This document shows positions 1 to 64,000 of a DNA stretch of 64,000 nucleotides, piece after piece (position 1 is the first letter of the stretch; each line of letters begins with the position of its first letter). Origin of the DNA: Bolinopsis microptera (lineage: Eukaryota; Ctenophora; Tentaculata; Lobata; Bolinopsidae). The notes under the pieces are model-generated. The model had not been told where the DNA came from, made no database searches, and worked only from the letters and a program-made list of their open reading frames with translations. The stretch spans positions 1,886,028 to 1,950,027 of the forward strand of contig NC_087079.1 of NCBI RefSeq assembly GCF_026151205.1, given 5' to 3'. A program made the translations under genes and the position numbers.

Positions 1-1010
1 AATGACAGGCTGAGCGCGGCCCAGTAAATTGACAAACTAAACCATCCCTCATCAGAGTGGTAGTCATGACAGGACCATGTTACTTTGATATTAAGTAAAG
101 CTAACATCTTTCGCTAGGGTCTTTAAACGAAGTAAATGTCGGGCAGCAAATATAAACAAGTGTAGACAACTGGACGATTTTTTTAAAATGTCGTACGAGC
201 AAGAAAAGGTCATCAAAATATATTTTAACTACAGGAACAACATAAACATGAAGGAGGTACCGATGTAACTGTGCAGTGTGATAACACGAGGTGCAGTGAG
301 CAGCACATCACTGATGACACTCATATCGCTCGATTTTACAATCCAATAATCAAATTTTACAATCTAACTCATCGCGCGGCTCCTCTAGCTAATACGTTAC
401 TTTTCTCCAATTGGCAGTTTGCGTGCACGTGTCTTTTCTGAGGCCCCAATTGGTTCTAAATGATCACGTGAATGCTGGTCACGCGCACATCAACTTCCAA
501 TGAGCGTACTGCCATTTTTTCTGAGGCGATGGAGGTCGTAAATCACTCAGCCCGAATATAGATTTGGCGGAATGACAGGCTGAGCGCGGCCCAGTAAACA
601 ATAAACTGTACTATGTACTAGCGAGTTTTGTATAGTATAAATTATTAATTTTAAATCGTGTGCATATTGATCATGTTAATGTTTTGGAGGACTTTACCTG
701 GGGACCCCAGGCTATTATGTTCATTAACATAATAGAGATTAGCCGGAATGACAGGCTGAGCGCGGCCCAGTAAGGAGAACTTTGCCGCTTCAACTAAACG
801 TGCTACGCGTACGGTACGCGACCTAAAATAAATAATTAATTTGTAATTTTGCTTTGCATTCTTGCTTTAAAAAAACTGATCTTGATGGGTTACCTGAGGA
901 CCCCAGGCTATTATGTTCATTAACATAATATAGATTTGGCGAATATAGATTTGGCGGAATGACAGGCTGAGCGCGGCCCAGTAACTTGATGGGTTGACAT
1001 TCAACATTAA
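1..1010. repeat. Modular dispersed repeat with a 27-bp unit
   Basis: A 27-bp unit containing GACAGGCTGAGCGCGGCCCA occurs four times, at 1-27, 571-597, 747-773 and 958-984. A second module, GGACCCCAGGCTATTATGTT followed by the near-palindrome ATTATGTTCATTAACATAAT, occurs at about 700-735 and 898-932, just before two of the units. No open reading frame of note lies here. The arrangement suggests a non-autonomous mobile element or a nested set of copies cut off by the window edge; the class is not clear. Confidence 0.7.
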
Positions 1011-1298
1011 CGGGTGATACTCGTAAAATATTTGTTCCATACTCGGCGCGCGTCCTGGTAGGTTATAAATATAAACCTACAACATTCAACAGTGCAATCA
1101 ATCAATGATCAAGTTAATTTTTGATTTTGTAGCGGCTGCAGCTATAAGCAAAATGCACTACCAACTACTGGGCCACGCTGCACATAAAATAATTTATAAA
1201 ACTAACTAATTATAATCGCTGATCGGTGCTTGCGCTATATTATATAAAATATACAGCTAAACAATTTTCTAGCTAGTATAGGTGAGTACTTGTCATAC

Positions 1299-2159
1299 TA
1301 GTAGAGGCTCTTACGGGCATTGTCTGCTCGATACGTTAGGGACCCCAGATACACCTTACTAGACGTATTTTTGACCGTAGAATCGATTGAAAGTGGTTTC
1401 AAGATGATTGGACTGATTGTTCTGGGGTAAAATCGCAAAAAACCGATTTTTGGGCCAAAAATAGGCCAAAAAACCATGTTTTTTGATATTTTGAGCAAGT
1501 TAATTTTGTTGGCATGTCGGCAAAACTTGCATAAAGATAGCTGAAAGACAGCCGCACAAGATTGTATAAAAATAAAACAAATCCCTCTATTTGTTCTGAG
1601 GTAAAAATCCAAAAAAGTGGTAAAAATTTTGACTTTTTTGCTTGAAGTTTGAATAATTTTTTGCAGTTGTATTAAATCAACCCAAAAATAGTCACATCGT
1701 GTTTGCCTAAATTTTTCCTTTCCGAGAAGTACCCACTTTATATACTTTATCGAAGTTTGAATATTGTCACTCCGCAAGCGTTTTTGCCAAATTTTCGACG
1801 CGCACTACGCGCAAAAGCATTTAGTTGTTATCAATTGGCACCTGCGCGTTCATCATAAATTTCAAACAGCTATAACACAGCGAGATTATGTCCGTTCTAA
1901 CTCATATTTTCACACTAAATAGAAAATAATGTAATCTTATTGCTGACAAAATATGAATATAATTGCTCTATTTGCCTTAGAGTAATAGACTGTCAAAGTT
2001 TAAAACGCGCATTGGTATAGCACGTGACTAATAAGGCCAAATTTATACTTCTTAACATATTATCGATCCTTAGACATCATACTATTGTGTCCAATTAGCG
2101 GTTAGGTCTCTAAACTCGTAGCAGAAAACACGTCTTTTTGCCCGTAAGAGCCTCTACTA
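1299..2159. mobile_element. MITE with 19-bp terminal inverted repeats and TA target duplication
   Basis: GTAGAGGCTCTTACGGGCA at 1301-1319 is repeated perfectly in inverse orientation at 2139-2157, and both ends are flanked by TA (1299-1300 and 2158-2159). This is the signature of a Tc1/mariner-type non-autonomous element of about 857 bp. The interior is AT-rich and encodes no recognisable transposase; the 159-codon minus-strand frame inside it has no family features and is not taken as a gene. Confidence 0.8.
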
Positions 2160-2180
2160 TACGTTGTATGACCCGCCGCG

Positions 2181-2644
2181 CACGAGTGCGCGGCTCCCCC
2201 TGTATCGTCGAAACTCTACACTATAGTGAAGCAACCGTGGGGGTCACCACGTGATACAAGTGAATACAATATACAATATAACTTAATTGCTGAAACCAAT
2301 TAAATACATTTATTGTATGCGCTGCGTAAACTGAATTGAACGCGTACTGTTTTTGTAAAAATATATAAAAAATGCGCGCCATGGCACAAAAATTAAATTT
2401 GTCCATTATTAATGAATTTAAACCCAGAAAACACTATTTTTTGATTAAATAAAATGTGTTATATCATTCTTGAGCCGCGCCAGTGAAGGATAAATTAATT
2501 CAAATTTAAAGGACGCGGACGTATTTTTTCACATTTTCGAGCAATCACCCCGAAATTTGTTGTATCACGTCGTGACGACGTGACCCCCAATGTCGTTTCA
2601 CTATAGTAGAGTTTCTATGATACAGGGGGAGCCGCGCACTCGTG
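2181..2644. mobile_element. Short inverted-repeat element (MITE) next to the previous one
   Basis: The left end CACGAGTGCGCGGCTCCCCC (from 2181) is matched in inverse orientation by the right end (2619-2644). Similarity continues inward for roughly 80 bp with a few mismatches, including GTGACCCCCA-type blocks. The element is about 464 bp with a non-coding AT-rich core. It starts only 22 bp after the preceding TA-flanked MITE. No clear target duplication was found, so the superfamily is not assigned. Confidence 0.75.
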
Positions 2645-3318
2645 TCAAAAAGATTTTCAGGTCAATATTTTGAAATTGGAAGTGTAGGGATTGCTAATTG
2701 CTTGATTCACGATGTCAATCCTTCGCATCTCGCCGATTTGTGGTTGCGAGAAGCATTATTTGATGCGCGCGCGACCCAGTAGTGCATCGCGCTACAACAT
2801 AATTGCTAATGCTCAAAAATTTTAGATAAAATAAATTTTTTAACTCGCTATAGATCTTTAACCGGCTAGAATTAAAAACAATATATTTCTACAGGACCAA
2901 ACACAGCCATTAATAATTGATTCGGTACAGTTGTTTTTAATTTAGCTCTCGATGTTTGAATGGTGAATAAACATGTTGCCTTTGTAGTACTTTTTTAGGC
3001 TTTGAACAAAAACATTGATTTTTTCCAGGAATTTGTTAAAATTTTTGCTTTGTTTCTTATATTACTGGTGTCCCTCTTATGACTGACATAGTTGATTATG
3101 TAAAGTGCTTACAACATGCTAGTTAGCAAGTCTGAAACGTTAATAAGAATGAAAGCTTGGGAGCTTTTTGGAAACACTGTATATTAGTCAGAAATCAAAA
3201 ATTTACTAGTTTCATTGTACAGATTGAGAAATACTGATCAAAACATTAAAGATTGAAAATATTATATAGTTATTTACTGGGCTTGATCGAAACCTATAAT
3301 TTTAAATCCCGATGGTAC
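2645..3318. other. Intergenic, 3' side of the MICU-like gene
   Basis: AT-rich sequence downstream of the minus-strand MICU-like gene. It holds GCGCGCGCGACCCAGTAGTG near 2765, faintly similar to the 27-bp repeat of the first kilobase. I see no gene in it. Confidence 0.5.
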
Positions 3319-4539
3319 TCAAGCATAAGATCTCAACATTTCGTTGCGAACACACTTTCGAAAGTACTGTCCAATTGTGTGTTGCTTCTCTCTTTGTGAA
3401 GAAACATTTGTTTCCATTTCTTTCATAACGTTAACAAACTCTGAATGTGATAGATGTCCATCTCCTGCCTCATCAAATATATAAAATAGTACGTCAACAA
3501 TTTCATCATCAAGCTTTTCTCCAGTACATATGAATGCAGCCCGTTTGAAAACACCTTTTGCAAGTGGCTTCTTTGCTATTTGATACATTCGCACTGCAAC
3601 TTCAAAGTCACTGAAATTATTCAATAGTGTGATCATTGACTGGAATTGGGTGAAGGTAATAGCATCAAGTTCCGTGTAAACCTCAGATTTATCAATAAAT
3701 CTTGCCCTCTGGATTGCTGAAACTTTGGTTCTTCTCAACATTGCCCTCATAAACCCTTGAACTGATATCATGCCTGGTTTATTTTCTCTCTGTCGATATT
3801 TGTTGAACTCTGCTTTTAAACAGTTTGTTTGAACATCTTTCAAAAGTATTTCAAACTTTGGTTGTGTTATTTTTCCATCATCTGTGTGATCAAATAGAAG
3901 CACACGTAATGTTGTTTTCAAATGTTTCTTTGGATCACCCTCATCATTCTTGGTAAACAGCTTGCTGAGACTGTAATATTCATTGATACATATGGACCCA
4001 TTTAGATCTAGATCCAGCATTTGGAAACTTTTCACAGACAAATCATCTGGTCTCTGTAAGATTGAGCGCAGGAAAACGTAGTCAGGATAAGATATCAGTG
4101 CTGTTGATGTAAAGAGCATGTTAAAGGAAGGCTCCTCTTTAACCTTAACTGAGTTTATCAATACTTCATACTCAGAATCATAAAGTTCAATCTTTTCCTT
4201 TTCATAATAATCATCAGTAATCCAAGCTTCTATGAAATCTCTCCCTGTCATGAAATATTCCCCATTATACTCAAGAGATGCTTTTGCAGAAAAGTTTTCT
4301 TTCAGTTTTGAAGACTTGTATTTTATAACTTCACTGTTTTCTTGCTCCATTTCTATTTGTGGACTTTTGCAGCTTGCTTTGTAGTGTTTAGCCAGATAAA
4401 TACATGTTGTGCCCACTGTACCACTAAATATCACAGTTTTTAGTAGTGGCTGCCTTCTGGCTACTTGATTGACTTGCTGAATGGCTCCACTTTGAAAAGC
4501 ATACCGCACATAACTGAATAACGTTCGTGCAGGTCTCAT
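3319..4539 (-). CDS. MICU family: MICU-family mitochondrial calcium uptake protein
   Basis: Predicted EF-hand gatekeeper of the mitochondrial calcium uniporter in the intermembrane space. The product is about 406 aa from the first in-frame ATG (4537-4539); the seven codons upstream start with TTG and lie just after a splice acceptor. The N-terminus is basic and rich in Arg, Ser and Thr, like a mitochondrial targeting peptide, followed by a hydrophobic segment (about residues 34-50). A canonical EF-hand loop DLDLNGSICINE lies near residue 176; FDEAGDGHLSHSEF near residue 355 is the second canonical site, with Ala at loop position 3. A degenerate pseudo EF-hand (DHTDDGKITQPKF) sits between, as in the family. 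Length fits MICU1-3 (roughly 430-530 aa). The coding region is uninterrupted. Which paralogue it matches cannot be decided here. Upstream short frame and start overlap are described separately. Confidence 0.88.
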   Translation of the reverse strand: MRPARTLFSYVRYAFQSGAIQQVNQVARRQPLLKTVIFSGTVGTTCIYLAKHYKASCKSPQIEMEQENSEVIKYKSSKLKENFSAKASLEYNGEYFMTGRDFIEAWITDDYYEKEKIELYDSEYEVLINSVKVKEEPSFNMLFTSTALISYPDYVFLRSILQRPDDLSVKSFQMLDLDLNGSICINEYYSLSKLFTKNDEGDPKKHLKTTLRVLLFDHTDDGKITQPKFEILLKDVQTNCLKAEFNKYRQRENKPGMISVQGFMRAMLRRTKVSAIQRARFIDKSEVYTELDAITFTQFQSMITLLNNFSDFEVAVRMYQIAKKPLAKGVFKRAAFICTGEKLDDEIVDVLFYIFDEAGDGHLSHSEFVNVMKEMETNVSSQREKQHTIGQYFRKCVRNEMLRSYA

Positions 4540-4553
4540 AACTTTGCCATCAT
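4536..4553 (-). promoter_or_regulatory. Tiny upstream ORF overlapping the MICU-like start
   Basis: On the minus strand an ATG at 4553 opens a five-codon frame (MMAKL) whose TGA stop overlaps the main ATG in the shape ATGA (4539-4536). Such overlaps allow termination-reinitiation; whether it is translated is unknown. Confidence 0.5.
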
Positions 4554-4561
4554 GTGCCAAC

Positions 4562-4590
4562 CTGGAAATATAAAATTCTAATTATTACAA
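4562..4590 (-). promoter_or_regulatory. Splice acceptor 22 nt upstream of the MICU-like start
   Basis: Read on the minus strand, TTTTATATTTCCAG precedes the 5' UTR that begins at 4561. No upstream exon is seen. It faces a second acceptor for the divergent neighbour only 136 bp away, which makes a trans-splice acceptor plausible. Confidence 0.55.
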
Positions 4591-4681
4591 AATTATGGTT
4601 ATAATTTATGAAATCTTGAATTTATGCTTTATGCAATAATTTTTAAAAACTGATTATTGTAAAAATCTATATCTTGTTAAT

Positions 4682-4697
4682 TTAACCATATTTTCAG
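4682..4697 (+). promoter_or_regulatory. Splice acceptor 9 nt upstream of the CCDC24-like start
   Basis: TTAACCATATTTTCAG ends at 4697. The exon starts GATGTTTTGATGG, where a two-codon upstream frame ATG-TTT-TGA (4699-4707) ends on the first base of the main ATG (TGATG). A trans-splice acceptor is the simplest reading, but an ordinary 5' UTR intron is not excluded. Confidence 0.55.
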
Positions 4698-4706
4698 GAT
4701 GTTTTG

Positions 4707-5708
4707 ATGGCGCTGAGTCAATGGTCACCGTACGAAGTACCTCAGAGCCTTTGGGCTGTGATAGAATTGTATGCCCCCACAGTTGAATTGTCAGAAATCA
4801 AGCACATTATTGGAGATGACCTGATTGAGCAATCTAATGAGCTGTTCGAAGAAATTTATTTGTTGCTAGACATTTGGCAGTCAGAGGCACAAGAACCTGC
4901 TCCAATTAAGAAAAAAGACAGTTTACCTGAATCTCCCTTCTTGAGAGAGCAATTTGTATCTCGAATACAGCAATTTGTTGGTAATCTAGATGCTACGAAA
5001 AATCATCTTTTGCAGAGTTTCCTAAATGAGAGAAAGGAAGTTTATGAGTATGCAACTCAGAAGGCCAAGAGACCCAGCACCTCAGACTCCAGTAATGGGC
5101 GGTTAACTCCCTGCAGGTCTGTAACAGGGAAGAAGTCATCAACTTCTACTGACCTCTCTCTGTACAGAGACAGTATGTCTGCTTTTGAAATCGACAAGAT
5201 CGTGACTGATATTCAGGCAGCATTTCGTGACGAGCACAGTGTGTTGAAAGAAGATATTGAGTTTCTTCACAGTGCAATTCAAGATATTCACAGTGAAAGA
5301 ATAGATCAAAATCCTCAGGAGCCAACATTAAACGATCTGAAGCTGTTTGCTGATGATTTGGAGAAGAAAGTGATTGACTTATCGCAGCCAGTATTTGCTA
5401 GTCTGGCTGCGAAAAAACCACAATCTCCACAACTAAAAGCATTGCCAAAGATACCTCGAAGAGGAGGCGCCGAAGATGAGTTGAAAAAGTTACCTTCTTT
5501 GCCAAGTGGCACAAGACAACTTTCCTGGAGACAAAGAACGCTGAAGAAGGTTAACATAACAACAAATCAAGAAACGTTCATGAACGATTTGGAGCTCAGA
5601 GGTGGATCCCCATCTGGTTCTAAAGAAAGACTTCTCCGACCTACGCCCCCTCCTAAACCACCTCGTCCAGCATTCCTTCAAAGTGGCGGGCGCACTAAAC
5701 AGAACTAA
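4707..5708 (+). CDS. CCDC24: CCDC24-like coiled-coil protein
   Basis: A 333-aa protein starting at ATG 4707 (the codon before it is TTG). The N-terminal helix SLWAVIELYAP...IKHIIGDDL and the central helical block DKIVTDIQAAFRDEHSVLKE through EPTLNDLKLFADDLEKKV match, in order and spacing, the two conserved segments I associate with vertebrate CCDC24. The C-terminus is disordered and Pro-rich with RPTPPPKPPRP, a potential SH3 ligand. The function of CCDC24 is not well established, so none is assigned. It is divergently paired with the MICU-like gene and may share a promoter in the 136 bp between their acceptors. The coding region is a single exon. Identification rests on recalled family features, not a search. 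Confidence 0.72.
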   Translation: MALSQWSPYEVPQSLWAVIELYAPTVELSEIKHIIGDDLIEQSNELFEEIYLLLDIWQSEAQEPAPIKKKDSLPESPFLREQFVSRIQQFVGNLDATKNHLLQSFLNERKEVYEYATQKAKRPSTSDSSNGRLTPCRSVTGKKSSTSTDLSLYRDSMSAFEIDKIVTDIQAAFRDEHSVLKEDIEFLHSAIQDIHSERIDQNPQEPTLNDLKLFADDLEKKVIDLSQPVFASLAAKKPQSPQLKALPKIPRRGGAEDELKKLPSLPSGTRQLSWRQRTLKKVNITTNQETFMNDLELRGGSPSGSKERLLRPTPPPKPPRPAFLQSGGRTKQN

Positions 5709-5711
5709 ACT

Positions 5712-7231
5712 ATTTTGCAAAATGTGCTAATTTGATAAAAATTAAGGCTTAACTACTTAAGTACTTAAATGATATGGACAGAATTACGTTGGTTGAGTGA
5801 CAGTTGCAGGCAAAGCATTCTTCAGAACACCACAAAGAAGACAATGCAGATGAAAGTTTTTGTAATTTATTGAGTTTGAGTTTAATAACGTGGAAGTCAT
5901 TTTAATGCGAAGATTTTCATCTTTAGTAATTTTTGCTAAATTGTACATAATACGATATTTGTATAAAAATTCACATAGAGTAAGCGATAAATTATTTAGA
6001 CGATGCAGATGGTTTAATTTATAATAATATATGCAGATCAATAATTAGAAATGTGAATATCCAAACAGCTCATAACTTTGCCACGATTGCTTCCTTTATC
6101 TAGAACAATTTAGATTGGTTCAGCTCCAGTAAAGGTGCTGATAGAACCAGTTATAAGGTGATTAAACCTTAAATATCTGAAATAAAAACTTAAGCTGACA
6201 ATTCAGAGTCCGACGATTTGTAAAGTACAACAAGCTTACAAACATGAAATAAACATCTCAGGGAACAAAAATGTACTGCATAAGGTAGGGCAAACACAAA
6301 TATCAGCAGAATAACTCAAAGCTTGATTGTATAATACATTAACCGAACAGAAAGATGGTCAAATATTCTTGTTGAGTAGATGCGATGGTTGAATGGTCGG
6401 ATCTCGTGTAACATAAAACCATAAGTATACACGATGGAAAGATGAGATTTTACAGACGGCCATTGGTAAGCATCAGTTAAAAACAAGATGAGAACTTACC
6501 AAAAATTCAACCATGATCCACAATTTATATTCCCCATTATAACTCTTTAATAGAAGGTGAAACATTTGGCAGCTTTCAGGGATCTGGGTCGAACATAATG
6601 AACATTACGAAAATTAGCTGACCAAATGACCCGGTAAAGATCAAGGTACCAAGATGAACCTGTCACGTAGAAATTTAAACTATTAACCGGTAATAAGCAA
6701 ATCTGCAAACAATCGACCGGTATACCGCGGTAATGCGGAAATCTGCTGATTGCCGGTACCAACCACTATCACCCAAACCTACCCGGAAATGGGCTGCAAT
6801 TTGGTAATCAAACTGTAATATTTATCTGCACATAATAATGGTAAAGTTACACAGTGACAATAAAATGGCAGGGGAATTGGTGAGAACAATCAGAGCACTA
6901 CGTTAATAAGAAGCAGTGTCAGATTGTGCCTGTCAATTGGTTGTAATTACCAGCTGCAGCTGCTGCAGTAAGTGCACACTGCACAGTAGTACGTGCACAA
7001 CAGTACGTGCACCTGTGCACTAATACGTGCACTTCTAACAACTATCTGTCCCAGATGTAGGATGAGAATAATGACATGAAGTCCACTAACAGACACACAG
7101 TGGAAAGTAACTGGATGTAAAGGTCACTCCGAAAGTCAAGTTAAGGAGCAAGTTAAGGAGCAAGTAAAGGAGCAGGTTAAGGAGCAAGATAAGGAGCAAG
7201 ATAAGGAGCAAGATAGGGAGCAAGAAGCACA
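5712..7231. other. Intergenic region with short repeats
   Basis: No gene seen. At 6960-7035 GTACGTGCAC recurs four times among CAGCTG and CTGCAG steps. At about 7135-7225 a purine-rich array of roughly 11-bp units (AAGGAGCAAGT/AAGGAGCAAGA) is repeated about eight times immediately before the candidate exon at 7232. Confidence 0.5.
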
Positions 7232-10200
7232 ATGTTGGGAGTATCACAGCAGCAGAGTACCAGTGTGTTAGGGGGAGTGGGCCCCAATATATCATCTAAT
7301 GCCGGGACCCTTGGGGAGAGTTGCTCTGATATGAGCGCTCTTACTTCTGTATTCAAGGGTCTCTCTCCTGACCAACCTCAAACTGTGAGTATTTATGTAA
7401 GATTTGTTTAGTGAAGAAGCAGTGGTAATTGTGCCAATGGTTGTAGTAACAATCTTTTCGCCACTTTCAACATTTATCAACATTTCCGGACAACCTTTTC
7501 GTGTTTTTTACTGAATAATTCAACAATTATCTAGAGAGCACTTTCAAATGAACAACGAACAGTAAACCTTATCTAACATAAAAACGTATCATCTTGCGGA
7601 GCGGCAAATTTAATTTTACAATACCCTTGTAACCATCTAAAATGATTTTAAAAGTCGCAAAATCATTTCGTCTAAACTTTAAGGAACAAAAAACTATGCT
7701 AGAACGGAAAAGTAAACAACAACAATAGAACTGCTTATTGTAAAAGTGCGATATAAAATAAACAAGTATCCTTGCCTCAGCTGACTTTACTCTTAGCATG
7801 CGCAGGGCTTCACAGAGCGAGTTTTTCAACGCCTGCAATAAGACATTTGGCCTACTTTTGTACCAGAGTTTTCAAGGCTCATCTTCTGTCAACAGTTTTA
7901 GTAACAGTTTACTTTTAGCAAAAGTTCGTATTTTAATAACATTAGAAAAATCTAGACCGGTAACTCAAGTTGAAAGGCAGCACGCATTTCATGAAACTAA
8001 AATAGTGGCATTTGTCAATACTTTAACTTCGTTAGCACAGAACTGAACCAGTTAGAAAAGGCGGGTAAGTTTTCCTGGTACCTCTGTTCTGTGCTGATAG
8101 AATTAAACACACTACTTATATGATGCTAAGAGTTAAATATACAAAATATAAGTAATATTTATTTAAAAGTATAGTATAGTATATGACTGGAGAAACCCCG
8201 ACCAGTCTAACCTAAAACAAAACAAAATTGTGACGGGAATATACTGGTTCAAAATTAGATGCTCTAAATAAAAAGTAAATGTCTCGTCACCTGGCATAAA
8301 GTAACGGAATTGAGCAAGGCTGGAGACCTCGTAGTAGTAGTAGAATAAATAACCTGGCCACAGAAAACATAGCAGCAACTGAGCTTACCTTTTCTTACAA
8401 GCACTCTACTGCTTCTCTCTGACAGCGTGACGTGGGAAATTATACAAATATTACAAATATGTGTGATAAGATGCAAGAGCACTTCCTGTACTAAACCTAC
8501 TTATTATAGCAGAATGTAGCAGAGCACAAGCGACACAGGGAAAGTTGTAAGACTAGGCCATGCTATTGCAGGCTCCGAACCCTTTCTTTGTCTGGAAGTG
8601 AAGCCTTGTTAAATACGGAACCTGGTGAACCTGGTACGGTGTCTGGAGAATTTAGTGTGAACCTGTTTAGACCTGTCATCTAGCTGCAATAGTCACGCTG
8701 TAATAGTAATACATGTACCTGTAGTACCTACAAAGCACAAAACCTGTAGTAATGTGCCGCACTATTATAGGTAACAGCTGACCTAAAAGCAACATAAAAC
8801 AAATAGTACATCATTATGCACTATGTCAACACAATGTGTAAAAATTAGAGTAGTTTTCAGTTGTGTAATAATTAACAGAGAATTGCGATATAATGTACAA
8901 TGATAACGTGACACAGGTCACATTATGTAAAGGCATAATGTATAATAATCCAGGACATGTGTAATTATGAAAACCCGTGTTTAACCCATTAGGGACGATG
9001 GGGTCGTTTATGACCAACCAAAATACTAAACGCCAAGAATCTTTCGCACATATGCTCAAAATTTATTGGGGTACATTATTGACTTTCCAGTCGAGACCCA
9101 ATTAATCACTAACACTTAAATAATTAGGTTAATTAGTCGTCATAATTGGAAAATATTTCACTTAACTTCTTGCCTTGATTGGGGCATTAGAACTTTATTT
9201 AAGCTTATTTTGCTGAGAACAAAATAGTTGCGGGCAACCATTTTTTAGAGACGAGTGAAAAGCCCGTGATAATCAGATGTTCACAAACAGAGCTAGACAC
9301 TGTTTGCCAAGTGCGGTCGCAAAAGACCCACTCGTCCGGGTCGCAAACGACCCATCACGATTTAACTTCTGAAACAAAGACTTTAGGATAAAATAAAAAC
9401 TGTAGCATAAGTTAAAAACATATGGTCAATACTGTGTGACTCTAACTTTAAAAAATAAAGAATTTGGGTCATTAACGACCCACTCGGCTCACTTGCTTAT
9501 TACTACATTATATGTGCATGTAGCTTCTTGAATTCAGCCTACAAAATGACATCATAAGTGCAAAATCGCCTCTCAGCAAGTGATCATCATCATAGACTGC
9601 GAAAAACCGGTTAAATGGGTCATTAGCGACCCACTAGGACCACAAAATTGATTAATTATAAATACAATGTTGTCAAACTTTTACAAATATTAGTATAAAA
9701 ACATGTTATATCTTGGTCATTACTCCTGTACGTTAATTTAACTTTTAAAATCGATCAACTGGGTCAATAACGACCCATTCGGAAGTTGAACCACGTCATT
9801 AATTATCAGTATCATGCTGTTCCACAATCAAGAAAGGCACACGTAGGTCTTGATTCCACGCAAACCACGGGTGGATGACCACTAGCCCTCCTGAGATCTG
9901 GAGTCTCACGGTGATCTGCAGATCACGTCACCCAATCAGTGACAAATTATGGGCAGAATTTGATTGATAGGTAGGTGAGTTCATTAGCTGTTAGTACATG
10001 ACCGTAATGTTGTGGGACAACAAACAACATGTCTATCTTTTCCCGATTCATAAAAAGTCTAAGAAGAATTATACAACTGCTGGATTCAGATTTCAGATGG
10101 CTGTATCCTTCGCAGCTTCCTTTCTTTCCTTCTTAGGGGTCGTTCACATATAACGTAATCACTTATTGGACATTTTTGACCCCCCCCTCCCCCACCACAT

Positions 10201-13200
10201 AGCTATGTATTATTTTAAAATTACACTATCGTAATCATTTGGAAACCCCCCTCCATCTCGGCCGGTTACTTAACACTCATTTTTGTTTTGAAAGCTGCCT
10301 AGTTGTTGCGGAGTTTGTTAACCACAACGAGGGAGTTGTTTGAGGGATTGCAGGTTGCAGCACCGCCAGCCAAATGGGGGGGGGGGGGGGGGGGGGGGGG
10401 GGGGGCTGTTTCCTTGTCCTTCTTCACAGAGTAGATGTAGCCATCAGAATGCAGCAGTTGTTTAGTTATTCTCGAACTTTCTAGGAATCTCGAACAGATT
10501 GGCATGTTGGATTAGAATATGCAATTTGACCACTCGTCTTTCAGTATTTACCGAAGATTACAGCATATCTCGTATACTTCGTTCAGGGGATTTTTCTTGA
10601 GTGACATGATCTGATCACCGTGGGACCCTGGGTCTCAAGCGGTGGGTTGTAGCAGGTCGTTTACCAAATTTACGAAAAAAGGTAACTGAATCTAATATCC
10701 AACAACAACAGCATGGCTAACCTAGCAAGTTAGGAACGAGGGCCGATCTCCTTTTCTTTTGCGACACGGCCACGGTCCTTTCGCTCAGATTTCCACGTAC
10801 CATAGTCAGGACACAACTATCACGAGAACCACTACCATTCACACCACGGTTTGATGAGTGATGACTGCCCTTCAGTTTTGGGGTCTTGACCCTGGATCTC
10901 AGGAGCGCTTATTGTCAGCCACCGTGGTTTGTGTGGAATTAAGACCTACGAGTGCGTGAAGTGTGAAGTGATGTTACACCAACTGTTACGCTGTATTTTT
11001 TGACTGTGAAACGGCATAATACTGATAACTAATGACGTGGTTTGTTTACATATCATAATTGTTATTCAAAATTGTTTATTTATACACGGGAAAAAAAAGG
11101 CAGCTTATTGGTGCATTTGAAGCAGTGCGATCGATCGCACATAATAATTTTAAAAAGATCTCACTCACGCTTACGTACGATTCTTTGTTTTTATCATTAT
11201 TATTATTCAAATTTGTTTATTTATACAAAGAAAAATAAAGCCAGCTTATTGGTGCATTTGAAGCAGTGCGATCTTTAAAAAAATACATATATATATACGG
11301 TGCACTTTGAGCGTATGAGAAATATGTTATTTATACAAGGGAAAAAAAAGGCAGCTTGTTGGTGCATTTGAAGCAGTGAGATCGATCGCACATAATAATT
11401 TTAAAAAGATCTCACTCACGCTTACGTACGAATCTTTGTTTTTATCATTATTATTATTCAAATTTGTTTATTTATACAAAGAAAAATAAAGCCAGCTTAT
11501 TGGTGCATTTGAAGCAGTGCGATCTAAAATATTTAAAAAAATATATACGGTGCACTTTGAGCGTATGAGAAATATCAATTTGGGTGAGGGCAGCACAATT
11601 TATTCATATTTATATATGAATAAATTATGCTGCCCTCGTCCAAATACTTATATATAAGTATTCCTTCTATTTCTGCGAATGCACAGCAGGTTACTGTCGA
11701 CTCAAGGATGTCGGTCTGATCTGAGCTATGATGGACGGAGAACTCACAACTAAAGTTGTTCTTTTGCTCGCATTTTTCACCACCACCCGACTAAGCGCGA
11801 TAACGACCCATCTAAGGGACTCATCAGATTTCAAGCAGGAGCTTTCAGAGTCAAGTTCAGTTTTTTATTATGATATAGATGAAAATCTAGCTGATCGTTG
11901 CTTTGGACAGACCTTTATTAATTTGCAACTGAACCCTAAAATCCTAGAAATCACATACGATCGTGCCGAGGGTGACAATCTAATTTGTGATTTCAATTTT
12001 GATTTTACATTTTTGAAAACAAGAGAATTGGCAGCATTTACAGATTTTGGACTGCCGCCTGATTTTCGAGACGAAGACACATTTGCAAGCTAAACAACAC
12101 CTCCCAAATCTGTGACGGATATTCCCAATGCCTAACCGACGAATGCAATTTTCTTGATAACCAATCGCCTGTTTTCTACTGTGCAGATGGTTCGGGTTGT
12201 GTCGCAATGGATAATCTCTGTGACAAAATTCAGGATTGTACTGATGGTTCTGATGAGTGCTTCTGTACCGGTTACTTTGTACTTTCCTCGGTTTCAGGAA
12301 CCGCTGGCAAGATCTGTGTTACAGAAGATCGTTATTACCAGGACAATTCTTACTGTTCATCCGAGTACTCCATTGAGGTAGGGAATCCCAATTTATGTAA
12401 TGAAAAGCAAGATTTTGCTACGCATTTAACCCCACTTCATACATGTTTATTAAAGTATCAACCAGAAGACCAATATAATATAACGATTGCAGAGTTTTGC
12501 CGTGTCAACTGCAAACACGTCGACGGATTTCAGAACGGCTGGGAGAACTTCTGTGTCCATATCGGGATATCCTGTACTTCGTGTGTTTCGCTGCATCCCG
12601 AAGGATTTCACAGAAACATATTCCCTGCACTATACGTGTGTTTCGCTGCATCCCGAAGGATTTCACAGAAACATATTCCCTGCACTATATGTGTGATGGG
12701 GAGGTAAATTGCGACAACCAAGCGGACGAGATCGGGTGTCCAGGACGGTTTTATTGCAGTCCTAATGAGACAGCTGAGTGGGTTGGTAACGACAAGGTTT
12801 GTGATAACGTGAAGGACTGTGTTAATGGAGCTGATGAATGTGGAACATGCCAGTTTGAGGAGCTGTCTTCCTCTGATTTCCTCATCAAATCGAACTTTGT
12901 CTTCACTGTAACGATCATCATGGGCATCTTGATAGTTATAATGAACATGAAAGAAGGTTACAAGTGTTGGAATATGAAGTGCAACACTAAAGTAAAACAG
13001 GTTGACAACGTGTTTTTGATGCAAATTTTCTTCCATGATACCCTCATGGGAGTATATTTGTGTTCTATAGTAATAGCCGCTTTAGTCCTCGGTAAAAAAG
13101 GCGAGTACTGTCAGCTGGAAGAAATGTGGAGAGCCAGCCCATTTTGTTCTTTTCTTGGAGTCCTATTTTCCTTCTCGTCTCACGGCTCGCTTATGTTGAT

Positions 13201-16200
13201 AGCTTCTATAAGCATCACCAGGTTCTTGTCATGCCAAAGCATAGTGGTTCATATTAGAGCGAGAGTTATCGTTATGTGGGTCACTTTTCTGAATATTCTC
13301 AATTTACTACACTCGGTTCTTCCATTGATGCCAGTCTCGTCGATTGGAGATATTTTCAGAACGAAAATATTCTTTAGTCACTTGGATCAAAATCCTTTCT
13401 TCGGCACAAATCCCATTAACCGGTCTCGTCTTGCTATGGTTCACAAGGGAATGCTCCACAAAGATGATGATGATATCTACAGAATGATCAGCGACCTGAG
13501 CAGTGTCACGTCAAATAGGGAGATTTTTGATGTCACAGAGATTAGCTACTACGGTAATACAGGTTTCTGTGTCCACAACATATTCAAATCCCAAGACTCC
13601 TACGAGATCTACATAATCCTCTACTGCACAAGTATCGTGGTCCTACTTAGTATTGTCATCACCGCATACATTAAGATCATTCTAAAACAGAGGAAATTAA
13701 ATTTGGCGGTAGTTCCAAGAGGAGGGGAAGGTCAGGACTCCGTCCGAGTCCAGCTAACTTTAAAGGTGGCTCTGATGGTGGGATCACAGCTTATCTGCTG
13801 GACTCCCTTCATTCTCACCGTCCTGTATTACCAATACATCTCAAAATATCCAGCTTCTACAACAGTATTTGAGATCTTTGCACTCGTGGTGATACCGATT
13901 AACAGCTTCCTGAATCCTGTGTTCCACAGCGAGCTCTACAAGACAGCATCGCTAGCAGTCTGGAAGAAGTGGAGACAGTTTGTAGACTGCTTATCACCCA
14001 TGGAACTACCGAATGAGGCTGAGAATGCCTTACAAAACCTGACAATACCTGCCAAAACCTGACAAAACCTGAGAATACCGGACAAAACCTGAGAATACCT
14101 GAGAATACCGGACAAAACCTGAGAATACCGTACAAAACCTGAGAATACCGGACAAAACCTGAGAATACCTGAGAATACCGTACAAAACCTGAGAATACCG
14201 GACAAAACCTGAGAATACCGGACAAAACCTGAGAATACCGGACAAAACCTGAGAATACCGGACAAAACCTGAGAATACCGGACAAAACCTGAGAATACCG
14301 GACAAAACCTGAGAATACCGGACAAAACCTGAGAATACCGGACAAAGCCTGAGAATACCGGACAAAACCTGAGAATATCGGACAAAACTTGAGAATACCG
14401 GACAAAACCTGAGAATACCTGACAAAACCTGACAATACCGGACAAAACCGGGTTCAGAAAGTTTTAAATCTCCTCCGATCAAGATCAATATCTTCTAAAT
14501 ACTTCATCGTTGATTCCAAACTTCCTCCAAAACTTTTGCTAACTTGAGAATACGACTTGGCCTTGGTTTCGTTGCTTTGTTAAGTATACATTTTGTTCGC
14601 TGATTAACTGTCCCAGTTTTTAAAAGTTTAACTTTAATCCAATTGCTGTCCATTTTTCTTCGCACTGCGAAGTGCTACCTTTGAATTTCCAGTTATTAAA
14701 ATTAATGAGCTTTTTTAAGCTAAAAACGTTTAAATCATTATCATTTATAAAAAAGAGTGAGATTTTCCTTAGAAAGAAGTAACAATGGACATATTGTAAC
14801 TCGATTTGATAACCATTGCCTCAATGTTTTTATCAGTTATATGACTTTCTAAATCTCACGATACACTTATTTTACTTCTTGTCCCCCTAAATCTGCTCAC
14901 TCAGATACTGGAACCCACAAAAAATAAATGATTTTTGGATTGAAACCTTACAAAATAGCAAGTATACAAATGTACAGTAAATCGAACAAACATATAAAAT
15001 GGGCCGAAATGACGAAATGCATAAATGCTAAAAAGCGTGGGTCAGTGAAACAAGTACAGAGGACAACTTTCAAAACAGGAGTTTTTTTGGCCGCTTAAAG
15101 TCTCAATAACATCACCTCCACCTGGTAATAAAATGATGAAATGTGAAAAGTCGGGAAAAGTGTGAAACAATCAAATAATAATATATGTACATGTATATGA
15201 TATAATTGTCTCTCAAATACAGATAACGTCCGAAAACTCTTACGATACTCCTACATATACTGATCGGTGTCCGAGAGACATCAATTACTTCATGGTGGCT
15301 TCTTAACACGGCTACAGACCTTCCCGTTACGGATGTAGTGGTCGAGATGAGTCTGTTCAGCCCTCTTCTTCTTCAGGTCAGTTACCAGGTTCTTCATTGC
15401 TGCACGCTCTTCACTGGATCTATCAGGATAAATCCATACATCTTTATGTGCCTCAGCCAGCCTCAGTCTCCCTGTTTTCATCAAAATCTGATGAACTGCT
15501 GTTGAGCTTGAGACGGTGATCTTGACTGGTCGGATAGCCGTACCTGGCCTCTTCCAGCCGACTCTTGTCGCTTCGAAATGAGGTTTCTCCCCGATCTCCT
15601 CCAATACTGCGGTAACTAGCGCTGGAAGCTGTTCTCCATCCTCTTCTTTCAGTCCAAACACTATCAGATTCTTGCTCCTGTCCTCCTCTGCAGCCACACT
15701 CTTCATCACATTCTTCAGAATTTAACTGTTGCAGACCGTACCACTTGTGCTTTTCTTTTGTACAGCTGCAATGTAGCTCTTAATCCCTGACTCCACCGTT
15801 GTTTGTACTGTCTCTTCAACCGACGTATCAACAACTGTAGTTGTTCGTCCTTCTGCACCAGCAGTTGCAGTGGTCCTGCAGCCTCATCACCTTATCCTTG
15901 TTTTCTAGCGCTTCCGTCTTGAGGCACTCAATGATTTCCATCATATGCCGATGGATTGCAGCACACATCGGATTGTGGGGGAATGAAAAAGCAGATTAGC
16001 TGGCCAAGCTTGGTACAATCATTGAATCCACTTTAAAGTGTCCAATTCCACAATCCTACATCAAACGTCAAATCTACAACAAAGTCAACAGACTGAATCA
16101 TGAAACTTGGTTAACTGATGGGCCCAGACACACCAAACTGACACTCGGCCACAAGCACGCCAACATCATCAAAAACCTCAACACTACTGCACTCAGCAAC

Positions 16201-19200
16201 AACAGACAAGATTACAGAACTGCAGTTCACCTCATCACGGGTCACTGCGGCTTAAACAAACACCTTCACACAATTTTCAAATCAAACACCAGTGCTTGTC
16301 CTATGTGCGGCGACGGAGAGGAAACTGTCTCACACTTTCTTGGACAGTGTCCGGATATTGCCTAAATAAGAGGTCAATATTTCCGGGACTACTACCTCTC
16401 TGTCAATGACATATTCGACAACCAACACATCACCACGATTGTCAATTTCGCAAACCGCACCAAACGCTTAATTGTGCCGGAAGAGCTAGATCAGACGGGG
16501 TGACTTAGAGTATTAACTCATATGCTGTCTCGTCTCATTTTAATTTTCCAAACCCAGCTGGCACTTAAGCGTATCATCTTGACTCATGTCACTTTTTACA
16601 CCATCCTCCACCATTCACTCTGATTTCACCGGCAACCTTCCCCAGGGTTGCCACACCCCAGAGGTAGGCAGAGCATCTCAATGTTATCCGCTCGTGGGCT
16701 ATCTTGGCCCAACCTCTCTAAAAAAATGTTTTCTTTTTAAATCATAGTGCTCATCTGCCTACTCTGCCGTCGTACGAGGTCTACTGCTTGCCTAACCCAG
16801 TCTGACATAGTCCTATATAAATAGATATATAAATAGACATTAATATTTCGTTGTCAATGTCTCCACGAATGTCGACATCGTCTATTTCAGTATTTTTTGC
16901 CATCGTAGCGAACCATCTATCAACACAGCACTCTACATCCTCCTTTTCTTCATAATTGAAATCCTTGATTTTCTTCTGAGATCGGGTCAAATTCAGATCA
17001 TCATTCATCCTCCATGGTGTACTTGTATAGTAATTTACAAGTACACACGCAAAGGCTAACTACGCGGTAGCAGCAAACTAAACTTATTGCTAAGTTACAA
17101 AAGATAAGAGAGCCCGATAATTGCAAAGTAAGCTACACTGGGGGGGGGGCTACCATCGCTCAATAATTGGTTTAGTATCGAGGTTACACATTTTTCATTT
17201 CCTACCTTATGTTAAGTAGCGTGTGCTAAGTGCTTAGTAATCACTAAGTCACTGGTTAGCGTGAGATTGATAACGATAAGCGTGTGATATCTAATCAAAA
17301 TAAAGATATGAATCTGCATGTTATTGAACGGTTAAGTGGTAAATGAGACTAAAGTAGCGAGTAACACAGCCAATCGTATAGTCCTTGAGCACCTTGTGCA
17401 GCCACATAGTTGCCACAGATTTAACATTGAGATCAAGCTCAACAATGATCTCCTCATGATTTATCATGTGACACTAAGATCTATGCAGGTTGTTTCATTT
17501 AGTTTAACATTGTCTTTTTGTCCGTTACTTTTTTGATTTCTAGTTAAGATGAAAAGGGTGGGTGAAAGAAGCGACCACTCGTTTCACCGCAGATTTGACT
17601 TGTTAAACCATGTTACAGGCCTCTAAGAGGTCGAGAAAGTGAAAATCTGCCGTTAAAATACTTAAGAGCTTATCAAAACATTTGCCATCAAACACACAAA
17701 ATCAACCGAAGATCTGTAGATCAAGCAAAATACTTGTTTCAGCCGGGAAAGACGAAGATAACGGTGGGCGAGAGTATCAATCAGCGGTGTGACCTGATGC
17801 TTTCCGAGCAGGTTAGTGTGTTAATGGTTACTCCATACACATTACACATATTAGTCCGGTATCTAGTCAACGTTTACCAGATACCGTACTAACGTTCAGC
17901 GCCAACTTCCTGAATAATCAGCCAACTTAACTGAATAATTAGCCAACATCCTGAATAATTAGCCAACATAACTGAATAATTAGTCGGTAGATGGTCAGTA
18001 TGGTCCGTTTAATTCGTCTATTCTGGAGATCGTTGGTGCGGATGATTTAGCCGTTGTTACATGTAACATAGTTATGTGCACTTATTGGCACTCCCGGTAT
18101 GTGGAGTCTAGTATCAGCTCCTCGCCTTCTAGGATGGTATTTCTCTTGTCTCATATAATATACCAAACCTGGTCTATATTTATATGAAACAGCTAACACT
18201 TAACAATACTATTCTGAGGAATAAAACGTTTCAGTTGTCACACCTGCAAGACATTCAATCAGCACTTGAAGAAAATCTGGACATCATAGAAACTGAGGCC
18301 TACACTGATCCTGAGAAGTATATTGCACGTGCGCAGAACTTATTTGAGCAGGTTGGGAAATTGCACTTTCTTCAGAAAGGCTAAAGGCTCCAACTTGATT
18401 CATTTAATATAACAGTACAGAGAGATCGTTAGCAAGAATGAATGTTTTAAAATAGCTCAGAGTTGAAAGAAATAAAATATTGCTACTGAGGGAAACCGGC
18501 AACAACAGTCAACACGAGACCTTTCTTTAAACACTGACTCTCTGATTTGAATTAAACTGTTATCAGATAGTCAAAAAATTAACAAATTAATTAAACTAAA
18601 AGATGCTAATCTGTTTCAGGCTCAGAACGGTTCAGTGTTAGTGGCGTGTATTGGTAAAATGCAGACAGAATTGCTGCACACCCGCCAAGACTTACAGAAA
18701 CTAATAGCTAGTTCAGACAGGGTCAGTAAATTATTTACGTGTCTGTTGTTAAAATAAGTGTTATTTAATTACTATTCTTGTTACTGTAAATCTGAAATGT
18801 GATCGGAAGGGATTAGCATTATTTTAAATCTAATTTGATTTCCTTTTTAGTGTTCTAGCATTCCTACTGTCGCCATAAGATCGAGCATCAAAATATCTAA
18901 ATATGCAGGACAGAATGACAAGAATTTATGTGGTATTATGTAACTATGTATTATGTATAAATAGTTGGATGGCTTATTAAAATATCTAGCTTTTTAAAAC
19001 TTGTCTCATCGTCTAAACCCAGCAGTAATAATAAAATGACAGTTGATGATCCTATATTTGGCAGTATTGAAGAAGCCCGACAACCAAGGGTATACGTTAG
19101 GGTATACTCAGTTAGGAGTTAGGGACCCTTAAATTTACCCAATCCTGATCCTAAACCTTATTCTTACCCTTACTCTTACCGTAAAGTTGTCTACCCTAAA

Positions 19201-22200
19201 GTTGTTTACCCTAACTCTTACCCTAAATTTGTCTACCCTAAAGTCTACCCTCATAGAACGTACTTCTTGGATACTTCCCAGTATTTTTATTTTAAGTATT
19301 TTCATCTGCTGTACAGTGTACACACTACATTACACTTATTGTTACACACTGCAATAGGAGCTGTATATATTATATAATATATATAATACTTTAAAAGCTG
19401 CTTCTAACAGCTTATGAGATCAATTCAGCATCAAGCATCTCTCAAGCAAAACTAAAAACATGAATAAGCGAAAATTTAACTGAATCGGAGAATATTTAAC
19501 TTGTTATTGCTTGAAATGTGCGCATAATCAACAATCCTCCAAAAGATTAAAGAGAATAAAAAACTAACGCATTGTCGCATTACGGTGAAACAAATTGTTA
19601 ACTAAGATTAAAAGCTGTCATCAAACGATCCTGGCAGATCAATACACGATATGTTTCGTTACAGGTCACTAGTTACGGGTGTTTTCGTTGCCTTTTATCT
19701 TCTTATCTCAGAGATTACAGCCGATGATTAGTAACTAACTACAACGGTTAACCGTTAAACTTTCTTTTAATTAGGTCTGTGCGCACTGTTCGTATCAAGA
19801 CCTTATATTCTACTTTCGCAGTTTAGACCGGAGTGCTGTGAAGTCTAACTTTGAAAACTATCTTATACGATCAGCTGTAAACTTAGGAAACAGGACTTTA
19901 TAGGTTGGGAGGGATAAAGATTTAAAAACAAATTTAACTGAAACAAGAGCAATGACAACTCAGTAGAAATGAGATTAATGTAAGATTTGGCGAATGATCT
20001 TAAACACCGCGTTGTTAACTACCTTGATAAAATTACTAACACAATAAAGCAATAATCTACACAGGTTCAAAGAAAGAATGTAGGTACTGAGTCATTGGCT
20101 TCTTGCCAACTCTTGTCTTCGTGTGAGCTTTGTGTTCAGTACTCGTGTGGGTTAACAATAAGCCCCCCCCCCCTCTTAGCAGCATCATGTGATTCAAGGC
20201 ACAAATACGCGAACACAGGTCCCTCTATACTCTAACACATGTCCCTCTATCCCTCTATACTCTAACACATGTCCCTCTATACTCTAACACATGTCCCTCT
20301 ATCCCTCTATACTCTAACACATGTCCCTCTATACTCTAACACATGTCCCTCTATCCCTCTATACTCTAACACATGTCCCTCTATACTCTAACACATGTCC
20401 CTCTATACTCTAACACATGTCCCTCTATACTCTAACACATGTCCCTCTATACTCTAACACAGGTCCCTCTATCCCTCTATACTCTAACACATGTCCCTCT
20501 ATACTCTAACACATGTCCCTCTATCCCTCTATACTCTAACACATGTCCCTCTATACTCTAACACATGTCCCTCTATCCCTCTATACTCTAACACATGTCC
20601 CTCTATACTCTAACACATGTCCCTCTATCCCTCTATACTCTAACACATGTCCCTCTATACTCTAACACATGTCCCTCTATACTCTAACACATGTCCCTCT
20701 ATCTCTCTGTACTCTAACACATGTCCCTCTATCCCTCTATACTCTAACACATGTCCCTCTATACTCTAACACATGTCCCTCTATACTCTAACACATGTCC
20801 CTCTATCCTCTAACACATGTCCCTCTATCCCTCTGTAGTCTAACCCTCTTAACTACCTCACACCACATACTGCTCCTGTAATCTGCTGGATTATATTAAT
20901 AAATATAATATGTTTATGAATAAAGTGAATAAACATATTGTTGTTGGTGATTATAATGAGGCAACCTCAGTCAGCTAACCATGCATAATGCATACCTTCT
21001 AGAGTTATGTTACTGTTAAGTAATATTATCTACTGTTTAATATAGAGATTTGGAGGCTGTACCTCATCGTGACCAGATTAGGTACTGACAAGTTTAAAAT
21101 TAATATTTGCCACATGAACAATATCTGTAACGGGTCGCCCTTACATGGTCGCCTCGCAAAATGGAAGCTGTACTGGAAGTTGGAACTTAACTTCAAAATA
21201 TTTAGAACTGAAACATTCGTACCTATTCACTGAAAAGAAAAGCACGGTAATAATACACAAATAATACTGAGTGCGAAATGTAATCTCTAATTTATCTTGC
21301 ATACTAAGAGATTAAGTAAGATATGAGAGTTTTGTGTTGTGTTGGCCGTCTGGTATTATTACAAGAAATAGAACTTCGTAAGAGCATTATTATTTATATA
21401 AGCGGGATATAAGTGCTGTATTTAAATCTAATTTCAAATAGGCTTAATTGCACTAACTTTAGTTTCCTTCTATCCAGGATGCACTAACAGTTAACATGTG
21501 TTCCAAGATGCACTAATACTTATTCCCATGATTCATATTGCACTACATCTGTCCTCTAGCCTCCAGAGCACTAATACTTATTCCCAGGATTCATATTGCA
21601 CTACCCCTAGCCTCCAGAGCACTAATACTAATTCCCAGGATTCATATTGCACTACCCCTAGCCTCCAGAGCACTAATACTAATTCCCAGGATTCATATTG
21701 CACTACCCCTAGCCTCCAGAGCACTAATACTAATTCCCAGGATTCATATTGCACTACCCCTAGCCTCCAGAGCACTAATACTTATTCCCAGGATTCATAT
21801 TGCACTACCCCTAGCCTCCAGAGCACTAATACTTATTCCCAGGATTCATATTGCACTACCCCTAGCCTCCAGAGCACTAATACTAATTCCCATGATTCAT
21901 ATTGCACTACCCCTAGCCTCCAGAGCACTAATACTAATTCCCAGGATTCATATTGCACTACCCCTAGCCTCCAGAGCACTAATACTTATTCCCATGATTC
22001 ATATTGCACTACCCCTAGCCTCCAGAGCACTAATACTAATTCCCAGGATTCATATTGCACTACCCCTAGCCTCCAGAGCACTAATACTAATTCCCAGGAT
22101 TCATATTGCACTACCCCTAGCCTCCAGAGCACTAATACTTATTCCCAGGATTCATATTGCACTACCCCTAGCCTCCAGAGCACTAATACTTATTCCCAGG

Positions 22201-25200
22201 ATTCATATTGCACTACCCCTAGCATCCAGAGCACTAATACTTATTCCCAGGATTCATATTGCACTACCCCTAGCCTCCAGAGCACTAATACTAATTCCCA
22301 GGATTCATATTGCACTACCCCTAGCCTCCAGAGCACTAATACTTATTCCCAGGATTCATATTGCACTACCCCTAGCCTCCAGAGCACTAATACTAATTCC
22401 CAGGATTCATATTGCACTACCCCTAGCCTCCAGAGCACTAATACTTATTCCCAGGATTCATATTGCACTACCCCTAGCCTCCAGAGCACTAATACTAATT
22501 CCCAGGATTCATATTGCACTACCCCTAGCCTCCAGAGCACTAATACTAATTCCCAGGATTCATATTGCACTACCCCTAGCCTCCAGAGCACTAATACTAA
22601 TTCCCAGGATTCATATTGCACTACCCCTAGCCTCCAGAGCACTAATACTTATTCCCAGGATTCATATTGCACTACCCCTAGCCTCCAGAGCACTAATACT
22701 AATTCCCAGGATTCATATTGCACTACCCCTAGCCTCCAGAGCACTAATACTTATTCCCAGGATTCATATTGCACTACCCCTAGCCTCCAGAGCACTAATA
22801 CTAATTCCCAGGATTCATATTGCACTACCCCTAGCCTCCAGAGCACTAATACTTATTCCCATGATTCATATTGCACTACCCCTAGCCTCCAGAGCACTAA
22901 TACTAATTCCCAGGATTCATATTGCACTACCCCTAGCCTCCAGAGCACTAATACTAATTCCCAGGACCCCCAGGATGCACTAACGCGCGCACAAGACCGT
23001 GTTAAGTGGCTCGAGAACAGGATAGAACAAGTGCTCCTCCTCCACAGACAGAGTGTGCTGGAGGGTAAGAGAGCCAAGATGACCAGTTCCCTGGCGCACA
23101 GCAGTAAGTACGGTAGTTCCAGTTCTGATCTCAAGTCAGGGAGCAGTGGGGAGAAGGTTGAGGAGAGTGTTTACAACATGGTCAGTCTCGGTAAGTACTT
23201 ACAGGAAGGTTTCATAATACTTACACTTTTAAATAGATTACTATTCTTCTCCTAGTTTGCAGTTGGAGCATGTTTGAAAGATCCTTATTAATTGTATCAG
23301 TCATTTAGTTGTTGTAAGCAACTAGCACTTCCGTTGTTAACTGTGAAGCTGCCAATGTGAAGCAACTTTTGCTTGCTGTTTATCACAACAAAGTAGAATT
23401 GTAGGATTGGATAAGTGCCATGAGTGACCCCAAGCTTCGTAAATATCAAGTACTAGCTCAGAGAGCCCACGTGATATACATGTTATAATGGAAATTTCCA
23501 GGACCCCTGCCATTTACAGACGAGTCAATAGGACGAGAGGACACAACAGTGACTACAAAGTCTGTAAAGTCCACAAAGTCCATCAAGTCTCAGAAGTCTA
23601 AAGCTGCTAGTACCGCTACTACTCGCTTCACCGTAAGTAGAAGGAATTTAGTGTTTTCTTCTCTTATTAGTCTCAGCTATACAGGGTCGTGTAAAGGGTG
23701 ACTAGAATAATACGGTACACAATTGAAAATAAGAAGAGATGATGAGGCCGTTAAAGCACGAAAGAGTACACGAAGGAAATGTGCCAGGTTGTTAGATATC
23801 AGACACTATAATTTGACGCCACCAACTATTATAGAATTATAAACCAGCGGGCAACATGTTAGAACATCTGCCAACAATTAACATCAGCTTACTACTACTG
23901 CCTTACTGAAATACTGTGCAGTGTGCAATAGCACCTCAAATTAAGGGGTGGTATTTTAATAATTACGGCACATAACCTCAGAGTCATAGCACGACAATTA
24001 CGACAACTACTGATTGATTATTGATAAATATATGCGTTAAGTAAACTATATTATACACGCACGAGAGAAATCAACACGGCAACAAGTTGTTGATTTGTAA
24101 AGTCAACACGGTTAAAACTGACAACGACACCAGGATAAAACTAAAATAGCTCAAATATATCTCAGTCAGCCAATAAGTCAAACAGCGATCACCGGATGTG
24201 AGTTGCTAAATAAGAACCGCTAAAAAGCCGGATAAGAACTGCTTAGTAGCCAGATTGCAACCGCCTAGCAACCGCTGAGGAGTGACGTTACTAGGTTACT
24301 GTTAACCGTATGTGACCAGCTTCCATTTACCACTAACTCCCGATATAGGTGGCTGCTTAACAGCAGGGGGGACTCATTAGGACTTATCATACTATTATAA
24401 CATGTTCATACTAAACAATAGTGTCGTCCTCAAATACCACATCATTAGTTATCATACAACGAGTGGAAAGGACGCGTATACTACTACTATACGTGTACGG
24501 AGACTAGAAGTGTACAGAGTAGTAGGGTTAATAATTCGACGTAAAGGCGGATTGATTAAACAGTTCTATAACTATACTTGTATAGATTCTATGAGGAGGA
24601 ATTCTCAGATATCAAATATCTTAGCACCTATTTCTTACGCTGTACTTTAGTAATAACTCGTGATAGCGCCGATGTCTCTCTCATGTTACGATATTTATAA
24701 GCTTATAAGGATCTCAAATAGGTCGTTATCGCAAATATTTTCTACAAAGAAAGAAACGTGTCAACATTTATATTTACTACTCATATTGATTATTAATATT
24801 CGTAACGAGCACCAACTTAACTAGTTGCATTTATAAATTAACTGAACAATGAACACCAATAACGTAGGAACTATCTCATTGTAACTCTGGCATGTTTGTA
24901 CATCCTCTAATCTCACTTCACCCCCAGGTGCCGTCTGCACGATCAGAAGATAACCCAGAGAGTAGCCTGTGGAGTAAGAAGTCAGGTCCTCAACCACTGT
25001 GGCACACTCTACCTCTCGTACCTAGGTCTCCTATCACACTCTCCTGTACTCCTTTTGACAGGAACGTTCCTTGGCTGGATAGACGTGGCAGCAGCTACGA
25101 TTTGTTGGTAATGTAACGATTTATTACGTAGTTTTAATTTAGATGAAAGGAGTGCTTGTTTCTTTTATTTTGGAATTTGACCTTTTTGGCGATTCAGTTG

Positions 25201-28200
25201 TCTCGAAGTCTGTACTAATCCATTACTGAGCCGCAATATTAAAAATAGAATAAATTCTTTAAGTATGAGTCGAGTATGACGCTGGAATGCGACACCTTTA
25301 AATTCAGTTAAAATGTTTCATTTCTCGAGTCCGATCAGAAGATATTAAAGATATTAAATAACTTTAACACATAATCACCATATTAATCTTAACATACCAT
25401 GCATCCGGATTGAGCCCAATATAAGTGACCAATCGTGTGATATATTTTCCAATTGTTGCAGACGTATAAAACAATATTAAACTTTATAAAAGTTTTAACT
25501 GAACGCTATAGAATTAAGTTGACGCGATTATAAGCACGCTTTTTCCGCAATATTGTGCTCGTGTGTTCTTAGTTGTGTGTTCTTAGTTGTGGACGTCTAC
25601 AGACTTTTATTATTTGTTTCTAAGGTATATTTTTTATGTGAAGGAACTTTCTCTATCGATGTACGGTAGTTGTTCTGTCCAGCCGCTGGTCCATCATAAA
25701 TCTAATGTAGGATCCGTGCCATCAACTAAAGTTTGACTACGAATCGTTAATGCTTTCAGTTCTTAAGAAATCAATCTTCGTGGCTTTAGTGACTTGTTTC
25801 TAATCTACAACGATTAGTGTTTTCAGCGGGAAGAATATAACCAGCTGATGGACAAGGTAGCTAAAGTGTACACTCACATTCAGTATGTGGTGGACAGTTC
25901 TCATGAAACTGATGTCAACATCAACTCTCCTACTAACGGTTAGTTTCTTCTTCAGCTTACTATTTATCTTCTTCAGCTTACAATATCAAGATATAGGAGG
26001 TTCCTTACTGTAGAACACTAACTGTGGGGTTTGCAGTTTAAAAATCCTACCCCCTTACAGTTTCCTCGAGGATGTCCAGGCAGGGAGGGGATGGAAAGGA
26101 CGATTACGATTGTTACGGACTAGACCCCCCTGTCCCCCTGAAATGGGGACGCCTCAGTCGCAGTCAGTCTAACATATACCCTCGTCCCACACGAACTTGG
26201 CACAATGGCATTTACCTGGAGCCGGTAAGACGGATAGCTAACCAGCAGCAGAACCAACAGGGTAGCATGAGCAGACAATCTACTTTTGCAAGCGGCGGGA
26301 AATCGGAGAGTATTCGCATATTCAGTAGGTTAGTCTTAGTGAAGTAATTAAAGTAATTAAAGTCATTATAGTAAGTACCTATTTATTTAGCAGCGGTTAG
26401 TTAATTGCTATTGTTAGTATGGTGCCTGTTGGCGGAGTCAAATTGATTAGCGAGAATCTCAGGCAGTTTAAGGGGACATACACCAAAAGCTTTTATGCCC
26501 TGGCCCTGCTGTTAACTTCATATTAAGAAAGTATACGTCAAAACAATAAGATTTGATACATTAAAAATTATTTTTGAGAGCACGCACTTTCGAAAAAATG
26601 TTCATCTCTAATAGCATATCAAGATTAAAGTTCATATATTTATGCTTTTAAAAAAATTGTTCGACCTTTTCAAACCTAACATGAGTAATTTATCAGGTCG
26701 AAGTTGATTCAAGCCAAACGAAGAGGTAATAAAGTTTTCAATTAATTTTGTTTGGTGTGATGTGGAAGCAGCCTATCTATTGTAGATATAACTTGTATAT
26801 TCTGGGATTTTTTTTGAAAAACTGAAAAGTGAAAATGTTAAGTTTTAGCGTGCAATCGGTCACATATAAATTTATTAATTTGCGTAACCCGCAAAAACAA
26901 AATTGTATGTTAAGTTTTGATCTCTTGCAGTGAGTGTGTTGCTATTGGCCCGCGCGCGCATATAACGCCAGAAAATTTAAGCCGCGCACTGTTTTTATCC
27001 ATGATACCTCGATACCATGTCGATCGATTTACCAAATAGTACATACAAGTTCTATCTGCAACGATAATTGCTGGGAGATGATTCTAAAAAGAAATGAACT
27101 ATTGAAATGAAATATCGAGAAGAGATGTCAAAATGAAATATCGAAATGAAATGTTGAGATGGAATATCTAGATCTCTCATTTCTGCCTTAACAGCACCCT
27201 GTAGCCTTTGTACTCTAATTACTCTAATTACTCTTATATTACTCTTACTACTCTAATTACTCTTATTACTCTTATTACTCTTATTACTCTTTTCTTCTTT
27301 TACTTTTCCATGTCCAAAATCGCTAGCTGGGCGACTGTATCGGATATGCTACCAACCGATCACAAATCAAAGCGGTTTAGTAAAACTTTCAGTATTGGCG
27401 TCAGTGAGTCTGCAGAAGTTGAATAGGATAACGTTAGCCAAGAGGAACAATAATGAGCTAAGTTCGGGGGTCACCGCAGCTCAGAAGAAACGTATCATGG
27501 TGAGTGATACAGGTTCATAGGGTGCTCACAAAGCTGTTAGACCACAATTTACCTTGTTGAGTTTCTGTTACGAGTATTCGGTATCAGAAATAACCAATGC
27601 ATTGTCGTATTGTTATTCGTCATGGGTGTGATTTTGTACTTTGAGGTGGAATAGAGATTGGAATAGATAAGCTAATTTGATAACATGTCTTGGGTACATG
27701 GCTCCCCTTAACGTATTCTGGGTAAAATTATCTTTATCCCGGTTGTTGCGACAAGTAAAAATGCTCTTATTAGGGAAAGGAGATTACTCGACGTTTCAAT
27801 GTAACTACATCGTATTCATGATCTCAAATTATTTGTTATATAGTAGTGTTGAAAGTATTAAATACTTTTATTTTAATACTTTCAACACTACTATATAACA
27901 AATAATTTGAGATCATGAATACGATGTAGTTACATTGAAACGTCGAGTAATCTCCTTTCCCTAATAAGAGCATTTTTACTTGTCGCAACAACCGGGATAA
28001 AGATAATTTTACCCAGAATACATTACAACAATGCGACTCATAAATAATACTCCAATCCGGATTTTACACGCTCCCCTTAACCCTTTGTCATAATTTCAGT
28101 TTCTAATAAACCAAAACCTGAAGAGTGAAATAGCGAAAGTCAGAAAAGAAGCAGTCCGGGACCTGGGTATTTTGTACAAGACACAACAAGAGTTCGCCGT

Positions 28201-31200
28201 CGTAAACGCTCTTAAGGAAACGGTGATTTAAAAAAACGTCAAATAAATTTTATCGGAGTGAATTTATAATTTGAAAAAAAAAAAGAACTACGTTTTAAGC
28301 AGGTTAAAATTAGCGCTTACTAGTCACTTTTCTACGGAATAACTGAAGCAACAAACGTTGTTCTCATTGTGAAGATTGCCGCAAAACACCATTTACTCTC
28401 CACTATAATCGACGACAGAGTCATTATAAATATATCTAACCGTGGTTTTTTTCTGAGTTCCCTGTGAATCTCAGTTACAATATTGTGTTAACATGTCGAT
28501 ATAAATACGCACACTGCACAAATGTAATTACTTTCTTACTGGTCTGTTCGTCAGGTGTACACGGATGATAACATATTCGTGTTGATAGAAGCCAGCAAAT
28601 CCCTCCTCTCAATCGGAGTCTGGGATTGTGCTGCTCTGGAGATCGTCCTACAAGCCATTAAATACGGGAGCCAGGGACTGAGGTTCACCCTGCTGGAGGC
28701 ACTGAGGACCAGCAGTAATCCTAACTCTGTTAACAAACAGTCGGTTCAGTTCCGGGTGTTACAAGGGTTGTTGTTGAACTTGATACGGAGGGGGTCTCAT
28801 ATTCCGCAGACGGAGGAGAGTAAGGGTCCTACCTTCACTCTTCCCACTGATACACCCAGGTGAGAGCCGCAGCTTCTCCTCCTTCTTTGTACAGTAAAAC
28901 CCCGATTTACTGCGAAGTTTGGGGGAAAGGGGTTTGCGGTAAATCGGGGTTTTACTGTAAATACTAAATAGCTTTTAGTAAAAGTGCCGCTCTTTAATAT
29001 TTTTTTATTTTCATGACCCTACCAGTTTCCACATCAGTTTACTCCTGAAGCTGCAGAAAGAAATAAAAACATAGGCGGAGCTGATAACGACTCACTAGCA
29101 GCACATGCAGCTCTGGTGTGCGCAGCGTTCCTTATTATAGATGACGAGGTTAAGGAGTGTCTGCTTCATCTACTGAAGAAAGGATCAGAGGACTTGCAGT
29201 CCTGGGTAAGTGATGTCCCCAGAATTGTTGGGACAATATATATAGTCAAAACTAGTCATAATTTCCAGTATAATTTGACTCAACCTAACCTACAAATCCA
29301 CAACATTTATTCTTGATTATAGAACAAATGATTAACCAACGTGCTAAAATGAACATCCCCCTCTTCAGTCGTTGACAGCGTTAGTAACGAAGTTGAACCA
29401 TCATCCTCCAGAAGTGATCAGGTCCTGTCTTTCTTTAATGAAGTCTGCTGTCAAGTCAGAAAACCGAGCTGCTGCTACTGAGCTTATAGTGAGTTTGAGA
29501 AGATGGTTTGAGAAGATGGTTTGAGAACATACGTAGAATCTGGATTGTGTTATAGAAAAGGAAATATTTGTATTCAATATGACTTTTTATTGGAAACTGA
29601 TCCATGACTAAATTCAGTTTATAAATTCAGTCTTAATTTATAAATAAATTAAGATTCAGTAAAAACTCTTTCTATCGGGATGAGGTAATTGTTGGTATAA
29701 ACTGAATTTGCTTGTGTTATTCAGGTAGATTTGAAGCAGGCTATAGATAACAATGGTCTGTCGGCCCAGGTATTTGATGGTTTACAACTCATGCTGTATG
29801 ATGACTTCTCCAGGTTAGTGCTTTGCTGAATTAACAACGAAACTGAGATGTTGTATTGAAAACGATAATGATATCTCCTCAGTTGAATGAGAACGTTTAT
29901 TCACCTGAAGCTCACCGAACAGCTTTAAAAGTTTCATTACAGTTGTTCATTTAAGATTAACCCAAGACTAACCAAAAGTTTTATATCAGGGAGGTTAGGC
30001 AGACAGTTGCTAAAGTGACAACATCGCTTGGTCTACATGCAAAGATGGTGCAAGTGGTTGTCAGGTATAAACTTGTCACCTCACCTCACCTCACCTCACC
30101 TCACCTCACCTCACCTCACCTCACCTCACCTCACCTCACCTCACCTCACCTCACCTCACCTCACCTCACCTCACCTCACCTCACCTCACCTCACCTCACC
30201 TCACCTCACCTCACCTCACCTCACCTCACCTCACCTCACCTCACCTCACCTCACCTCACCTCACCTCACCTCACCTCACCTCACCTCACCTCACCTCACC
30301 TCACCTCACCTCACCTCACCTCACCTCACCTCACCTCACCTCACCTCACCTCACCTCACCTCACCTCACCTCACCTCACCTCACCTCACCTCACCTCACC
30401 TCACCTCACCTCACCTCACCTCACCTCACCTCACCTCACCTCACCTCACCTCACCTCACCTCACCTCACCTCACCTCACCTCACCTCACCTCACCTCACC
30501 TCACCTCACCTCACCTCACCTCACCTCACCTCACCTCACCTCACCTCACCTCACCTCACCTCACCTCACCTCACCTCACCTCACCTCACCTCACCTCACC
30601 TCACCTCACCTCACCTCACCTCACCTCACCTCACCTCACCTCACCTCACCTCACCTCACCTCACCTCACCTCACCTCACCTCACCTCACCTCACCTCACC
30701 TCACCTCATTTCTTCTGTCTCCTGAGGGATAAGCCCGAAATTAAATGAATATTTTCCCAGGAAACTAGACGATATAAATGAAGATGTGAGGGGTCAAGGG
30801 GTCATGTCGCTCTCAATTCTAGGAATCAAGGGGAAAAGTCTTCTGAACCAGCTTCTTGACATTCTCGAGCTGGATTCTTCTATCTTCGTTCGAATTCAGG
30901 TTGCTTACCAATGCTGACAATTTTAACTCTTTTATTATTCATGTTTTCAAAAAGTTGTAACATTACGCAGGTCATAAAAGTAAATATGAATGGCTTGTCC
31001 TAGCTCCGAATATATATTACAGTTCACGTCACTGCTGCAAGTTTCTGTAAGATATGTGCAGCAGCACCTCTACTCCCCTAATTCACCTCCCCTAATTCCT
31101 CTCCCTCTTGTAGGTGATGAGGGCGGTAAAGGAGCTGAACATAGCAGATAGGAGGGTGATAAGGCTGCTCCGAGAGCGGGCACGTGGTAGTGGCCCCATG

Positions 31201-31251
31201 TGCAAGGAGGCCCAACTTGCGCTCTACACTCTAACCGGAGAATTGGAGTAG
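7232..31251 (+). CDS. Multi-exon HEAT/ARM-type helical-repeat protein
   Basis: Exons with GT-AG borders: 7232-7384 (candidate first exon, ATG 7232), 17743-17811, 18235-18351, 18620-18721, 22974-23190, 23502-23632, 24928-25107, 25827-25938, 26061-26224 or -26328, about 27385-27499, 28100-28222, 28555-28859, 29026-29205, 29369-29488, 29725-29813, 29990-30064, 30761-30899, 31114-31251 (TAG). Phases agree from 17743 to 26224 and from 29026 to the stop. The N-terminal half is coiled-coil (LSHLQDIQSALEENLDIIET; DRVKWLENRIEQVLLLHRQS), then Ser/Lys-rich. The C-terminal half repeats paired helices such as VRKEAVRDLGILYK and DVRGQGVMSLSILGIKGKSL, typical of HEAT/ARM solenoids, which bind other proteins. 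Roughly 880 aa. HEATR4 is one candidate relative; I cannot confirm it. Joins at 26224/27385 and 28859/29026 do not keep phase, so an exon or an indel is missing there. The link from 7232 to 17743 (phase 0 on both sides) is tentative. Confidence 0.68.
7385..8980. other. Proposed intron 1, proximal part
   Basis: Begins with a good donor (GTGAGTATT at 7385). It carries no recognised gene or repeat family; several 60-90 codon frames on both strands look random. Confidence 0.4.
8981..9790. mobile_element. piggyBac-like remnant with repeated GGGTC...GACCC palindromes
   Basis: TTAACCCATTAGGGACGATG at 8981 looks like the TTAA target plus CCC-starting terminal repeat of piggyBac-type elements. GGGTC-N5/6-GACCC palindromes follow at about 9001 (imperfect), 9315 (imperfect), 9338, 9466, 9617 and 9761, usually continuing as CCA(C/T)T. 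Subterminal palindromes of this kind occur in piggyBac/Looper-type elements. No right end with GGGTTAA was found and no transposase is encoded, so the boundary at 9790 is only the last palindrome. Confidence 0.5.
10133..10405. repeat. C-rich decayed repeat and a 30-bp poly-G run
   Basis: AGGGGTCGTTCACATATAAC at about 10135 with C-rich tracts (10180-10195 and 10244-10252) resembles an old dispersed repeat. A run of 30 G occupies 10376-10405; such runs are prone to length errors and quadruplex formation. Confidence 0.5.
11078..11577. repeat. Two tandem copies of a ~250-bp unit with an internal subrepeat
   Basis: The block starting TTTATACACGGGAAAAAAAA at 11078 recurs at about 11330. Each copy contains two versions of CAGCTTATTGGTGCATTTGA followed by AGCAGTGCGATC, so the subrepeat appears four times. 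Each copy ends in ACGGTGCACTTTGAGCGTAT. Non-coding. Confidence 0.8.
11586..11637. repeat. 24-bp-arm palindrome
   Basis: GAGGGCAGCACAATTTATTC (arm 11586-11609) pairs with 11614-11637 (ending GCTGCCCTC) around a 4-base loop, with one mismatch. It sits about 90 bp upstream of the GPCR start and could be a hairpin element or cruciform. Confidence 0.75.
11728..14062 (+). pseudogene. LDLa-repeat rhodopsin-type GPCR, reading frame broken
   Basis: One stretch without obvious introns encodes a signal peptide (MMDGELTTKVVLLLAFFTTT), several LDL-receptor class A repeats and a seven-helix receptor. LDLa signatures are ICKLNNTSQICDGYSQC, CVAMDNLCDKIQDCTDGSDE, YMCDGEVNCDNQADEIGC and VCDNVKDCVNGADEC. Seven hydrophobic helices follow from about 12890, with ITRF in place of DRY, ICWTPF in helix 6 and NSFLNPVF in helix 7. 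This architecture matches relaxin-receptor-like LDLa GPCRs of invertebrates, without an LRR block. The frame shifts from 1 to 0 near 12063-12090, 0 to 1 near 12540-12586, and 1 to 2 through a 55-bp duplication. Either it is a pseudogene or the assembly carries indels. The C-terminus runs into a minisatellite. If exon 7232 is right, it is nested on the same strand in an intron. Confidence 0.72.
12580..12689 (+). repeat. 55-bp tandem duplication inside an LDLa repeat
   Basis: 12580-12634 and 12635-12689 differ only at the junction. The unit covers the codons for FRCIPKDFTETYSLHY. Because 55 is not a multiple of three it shifts the frame of the receptor. Confidence 0.9.
14034..14448. repeat. 20-bp minisatellite at the receptor's 3' end
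   Basis: About 20 copies of CTGAGAATACCGGACAAAAC. The unit resembles the receptor's own last codons (CTGAGAATGCCTTACAAAAC just before it), and the stop codon at 14060-14062 lies inside the array, so the array seems to have grown from coding sequence. The three long minus-strand frames across it are repeat artefacts. Confidence 0.92.
14449..15289. other. Non-coding stretch
   Basis: AT-rich sequence between the minisatellite and the LINE fragment. I see no gene, tRNA or structured repeat. Confidence 0.4.
15290..15965 (-). mobile_element. LINE ORF1 fragment
   Basis: The minus-strand frame 15290-15709 encodes EDRSKNLIVFGLKEEDGE, then a conserved RPVKITVSS strand, VWIYPDRSSEERAAMKNLV and IRNGKVCSR. 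This order is that of the RRM and C-terminal domain of L1/CR1-type ORF1 RNA-binding proteins. The coiled-coil part upstream (to about 15965, with HMMEIIECLKTEALENKDKV) is in other frames, so the copy is decayed. It ends abruptly against an oppositely oriented ORF2 fragment. Confidence 0.7.
15966..16503 (+). mobile_element. Non-LTR retrotransposon ORF2 3' fragment (RNase H and zinc-knuckle tail)
   Basis: In one plus-strand frame the sequence reads GLWGNEKAD, a stop, then LAKLG, which is the H-G-GNE-AD-LAK RNase H motif with one nonsense change. Then follow TAVHLITGHCGLNKHL and CPMCGDGEETVSHFLGQCP, the Cys-rich tail of Jockey/I/CR1-type ORF2. A second stop interrupts after CPDIA at about 16363. 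It is a dead 3' fragment lying head to head with the ORF1 piece. Confidence 0.8.
16504..17742. other. Non-coding stretch before exon 17743
   Basis: Probably part of the proposed intron 1. It holds a short G run near 17140 and a 75-codon minus-strand frame (16781-17008) without family features. Nothing else is supported. Confidence 0.4.
20218..20835. repeat. 22-bp minisatellite in an intron
   Basis: Repeats of ACTCTAACACATGTCCCTCT plus AT, with an extra CCCTCTAT inserted after every one to three units. It lies in the 18722-22973 intron of the helical-repeat gene. Confidence 0.92.
21508..22967. repeat. 51-bp minisatellite abutting a splice acceptor
   Basis: About 28 near-identical 51-bp units (CACTAATACTTATTCCCAGG plus ATTCATATTG plus CACTACCCCTAGCCTCCAGAG). 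Units vary at only a few sites (TTA/TAA-type, CAG/CAT, CTC/ATC). Since 51 is divisible by three and no unit contains a stop in some frames, 480-585 codon frames run through it; that is not evidence of coding. The last unit joins directly to the acceptor CCCCCAG at 22973, and each unit contains CCCAG and CTCCAG acceptor-like sites. Confidence 0.92.
27713..28021. mobile_element. Near-perfect 150-bp-arm hairpin in an intron
   Basis: The arm 27713-27862 is repeated in inverse orientation at 27872-28021 around a 9-base loop, with no mismatch that I could find. The phrase GCTCCCCTTAAC occurs just outside the left arm (about 27701) and again at about 28070. It lies in the intron between exons ending 27499 and starting 28100. 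It may be a fold-back element or a recent inverted duplication; the transcript would form a long double-stranded hairpin. Confidence 0.88.
28890..28959. mobile_element. 66-bp TA-flanked MITE, pogo/mariner type
   Basis: CAGTAAAACCCCGATTTACT (from 28892) is mirrored by GGTAAATCGGGGTTTTACTG (to 28957), flanked by TA on both sides. CAGT-starting repeats with a TA target fit pogo/Tigger-type elements. It lies in the intron directly after the exon ending 28859. Confidence 0.8.
30076..30705. repeat. (TCACC)126 microsatellite
   Basis: 630 bp of uninterrupted TCACC starting 11 bases after a splice donor (GTATAA at 30065) in the helical-repeat gene. The two 235-codon frames through it (Thr-Ser-Pro-His-Leu repeats) are artefacts. 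Confidence 0.97.
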
Positions 31252-31504
31252 CTCAACTTGCGCTCTACACTCTAACCGGAGAATTGGAGTAGCTCAACTT
31301 GCGGTCTACACTCTAACCGGAGAATTGGAGTAGCTCAACTTGCGCTCTACACTCTAACCGGAGAATTGGGGTAGCTCAACTTGCGCTCTACACTCTAACC
31401 GGAGAATTGGAGTAGCTCAACTTGCGCTCTACACTCTAACCGGAGAATTGGAGTAGCTCAAGTCTCAACTTGTGCTCTACACTCTAACCGGAGAATTGGA
31501 GTAG
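31213..31504 (+). repeat. 41-bp minisatellite made of the gene's last codons and stop
   Basis: The end of the terminal exon (CAACTTGCGCTCTACACTCT through GAATTGGAGTAG) is repeated about seven times in tandem after the true stop at 31249-31251. Every unit carries the TAG, so translation still ends at the first copy; the extra copies form the 3' UTR. Confidence 0.9.
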
Positions 31505-32536
31505 AAGAGTTATCTGAAATTGTACTGCTTATTGAAGGTTCCTGATTAGACTGGAGAAACAAATCTTTTATCAAATACTTGAGATACGAATATTAGTTTG
31601 TGCTGATAACAGTTCTGTTTGTTATATAAGTGGAGTATTATTGTAATAGCCTTTATGAACAATCCTTATCTTTTAACATTTTCATTCTTGTGTTAAGTAT
31701 TTAATTCAATGTTGTTCAGATTTCAAGTTTAAATTTGATCAGCAGATAAATGGAAAATGTCCTAGTTTGAGTTGTCATATATGTTTGGCTTTTAGGGGTA
31801 CGGAAATTTATCGATCGAATATATCGAATATTTGGTATTTTGGGTCGAGGAAGCATAGTTTTCTAAATTATGTCCCATTTTCATATTTTTATGATTTTTT
31901 ATTAGTAAGTTATTTCTTATAGTTTATCATATGAGCAGATATGATACAGATTACAGGGTTCATGAAATCAGATAGGGTTTAATTTATATACAAAATCATT
32001 ATTTAAGTTTGTATGAATATTTTGTAAATACCGTTTGAAAACTGTTTTTATCATTTTAAAACATTGTTTGATTTCGTTTCGCATGGTTGCTTATACAATT
32101 GCAGTTAATCGAATTATGGTTAAGTTTAAATTTAAAAGCTAGAGCTACTGTTACAGCTGAATGAAATAGGCTAAATATTGACGTATATTCAGTGTTGTTA
32201 AATGATAGCAAACCAATTTTCGATAGTCACTACAACTCATTAACCAAATTAAATCATCCAAATTCTCTGCCACAAACGTAGAGGAAAATTAACCATTTTA
32301 AGTTTTACCGCAAAGTGAGAATTTACTGATAAGTCCAACAGTCACCGATAAAAATATCGTGTCTCCTGAAAATGTATCCCTTCTGGCTGTCAGAATATAA
32401 TTATCCAATTCATTTCACGGTTCCTTTCAACCAAATTGTAGGTCCACCGTAATTAGGAAACCCTAGATTGTAGCTGATAATGGCTGTAAATTCTGCAGGG
32501 ATACTTGCAGAACCATTTTCTAGTTTGTCCAACTTA
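31505..32536. other. Intergenic region
   Basis: AT-rich gap between the helical-repeat gene and the secreted-protein gene, presumably holding the former's 3' end and the latter's promoter. No gene or repeat seen. Confidence 0.4.
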
Positions 32537-32556
32537 TTTGCTCTGCTGTCGATTAG
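32537..32556 (+). promoter_or_regulatory. Splice acceptor 3 nt upstream of a start codon
   Basis: TTGCTCTGCTGTCGATTAG directly precedes AAAATG. No upstream exon is visible. It is another candidate trans-splice site. Confidence 0.45.
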
Positions 32557-32559
32557 AAA

Positions 32560-34568
32560 ATGTTGGGTTTCTTAGCTGTTCTTTTGGTCGCGTTTTCGTC
32601 AGTAAATGCTGAAGGTAAGTGGAAATTAAGCAAATCATTTGAATTTTAGCCGAATAATAATTTTTAGCATGTATTGTTGGGCGGAACTTGCCCAAACTAA
32701 AATACCAAAATTGTAAATTCACAGTCTTGAAAGCTGTAAGCTGATAAGGAAACAAACTACGGAAATGATAGACCACTCTGTAGTAGCTCGTCCAGCGACC
32801 AATTTCCAGCGACTTGCTGTTCCTGTAACTATAAAACGTTCAGCCCCAGGTTGTTGTGCACCAAAATATTTTACTCAGGCGTCGAGTCCCAGTAAAGTTA
32901 GGGTCAGTGTTAGAGTTTGGACTTAAGAAGGGAGCAGAGTTGACTAAATGGTCGCCTTTCATCCGTGGATTGCGCGCGTAGTTACATCTGTTACATACTT
33001 ATTCTTTTATTTCAGAGGATATTGCCAGTCTGACTGCTGCAGTAAACAGCCTCAAAAGCGATGTGAAAGCTTTAGACATGCTCATCAAGTTCTACAACCC
33101 AGGTAACGCGGACAAAAGTTTTAAATCATATCGCTTTATCAGCGCCTAGATTTGTTGAATGATATTTGACTAAAATTTAATTATCCAAGATAAAAGCAGG
33201 ACAGTCAACTGTTTTATTACACAGTACTCAGATATATCATTATCAGCGCCTAGATTAGTTAAATGAAATGTAGTATTACTATAAAAGCAAAACTATATTG
33301 TGTGCTGCAACCCGCCTTCATGTTTATGATTATTTAAAAATGTCTCACTTGCTGAATTTGTTCGTTAGATTGTAAATTAGACCGTCACTGGTCACATACA
33401 ACATTATAAAACTGTTTCACGACTCGATTAGTCAGAAGTGCATGACCACTGCTACCAACTTAGGTGGTCACCCGCAGGCCGCAGATTTAGCTCTCACTGA
33501 AAGTGAAACAATTAAAATTTTGATAGAGTGAAAATAAATGTATAAAATTGAACTGGAAGCTCCTCTCAAAACGCCCCCCCCTCCCTTATAAATATATATA
33601 ATAACGCCCACCCCTTTAGAATGGTCGTGGTCTCCAGCTCGGGACTGTGGCTTGGACTGCCCCTACATGGTGAACCTGCTCGACTTTGCTGCCGTACAAT
33701 GGAGATTTGAGGGAGAGTTCCACGGTATCTTCGACTTGGAGTTTATTAAAGAGAACGGGCAGATGCATGGCAACATGGACTTGTAAGTGTGATTATTATG
33801 TTTTATTTGAGAGGTTCTGTAGAGGGTACAAACCTATTTGCAATCTACATTTGGGCATTCACAACATCGAACAAACTTTAATATTAACAAATAACTGATG
33901 TCCATCTCCTCCCACGCAGCTACGAGAGACACATGTGGGCGAGGAACTGTGGCTGGATAAAATACGACCAGGAAGCTATTCTACCCGAAGGACTGAGAAC
34001 TTGGACATTCGCCAAGAGGGAGGATGGTTTCAAGTTGTATGCTGAGGATCAGCTCCTTCTCAACTTCAACTACACAGAGGGTCAGTAAACATGTTTTGTT
34101 ATACTGGAACAAGTAACCTATGAAAGTATGAAGGTGCGAAAAACATGGTACTCCAAATCTGACAATCAAGATTCAAGACCTATAAGGACTCAAAATCTAA
34201 CGCTAATTGTAACTGTAACTGTAACACTAACTGTAACACTAACTGTTTAACAGGAAAGTGCGCTGAGATGTGGAATGGACCTACTGTTGGTTTCTTCTTC
34301 GAGACCCCGGCTACTGCTGTGCATCTCCTCCAACATGGTGGGTATTGGTTTTAATACAAGACATAAATATAACCATAGCTTTAAAATGGTAGTGATTTCC
34401 TCGTAAACCTACCAATCCCTGTTTGAGTGTTAGTGTTACTGCTTTACTGTTAGAGTGTTAGCAATTGTTGTGCTGTTTTCTCCGACCAACACCGATTTAA
34501 ACATATTTCTCTATTCTCTAATACGATACCTCACAGGAATGGACTGGTTGTGGTGGCAGAAGGTATAA
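32560..34568 (+). CDS. Secreted protein, W/C-rich beta-sandwich-like domain
   Basis: Six exons: 32560-32614, 33016-33102, 33620-33782, 33920-34080, 34254-34337, 34537-34568 (TAA), all GT-AG and in phase, giving 193 aa. A signal peptide (MLGFLAVLLVAFSSVNA) is followed by a short helix (SLTAAVNSLKSDVKALDML). The domain then has ordered motifs VQWRFEGEFHGIFDLEFI, KENGQMHG, RNCGWIKYDQ, ILPEGLRTWTFAKREDGFKL, LLLNFNY, CAEMWNGPTVGFFFE. This pattern recurs, as far as I recall, in uncharacterised secreted proteins of cnidarians and other invertebrates; the function is unknown. Cysteines at the start and end of the domain are probably disulphide-bonded. Two AATAAA signals follow at 34649 and 34656. Confidence 0.82.
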
Positions 34569-37500
34569 ATGAACATTGAACATTACAAAAGTGCTTCCTC
34601 GTCCCTGATATGAAGAAAAATGAAGTTAGCTATGGAGGAGACAATGGAAATAAACAATAAACATTCTGATATAGTTCACGATGGGATGTTTTATTTGTGA
34701 TACATGGTAGTAGGGGTTATCAAACTCAACTGACATTTTATTTTCGCCATTTCATCTCTAAGTCTTACGTTTCTAAACTTGCAGTTTTATTACTTGAATT
34801 GTAGTTGTTGGTTTATGGTTTAGATTACTTTTAAAATGACCATTGATTGTTATTAAATAATTTTGACTCTTACTCGCTTTTGCCAACATATCAACATATC
34901 AAATTAACAGCTAATACCAAAACTGACGGAACTAACACCTACACAACACACTATACAAGTATCAAATGACAGCTAAAAGCTACCAATAACCAGCTTCACA
35001 GTGAAACTTTAACTCGCAAATGGAATGCCACCCCGGATCCTATAGTTCCCCCTAATCCTGCCCTCTTAATCTAGGTCACTATTTCTCTCTCTAGCCCACT
35101 ATTGTATTACAGGGGGAATTAGATCTGACCTGGTCTCACTAGCACAGCCGGGTGTTTGTTTCCAGGCCGGCAACCTAGATACACTGTTAACTGGATGCTG
35201 TTAGATCATCTCTATCAGCGGCACTTGGCGGCACTTGTCAGCCTGATGGAGGTCATTTGTGTTGTGTCGTTAGTTCTTGTTTCTGTTACCTTCCTCGTTG
35301 CACTTCATTGGATTCTGGAATTGATGGTATCCAGATTAGATTAAGAGCAATTCGAGTTTGTACACCACACACGCACATTTTGTTTTTGCGAAGATCTGTT
35401 TGTTAGTTGGTTTAAATACATTTTTATTTAATTCTTTTAAAATTTAACCTAGTACTGCAATAATTGATCATAAAGTAGAGTCGTTCGAAAATATTTCCCC
35501 CAGCTGTAAAATATGATGGGCATTGGGCATCCAAACACGATAAACAAATAGTGAACTATGTCCGCAATTTCTTGGACCCACTTAATTAACTCGGTTGCTA
35601 GGGGACTGATTTTGGTTTCTATGGTGACCATGGCAACGTACAAAATTCAGAAGTCGCCATTCAACCTTAAAACTAACCAGAAAGTAACCTTTTACAGAAT
35701 AAAGTCTAGACAAATGGATTCAAAAAGTGCATCCTTACAATAATTTTGAAACACCCTGTACATCTGAATCCAAAGATTTATGAAAAAAACTTTATGAAAA
35801 ATGATTTGAGAACACACAAATCGATGGCAAAGAACTGCTCATATTTAAAAAAAATTGGTCATAAACTTCCGGTTATAATGAACAAAGCAAGAAATCAAAT
35901 CAATTTTGATTTCAGCAGAATGATATCACACTAAGTATCCTATTAAAATCTACATAACAAAAACTATTTGAGATATCTTATAAATATACAAATCAGTTTT
36001 CTTTGAATAAACTGTCAAATTTGCTTACATTGACTTTCAGGCTTCAACACCATCTGTCAGTGTCCCTTCTGTTCGTCTGATTTCCAACATTTATCGATAT
36101 CATATTAAATTGATGTTATCACCTATCGGTAGCACACCTTGCATCTTCGTCAGTCTAATATTCACTCACTGTGCGGAGAGATAAACGCCAGCCGCTCTCT
36201 CCGCCCAGTGTTCGATCGATGTAGTAAGACTTAAGAGTTATGAGGTAAAGCGTGACTCACGACCCAACTTTATAACTCATCACGCGTTCATGTCACGTGA
36301 CGCGCACTTTGATATCTAAACAATCACGTGACGTCACGTTGCGAGCGCGCTGCTGAGTGTAAGACGAGATTATGAGAACGTATAACGTGGTCCTACAATT
36401 ACACTGATGTGAGCTCCAAGGGGTTTGTTCATTTGACATTTCTTACACTCTACAGTTCGTTTTAGATTGTAGTTGTTGTGACTGTTAAACTGTTATAGTG
36501 ACCCCTGATTGTTATTTGCTTAAATCGGTTTCTTCTACTGCTTCTAGTGCTTTAAGTTAACAATCGTTGAATGATGTTTTTGGCCCCTTATGTTGTACGA
36601 TAAGTACGATTTATATTTTACACCCTAGTTTCTTATCAGAGATAAAGTGACAATACCACCCACTCCAGCTATAACGTGAACTCTACAGTGAGATTGTGGG
36701 AGTGAACACCTTGTCAAGCACTACAGTGACCAGTATACCAATCACACGTGCACTATAACCAATCACAGGCCACTATATAATACAATCTATAAAGCACATT
36801 CTATAGCACTTGTAACTCACAACAATCTCCAACACATCACGTCACGCTATGGCCACCTTTAAATTGATCATGTGTACTTGTTAAGCTTGCAATACAGGAC
36901 AATCCACCGCACGATAAATATTTTGTGTACTGGCTATTAAACAATACTACTATTAATACACGGAGAGAGACTAGAATGCTTTTCAAATGTTAAGTTGTTG
37001 TTGAGAGTGGTTTTGTTTTAGGTTGCAGGTTTTATGCTGTTTGCTGTTGTGGATTTAGTTTGTTTTTTGTTTTTGCTTAACTTTGAAACTCGGTCGATAG
37101 TTAAAATGTATGTTTTTAACTCTGCTCCAGAATGGCATCTCGTCCACGATCATAACAATGATCCGTTTTAAGGTTTCCGATTTTTGCAAAGGAGAAAGCC
37201 ACCTTCTCTAGTAGCGTCCTAAATGTGGTTTTATCATTTAACAGATCAAAGTGATATCTTTCCTGAGTTTTAAGTTCGAGACTTGATGAACAATTATATC
37301 TTCTCCAACACTCGAGTTTTACAGATCAATGAATCATGATCACTTGATCAGGTCACATCTCGACCCAATTTAAGTCAATACAATGCTTTGAATCAGCTAA
37401 TTTTTGTAACCTGTATGTCCGTTGAATATAGTACGCACGATTTCAGCTTAACGTCGATGTAACGTCAATATTGGAATGATGAATGACAAGCCCATGGTAT

Positions 37501-37619
37501 GAACTGGCATCCTCTACAAATAACCTGCTCGAGATAGTGTGTTACTTAGTAAACCAAACTGCTCGAGATAAGTCAGATAGTGTGTGACTAGGTGTAGTTC
37601 AGAGTGACTCCGTGTCAAG
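34569..37619. other. 3-kb gap without a supported gene
   Basis: Contains the polyadenylation signals of the upstream gene, a GC-richer patch with CACGTGACG motifs (36280-36350) and only small random-looking frames. The promoter of the LRR-SEFIR gene is presumably near its 3' end. Confidence 0.45.
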
Positions 37620-40600
37620 ATGATGTTCCAATTGCCCCCTCTAAAAGTCAACCTCCCCAAACCTAAACACAGAAAACAAGGTAAAAACACCACGTGACTC
37701 CGGGTAATAAACACGTGATGCTTGAGTGTTTTCTTGTTATTGAAACGTGAATCTGGTTAAATAACCTTCACTTTAACAATGCCTTCTTGTAGACGAATCA
37801 GTTCACCACGTCTTTCAACCCACTCAGTTATAAATCTTCTTCAATATAACAGCCACTGTCTGTGTTGGAAGTGTGACACGATAATGGTAGAAATAAGAAG
37901 GTAATGGTCAATAGAGGAAATGAAATATTCATGAATAATACCAGCTATATTGTCCCCTGCAGAGGTAGTAACAGAGAAGGTAATGGTCAATAGAGGAAAT
38001 GAAATATTCATGAATAATACCAGCTATATTGTCCCCCTGCAGAGGTAGTAACAGAGGACGGAAGAAGAGTGAAATGTTTGAGAAGAGACACCTACCTCGA
38101 CATGAGTCAGATGGCTCTCACCTTGTTCCCTAAGATGGTCCTCAGATGTGACGATCTAGAGACCCTCATATTCAACAGGAACTTCCTCAGGTCAGAAACA
38201 CTTCTGTGCTGGAGTATCTGGACTAAAATTACATAATCTGCGAGACTTGAATTTAATAAAATGACATAACCTCCGATACTTTAAATTAGGACGCTAACTG
38301 TTATAAATTGACAGCTCTCTGCTTTACATATTTAGGTGATATCAAGAATTGCTTGTAAGTGGTAGTTTTACTAATGTCATGTTTAAACAGGGAGATACCG
38401 AGGAAGATATCCCGTTTAGATTGCCTCGAGCTGCTGGATCTGTCGTACAACAGGTTCAGCGAGTTTCCTGAAGAGATCCTCACAGTGACCTCTCTGAAGG
38501 AGCTTGACCTTAGTCACAACAACATCTCATCTATACCTATTGATATCAGATATCTCAAATTTCTCAAGGTAGAAACATTTCAAGCCAGTGATTTATAAGA
38601 AGAAAAAAAAAGAACGTTTTAGTCATTACTTAATAATATTTCTTTTTAAAAAATGATTGACCATGCAGCACACCACAGTTTATTTTGATAATTAATTTTA
38701 CTATTTCATTAAACTCCCTGCAGGTTCTAAACTTAAGTAACAACAGAATTAAGAGACTACCCAACAATCTAAAGAACCTTCTCAGTCTAGTTTGTCTGAA
38801 CGTTTCTTGCAACAAGTTAGTCTACACAAACTAGAATACCGACCTGAATCTTTAAGTTGTCTTTTCGTCATTATGTCAATTCTTTACCTCAGTTAGTCCT
38901 TCCCCAAACCCTAACTCGGACCACAGGCCACATCTAGACCCCTCATTCCTTTTTCCCGTGATTACACTTTCTTAACATAGATTCTAATCAGGTTGGACGA
39001 GTACCCCTTGGCTCTATGTTCGAGTTTCGTACATCTACAAATATTAAAGTGCAGCCACAACTTTATAGTGGAGCTGCCGTATGAAGTGAGTGTCAGTTCT
39101 ACATAAATTGTACATTGTACATTGTACATTGTACATTGTACATTGTACATTGTACATTGTACATTTTACATTTTACATTTTGTACATTTGTACATTGTAC
39201 ATTGCACATTGTACATTGTTAATTGCACATTGTACATTGTACATTGTACATTGTACATTGTACATTGTACATTGCACATTGCACATTGTACATTGTACAT
39301 TGCACATTGTTTGTAGAGATAAGTTGTAGACTCATATAAGTGCAACTGTAGGTTTGGGTTATGAGAATGTCAACTGTAGGACTAAGATAAGCAAGATAAG
39401 GTCAAGTGTTAGATTGAGTCGGGTTCCAGCTCCACATCTTTATAATGTTTTTATCTTCATTTTATCTACATTCAAACAGATAATAAATATAAAGCGTAGG
39501 ATCAGTAATTCTTATTCCTGTTCATCGTTCTTATATTGCAACTGTTTGTCATGTTTATTGTTTATCATATTTTTATTCCATGGAAAAAAGTTAAAAATTA
39601 GCAAATTGTTAATAACCTGCTAATCTCTCAGATAATAATGTTACCTGAGCTGTGTTTGAAGCCGGACGCTGTGGACTTCAGTCACAACCCTCTAACCTTC
39701 CCCCCAATTGAAGTGTGCAACAGGGGATTTGAAGCTATGAGGAACTGGATAGAACCAAAGTGGCGGAATCTCAAGGAGTTTAAAAGGAGGAAGATTGTTG
39801 CTAATACTCTCAAATTTACTAAGACAAATATGACCAGGGTGAGATATTACCACAGTTAATGAACTTTACTACGGGCGGGTGGAACAAATTCTACTTAACA
39901 CGTGACAGCGACGGATTTTGTAAACTGATTAAACTTGAATTTTAACACACTCATCATAGTAAATATTATTTGTTATAAGTTTGAGTATCATGAAATATTC
40001 ACAGACAAGTATGTGGGACAAAGCACCCTCGGTGAATAGCAGCAAGGCAAGCTCTACTAACTTGCAGAAGATTCAAGATACTTCCGGATCAAAGAAATCC
40101 CAGAAGAGATCGAACGAAACTAAAGCTGACAAAACAGCCCAGAAAACTCCAAAAACGTCAGAATTAGCAAAGTCAAAAGGAGGCAAGGTGGTGAAGACGA
40201 CGAAGAAGAAGAAGACTTCATCTGTGGCACAGCTTCTCAAGAATGATAATCTGGAGATACTAAGTGGCGAACTAGATGACAGCAGTCGAGCTACTCTGGT
40301 CGAGGTATGGGCTCACTATCAGCACTTTCTATACTAGTCTAATCTGAACTAGATGATAGCAGTCGAGCTACTCTGGTCGAGGTATGGGCTCACTATCAGC
40401 ACTTTCTATACTAGTCTAATCTGCTAGATAGCAGTCGAGCTACTCTGGTCGAGGTATGGGCTCACTATCAGCACTTTCTATACTAGTCTAATGTCCTTTA
40501 GGAACTAGATGATAGCAGTCGAGCTACTCTGGTCGAGGTATGGGCTTCTTTACTACCAGCACTTTCTATACTAGTCTAATGTCCTTTAGGAACTAGATGA

Positions 40601-43600
40601 TAGTAGTCGAGCTACTCTGGTCGAGGTATGGGCTCACTATCAGCACTTTCTATACTAGTCTAATGTCCTTTAGGAACTAGATGATAGCAGTCGAGCTACT
40701 CTGGTCGAGGTATGGGCTCACTATCAGCACTTTCTATACTAGTCTAATGTCCTTTAGGAACTAGATGATAGCAGTCGAGCTACTCTGGTCGAGGTATGGG
40801 CTCACTATCAGCACTTTCTATACTAGTCTAATGTCCTTTAGGAACTAGATGACAGCAGTCGAGCTACTCTGGTCGAGGTATGGGCTCACTATCAGCACTT
40901 TCTATACTAGTCTAATGTCCTTTAGCAGTCGAGCTACTCTGGTCGAGGTATGGGCTCACTATCAGCACTTTCTATACTAGTCTAATCTGCTAATAGCAGT
41001 CGAGCTACTCTGGTCGAGGTATGGGCTCACTATCAGCACTTTCTATACTAGTCTAATGTCCTTTAGGAACTAGATGATAGCAGTCGGGCTACTCTGGTCG
41101 AGGTATGGGCTCACTATCAGCACTTTCTATACTAGTCTAATCTGCTAGATGATAGCAGTCGAGCTACTCTGGTCGAGGTATGGGCTTACTATCAGCACTT
41201 TCTATACTAGTCTAATCTGCTAGATGATAGCAGTCGGGCTACTCTGGTCGAGGTATGGGCTCACTATCAGCACTTTCTATACTAGTCTAATCTGCTAATG
41301 ATAGCAGTCGAGCTACTCTGGTCGAGGTATGGGCTCACTATCAGCACTTTCTATACTAGTCTAATGTCCTTTAGGAACACTATCAGTCGGGCTACTCTGG
41401 TCGAGGTATGGGCTCACTATCAGCACTTTCTATACTAGTCTAATCTGCTAATGATAGCAGTCGGGCTACTCTGGTCGAGGTATGGGCTCACTATCAGCAC
41501 TTTCTATACTAGTCTAATCTGCTAATGATAGCAGTCGGGCTACTCTGGTCGAGGTATGGGCTCACTATCAGCACTTTCTATACTAGTCTAATCTGCTAAT
41601 GATAGCAGTCGGGCTACTCTGGTCGAGGTATGGGCTCACTATCAGCACTTTCTATACTAGTCTAATCTGCTAATGATAGCAGTCGAGCTACTCTGGTCGA
41701 GGTATGGGCTCACTATCAGCACTTTCTATACTAGTCTAATCTGCTAATGATAGCAGTCGGGCTACTCTGGTCGAGGTATGGGCTCACTATCAGCACTTTC
41801 TATACTAGTCTAATCTGCTAATGATAGCAGTCGGGCTACTCTGGTCGAGGTATGGGCTCACTATCAGCACTTTCTATACTAGTCTAATCTGCTAATGATA
41901 GCAGTCGAGCTACTCTGGTCGAGGTATGGGCTCACTATCAGCACTTTCTATACTAGTCTAATCTGCTAATGATAGCAGTCGGGCTACTCCGGTCGAGGTA
42001 TGGGCTCACTATCAGCACTTTCTATACTAGTCTAATCTGCTAATGATAGCAGTCGGGCTACTCTGGTCGAGGTATGGGCTCACTATCAGCACTTTCTATA
42101 CTAGTCTAATCTGCTAATGATAGCAGTCGGGCTACTCTGGTCGAGGTATGGGCTCACTATCAGCACTTTCTATACTAGTCTAACTAGATGATAGCAGTCG
42201 GGCTACTCTGGTCGAGGTATGGGCTCACTATCAGCACTTTCTATACTAGTCTAATCTGCTAATGATAGCAGTCGAGCTACTCTGGTCGAGGTATGGGCTC
42301 ACTATCAGCACTTTCTATACTAGTCTAATGTCCTTTAGGAACACTATCCTATATGGTTGATATCTATTATTATTACATAGGCTAATCAAGCCTTATCAAG
42401 CCTAATCTAAGATTCTAGGTATGTATAACGATGAGTTCTTGTCAGGTTTATGGCGACGGTTCGAGTCCGGCCCTTCATCAGCTGTCCCCCCTCCCGGACT
42501 CCTGGACTCCAGCTGTAACCAAGACTCCCGGACTCGATACTCCGGAAGGAGAAGCCTGGTCTGGGGAGGACAGGGGGTATCTATCTGATGGGGACGTTCA
42601 GGAGTCGGTAAGTAAGGTGCTGAACCAAGTGGGAGGTGGATTATAATGTGTTATTCACATGAACTGCACTGAACAACTTGTATCTTATCTCAAAAACTCT
42701 CGATCATGAGAGGAAATGTCTTCAAGCTTCCAATATAACCTCACACCTGGCAAGGTTGTTAAATACGTCAAATTTTCGTGAAATAATACGTATTCGGTTC
42801 TAATAAAGAATACGTCGTAATACGCCGTAATACGGTAATTTCTATGGATTGTTAAATACGTCCACGAATACGCCATAATACGCCGTAATACGCTGATTTG
42901 TCAAAATTAAACATTACAGCTGCGCGCCACCCTCATCATTGATCATGCATTAAAGGAGTGCAGTTATACATGATAACTTAAATTTGTAATCAAATTTCAT
43001 GGATAATCCGATAAGCTAACATTTTTTGCGAAATTATCAATTACATATTAATACATATTTAATGATTTTGATGTTCAGAATTTAAAGACCGTCCGCGATC
43101 AATTTCAACTTCAAGCCACACCTTTTCGTAATACGTCAATTTTCGAGGATTAATACATATTCGTATTCCAATACGTATTCCCTCCTAATACGTATTTAAC
43201 AACCTTGCACACCTGTATCTACATCTGAGTACATCATAGCTATTAAAAAGTTAAAATACTCTTACAGGAACTACTAGATCTGATCAACCAGTCGTTCGAG
43301 CCCCCTGACCTGAGCCTGCCAGACTCAATGCTCAACATGAGTTGTAGTGGGGGAGGAGGTGGAATGTTAGAACACTGGCTTGGTAAGTTTATTAAGTATT
43401 TATTATCTGATATTTTAATTTCTTCTAATTTCTATTCACTGCATCATTTTTGAAAGCAAATCCCTTCTCAAAAAGGGATATAATGACAATTTGCTCGATA
43501 GGAAAGAATAATTTATGTAAAAGGTTACAATATTTAATAGCCAGATCCATTTATCACTCCTTATAGTTATATGTATGGTATGTTTGTAGTTAGATACGAA

Positions 43601-46600
43601 TGTTTTAAGTTGGATCCAACGTTTAAAAGTTCATTAATCAAGGTTCCACTTTGTTATTGTACTTTTATCGTTAGATTTAGCTTGATGTTATCGTTGCTAA
43701 CCCTTATAGAAGAGCTGATCTGTGTTTATTATTTTAGTATAAATTTTCAATTTGGAATCACCAAGTAATACTCAAAGATTAGGTTCCATGTTTTAAACAA
43801 TAAAAATAACGGTATTACGTATTATATAATATATTTAATATTATGCCCTTAAACACACAATTACAATCCCTTCAATAACAGTATGATTGTATCATGAATT
43901 GTGTTGTGCCGTTGAATTACGCTATCATGAATTGTGTTGTCCCGTTGAATTACGCTATCATGAATTGTGTTGTGCCGTGTAATCACGCTGTCATGAATTG
44001 TGTTGTCCCGTTGAATTACGCTATCATGAATTGTGTCGTGCCGTGTAATCACGCTGTCATGAATTGTGTTGTCCCGTTGAATTACGCTATCATGAATTGT
44101 GTCGTGCCGTGTAATCACGCTGTCATGAATTGTGTTGTCCCGTTGAATTACGCTATCATGAATTGTGTCGTGCCGTGTCATCACGCTGTCATGAATTGTG
44201 TTGTCCCGTTGAATTACGCTGTCATGAATTGTGTCGTGCCGTGTAATCACGCTGTCATGAATTGTGTTGTCCCGTTGAATTACGCTATCATGAATTGTGT
44301 CGTGCCGTGTAATCACGCTGTCATGAATTGTGTTGTCCCGTTGAATTACGCTATCATGAATTGTGTCGTGCCGTGTAATCACGCTGTCATGAATTGTGTT
44401 GTGCCGTTGAATTACGCTATCATGAATTGTGTCGTGCCGTGTAATCACGCTGTCATGAATTGTGTTGTCCCGTTGAATTACGCTATCATGAAATGTGTCG
44501 TGCCGTATAATCACGCTGTCATGAATTGTGTTGTCCCGTTGAATTACGCTATCATGAATTGTGTCGTGCCGTGTAATCACGCTGTCATGAATTGTGTTGT
44601 CCCGTTGAATTACGCTATCATGAATTGTGTTGTGCCGTTGAATTACGCTGTCATGAATTGTGTTGTCCCGTTGAATTACGCTATCATGAATTGTGTTGTG
44701 CCGTTGAATTACGCTATCATGAATTGTGTCGTGCCGTGTAATCACGCTGTCATGAATTGTGTTGTCCGTTGAATTACGCTATCATGAATTGTGTTGTGAC
44801 GTTGAATTACGCTATCATGAATTGTGTTGTACCGTTTAATCACGATGTCATGAATTGTGTCATGAGGATATCACATAAGAGTATCTCAAGTACTAATAAT
44901 AAGATGAGGACATAAATGATTTTAATTAATACCCCTCGATGTATTATTAAAAAGACAATAAATACTAAAGTTATGCCCTATTCTGACAGCTGATAAAATG
45001 CAAACCCCATTAATTGTCCCTACACGTACCTTCTACCGTTGTGATAGTTATGCTTTGATCATCTTCTCAAGAACAGCTGTGCTAGACTCTAATTCAGGGA
45101 TAGACTTATTGCATCTCTTAGTGTCCAGTATAAGCCGCTGGAGGAGAAGGTCCTTATCGTACAGTTCCTTCCTGGTGGCTTCCCTCACGTTGATACAGTT
45201 AGCGTTCAGTTTCAGGAGTTGCTCTCTGGCAGTCTGGACTTTCTTTTCCCAGGTCGTTACCTGGAACTTCAGTTTGGCGAGGATGTTGTCTACTTTGTTC
45301 ATCTCGGTTTCATAGATCTTCTTGACTTCCTCCCTCTCGTTTTTGTTGTGCTCGACTTCGTTCTTCAGCTCCTCGATCTGAAGTCTGTGCACCTCAACTG
45401 GGTCACACTTCTTCTCAATGTTCACCTTCTTGGTGCACAACTTAGACTCCTGGAACTGCAGCTTCTGCTTGTGACGTCTCTGGGTATCGTAGTCTTCTTC
45501 CTGTGTCTTCTTCTTCTGCACGTGTTCTTCTTTCAGACTGGAAACTTTAGATTCCAGACCCTTGTTCTTCTCCACCAAAGCTGCTGTCTCCTCCTTCAAG
45601 GAATCTACATCCAACTGTAGCTTCTCGATCTCAGCCTCAGCTGCACGCTTGTCCTCGATCGTCTTGGTTCGGGTGTCCTCGGTTTCACGGTCGATGGCCC
45701 TCTTCTGGAGTCTGAGCTCCTCGTGGGTTGCTTTCAGTTGGTCGAGTTCAGAAGACATGATGGTGTTTTGAAAGTGGTACCTATAAAGTTGGAGATTTAG
45801 TTGTGGTTCAACGGTAAAAGTTTATAACTATAGTATCTGAGAATTAACGGACAATTTAAACGTGGATTTGCAAATCTATTATCAAAAGTACAGAAAGAAG
45901 AAAGGAAACGAATCATATTAATCAATATCTACGAATACTGCTGAAAAGATTGAAAAATGATATGCTGCCTCTATCTTACAAGAGTATTTATACTCACAAT
46001 TATTAATTGGTTAATAACAATCCCCCGATACAGCCTTCTTCTGTGTCACCCGCAATTTATTTTAAATAATTAATAAATAACAAATTTAATTGCCATTCAA
46101 TTTTATAATTATAGTCCTGAATAGTATGAATGGGTCGTTCCTTCAACTTGTCTTGTCTGAAATGATGACCAATCTATTTAATCAACATCCTAATTAATTG
46201 CTATTCAGAAATAGCGATAATTACCTTTTATCACTACCAACACGGAAATAAACCTCATTATCATTATGGAGTGCGCTATTTTAGGAGTTCAAGCAGACCC
46301 ATTAGGACAGTGGACAGTTATGGGATACAATGCATGATCGGATACAGGGGATGAGAGGGAGAAGGACGTATTAGTCGAATAAAGGACAATATAGTACAGG
46401 GTTGAAGAGTCTGCGGCTGGGGAGGGGGGGGGGGGGTTAGGGTTAGGTGAAGTCACTAAAAATTACAACACCTCCTACAGTTTACCTTGAAAAGGAGGAG
46501 ACCAATTTTAGGGGCCACATTCATTTAACAATCTAACTTCTGTATAGTGTATGACCAGAGATACTCACACAATCAATTGTTCTCACTTTGTTGCACGTGC

Positions 46601-49600
46601 AGGAACGGTACAGAGCATGACGATGTCTGATCCCACCATGACACGTGACCCGTCGTGTGCCAGCACAGAGTTTGAGGGGAGCAGTCAGTTAGTTAACGCT
46701 TTTACCCCCTTCTCTGATGTCAAGATCACCAAGTAAGGATGTTCTTGCTGTTATTATGAAAATATAGTTTATGTTTAGAATGAATAAACTAATAAAAGTA
46801 AACTGAATTATATCTTACCGTAGATAAAATAGTACTTCTTATATTTCATTTTATAAAACGAAACAAAAAACCCCGTACCTGCCAGGAACTCGCCAGAAGA
46901 TAGTGGAGGAAGTGAAGAAGAAGAAGAGGATGACGAGGAGGATGAAGAGGATGTATCTCAGTCCTATCGGGAGGAACTGTTAGGAGTTGGGGACATGTCC
47001 CGACATTCCATCTCTACTCCAGGTAAAGGGTTGGGTGTGTTCGGATCTCCTCAAAGTTTAAACTTTGAATTGAAGGTAGAGATCGGTTTTCAAAGATGTA
47101 AAAACTTGACTTGTAAATTAGTTCAAGGCTGATCAAGTCTATTTCTAACGTCGGTAGGTTAATGTGGATTTGTTAGTATGTACTTTTAAACTATTTGTTA
47201 ACGACGGGGCTGAATTAAACTCACTACAGAACTAGATAGATTGTCTGTCATCTTCTCTGAAGACGATGCTAAACCATCCCAGCAAAGTAGGTTCGCTTGT
47301 TGTCATGGTGACAATGTAGTGTTACTATTTGTTGTTATTTACGACAAGTGAAACAATGTTGTTATTTTTTCTTCAAAATAAGTGAAACATTGCTGTTATA
47401 TCTTCTAATTATGAAGCTGAAAGATTTTGACTCCATTGAGCTGCTTACGTGTTTCGGGTCTAATCTTATTTTTAATATTTTGTGAACACGATAGAATTGC
47501 TTACTGCTTAATTGTGCTCAGTTCGTCTTCCATTGTTTTTCAAAAAGGACGGAATTCAATTATTTTTGTGGTTGTTTAAGGGGGGGGGGGTCAATGGGTA
47601 TTTTTTTGTGAAACTTGATTTCGAGATAGTAGTTGACCAACAAACTAGGACCAGTGACCGAACTTTTGAGGGGGTCCCGGACCCCAACCGCCAAACGGTG
47701 CGCGCAGGGCAGCCACGCCCATATTTGGTCCAAATTAGGCCCAATTTAGCCAAATACCCTGAACATACCCAAAACCCAGGTTTATGGTGCTCTACTTGTA
47801 GCTAGTGGTCTCCTGAACTCGTATATGAAATTTCATCAAGATTGGACAAAAAATGACTGAGTTATGAGCCAAAAACCATATGCCCATATTTGGGCATACG
47901 CACCAAATTTGGTAGATTTCGTCCCATAAATTGGTCAAATATCAATATTTTTGGATGAGACTTACTTTATATGAAAGGTAAGCCTAAACTACATATTCTC
48001 TGTAAGTTATAGCTTTATATCTGTTTAAATGTGGATACTAAGGCGAAAAAACCACAAAAAATGAACTAAATTGCCCATATCTCGGTTCGCGATATTCGCG
48101 GAATTGATCTCACCAAAATTGTAACAACTCAATCAGTTTTCAAAATTTTTGCATGAAATTTTTGAAATCGACTCGAAATCGCATTTCGACCTTATTTTAA
48201 GAACGGATTTTTGATTTAGGCCTCAAAAAAAATTTGGCGGCCAAATTCTGAATTTCTGTAATATAATTTTGGAATTTGGCCGCCAAATTTTTTTTGAGGC
48301 CTAAATCAAAAATCCGTTCTTAAAATAAGGTCGAAATGCGATTTCGAGTCGATTCCAAAAATTTCATGCAAAAATTTTGAAAACTGATTGAGTTGTTACA
48401 ATTTTGGTGAGATCAATTCCGCGAATATCGCAAACCGAGATATGGGCAATTTAGTTCATTTTTTGTGGTTTTTTCGCCTTAGTATCCACATTTAAACAGA
48501 TATAAAGCTATAAATTACAGAGAATATGTAGTTTAGGCTTACCTTTCATATAAAGTAAGTTTCATTCAAAAATATTGATATTTGACCAATTTATGGGACG
48601 AAATCTACCAAATTTGGTGCGTATGCCCAAATATGGGCATATGGTTTTTGGCTCATAACTCAGTCATTTTTTGTCCAATCTTGATGAAATTTCATATACG
48701 AGTTCAGGAGACCACTAGCTACAAGTAGAGCACCATAAACCTGGGTTTGGGGCATGTACAGGGTATTTGGCTAAATTGGGCCTAATTTGGACCAAATATG
48801 GGCGTGGCTGCCCTGCGCGCACCGTTTGGCGGTTGGGGTCCGGGACCCCTTCAAAAGTTCGGTCACTGGTCCTAGTTTGTTGGTCAACTGCTATCTCGAA
48901 ATCAAGTTTCACAAAAAAATACCCATTGGCCCCCCCCCCCTTAATAATGTAAAGTGTTTAGGAAATCGCTACTTTTGCATGAAAAAGTCGCAATTATTTG
49001 CGTGGATGTGGTTTTGTGGGAGATTGTTCTGAAAAACTTTGTTTTGTTTTTGTGGTCTGTCCAACATGTGCCTATTCATTCGTTCTAAAAAACTTGCTTT
49101 AGAGAAATCATTTTTAACATGTTATTATGAGATTAAAATGAAGCAATTTCTCTGAACAGCCGGACAAAAGGAGGAGGTTCGGGGCAAAGTTAAGAAACAG
49201 GCCAAAATAATGCGAAGAAGCAGTGTCATGTCTGCTGTCTCTACTATCTCCGAAGCAAACACCATCACCTCCACTAAGGTAACACCATCACCTCCACACA
49301 CATCACATATCTAACGATCAAATAAATAGTTAATGTGCTGATCCATGATCTCAAAACTTATCTAAAACAGTTATGTATCACGTGACTTACTGTTAACAAG
49401 CTCCCTATCTGTAGAAACAACACATTACAGGGCACGAAAAAGAAGAAGAGGAAAAAGAAGAAGAAGAAGTTGACGAGACAAGAATCAGAGCTAGAGATTT
49501 ACTCCAGGATCCCCTACAAACCCCTTCTGATCGCACCCCGCATGGTTCCTACTACGCGGGGCCTAAAAACATGGGCTTACTTTAACGAACCTAAATCCTG

Positions 49601-52600
49601 CTATCTGGTTAGATCTTAGATATTATATCATTGATAAAGACAATTCCGTTTATTGTGAATTTTGTTTATTGACCATCTGGAAATATGCGGTCATCGTGGC
49701 CTTCAGTTCTTATTTCACCTATTTAGCTGTATACTTGTATAGTACATTTCTGAAATTATCATTGATTGATTGAGGAGCACTACCCGAAGGCATTACTCGG
49801 CACTAACGCCTTAAAATCTTTAATTACAATCAAATATAAATATATGCACACAATGTCATTCATCCATTAAGAATACAAATCCCATAATACAGTGACTACA
49901 GTGATTATGTCAAGCATTAATTGTCAGCGGTCCTCCTCTGTCAACTTTTAATAATACTTTAACTCTTGTATTATTATTTCATCTCTCAGTATTCTCTCTG
50001 TATTTTAACCTCTCCAAGTTACCTGTATTCCTCAACCTGTCAGATTGACAATATGGCAGACATATCCTCCTCTGGGAAGCGAGTAACGTTTGGATCAGAC
50101 GAGTTCATGAACTCTGCCCCCTCTACAAAGAGTCTGTTAACTGACTCCTGTAGAGCTAACAACTCTAGCAACTCATCACTAGGTGGGACCTCAAGACTCT
50201 CTATTTTACAATCTATAATCTCACACAGATAGCTAATTTTATTTTGATTGCTTTTTTTCTTTTGTTTTTGATACTTTTTAAGATTCGAACACGGAAATTT
50301 TGTAACCGACAAGTGAAAGTGTTGACATTGTTGAGATAAATTACGTTTTCAGACCGTTCTGCAAGTGTACACAGTATAGAATCCAATCAATCACAGATGC
50401 TTGGGTAAGTTAATAAGATAAATTATCATTTATTAAACTTTAACGATTGAACAAATCAGTCAAAAGAAACACTTTATTCTAGAAGTCGCTTTCAGTACCA
50501 TGCAGAATTATTTTCACTCATGTTCCGTTGTTCGTTCGAAAAACCCAAAAGGTACAAAAATTTAATTGCTATTCACTATTTTTATATTAATGGTAAAAAG
50601 TAGATGATATCAATCGATTCCGTTGGGCCACTTGTGATGTTGAGGATATTCCGTTAAATATCATCGCATTTGAATGAATCAACCGAATAAGAATGAATTT
50701 CATTTTCCCAAAAAAATGATAAACATTGATTTGGGACACGGCTCGTCGCTCCCTAAAAGAGGGCATCCTTCTGATTTTGTTCCACTCTGTGAATCATCTC
50801 CAGGCTCTTGAGGGTCTGACTCATCTTCTTTGGGCTTTTTATCGGGTTCATCTCCTTTCTTTCCACAAGAAAAGTCACATTTCTTGGCCGTCTTCTCCAA
50901 TTTCTTGCAAACCTTCATGGCTTTCTTCTTCAACCTTCCTTTTCCGGCAGCACAACCAAGCTTTGACTTGAAACCACTACTGATACATTTCTTAAACTTC
51001 TTAACAGTCTTCTGACACTTCTTATTGACCTTACACTCTATCAAAACAACAGCTGCTGAAATGAAAACCAGTACCCAAAACGATCCCGGCATTTGGGTGT
51101 CTGAGTCACTAAAAGTAGAAAACTGACTTCAACGAATTGAATTTACAATGAAGATATCATTAAATGTGTGTAACTCTTCATTCTTACTTTTTAAGTGAGA
51201 ACAGACCACCCCGCATGAGAATTTGCTAATTGCTATTTATTGACGTCGCCAATTATCATTGAAACTTACTTAGTTAATATAACTTTGACAATAGTTGTCA
51301 ACAGCCGACGAAATATGGTCCAGAATGCAGATGTACATATTATGTTATAGAGCTAGAAAAAGTCTAATTTAGATTTTAGAGGTGCTGCTAACCTAACTAA
51401 TCCTAACCAAACACATCCTTCAGAGCCAGTATGAGCAGTTACTCACAGTTCAGTACACCCCCTTCCTCTCCATTCGCCTTCGACTCTCAACACTCGGCAT
51501 CGCCTCACACTGGACCTCGAGATATTACCTCTACTTCCTTCTCTGTTGCTCAGGGACTCTGGAGGAAGTCTAGCAAGTGAGTCAGTTTACTGGAAAACTG
51601 CCAAACAGTTCATCATTCATTACCCGAAAGAAAAAATAATATTGATCACGATAGATGTTGACATTAACAGATTTTAAGTCCAACTCCAAGTCGTTGTATA
51701 CCTATAATTATACCCTTGAAATCCTCTCCTCAGTTTAAAAAAGAGGCCCTCCTCCCTGCCAGCCCCAAAACAGCACACCTGGACATCAGAAGAGCTACAA
51801 AAGTTCATATTCCGACCCTCAGACCTTATGATACCTCCCAAGGTGCTGATATCGTACCTGAAGCTGGACAATGAAGCGTTCCAGGCCAACTTGATACTGA
51901 AACTTGTTAACACTTTAGAGGTTGGTGTTTTTGAACAGGATTTAACAGATCTTTTGTCAGTTTTATTTTTGATTTCATGTTTATTGGACTTGTGAAAATG
52001 AACTCGTATCTAGCTATTGTACAAATAGTCTCGGAGGGCACTGGGCAGAATTTTAACTTAAAAAACCCTCAGTTGAATGGGCTGGCGGAGTGTGTTTGTG
52101 ATTTAACTACGAAAGAAGAATATGACTTCGAGGAACTCGGTTACTATGACTGGTTGAATGAAAAAGTCAGTTCTTTTCACCGCCACATTTTTGAACAGAG
52201 CGCTTGAATAAACTTTTTAAAATTAAATAAATACTTTTACAATACGGGACTCCAAGTTCTTGCCCCACATTGTATTGGTTAAACACTCGCATATTTCACC
52301 TATTATAACCAGCTACACAGGTAGAAGAGTGTGAGTATATCCTGGTGATGATGTCTAAACACTATGTTAACTCCCTGTCCATCCTAACTAAACTGGACGG
52401 TATAACTCCGCCTCACTCAGCCTCTCACAGGGGCTCCCCTTACATCACTGCAGCTGATATCACCAGATGGGGACTTAGTCCCAGCGAGGTAGGGTACTTT
52501 GTCAAACTTAATCACATTATCAACGAGAGAGGTTTTATCATAGAACGGAAGTTCGTAGTGATCCGTCAATATTTCTATATAAAAGACAGTATTCTTATTG

Positions 52601-53148
52601 GTAAACTTAGAAAGACGTTTTGCTTGCAAGAGGACTGTGTGATATCCCTGCATCTACCCAAGTTAAGATTACTTAAGTAGCACTCCCCAGGTTCAGCGGA
52701 GGTTTATCCCAGTGCTGAATGATGACATGGAGCAGATACAGACCCCTTCCTGGCTCCAACAATTACCCTACTTCGTACCTAGCGAGATATGTGAGCTCGG
52801 TTATCACGTGAGTCTTAGAACTCTTGCGTTTCTTCTGACTTCTGGGCTTGCTTCTCTGAAATAGTCTCGATCAAGCACCTTTCTTTTTATAGGTAGCTTC
52901 CAGAATTTGTTCTTCGCATCTTTGTCACAGTTATTGTGTGATGTGTCCCTTTTTTGTAATGAAGTATAAGCCAAAAAGGAGGAAGGAAACTAAAAGAGAA
53001 AATATCCCAGCTGATAAGTAGAGACTGCAGAGAGTCAGTGATGATCCCCAACATATTCGAGACTAGTCAGAGTAGTGGGCTGAACACAGAGACAGCTGAC
53101 GAGAGCAGGGCTGACCAGCTCGTCTTATCTATGTCTGATATCGGTTAG
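37620..53148 (+). CDS. LRR protein with C-terminal SEFIR/TIR-like domain
   Basis: Exons: 37620-37680, 38043-38190, 38391-38568, 38724-38815, 38992-39085, 39632-39838, 40005-40304, 42446-42607, 43268-43382, 46603-46732, 46886-47022, 47230-47286, 49160-49278, 49431-49607, 50044-50182, 50353-50404, 51424-51576, 51734-51924, 52014-52165, 52321-52488, 52691-52807, about 52970-53148 (TAG). All but the last join keep phase. About 1040 aa. Exons 3-6 encode LRRs (LELLDLSYNRFSEFPEEI, LKELDLSHNNISSIP, VLNLSNNRIKRLP) closed by a cap (VDFSHNPLTFPPIEVCNRGF). A Lys/Ser-rich and acidic linker follows. The C-terminus reads PPKVLISYLKLD, YYDWLNEKVEECEYILVMMS, RRFIPVLND, PSWLQQLPYF, KLKEKISQLI, in the order of the SEFIR domain of IL-17 receptors and the adaptor CIKS/ACT1. 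No signal peptide or membrane helix is seen, so it is probably cytosolic. A role in innate signalling is inference. Confidence 0.72.
37901..38059. repeat. ~80-bp tandem duplication across an intron-exon border
   Basis: GTAATGGTCAATAGAGGAAA through CTGCAGAGGTAGTAACAGAG occurs at 37901 and again from 37980. The second copy supplies the acceptor used by exon 38043; the first holds a spare acceptor. Confidence 0.85.
39109..39310. repeat. (ACATTGT)n microsatellite
   Basis: Seven-base units with occasional GCACATT and TTTTACATT variants, in the intron between exons ending 39085 and starting 39632. Confidence 0.92.
40283..42345 (+). repeat. ~75-bp minisatellite carrying an exon end and its 5' splice site
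   Basis: About 27 units. Each repeats the last codons of exon 40005-40304 (GCTACTCTGGTCGAG), the donor GTATGGGCTC and about 40 bp of intron (TATCAGCACTTTCTATACTA plus GTCTAAT). Units differ in a short linker (GTCCTTTAGGAACTAGATGA versus CTGCTAATGA). Every copy preserves the donor. Confidence 0.93.
42742..43215. mobile_element. hAT-type MITE with 8-bp target duplication
   Basis: CAAGGTTGTTAAATACGT at 42751 is mirrored by ACGTATTTAACAACCTTG ending 43207, flanked on both sides by CACACCTG (42742-42749 and 43208-43215). The 8-bp duplication and CA(A/G)GGTTG-type ends fit hAT elements. The interior, about 457 bp, is full of TAATACG motifs and non-coding. It sits in the intron before exon 43268. 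Confidence 0.88.
43893..44860. repeat. 33-bp minisatellite with 66-bp higher-order period
   Basis: About 29 units of ATCATGAATTGTGTTGTGCC plus GTTGAATTACGCT, alternating with a variant carrying GTGTAATCACGCT. Units of 33 bp keep both strands open, so the 292-294 codon frames on each strand are artefacts. Confidence 0.93.
45048..45758 (-). CDS. Nested coiled-coil protein, 236 aa, family not recognised
   Basis: A single-exon minus-strand gene inside the plus-strand LRR-SEFIR intron 43383-46602. It starts at ATG 45758, 21 nt after a possible acceptor (CTTTATAG on the minus strand). Almost the whole protein is charged heptad coiled coil (for example EIEKLQLDVDSLKEETAALV and QLLKLNANCINV). It has no signal peptide or membrane helix, and it ends in LESSTAVLEKMIKA. 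Codon use and the absence of stops over 711 bp support a real gene. Coiled coils of this type occur in axonemal and cytoskeletal proteins, but I cannot name the family. Confidence 0.78.
   Translation of the reverse strand: MSSELDQLKATHEELRLQKRAIDRETEDTRTKTIEDKRAAEAEIEKLQLDVDSLKEETAALVEKNKGLESKVSSLKEEHVQKKKTQEEDYDTQRRHKQKLQFQESKLCTKKVNIEKKCDPVEVHRLQIEELKNEVEHNKNEREEVKKIYETEMNKVDNILAKLKFQVTTWEKKVQTAREQLLKLNANCINVREATRKELYDKDLLLQRLILDTKRCNKSIPELESSTAVLEKMIKA
46421..46449. repeat. Poly-G run with short TTAGGG-like motif
   Basis: A run of 12 or more G followed by TTAGGGTTAGGT. Too short to be an interstitial telomere tract. Confidence 0.6.
47576..48944. mobile_element. Fold-back element with 669-bp inverted arms, TTAA-flanked
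   Basis: Left arm 47580-48248 and right arm 48272-48940 are near-identical inverted copies around a 23-base loop. Both ends start with a G run (GGGGGGGGGG on the left, mirrored on the right) and are bordered by TTAA. There is no transposase; the frames inside are copies of each other. It lies in the intron 47287-49159. TTAA suggests piggyBac-mediated mobility, though the G-starting end is atypical. Confidence 0.88.
50700..51092 (-). CDS. Nested secreted Lys/Cys-rich protein
   Basis: A 130-aa single-exon gene on the minus strand in the LRR-SEFIR intron 50405-51423. A signal peptide (MPGSFWVLVFISAAVVLIEC) is followed by a basic domain with cysteines spaced C-x10-C-x14-C-x9-C-x3-C (GFKSKLGC, GRLKKKAMKVCKKLEKTAKK, CDFSC). 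An acidic, Pro/Asp-rich tail follows, with two more cysteines (EGCPLLGSDEPCP). The same cysteine spacing and the GF-S-LGC / LKKK / C-KLEK--KKC residues occur in the protein at 60063-60920. No known family is recognised; the final C-x3-C recalls ShK-type folds, but the spacing differs. Start: ATG 51092, 16 nt after an acceptor. Confidence 0.82.
   Translation of the reverse strand: MPGSFWVLVFISAAVVLIECKVNKKCQKTVKKFKKCISSGFKSKLGCAAGKGRLKKKAMKVCKKLEKTAKKCDFSCGKKGDEPDKKPKEDESDPQEPGDDSQSGTKSEGCPLLGSDEPCPKSMFIIFLGK
51109..51130 (-). promoter_or_regulatory. Splice acceptor upstream of the nested secreted gene
   Basis: On the minus strand TCAGTTTTCTACTTTTAG ends at 51109, giving a 16-nt leader before the ATG. 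Strong pyrimidine tract; candidate trans-splice site. Confidence 0.55.
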
Positions 53149-54036
53149 TTAGTTTGTTTCCTGTTCAGATATTGTTATATTATGTGCTTGTTTGTTTTGT
53201 ACTTGGTCCTGTCTTGTCCTGTGACTTGTCCTGCCTTGTCCCTTCCTGATATGAACTGGTTTGTTCTGTCATCTTTTATGAGTTATGTTTGGTTATTATT
53301 TAATTATGATAATAAACAAGTTGTTATTGAATATTTGATAAAATTACAATAGTTTTTTGATCGGTTTAACTTTAAGCTTTAAATATCTCTCCCCCCCCAT
53401 TAAGTTTTGTGTACAAAAGTTTACTAAGTTTGGTCGCGCGGATGCTAGGAAATACTCTTCAAGATAGAACTATAACTCAGGCTATAGAAATCTCTACACA
53501 ACTATACAAGTACTCAAGTATAAAAACCATCGCTTATTGAATAGAAGGTAAATTTATTGACATCTTGGTTATTGTTGAATTGTTGTTTGAACTCATTTGC
53601 TAGATTAACATCGTAACTTCAATGAATTCTTCTCCACGAGATACAATGTACGGCAGATATATCCTCGACCATATTATTTGCTTGTCTGCAAACACATGAT
53701 TACAAAAGCTCTTGTATTATTTTCCCAGTAGTCTATTATATTAATTAATTAACCTCAATTTAACCAGGAAATACCTAGTATGTTGCGGTCTCATTTTTTG
53801 TGTATTGATCGTTTCTTCTCTCCTTTGATGTACTTAATGTTCTTAGTTTTTTCTGATTTTCATCTTTTGTTGCTCTTTATATTTGGTCTATTGAGTCGGA
53901 AAGACCATTTCTATATCAAAATTTCACTTAATTTCATTTGATTCAAGCTTAACTCTCACCAACCATCAATCTCATTCGATTTTAACAACCAAAACTCTTG
54001 TTAGGTTAAGTTTTCAACGAACATCAGACAATAGAC
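53149..54036. other. Intergenic region
   Basis: AT-rich gap between the LRR-SEFIR stop codon and the next gene. Contains AATAAAC at about 53310 as a possible poly(A) signal. No gene seen. Confidence 0.45.
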
Positions 54037-57000
54037 ATGTTGTCTGGGAGAGAAAATCATGGAAGTGAACTTAAAAGAAGTGGTGTTGAAGGAAAGGAGC
54101 AGAGGGATGCCAGAGAGTCCCTCCATCAAACAACTAACAGAAACTACAAACACCAAGTTCAACATCAACAGCATCATCTACAAAATTATCAACAAAAACA
54201 CCAAGTTCAACATCAACAAAATCATCTCCTGCATCCCTTATACCATCAGCAGATTCCACCTCATCCGTTAGAAATGAATGCTGTCTACCCAATGACTTCT
54301 ACTCAATTCAGTGCGATGAGAACTCAAGTCCGGTCCCAGTACCCCGCTAAAAATACATACATACAGACACAACACTTACACCCACCTTACCAGGGAAGGG
54401 GCAGCATGCAGACATATCATAATGCTGATCATATAACTTCTGCTCAACCTCCCCCTCATAAGCAATATAATGCCACCTCCTATTCCAAATCTCTAGTTCA
54501 ACATCCTCAACACTCAGTCCGACACTCCGGGTTACCTCCTCCAGAATTCCAACCTCCTCTCATCACCATGGACCAGCTTCCAATTCATCAATAAACAAGA
54601 GCAGATTCAGGAGTACCATACTTACTCCACAACCCCAAACCAGTCCGATGTTGCATCCCCTCAACAGAGCCAATACGCGCCCCTAATGACAGACAGCACC
54701 GCTTTGCATCAATGCACCTCGCACCAGTTCCCTCGCAAGCCACACGGGTAGGTGCTACGACGAATTCTTCTGTAGACCATCAGAGGAATACAAACTTGCA
54801 CAAATCTCAGTTTCCTGTTCAACTAGCAGGATCAAATTACTATTCAGTGCCTGCAACCTATAACTCTGAGTGTCCGAAATCTGTACCACCTCATTACCAC
54901 ACAGTTGCACCAATGTCTCATTCTGTGGCAATCAACCCCAACCCATACATAGCATCAGTGGCAATCAACCATCCATATCCAGCTAACTCTTATCCAGCAT
55001 CTGTGACCTCCCAACACCGACCTGTACAACCTCATTCCCACTCAGTCCCTACAAATCACTACAGAGCACCCTCAAACAGTCAATCAGCTCAGCAAAACTT
55101 CAACGTAACACAACCTGCTCCAATGCCGAGTGTTCAAGTGCCTGTTTCTGACACGATTGCCTCCAGTTCCTATCTGCCCCCTTACTACCATGGTGCTATA
55201 GCAACTCACTTCAACTATAGAGATAACACCAAGAGCATCTCGGCCACACATCAACCTCTACCTCCTACAACCTCCAACATCCCTATCCAGAGATTAGAAT
55301 CTTCTGTAGTGGGACAGGTTTCTAACAGTGTGAAAAGCTTTGAGGCAGATATTGTAAACACTGAAGTTTCAACCACGGAGTTTAACTCTTCTAACACTCT
55401 GAATATAGGCTACTCCGAGTCTGATCCAACATCTTCGTCTCAAGAAGATCTGAGTGATTGTGATTCCTACACTATTGAGTCAGTGGGGAACACAGCTGGT
55501 GAACTGTCGGAGATAATCCCTGATCGATCCTATCAGGTCCTACGTGGTGTTTCTAGGGTCCGGGTTCTTGGAAAGGACATCAAGTGTACACAGCAACGTT
55601 CTAACAAAAAACTGATTTACCAAGTCACTCACCAAGGTAGTGAATTCTATGTTCATGCTGATGAAGTTAAGCTGATTCGGCATTTGAATCGGAAAGAAAA
55701 TGCGACAAAAAATCAGATTCCTGTAGGAGTTGGAGGAGATCTCTTTCCAAAAGATGTTTCTACCCCAAAATCCACTGGGAATAGGTCCCAAAATGATGTG
55801 AACCACTCAGTACCGGAGGGAGATCCAAAATCTGTCCATGTCCTGCTACCCAGAGATGAAGATCCGGGTGCCAAATTTTGGGCAGAAGTTCCAGAGAGCT
55901 CCGTTTCTAAGTCAGATATCGGAGAATTGTTTGATGTTGAATACGAAGGAAATGTCTTCCAAGTTACAAAAGCGAACATTGCTCAGATTGAAATTGAACA
56001 TGACGTCAAATCCACTGTAAATTCAGTCACAGAGACAGTTGAATTGAGAAGGTTTGCCAGAGTGTACGTTGGTGGAGAGTGGCAAGTGTTTCCTATTGAC
56101 AAAGTCAAGGAGAGCATCCGTAAACCTGGAACTTACGTTGTGAAGATGACGGAGAAAAACGTCCGAGTCAGAAGAGACCTGGTCGAGTTTTTCGAGAAAG
56201 AAGCTGCCGATGAATCTGTTGATTGTTCTCTCCAACAGAATATGAAAACGATGTCCGATGCTACAGTATCTGCAACTAGTACAAAACTAGATGTCCTACA
56301 ATACAGTGTCTTTATCGAAGGGAAATTCGTTTTACTAAACGGTAAACATGTCCGTCCCATCCACACCAAGCCAGGTTACTACAAAGTCCTCCACCTCTCC
56401 CGGAAGTATGTGGTCCACATGAACCTAGTCCTGCCAGTGGTGTGGGACCCTCAGAGAGGAGAGGAGGTGGTCATTGCTCCTACTCATTTCCGGGTCCTCT
56501 CTGAAGAGGGCGAGTACATCCTCCCTGCTGAGATGGTTCGACCTGATCCTGGGGTTCTCAACGTCTTTATTGTTAGGTCTGGCCTGAACCAGTCTGTGAG
56601 GGTAAAGTCAGGTCTGATGTTCCCGATGTGGCTGAACAGTGATACTATATGTGTAACTGACTCTACTGAGATGGATGAGCTTACACTTAATGAGACTGAG
56701 CAGCAGATGAAACCTGATTTGAACAAAACTCCACCTTCAAAGAAGGCTGTGCTCCCGCATAAATCAACACCACTAAACCTCTAGCTAGATCAGCTTCATT
56801 CCGAACACCAGAGGACTACAACTACAAGGTGTTTAAAGACGGGAAGTATTTCTTCCTGGACAACAGTAAAGTAGAGGAGATAACCTTGCTCACAGGATTC
56901 TACAAGGTTTGTATAGCCGGAGAGTGGAGCTACCACCCTGCTTACTGTATCTCCAGAGTCCGGAGACCAACCCTCCGGAGGACCCTGTCTCTGGAGAGAC

Positions 57001-57365
57001 TCACTAACACCTCCTGGGAGGAAAGCTTGAGGAGGCACTCCAGGGTTCAGGAGATAAAGGGAGCTAGACCCAGGTGGAGACATAGTTTCGCTGGTGAGTC
57101 GGTAACTACTAGGGGTGGAAAGTTGAACAAGATACGGGAGAGTCGGCTTCAGAGATTTGAGGCAAATACCGAGCAGAAATCTGTAGTTTCAGAACATAAA
57201 TCTGTGGATTCAGAACTGTTGAGCGGCGGAACTGTAGCTTGTGACAGTAAGCAAAATATTGATTCTAGTTCGGCTGGAAATACGGAGAAAATTACTGCGA
57301 GATCCAAGACTTCTTCTGGCTTGACGATCTCAGATTTATCAAGCGTTTCTTTGACCAGCAGATAA
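54037..57365 (+). CDS. Pro/Gln/His-rich protein with six beta-rich repeats, frame interrupted
   Basis: Coding sequence runs 54037-54594 (frame 1), continues in frame 2 to about 54712-54751 (Gln/Ser-rich, same style), returns to frame 1 (to 56784), then frame 0 from about 56770 to the stop at 57365. No intron borders fit, so indels (assembly or mutation) are likely. The N-terminal 450 aa are low complexity, rich in Q, H, P, S and Y. The C-terminal half carries about six copies of a 45-50 aa motif: Y-V-x3-GK-x3-L-x4-V-x2-I-x4-G-Y-x-V-x8-V-x3-LV. Clear copies contain QYSVFIEGKFVLLNGKHVRP, RFARVYVGGEWQVFPIDKV and NYKVFKDGKYFFLDNSKVEE. I do not recognise the repeat. A matrix or adhesive role is possible, but no signal peptide is seen at the chosen start. 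Confidence 0.72.
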
Positions 57366-59214
57366 TACTGTCTGTTAGATCTCATTCCTTTCGTCATAAA
57401 CATTCTTTACATGTTATAAATATTCAAACTATTTAATCTTCAACGCTAAAATAAGACTTTCGTCTAAATTTTTCGCGATGCCATATTCCAAGATTTACCT
57501 CTATGGCTTCCTGCAAAGGAATTTCAGAGTGTGAATACAATGTGATTTACGTCCTTTGTGCATACACGACACAGCCTGCCGACTGCAGCCTGCTGTGCCT
57601 AAAATAGATATTTTTGTTCTAATTTCTTGCAAAGTGTACCACTACCTCGTTATCCGGTCTCCTATCGTTGTGTTATACCTTTGGTCGTACGAGACTTGGT
57701 CTTGCGAGACTTGGTCAGAGAAGACTCTTGGTTATGAATACCAAGTCCCCATTATACTTCCGGAAATGCCGACTAGCTGTTCATGTTAGACGGCTATTAG
57801 AGGGCTGTTAGCGTAACAGCTGGCTAATAGCCTTCTAACAGCGAGTCGGCATTGTGCCTACTTGCTATATTTCCCAAATTTCCTCTTTTACGACGAGCAT
57901 GACGCTGAATATAGAACATTACTATAATCGAAAACTGCAAATGTTCAACCAACAACGCAGCCACTCGTTCAGTGTTCATCCTTAGTTTCCTTTGAAATTA
58001 GTTCGAACCGCTCTCTAATTTATCATTACTGTTCCATCTGATAAGGCTGACATATTCCGTAATTGTATATTATTAATTGTATAATATGTTGTAATTAAAG
58101 ATTAACCAGGTGTCAGGGTCTTTATCGGAAACTATCTGTCATTATAATCGCTGCTTGTAATTGCATCTCATGTTATAATTACAATATTAATAGTACGTGT
58201 TTGTTGATGATAGAAACTCGCTTTACCAAAGCCTTACATGGATCAACAATTTACAACGTTTTATTGCTGAAAGCTTATCGTGCATCTGCAGGGTTCTTAC
58301 ATTCTTAATAGTTTGTTAGATTCTGTTTTATATTCGGGTGTTCACTGAAAATATGAAGCCGTACTTCAGTAATTATACTACAGTTTTATGTCTTTTTATT
58401 TCGTGATGATACAGCTGTTACTCTGTTTTATAACTGCTCATAATATGGATATTTACTTTTTCTCTCTTCCAGTGGTTAGTTTGACCGCACAGTTTTGCAG
58501 AATTTGTTTAAAAAGATATGATTATTGGAATTTGGATAACAGCCAATATAACTTGAGAACAACATTATGGGGCTCTCTTATCATTCATAATATCGATAAT
58601 CAATAACGTTTAAAATTAGTATAGCCCATTACTGATTCAACCATTATTAGATCAACAAAAATATGAAAATGTAAGAAAATCGGTTAAAATACGGATTTAC
58701 GGCCCTCAGAATGTCGTTTTAAAGGTAAAATATTTCAAAGACTTGTAAATTTGTTGACGATTCTGCTCTACACTGTGTCTCATGGTCACATTTCTAGCCA
58801 CCGTGTGTCCAGTGTCCGCCTGTGATCAATCCTGATAGTTAACTTATTTACACTTTCTCTTTAGAACCTTGTGACCTGCCAAGGCTTCAATCTGTGTTTC
58901 CGGCGACAAAATAATGTTTCCTATTCAGATCTTTAAAAACTCTCCAGCATGTTCATCTGCTCTGGATATGTGTTTTGACAAAGATATGCCCTGTTACATG
59001 CTAGTTGTATTATAAACAACAGATAAACTGATCTTTCTTTTGAATCGATCGCTCTAATTATTCCTTAGCTTTACCGTTACGATATCAATTTTTTTCTTTT
59101 TCTGTGCCTAGGTGGTGTATACACTCTGACTATTATAGATATCACTAGTTTTCCGATCTCTGAAATGGCTCTTCAGACTCTTAAGCTTTAAAGTACTTAA
59201 AAGTCAGTCATAAC
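57366..59214. other. Intergenic region
   Basis: No supported gene. An imperfect hairpin lies at about 57775-57850 (CTATTAGAGGGCTGTTAGCG against CTAATAGCC/CTAACAGC). Confidence 0.4.
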
Positions 59215-59760
59215 AGCTGCAAACTGCACGAGTCGTGGATAAATTAGTTTGAACATTTACTCGACATTACTTTGAAATTAAATTATCGTCTGTTGGACTG
59301 CGTATATTAATCATCTATCATGGGGACGGTTCAGTGGTATAGCTTTGCTGTTCACTCATTAATGGCCGGAATCAATTGAGATCGAATTATTTGTCAAGCA
59401 TAAAAGAATTAGTAGCATTATAATTCACTGTTAAATTTATTTCCATTAATTATTTTCTCTAAGTTTCATTAGATGAGCACTCTACAACCAAAAAGAAACT
59501 CACTGAATGATTGACGTATTGCACAATTGAGACCACAGTTGAAACTCGTGTATCATTGATATATTTAAATATACTATTTTATGAAGCTCAGCCTTGACAA
59601 CTGGTTAGGCGGGCTGATGACAGATGAGACCCGCAGCAGCTGCTAATTGCCACAATTATGTCGGCGTGGTAGCCTAACGTCGAAACGAACTCCATTTATA
59701 ACTATTCTAAGTAGTATTTATAAATACATTAACTTTACTCTTAGGTCTAGTAGCAACTCA
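59215..59760. repeat. Diverged duplicate of 61440-61960
   Basis: Shares, in the same order, GTGGATAAATT, TTTAAATTATC(G/A)T-like sequence, TGTTGGACTGC, AATCAT, the GCTAATTGCCACAATTATGT / TATGTCGG block, and CGACGAACTCCATTT-type sequence with the segment at 61440-61960. The two copies flank the TSP1 gene as direct repeats. Confidence 0.6.
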
Positions 59761-60062
59761 TCGAATCTAGCATGATATTCTTGAGACTTTGAATGATGAT
59801 TAGCCTATGCAGACACCTCTATAAAAATGAAAAATAGCATTAGCATAAACAAATGCAAACAGCAAATTAGAAATTTAAGTGCGCTCGGAGTTATGATTTT
59901 AAGATACTAAAACACACCTAGGCAAACTAGTTGTTGTTCAATTTTAAATCACACTAAGAAATAAAAATTATTCTGAAACATGCAAAGTCTTTTCAAGGTT
60001 TGATTCTAATGTCCATGGCGCACCATCCTCCTACCAAATGTTGTTGAGGGAAAGTAGCCTAG

Positions 60063-60920
60063 TTAGTAGTTGAGTGTCTTGCGGCAGTATGCTGTTCTAT
60101 CTTTAATATCTCCACGTGACCATATAACCCTTCTGTCTGGAGAAGTTATCTGGTTCCAGTTTGATCCCTTAGTGTTATCCCTCATGACATGGTCATCACC
60201 CCGGTCTAGAGGTTCCTCCCAGTTGTCTCCTTCAACAAAGTCAGGCTTCTCCCAACCACTCTCCTCGACTCCAGCACATCTCCAGGTATTGTCTGAAACC
60301 ATGACCCCGTTTCCTTCTGCATCCTTCATCTCTGCTACGATACCCCAGTCACCCCCTTTGTTATGACATTTAACTGCTATGACCCGGGTGGGTGATGGAA
60401 CACTGAGCTCCGCTAGTGCCTGATAGTTCGTGTCGTTGTAGCTCTGAACTCCGTCTACGTAGATAGTCGTGTAATCGTCACAAAATACCTTTAGTGGGTA
60501 GAACTCGCAAGGCTGGTCGTTGCATTCTTGTGTCTCTTCAGCATCTCCGACACAGTTGGATCCACCGTTAGCAGGGGCTGGGTTGGAACAGCTCCTCGTT
60601 CTCTTCTGGGATCCTCCTCCGCAAGCAGCCGAGCAGTCTGACCAATCCCCGAAATCACTCCAGTTCCCATCAGTTGGGCAAGTGTAGCCACACTTTTTCA
60701 GCGCTTTTTCCAGTTTATTGCATTTCTTCAAATCCTTCTTCTTCAACTTACCATCGCTGGATTCGCAGCCCAGAGACGACTGGAAACCTTTCTCTAGGCA
60801 CTTCATGTTGTACTCCTGGATTGCCTTGTTCAGCTTTTTCTCCTTCCATGGGCACTCATCCGAAGATACAATTAACACTAAAAGTGTTAGCAAAACAAGA
60901 AAGCCGCAGATATTTGTCAT
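60063..60920 (-). CDS. Secreted Lys/Cys-rich + TSP1 + jelly-roll-like protein
   Basis: A 285-aa single-exon gene; ATG at 60920, 2 nt after an acceptor. A signal peptide (MTNICGFLVLLTLLVLIVSS) precedes a basic six-cysteine domain (about residues 22-81; C-x17-C-x10-C-x14-C-x9-C-x3-C, with KGFQSSLGC and CNKLEKALKKCGYTC). Next is a thrombospondin type 1 repeat (about 86-139: WSDFGDWSDCSAACGGGSQ, KRTRSC, QECNDQPC). The C-terminal 145 aa hold FCDDYTTIYVDGVQSYND, VIAVKCHNKGGDWGIVAE, NTWRCAGVEESGWEKPDF and a final CRK, in an order typical of galactose-binding-like jelly-roll domains. TSP1 suggests extracellular matrix or cell-surface binding. The Cys-rich domain is shared with 50700-51092. Confidence 0.85.
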   Translation of the reverse strand: MTNICGFLVLLTLLVLIVSSDECPWKEKKLNKAIQEYNMKCLEKGFQSSLGCESSDGKLKKKDLKKCNKLEKALKKCGYTCPTDGNWSDFGDWSDCSAACGGGSQKRTRSCSNPAPANGGSNCVGDAEETQECNDQPCEFYPLKVFCDDYTTIYVDGVQSYNDTNYQALAELSVPSPTRVIAVKCHNKGGDWGIVAEMKDAEGNGVMVSDNTWRCAGVEESGWEKPDFVEGDNWEEPLDRGDDHVMRDNTKGSNWNQITSPDRRVIWSRGDIKDRTAYCRKTLNY

Positions 60921-60922
60921 TG

Positions 60923-60945
60923 CTGAAAAGGATTAAGATAGATCG
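60923..60945 (-). promoter_or_regulatory. Splice acceptor 2 nt upstream of the TSP1-gene start
   Basis: On the minus strand CTATCTTAATCCTTTTCAG is followed by CAATG. Strong pyrimidine tract; candidate trans-splice site. Confidence 0.6.
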
Positions 60946-61006
60946 GGATAAACAAATTCTGATCGCTTGGTTCAACTGAATGAGCAGTGACTATTATTGT
61001 TTGACG

Positions 61007-61348
61007 TACCGAACCAAAAACGGCTGAACCAAATTTATCTCACAGTCACCTGGTAACCTTCCTGTTTACTAAAAAGAGACTTGGCCATTTAACTGGGAGA
61101 TAATTTCGGTTCAGCCGTTTTTGGTTCGGTACGTAACAGCGTCTAGCTGTCGAATGACAATAATTGTTGCTCATTCTTCCTTGAAAGAATGTTGGTTAAA
61201 TACAAAACTAAGAGTCCGTAATTCGTACCGAACCAAAAACGGCTGAACCAAATATATCTCACAATCACCTGGTAACCTTCCTATTTACTAAAAATAGACT
61301 TGGCCATTTAACTTTGAGATAAATTCGGTTCAGACGTTTTTGGTTCGG
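61007..61348. mobile_element. Two copies of a 121-bp TA-flanked MITE in a 219-bp tandem duplication
   Basis: CCGAACCAAAAACGGCTGAA at 61009 pairs with its inverse ending 61129, flanked by TA. A second copy spans 61228-61348 with slightly worse ends (the right TA has become TG). The spacer (TAACAGCGTCTAGCTGTC...) is duplicated too and recurs after the second copy. It lies just upstream of the TSP1 gene, whose promoter it may touch. Confidence 0.85.
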
Positions 61349-61439
61349 TGCGTAACAGCGTCTAGCTGTCCAATGACAATAATCATTGTTCATTTATCCT
61401 TGAAAGAATGTTAGTTAAATATAAGACTAAAAGTCCGTA

Positions 61440-61960
61440 ATTCATAGCAGCTGAAAGGTAAACGTGGATAATTTGGACTTATTCAACTTGTCATTACCTA
61501 AAATTTAAATTATCATTTGTTGGACTGCTATTCAACTCAATGTTGAACTCTAAAATAGTAACAATAATCATCTAGCAGCAGCTCATCACAATGGCAGGGA
61601 CAAATTGAGATCATGATGATTATCTGAGCATAGAACATTTAGTAGCATAATTTTTTAGTTCGTTCAACCATTCAATTATAAGGAAGAATTTCATTAGATT
61701 TAGAAGAAGCACTCTGCAATTATAGTAGACTTATAATTCAACGATTTAAACTTATTCAACATTGATATATTTTCATAAATTGTTTTTAGCTTTTTTTTCA
61801 AGTTTGTGAAACTCGGTTAGTATGACCACTGACCAGCTGGCCTGACGGACCGGTGCCTCGATTATGTCGGATGGTAGGCAAGCGTCGTCGAGACGAACTC
61901 CATTTCTAAGTAGTAATTATAGATTAATAATTATTAAGTTGTAGGTTTGTAACCTACTAA
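61440..61960. repeat. Diverged duplicate of 59215-59760
   Basis: Partner of the segment downstream of the TSP1 gene; shares GTGGATAA, TGTTGGACTGC, TATGTCGG and ACGAACTCCATTT blocks in the same order and orientation. Confidence 0.6.
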
Positions 61961-62930
61961 GCTAACGCTCGTGCCGATTGCCCGCAACTCATCGACAATG
62001 TTAATAATATTTATAATGAATAATAATAATATTCCAAATAAATATTTTACGGGTCTCGCCCGAATACCCTGCAGACTCAGAAACGCTATTTTCTCGATCA
62101 TTTTATCTTAATGCAAGCATCAAAGTTTGTTAATAGTGTTGAAGGTGAGGAAATTTAAAATCTAGCAAAAAGCTGTGGCTTACAACGGTGGTACCAGAAC
62201 GTAATATTTCCTTGTGTTCGGCATTAGCATTTAATCATGCTGAACTTGATATTTGTGCTGTATCACGAAGTTTTTTATTTGAATTTCATGTACTGTGAGA
62301 AAGGTCTGTCGCAACCCTACCATATAGCAACTATATATTTCACCCATATTCAAACGTGTTGTATAGACAAGAACTATAAATACCCCGACGTCATCCCGAC
62401 CAAATTTGGACCATAAAAGGATAAATGATGTAAAATAAGAATATAGTTAAGACTGATAATTGTAAAATACAAATATATATATTTGCATTGCATATACAAC
62501 ATAATATGTTGAAATTACAATGTAATTTAATAAGAATACAGTGTTACGATGTAACTTATTACTTTATTAGAGGACATTATGTTGAAGTAATATACGTAAA
62601 GATCGTATTTATTTCTGCCCCAGTCATCCATGGCTGCTCCCTAAAAACTCTCGCTCACAAAAATAGAAATAATTCACTACCTTAAAGTTATTCTTGTTGA
62701 CATTCGAAACGATAGAATTATTCAGGAAGTCAGTCTTACCTTTCCTTCGTTTTTGCTGTGTTTGTGTAGATTCTGGATTATTGCCTAATACTTTATTAGA
62801 TTATCAGGGCCGTTGTAAGTTGCAATAGAATCACAAGGGACGTAATAAATAATGCATTTATCTAGCTAACTGCTTACTAGCCTTATAGCACGTACTGATA
62901 CATTGGCAATTCAGTAGTGTGGCATAACAC
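61961..62930. other. Non-coding AT-rich region
   Basis: No gene or clear repeat; small frames only. Confidence 0.4.
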
Positions 62931-63364
62931 GGTTAAGGCACGGTTAACGCACGGTTAAGGCACAGTTAAGGCACGGTTAAGGCACGGTTAAGGCACAAGG
63001 GTTACATAAGGCACGGTTCTTAAGGCACGGTTAACGCACGGTTAACGCACGGTTAACGCACGGTTAAGGCACGGTTAAGGCACAAACTGCCCAAAAGCAA
63101 CCATTATGGTCGCTTAAGGCACGGTTAACGCACGGTTAACGCACGGTTGGGGAAATATAACATATAAACATACAAGTGGTTAACTAAGGCACGGTTAAGG
63201 CACGGCTAGGGAACAAGGGTTACATAAGGCACGGTTGTATCACGGTCACTTAAGGCACGGTTAAGGCACAAACTGCCCAAAAGCAACCATTATGGTCGCT
63301 TAAGTCACGGTTAACGCACGGTTGGGGAAATATAACCTATAAACATACAAGTGGTTAACTAAGG
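62931..63364. repeat. GGTTAAGGCAC-type tandem array with ~186-bp higher-order repeat
   Basis: Eleven-base units (AAGGCACGGTT / AACGCACGGTT) in blocks. A longer segment (AAACTGCCCAAAAGCAACCA through ACATACAAGTGGTTAACTAA) is present at about 63083-63186 and again at about 63267-63362. Confidence 0.9.
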
Positions 63365-63528
63365 CCCATGATCTAAATGTGACGATCTGTAAATTTTACA
63401 GTGCGATTCCCGCTATGAATAAATTTTCTAATTGTAAAGCAACAGCCCTGCTTCGTTTGACCGTCCTATATTTGAAATCCTTATCTCGATTAACGATCTC
63501 TTCAGGTAAAAAAGCTCTTCAAATTAAG

Positions 63529-63729
63529 TTAACATCTCCTAGAGCTCACACAGTGGTTACAGGTCAGGGAAGGAGGGGTAGGAGTGTAGGTAGTCCTTGG
63601 GCATATGGTGGCAATGTGGCCACTAGCGCCACAGTGAAGGCATTTAGGGATGGGGGCGGCAGCAGAGTGTCGAGTTCCTCTTCGAGTTACCATGGTGAGT
63701 AAAGTAGTAGTATTTTTAAGAGTAGACAA
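63529..63729 (-). mobile_element. Zinc-knuckle retroelement fragment
   Basis: A 66-codon minus-strand frame contains CLHCGASGHIATICP, a C-x2-C-x4-H-x4-C zinc knuckle as in retroelement gag or LINE ORF1 proteins. A second CNHC follows near the end. No start context or further domains are visible, and it is probably a scrap of a transposon. The overlapping plus-strand frame is not favoured. Confidence 0.5.
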
Positions 63730-64000
63730 TGAAAAGATGGGATGGTTGTGTTGAATAAAGCTGCGTTTATATACAACTGTGATAGAGTGACAGAGCTTGT
63801 TTATTTCGGGATATGATCCATGTCAGCTGATCAACGAGATCAAAAGTTTGCATGTATTGATAAGTGTGCGGGTGGTGTCAGCACGCAGCAAGGTTGGGTG
63901 ATGTGATCTGATACATGACTGCGAAGTAGGTTGTGTAGATCACCTCGCTCAAATAAACAGGTGTGAGCTCTAGGAGATGTTAACTTAATTTGAAGAGCCT
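63730..64000. other. Right edge of window
   Basis: No feature supported. Confidence 0.4.

What the first reader, a model, noticed from the sequence alone, without database searches (positions are those of the whole stretch)
37620..53148. LRR protein fused to a SEFIR (CIKS/IL-17R-like) domain
The exon chain joins N-terminal LRRs to a C-terminal block with KVLISY, WLNEKVEECEYILVMMS, RRFIPVL and PSWLQQLPYF in SEFIR order; the RFIPVL/P-WLQ part is the portion I recall as typical of CIKS/ACT1. SEFIR domains are known from IL-17 receptors and CIKS; an LRR-SEFIR fusion without a membrane helix would combine ligand sensing and IL-17-type signalling in one cytosolic protein. Domain order is read from sequence; the immune role is inference.
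Basis: partly seen in the sequence, partly recalled or inferred. Interest (0 to 1): 0.85.

Follow-up and report, generated by a model that had tools for sequence, protein, structure and literature searches.

The report
Comb-jelly LRR gene beside SEFIR-like domain
In a comb jelly genome, exons for a leucine-rich-repeat protein lead, in one possible gene, to exons for a divergent SEFIR/TIR-type immune signalling domain; if one transcript joins them it would be an unusual one-protein sensor and adaptor, but an equally serious reading is two neighbouring genes.

Summary
A 22-exon plus-strand chain, 37620-53148, has GT-AG introns and agreeing phases and reads as 1023 aa without a membrane helix. 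The LRR part is certain. The C-terminal block is a divergent TIR/SEFIR-superfamily domain: SEFIR is the top Pfam family, E=0.001, but at 19.8 bits it is below the cut-off of 23; TIR_2 is second; 0 of 7 shuffled or reversed controls hit either. The ACT1 resemblance rests on one 20-residue motif. The genome is a ctenophore, a phylum with frequent spliced-leader trans-splicing. The weak link is exon 14 to 15: exon 14 has an alternative acceptor opening a frame that stops at 49583, with a higher total codon score (though a lower synonymous-codon score), and exon 15 has an in-frame ATG 9 nt after its acceptor. Skipping exon 14 still gives an in-frame fusion. I put an LRR plus SEFIR-like fusion at about 0.45 and two adjacent genes at about 0.42. 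Long-read cDNA or RT-PCR would decide.

The parts
37620..37680 (+). exon 1, start ATG, MMFQLPPLKVNLPKPKHRKQ
38043..38190 (+). exon 2, LRR cap region
38391..38568 (+). exon 3, LRRs
   Evidence: Pfam LRR_4 40.7 bits on the surrounding ORF
38724..38815 (+). exon 4, LRR
   Evidence: genome self-search finds the exon in frame
38992..39085 (+). exon 5, LRR
39632..39838 (+). exon 6, last LRR and PPIEVCNRGFEAMRNW tail
40005..40304 (+). exon 7, basic low-complexity linker ending ELDDSSRATLVE
42446..42607 (+). exon 8, linker
   Evidence: total codon score 12.9, best frame
43268..43382 (+). exon 9, linker, donor matches the consensus at 7 of 8 letters
46603..46732 (+). exon 10, linker; in-frame ATG 14 nt after the acceptor
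46886..47022 (+). exon 11, acidic linker
   Evidence: total codon score 24.2
47230..47286 (+). exon 12, linker
49160..49278 (+). exon 13, linker
49431..49607 (+). exon 14 as bridging exon (basic frame): the weak link of the fusion model
   Evidence: acceptor 6/17 pyrimidines, donor 5/8; codon score total 8.8, synonymous-only 3.2
49415..49585 (+). rival exon 14: acceptor with more pyrimidines, acidic frame ending in stop TAA 49583-49585; would end an LRR-only protein of 656 aa
   Evidence: acceptor 10/17; codon score total 15.6, synonymous-only -1.6
50044..50182 (+). exon 15; pyrimidine-rich acceptor, in-frame ATG at 50053 (possible start of a separate SEFIR-like gene)
50353..50404 (+). exon 16, linker
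51424..51576 (+). exon 17, linker
51734..51924 (+). exon 18, strand A (KVLISY) and helix A of the SEFIR-like domain (strand and helix names by analogy)
   Evidence: SEFIR model positions 1-28
52029..52165 (+). exon 19, strand B and helix B region (CVCDL...YYDWLNEK)
52321..52488 (+). exon 20, strand C (CEYILVMMSKHY); a longer form to about 52550 adds a possible helix C (YFVKLNHIINERGF)
52691..52807 (+). exon 21, strand D (RRFIPVL...PSWLQ) and strand E
53011..53148 (+). exon 22, C-terminal tail and stop; acceptor weak, other ends possible
53311..53316 (+). AATAAA, candidate poly(A) signal about 160 nt after the stop

Best explanation
The locus encodes, in at least some transcripts, one cytosolic protein of about 960-1020 aa: several N-terminal leucine-rich repeats of the SHOC2/LRRD1 type, a long charged, probably disordered linker, and a C-terminal divergent SEFIR/TIR-superfamily domain. 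Most likely action: the LRR arc binds a protein partner or ligand inside the cell, and the C-terminal domain then assembles with itself or with other TIR/SEFIR domains of the animal to start signalling, much as ACT1 does under IL-17 receptors but without a membrane receptor. Shown: the LRRs, exons with agreeing phases, the absence of a membrane helix in the chain, and a statistical match of the C-terminal block to SEFIR/TIR models. Inferred: the splice joining exon 13 or 14 to exon 15, the fold, any binding, any signalling.
For: 22 exons with GT-AG ends and agreeing phases over 15.5 kb, 1023 aa, no internal stop. Total codon score positive in the used frame in 22 of 22 exons and best of three frames in 21 of 22. 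Exons 8-13 carry donors matching 6-7 of 8 consensus letters, so they expect downstream partners. No AATAAA or ATTAAA between exon 14 and exon 15, and one AATAAA about 160 nt after the final stop. Skipping exon 14 (13 to 15) also keeps the frame, 964 aa. The synonymous-only codon score of exon 14 favours the bridging frame (3.2 against -1.6). SEFIR 19.8 bits E=0.001 and TIR_2 15.4 bits E=0.027 on the canonical C-terminal variant; 0 of 7 shuffled or reversed controls hit either; exons 18-20 without exon 21 still give SEFIR E=0.018. LRR_4 46.4 bits.
Against: The chain was picked for phase agreement. Exon 14 as a bridge has a poor acceptor and donor, and its rival frame has the higher total codon score and stops at 49583. 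Exon 15 has an ATG 9 nt from its acceptor, as a spliced-leader gene start would, in a phylum where trans-splicing is common. The synonymous-only codon score is best in the used frame in only 9 of 22 exons, near the one in three expected by chance, so the coding signal is mostly amino-acid composition. SEFIR is below the Pfam cut-off in every variant tested; for the full-length chain it drops to 14.4 bits, E=0.047; exons 19-21 alone hit TIR_2 and not SEFIR. Pairwise similarity to IL-17RA and IL-17RB is hardly above shuffles (z at most 2.01), and a profile comparison with three SEFIR sequences did not beat 200 shuffles.
Confidence: 0.45

Rival explanations
1. Two adjacent genes on the same strand: an LRR protein (exons 1-13 plus the acidic form of exon 14, 656 aa, stop at 49583) and a 361-aa SEFIR-like adaptor that starts at the ATG at 50053 in exon 15, its mRNA capped by a trans-spliced leader. 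The adaptor would look like CIKS/ACT1 in outline: disordered N-terminus, SEFIR-like C-terminus.
For: The acceptor at 49415 has 10 of 17 pyrimidines against 6 of 17 for the bridging acceptor; the acidic frame has a total codon score of 15.6 (56 codons) against 8.8 (59 codons) and ends in TAA. Exon 15: 12 of 17 pyrimidines before its acceptor and in-frame ATG at +9. Spliced leaders on 56% of Hormiphora Iso-Seq reads as a lower bound, and leader motifs in Mnemiopsis (PMC8527503, passages). Variant poly(A) words TATAAA 49835 and GATAAA 49633 in the gap. Two long ORFs in the window, 3319-4581 (-) and 4686-5708 (+), lie about 100 bp apart, so close genes occur here.
Against: No AATAAA or ATTAAA in the gap. 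An in-frame ATG within the first five codons after the acceptor occurs in 5 of 21 exons with acceptors (6, 7, 10, 15, 17), including internal LRR exons, so it is weak evidence of a start. A small weight matrix ranks the exon 15 acceptor only in the top 30.5% of AG sites. The synonymous-only codon score favours the bridging frame of exon 14. Exon 13 joins exon 15 in frame.
Confidence: 0.42
2. The gene boundary lies between exon 9 and exon 10 (3.2 kb gap holding a minus-strand ORF): an LRR gene ending near 43.45 kb and a SEFIR-like gene starting at the ATG in exon 10.
For: Largest gap in the chain, 3220 bp, with five AATAAA words; in-frame ATG 14 nt into exon 10.
Against: Exon 9 has a donor matching 7 of 8 letters and exon 10 an acceptor with 11 of 17 pyrimidines, in matching phase. 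Minus-strand ORFs inside introns are expected, since nested intronic genes are common in the ctenophore Hormiphora.
Confidence: 0.08
3. A separate question from the gene model: the C-terminal block is a divergent TIR_2-type domain, or not of the TIR/SEFIR superfamily at all, and the SEFIR label is only a chance top hit.
For: Below the SEFIR cut-off; TIR_2 is the only hit for exons 19-21 (E 0.0084); the genome has many TIR_2 matches (28, of which 22 over the cut-off), and of seven of these compared, two resemble ACT1 clearly (z 8.3 and 6.8) and a third less so (z 3.8).
Against: Two superfamily models match in the expected order in separate exons and 0 of 7 controls hit either. Direct comparison with seven of the 28 TIR_2 matches of this genome gives z at most 2.8.
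Confidence: 0.2

Closest known systems
TRAF3IP2 / ACT1 / CIKS (human; PDB 9ot1)
   Same: C-terminal SEFIR-type domain; shared motif RFIPVL-(9 residues)-P-[TS]-WLQ. That ACT1 is cytosolic is general knowledge.
   Different: ACT1 has no LRRs (general knowledge). Outside exon 21 the similarity is not above shuffles. The only PxExx-acidic/aromatic word lies inside the domain itself.
IL-17 receptors A and B (PDB 4nux, 3vbc)
   Same: SEFIR is the best Pfam family for IL-17RA and for this block; IL-17RB was not scanned in Pfam.
   Different: No membrane helix here and pairwise similarity hardly above shuffles (z at most 2.01).
Toll-like receptors
   Same: LRRs combined with a TIR-superfamily signalling domain, if the fusion is real.
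   Different: No signal peptide by eye, no membrane helix; LRRs of intracellular SHOC2/LRRD1 type; PMC11797021 (passages) reports no TIR2 protein combined with LRRs in Mnemiopsis.
LRRD1 and SHOC2
   Same: Among the best PDB matches of the LRR part: LRRD1 223 bits, SHOC2 156 bits.
   Different: No Death domain was reported for the chain by Pfam.
Placozoan SEFIR plus Death-domain protein (PMC6321704, passages)
   Same: Non-bilaterian SEFIR protein in a non-receptor architecture.
   Different: Death domain instead of LRRs.

Membership tests
SEFIR domain (PF08357) | Score over the curated gathering cut-off (23 bits) | tested here: not met
   Best 19.8 bits, E=0.001; 16.3-18.0 bits for three other splice variants and 14.4 for the full-length chain; 17.9 and 18.8 for two trimmed strings
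SEFIR domain (PF08357) | Top-ranking Pfam family for the domain | tested here: met
   First in 6 of 6 C-terminal strings covering exons 18-22 in whole or nearly so (4, 2 trimmed) and in the by-eye string; but for exons 19-21 alone TIR_2 is the only hit
SEFIR domain (PF08357) | TIR-like alpha/beta fold | not tested
CIKS/ACT1 adaptors | Pairwise similarity to ACT1 over the whole SEFIR domain | tested here: not met
   z 4.9-6.9 overall, but 7.15 from exon 21 onward alone and 1.34 without it
CIKS/ACT1 adaptors | TRAF-binding motifs in the N-terminal part | tested here: inconclusive
   No PxExx[acidic/aromatic] outside the domain; four loose [PSAT]x[QE]E words (motifs recalled)
IL-17 receptor | Membrane helix before the SEFIR domain | tested here: not met
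   Highest 19-residue mean hydropathy 1.04 in the 1023-aa chain
Toll-like receptor | Extracellular LRRs, membrane helix, TIR domain | tested here: not met
   No membrane helix; TIR_2 below its cut-off of 28 bits
LRR protein | LRR models over the cut-off | tested here: met
   LRR_14 48.7, LRR_4 46.4, LRR_8 42.5, LRR_1 32.6 bits
LRR plus SEFIR fusion | One transcript holds both | not testable with these tools
   No RNA data; splice-site and codon evidence is divided

The most novel reading that the evidence does not exclude
A ctenophore, from the lineage often placed as sister to all other animals, makes a cytosolic one-protein sensor and adaptor in which SHOC2-type LRRs are wired straight to a SEFIR-like signalling domain, with alternative use of exon 14 switching between an LRR-only decoy and the signalling fusion, in a group whose best-studied member (M. 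leidyi) is reported to lack canonical Toll-like receptors (PMC11797021, passages).
Probability: 0.3. Interest if true: 0.75.

Novelty: new variant of a known kind. Interest (0 to 1): 0.48.

Why it matters
SEFIR signalling is best known from IL-17 receptors and ACT1. PMC8353272 (abstract and passages) finds IL-17 itself no deeper than Cnidaria (its text does not name ctenophores), while PMC11797021 (passages) reports the SEFIR domain in the ctenophores M. leidyi and B. microptera without describing its protein context in the passages seen. If the SEFIR-like domain of a comb jelly sits on LRRs in one cytosolic protein, SEFIR domains were serving intracellular sensors before, or independently of, IL-17 receptors. 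The question can be settled with ctenophore RNA data.

Tried and rejected
Pfam SEFIR and IL17 models searched directly in the genome: no candidates, uninformative, since the tool's 14 controls did not ring either. phmmer of the C-terminal block against the PDB: one chance hit, E 0.68; this is uninformative, since the same program starting from ACT1 finds only ACT1 and not IL-17RA or RB, although those two find each other. hhalign against a three-sequence SEFIR alignment: seven variants scored 17.0-17.2, while the best of 200 shuffles reached 20.75, so no support. NCBIfam: no hit. Paralogues in the genome: none seen for the C-terminal block (3 matches: two are the window itself, one at E 0.945 has stops) and none for the linker (9 matches, all in the window). 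A splice-site weight matrix trained on 10-11 sites of the same chain was too small to trust and partly circular; it ranked the exon 15 acceptor in the top 30.5%, exon 11 acceptor in the top 39.0% and exon 22 acceptor in the top 40.6% of AG sites; plain consensus counts were used instead. Splice variants of exon 20 and of the C-terminal end were enumerated and some scored: Pfam prefers the canonical donor at 52488, while the pairwise ACT1 score prefers the longer exon; unresolved. Literature: searches (papers held in that library only); for the exact term LRR-SEFIR found 0 papers. None of the passages seen describes an LRR-SEFIR protein; this shows only that those searches did not find one.


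Full report
What is there. The window lies on contig C8 of a 264.65 Mb, 232-contig genome. A photoprotein sequence recalled as berovin matches 59 places at 81-91% identity, many in tandem arrays, so the animal is very probably a ctenophore. The size is near that reported for Bolinopsis microptera (1n about 254 Mb by k-mers, 13 chromosome-scale scaffolds; PMC10232365, passages); the species is my inference and was not tested.

The exon chain. Reading the plus strand gives 22 exons from the ATG at 37620 to the stop at 53148, all with GT-AG introns, agreeing phases and no internal stop, 1023 aa. An AATAAA lies at 53311. A codon score trained on 4788 codons from five ORFs of three genome loci and three window ORFs is positive in the used frame for 22 of 22 exons and best of three frames in 21 of 22 (exon 14 is the exception); 9 of 22 exons exceed the 95th percentile (12.0) of 532 stop-free 44-codon non-coding windows, although exon lengths differ from 44 codons and part of the training set is LRR genes. 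Against this, a score of synonymous choice alone is best in the used frame in only 9 of 22 exons, about what chance gives, so the signal is mainly amino-acid composition (all). Highest 19-residue hydropathy is 1.04, so there is no membrane helix.

N-terminal part. Pfam gives LRR_14 48.7, LRR_4 46.4 and LRR_8 42.5 bits, all above their cut-offs. In the PDB the best matches are LRRD1 (223 and 210 bits) and, after one plant receptor kinase (173 bits), SHOC2 (about 156 bits): an LRR arc of the intracellular type. Other LRR matches exist in the genome at 26-52% identity outside this locus.

C-terminal part. On the canonical splice variant (donor 52488, acceptor 52691) SEFIR is the top Pfam family with 19.8 bits, E=0.001 for all 24736 models, model positions 34-137 of 150; the curated cut-off is 23 bits. 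TIR_2 follows with E=0.027. Three other variants of exon 20 give SEFIR E 0.0037-0.012, and the full-length chain 0.047; two trimmed strings give 0.0039 and 0.0021. Six shuffles and the reversed sequence gave no SEFIR or TIR hit, 0 of 7; one shuffle hit an unrelated family at E 0.24. Without exon 21 SEFIR is still top (E 0.018, model 1-28, from exon 18); exons 19-21 alone hit TIR_2 (E 0.0084) and not SEFIR; exons 19-20 alone hit TIR_2 at E 0.12 and, as chance, a poxvirus family at E 0.13. Separate exons thus point to the same superfamily in the expected order. For comparison human ACT1 gives SEFIR 133 bits and TIR_2 25.7 bits. PMC13142454 (passages) treats SEFIR as the outgroup of TIR domains within one clan.

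How close to ACT1. Local alignment with human ACT1 scores 4.9-6.9 standard deviations above shuffles (0-2 of 1000 shuffles reach it), while IL-17RA and IL-17RB give z at most 2.01. Known SEFIRs are uneven under this test too: ACT1 against IL-17RA gives 8.69 but against IL-17RB only 1.86. I therefore call the block a divergent SEFIR/TIR-superfamily domain, SEFIR best, and do not file it as ACT1/CIKS. A profile comparison on three sequences gave no support.

One gene or two. For one gene: phases, donors with 6-7 of 8 consensus letters on exons 8-13, no AATAAA or ATTAAA between exons 14 and 15, an in-frame 13-to-15 join, and the synonymous-only score of the bridging frame of exon 14 (3.2 against -1.6). 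For two: the bridging form of exon 14 has 6 of 17 pyrimidines before its acceptor and a donor with 5 of 8 consensus letters, whereas an acceptor 16 nt upstream (49415) has 10 of 17 and opens an acidic frame with a higher total codon score (15.6 against 8.8) that stops at 49583. Exon 15 has an ATG 9 nt after a pyrimidine-rich acceptor (12 of 17); but 5 of the 21 exons with acceptors have an in-frame ATG within the first five codons (exons 6, 7, 10, 15, 17), so this weighs little. Ctenophores trans-splice leaders onto many mRNAs and, in Hormiphora, have many nested intronic genes (PMC8527503, passages), which makes both an internal gene start and the minus-strand ORFs inside introns 9 and 16 unsurprising. 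I judge fusion and two genes about even.

Mechanism. If fused, the likeliest mode is a cytosolic scaffold: LRRs bind a partner or ligand, the charged linker gives reach, and the C-terminal domain assembles with TIR or SEFIR domains; this genome has 28 TIR_2 matches, 22 over the cut-off. If separate, the C-terminal gene is a small SEFIR-like adaptor and the LRR gene an ordinary scaffold. No catalytic or binding step was tested. IL-17 was not found in the genome, but that search cannot show absence.

What is known. PMC11797021 (passages) reports SEFIR in M. leidyi and B. microptera, not in H. californensis, in one or very few genes, and no TIR2 protein combined with LRRs in M. leidyi. PMC12909245 (passages) counts one or two SEFIR sequences in a sponge. 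PMC6321704 (passages) describes placozoan SEFIR proteins, one with a Death domain. PMC5457136 (passages) found no ACT1 in echinoderms. The searches turned up no LRR-SEFIR protein in the passages opened. So the presence of SEFIR in two ctenophores is in print; the LRR link, as far as these searches go, is not, and it is also not proven.

Noticed in passing
40276-42329: Intron 7 is a minisatellite made of copies of the end of exon 7 plus its donor: 27 donor-like units, 6 of them complete mini-exons (acceptor, 36 nt in frame ELDDSSRATLVE, donor), so a repeat array could add 12-residue units to the protein.
   Followed up: partly
47576-48944: Near-perfect inverted repeat in intron 12, two 680-nt arms 98% complementary with 9 nt between; looks like a foldback element.
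   Followed up: no
43890-44860: 33/66-bp tandem array, most of which is open on both strands (305 aa minus, 297 aa plus).
   Followed up: no
45048-45821 (-): 257-codon coiled-coil-like ORF (by eye) on the opposite strand inside intron 9; no Pfam family over its cut-off.
   Followed up: no
50700-51128 (-) and 60063-60932 (-): Two ORFs with signal-peptide-like starts and similar Lys/Cys-rich segments by eye, the second with a thrombospondin-1-like stretch (recalled); the first lies inside intron 16.
   Followed up: no
52536-52575 and 52686-52725: The downstream extension of exon 20 (IIERKFVVI) resembles the start of exon 21 (QVQRRFIPV) by eye, hinting at a duplicated or alternative segment.
   Followed up: partly
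G000:C5:17012652-17026413 and other arrays: 15 photoprotein gene copies about 940 bp apart, each at 88% identity to the query; 59 matches listed in the genome.
   Followed up: no
L009, L012: Two TIR_2 domains of this ctenophore resemble human ACT1 (z 8.3 and 6.8), more than the window's own domain does outside exon 21.
   Followed up: no
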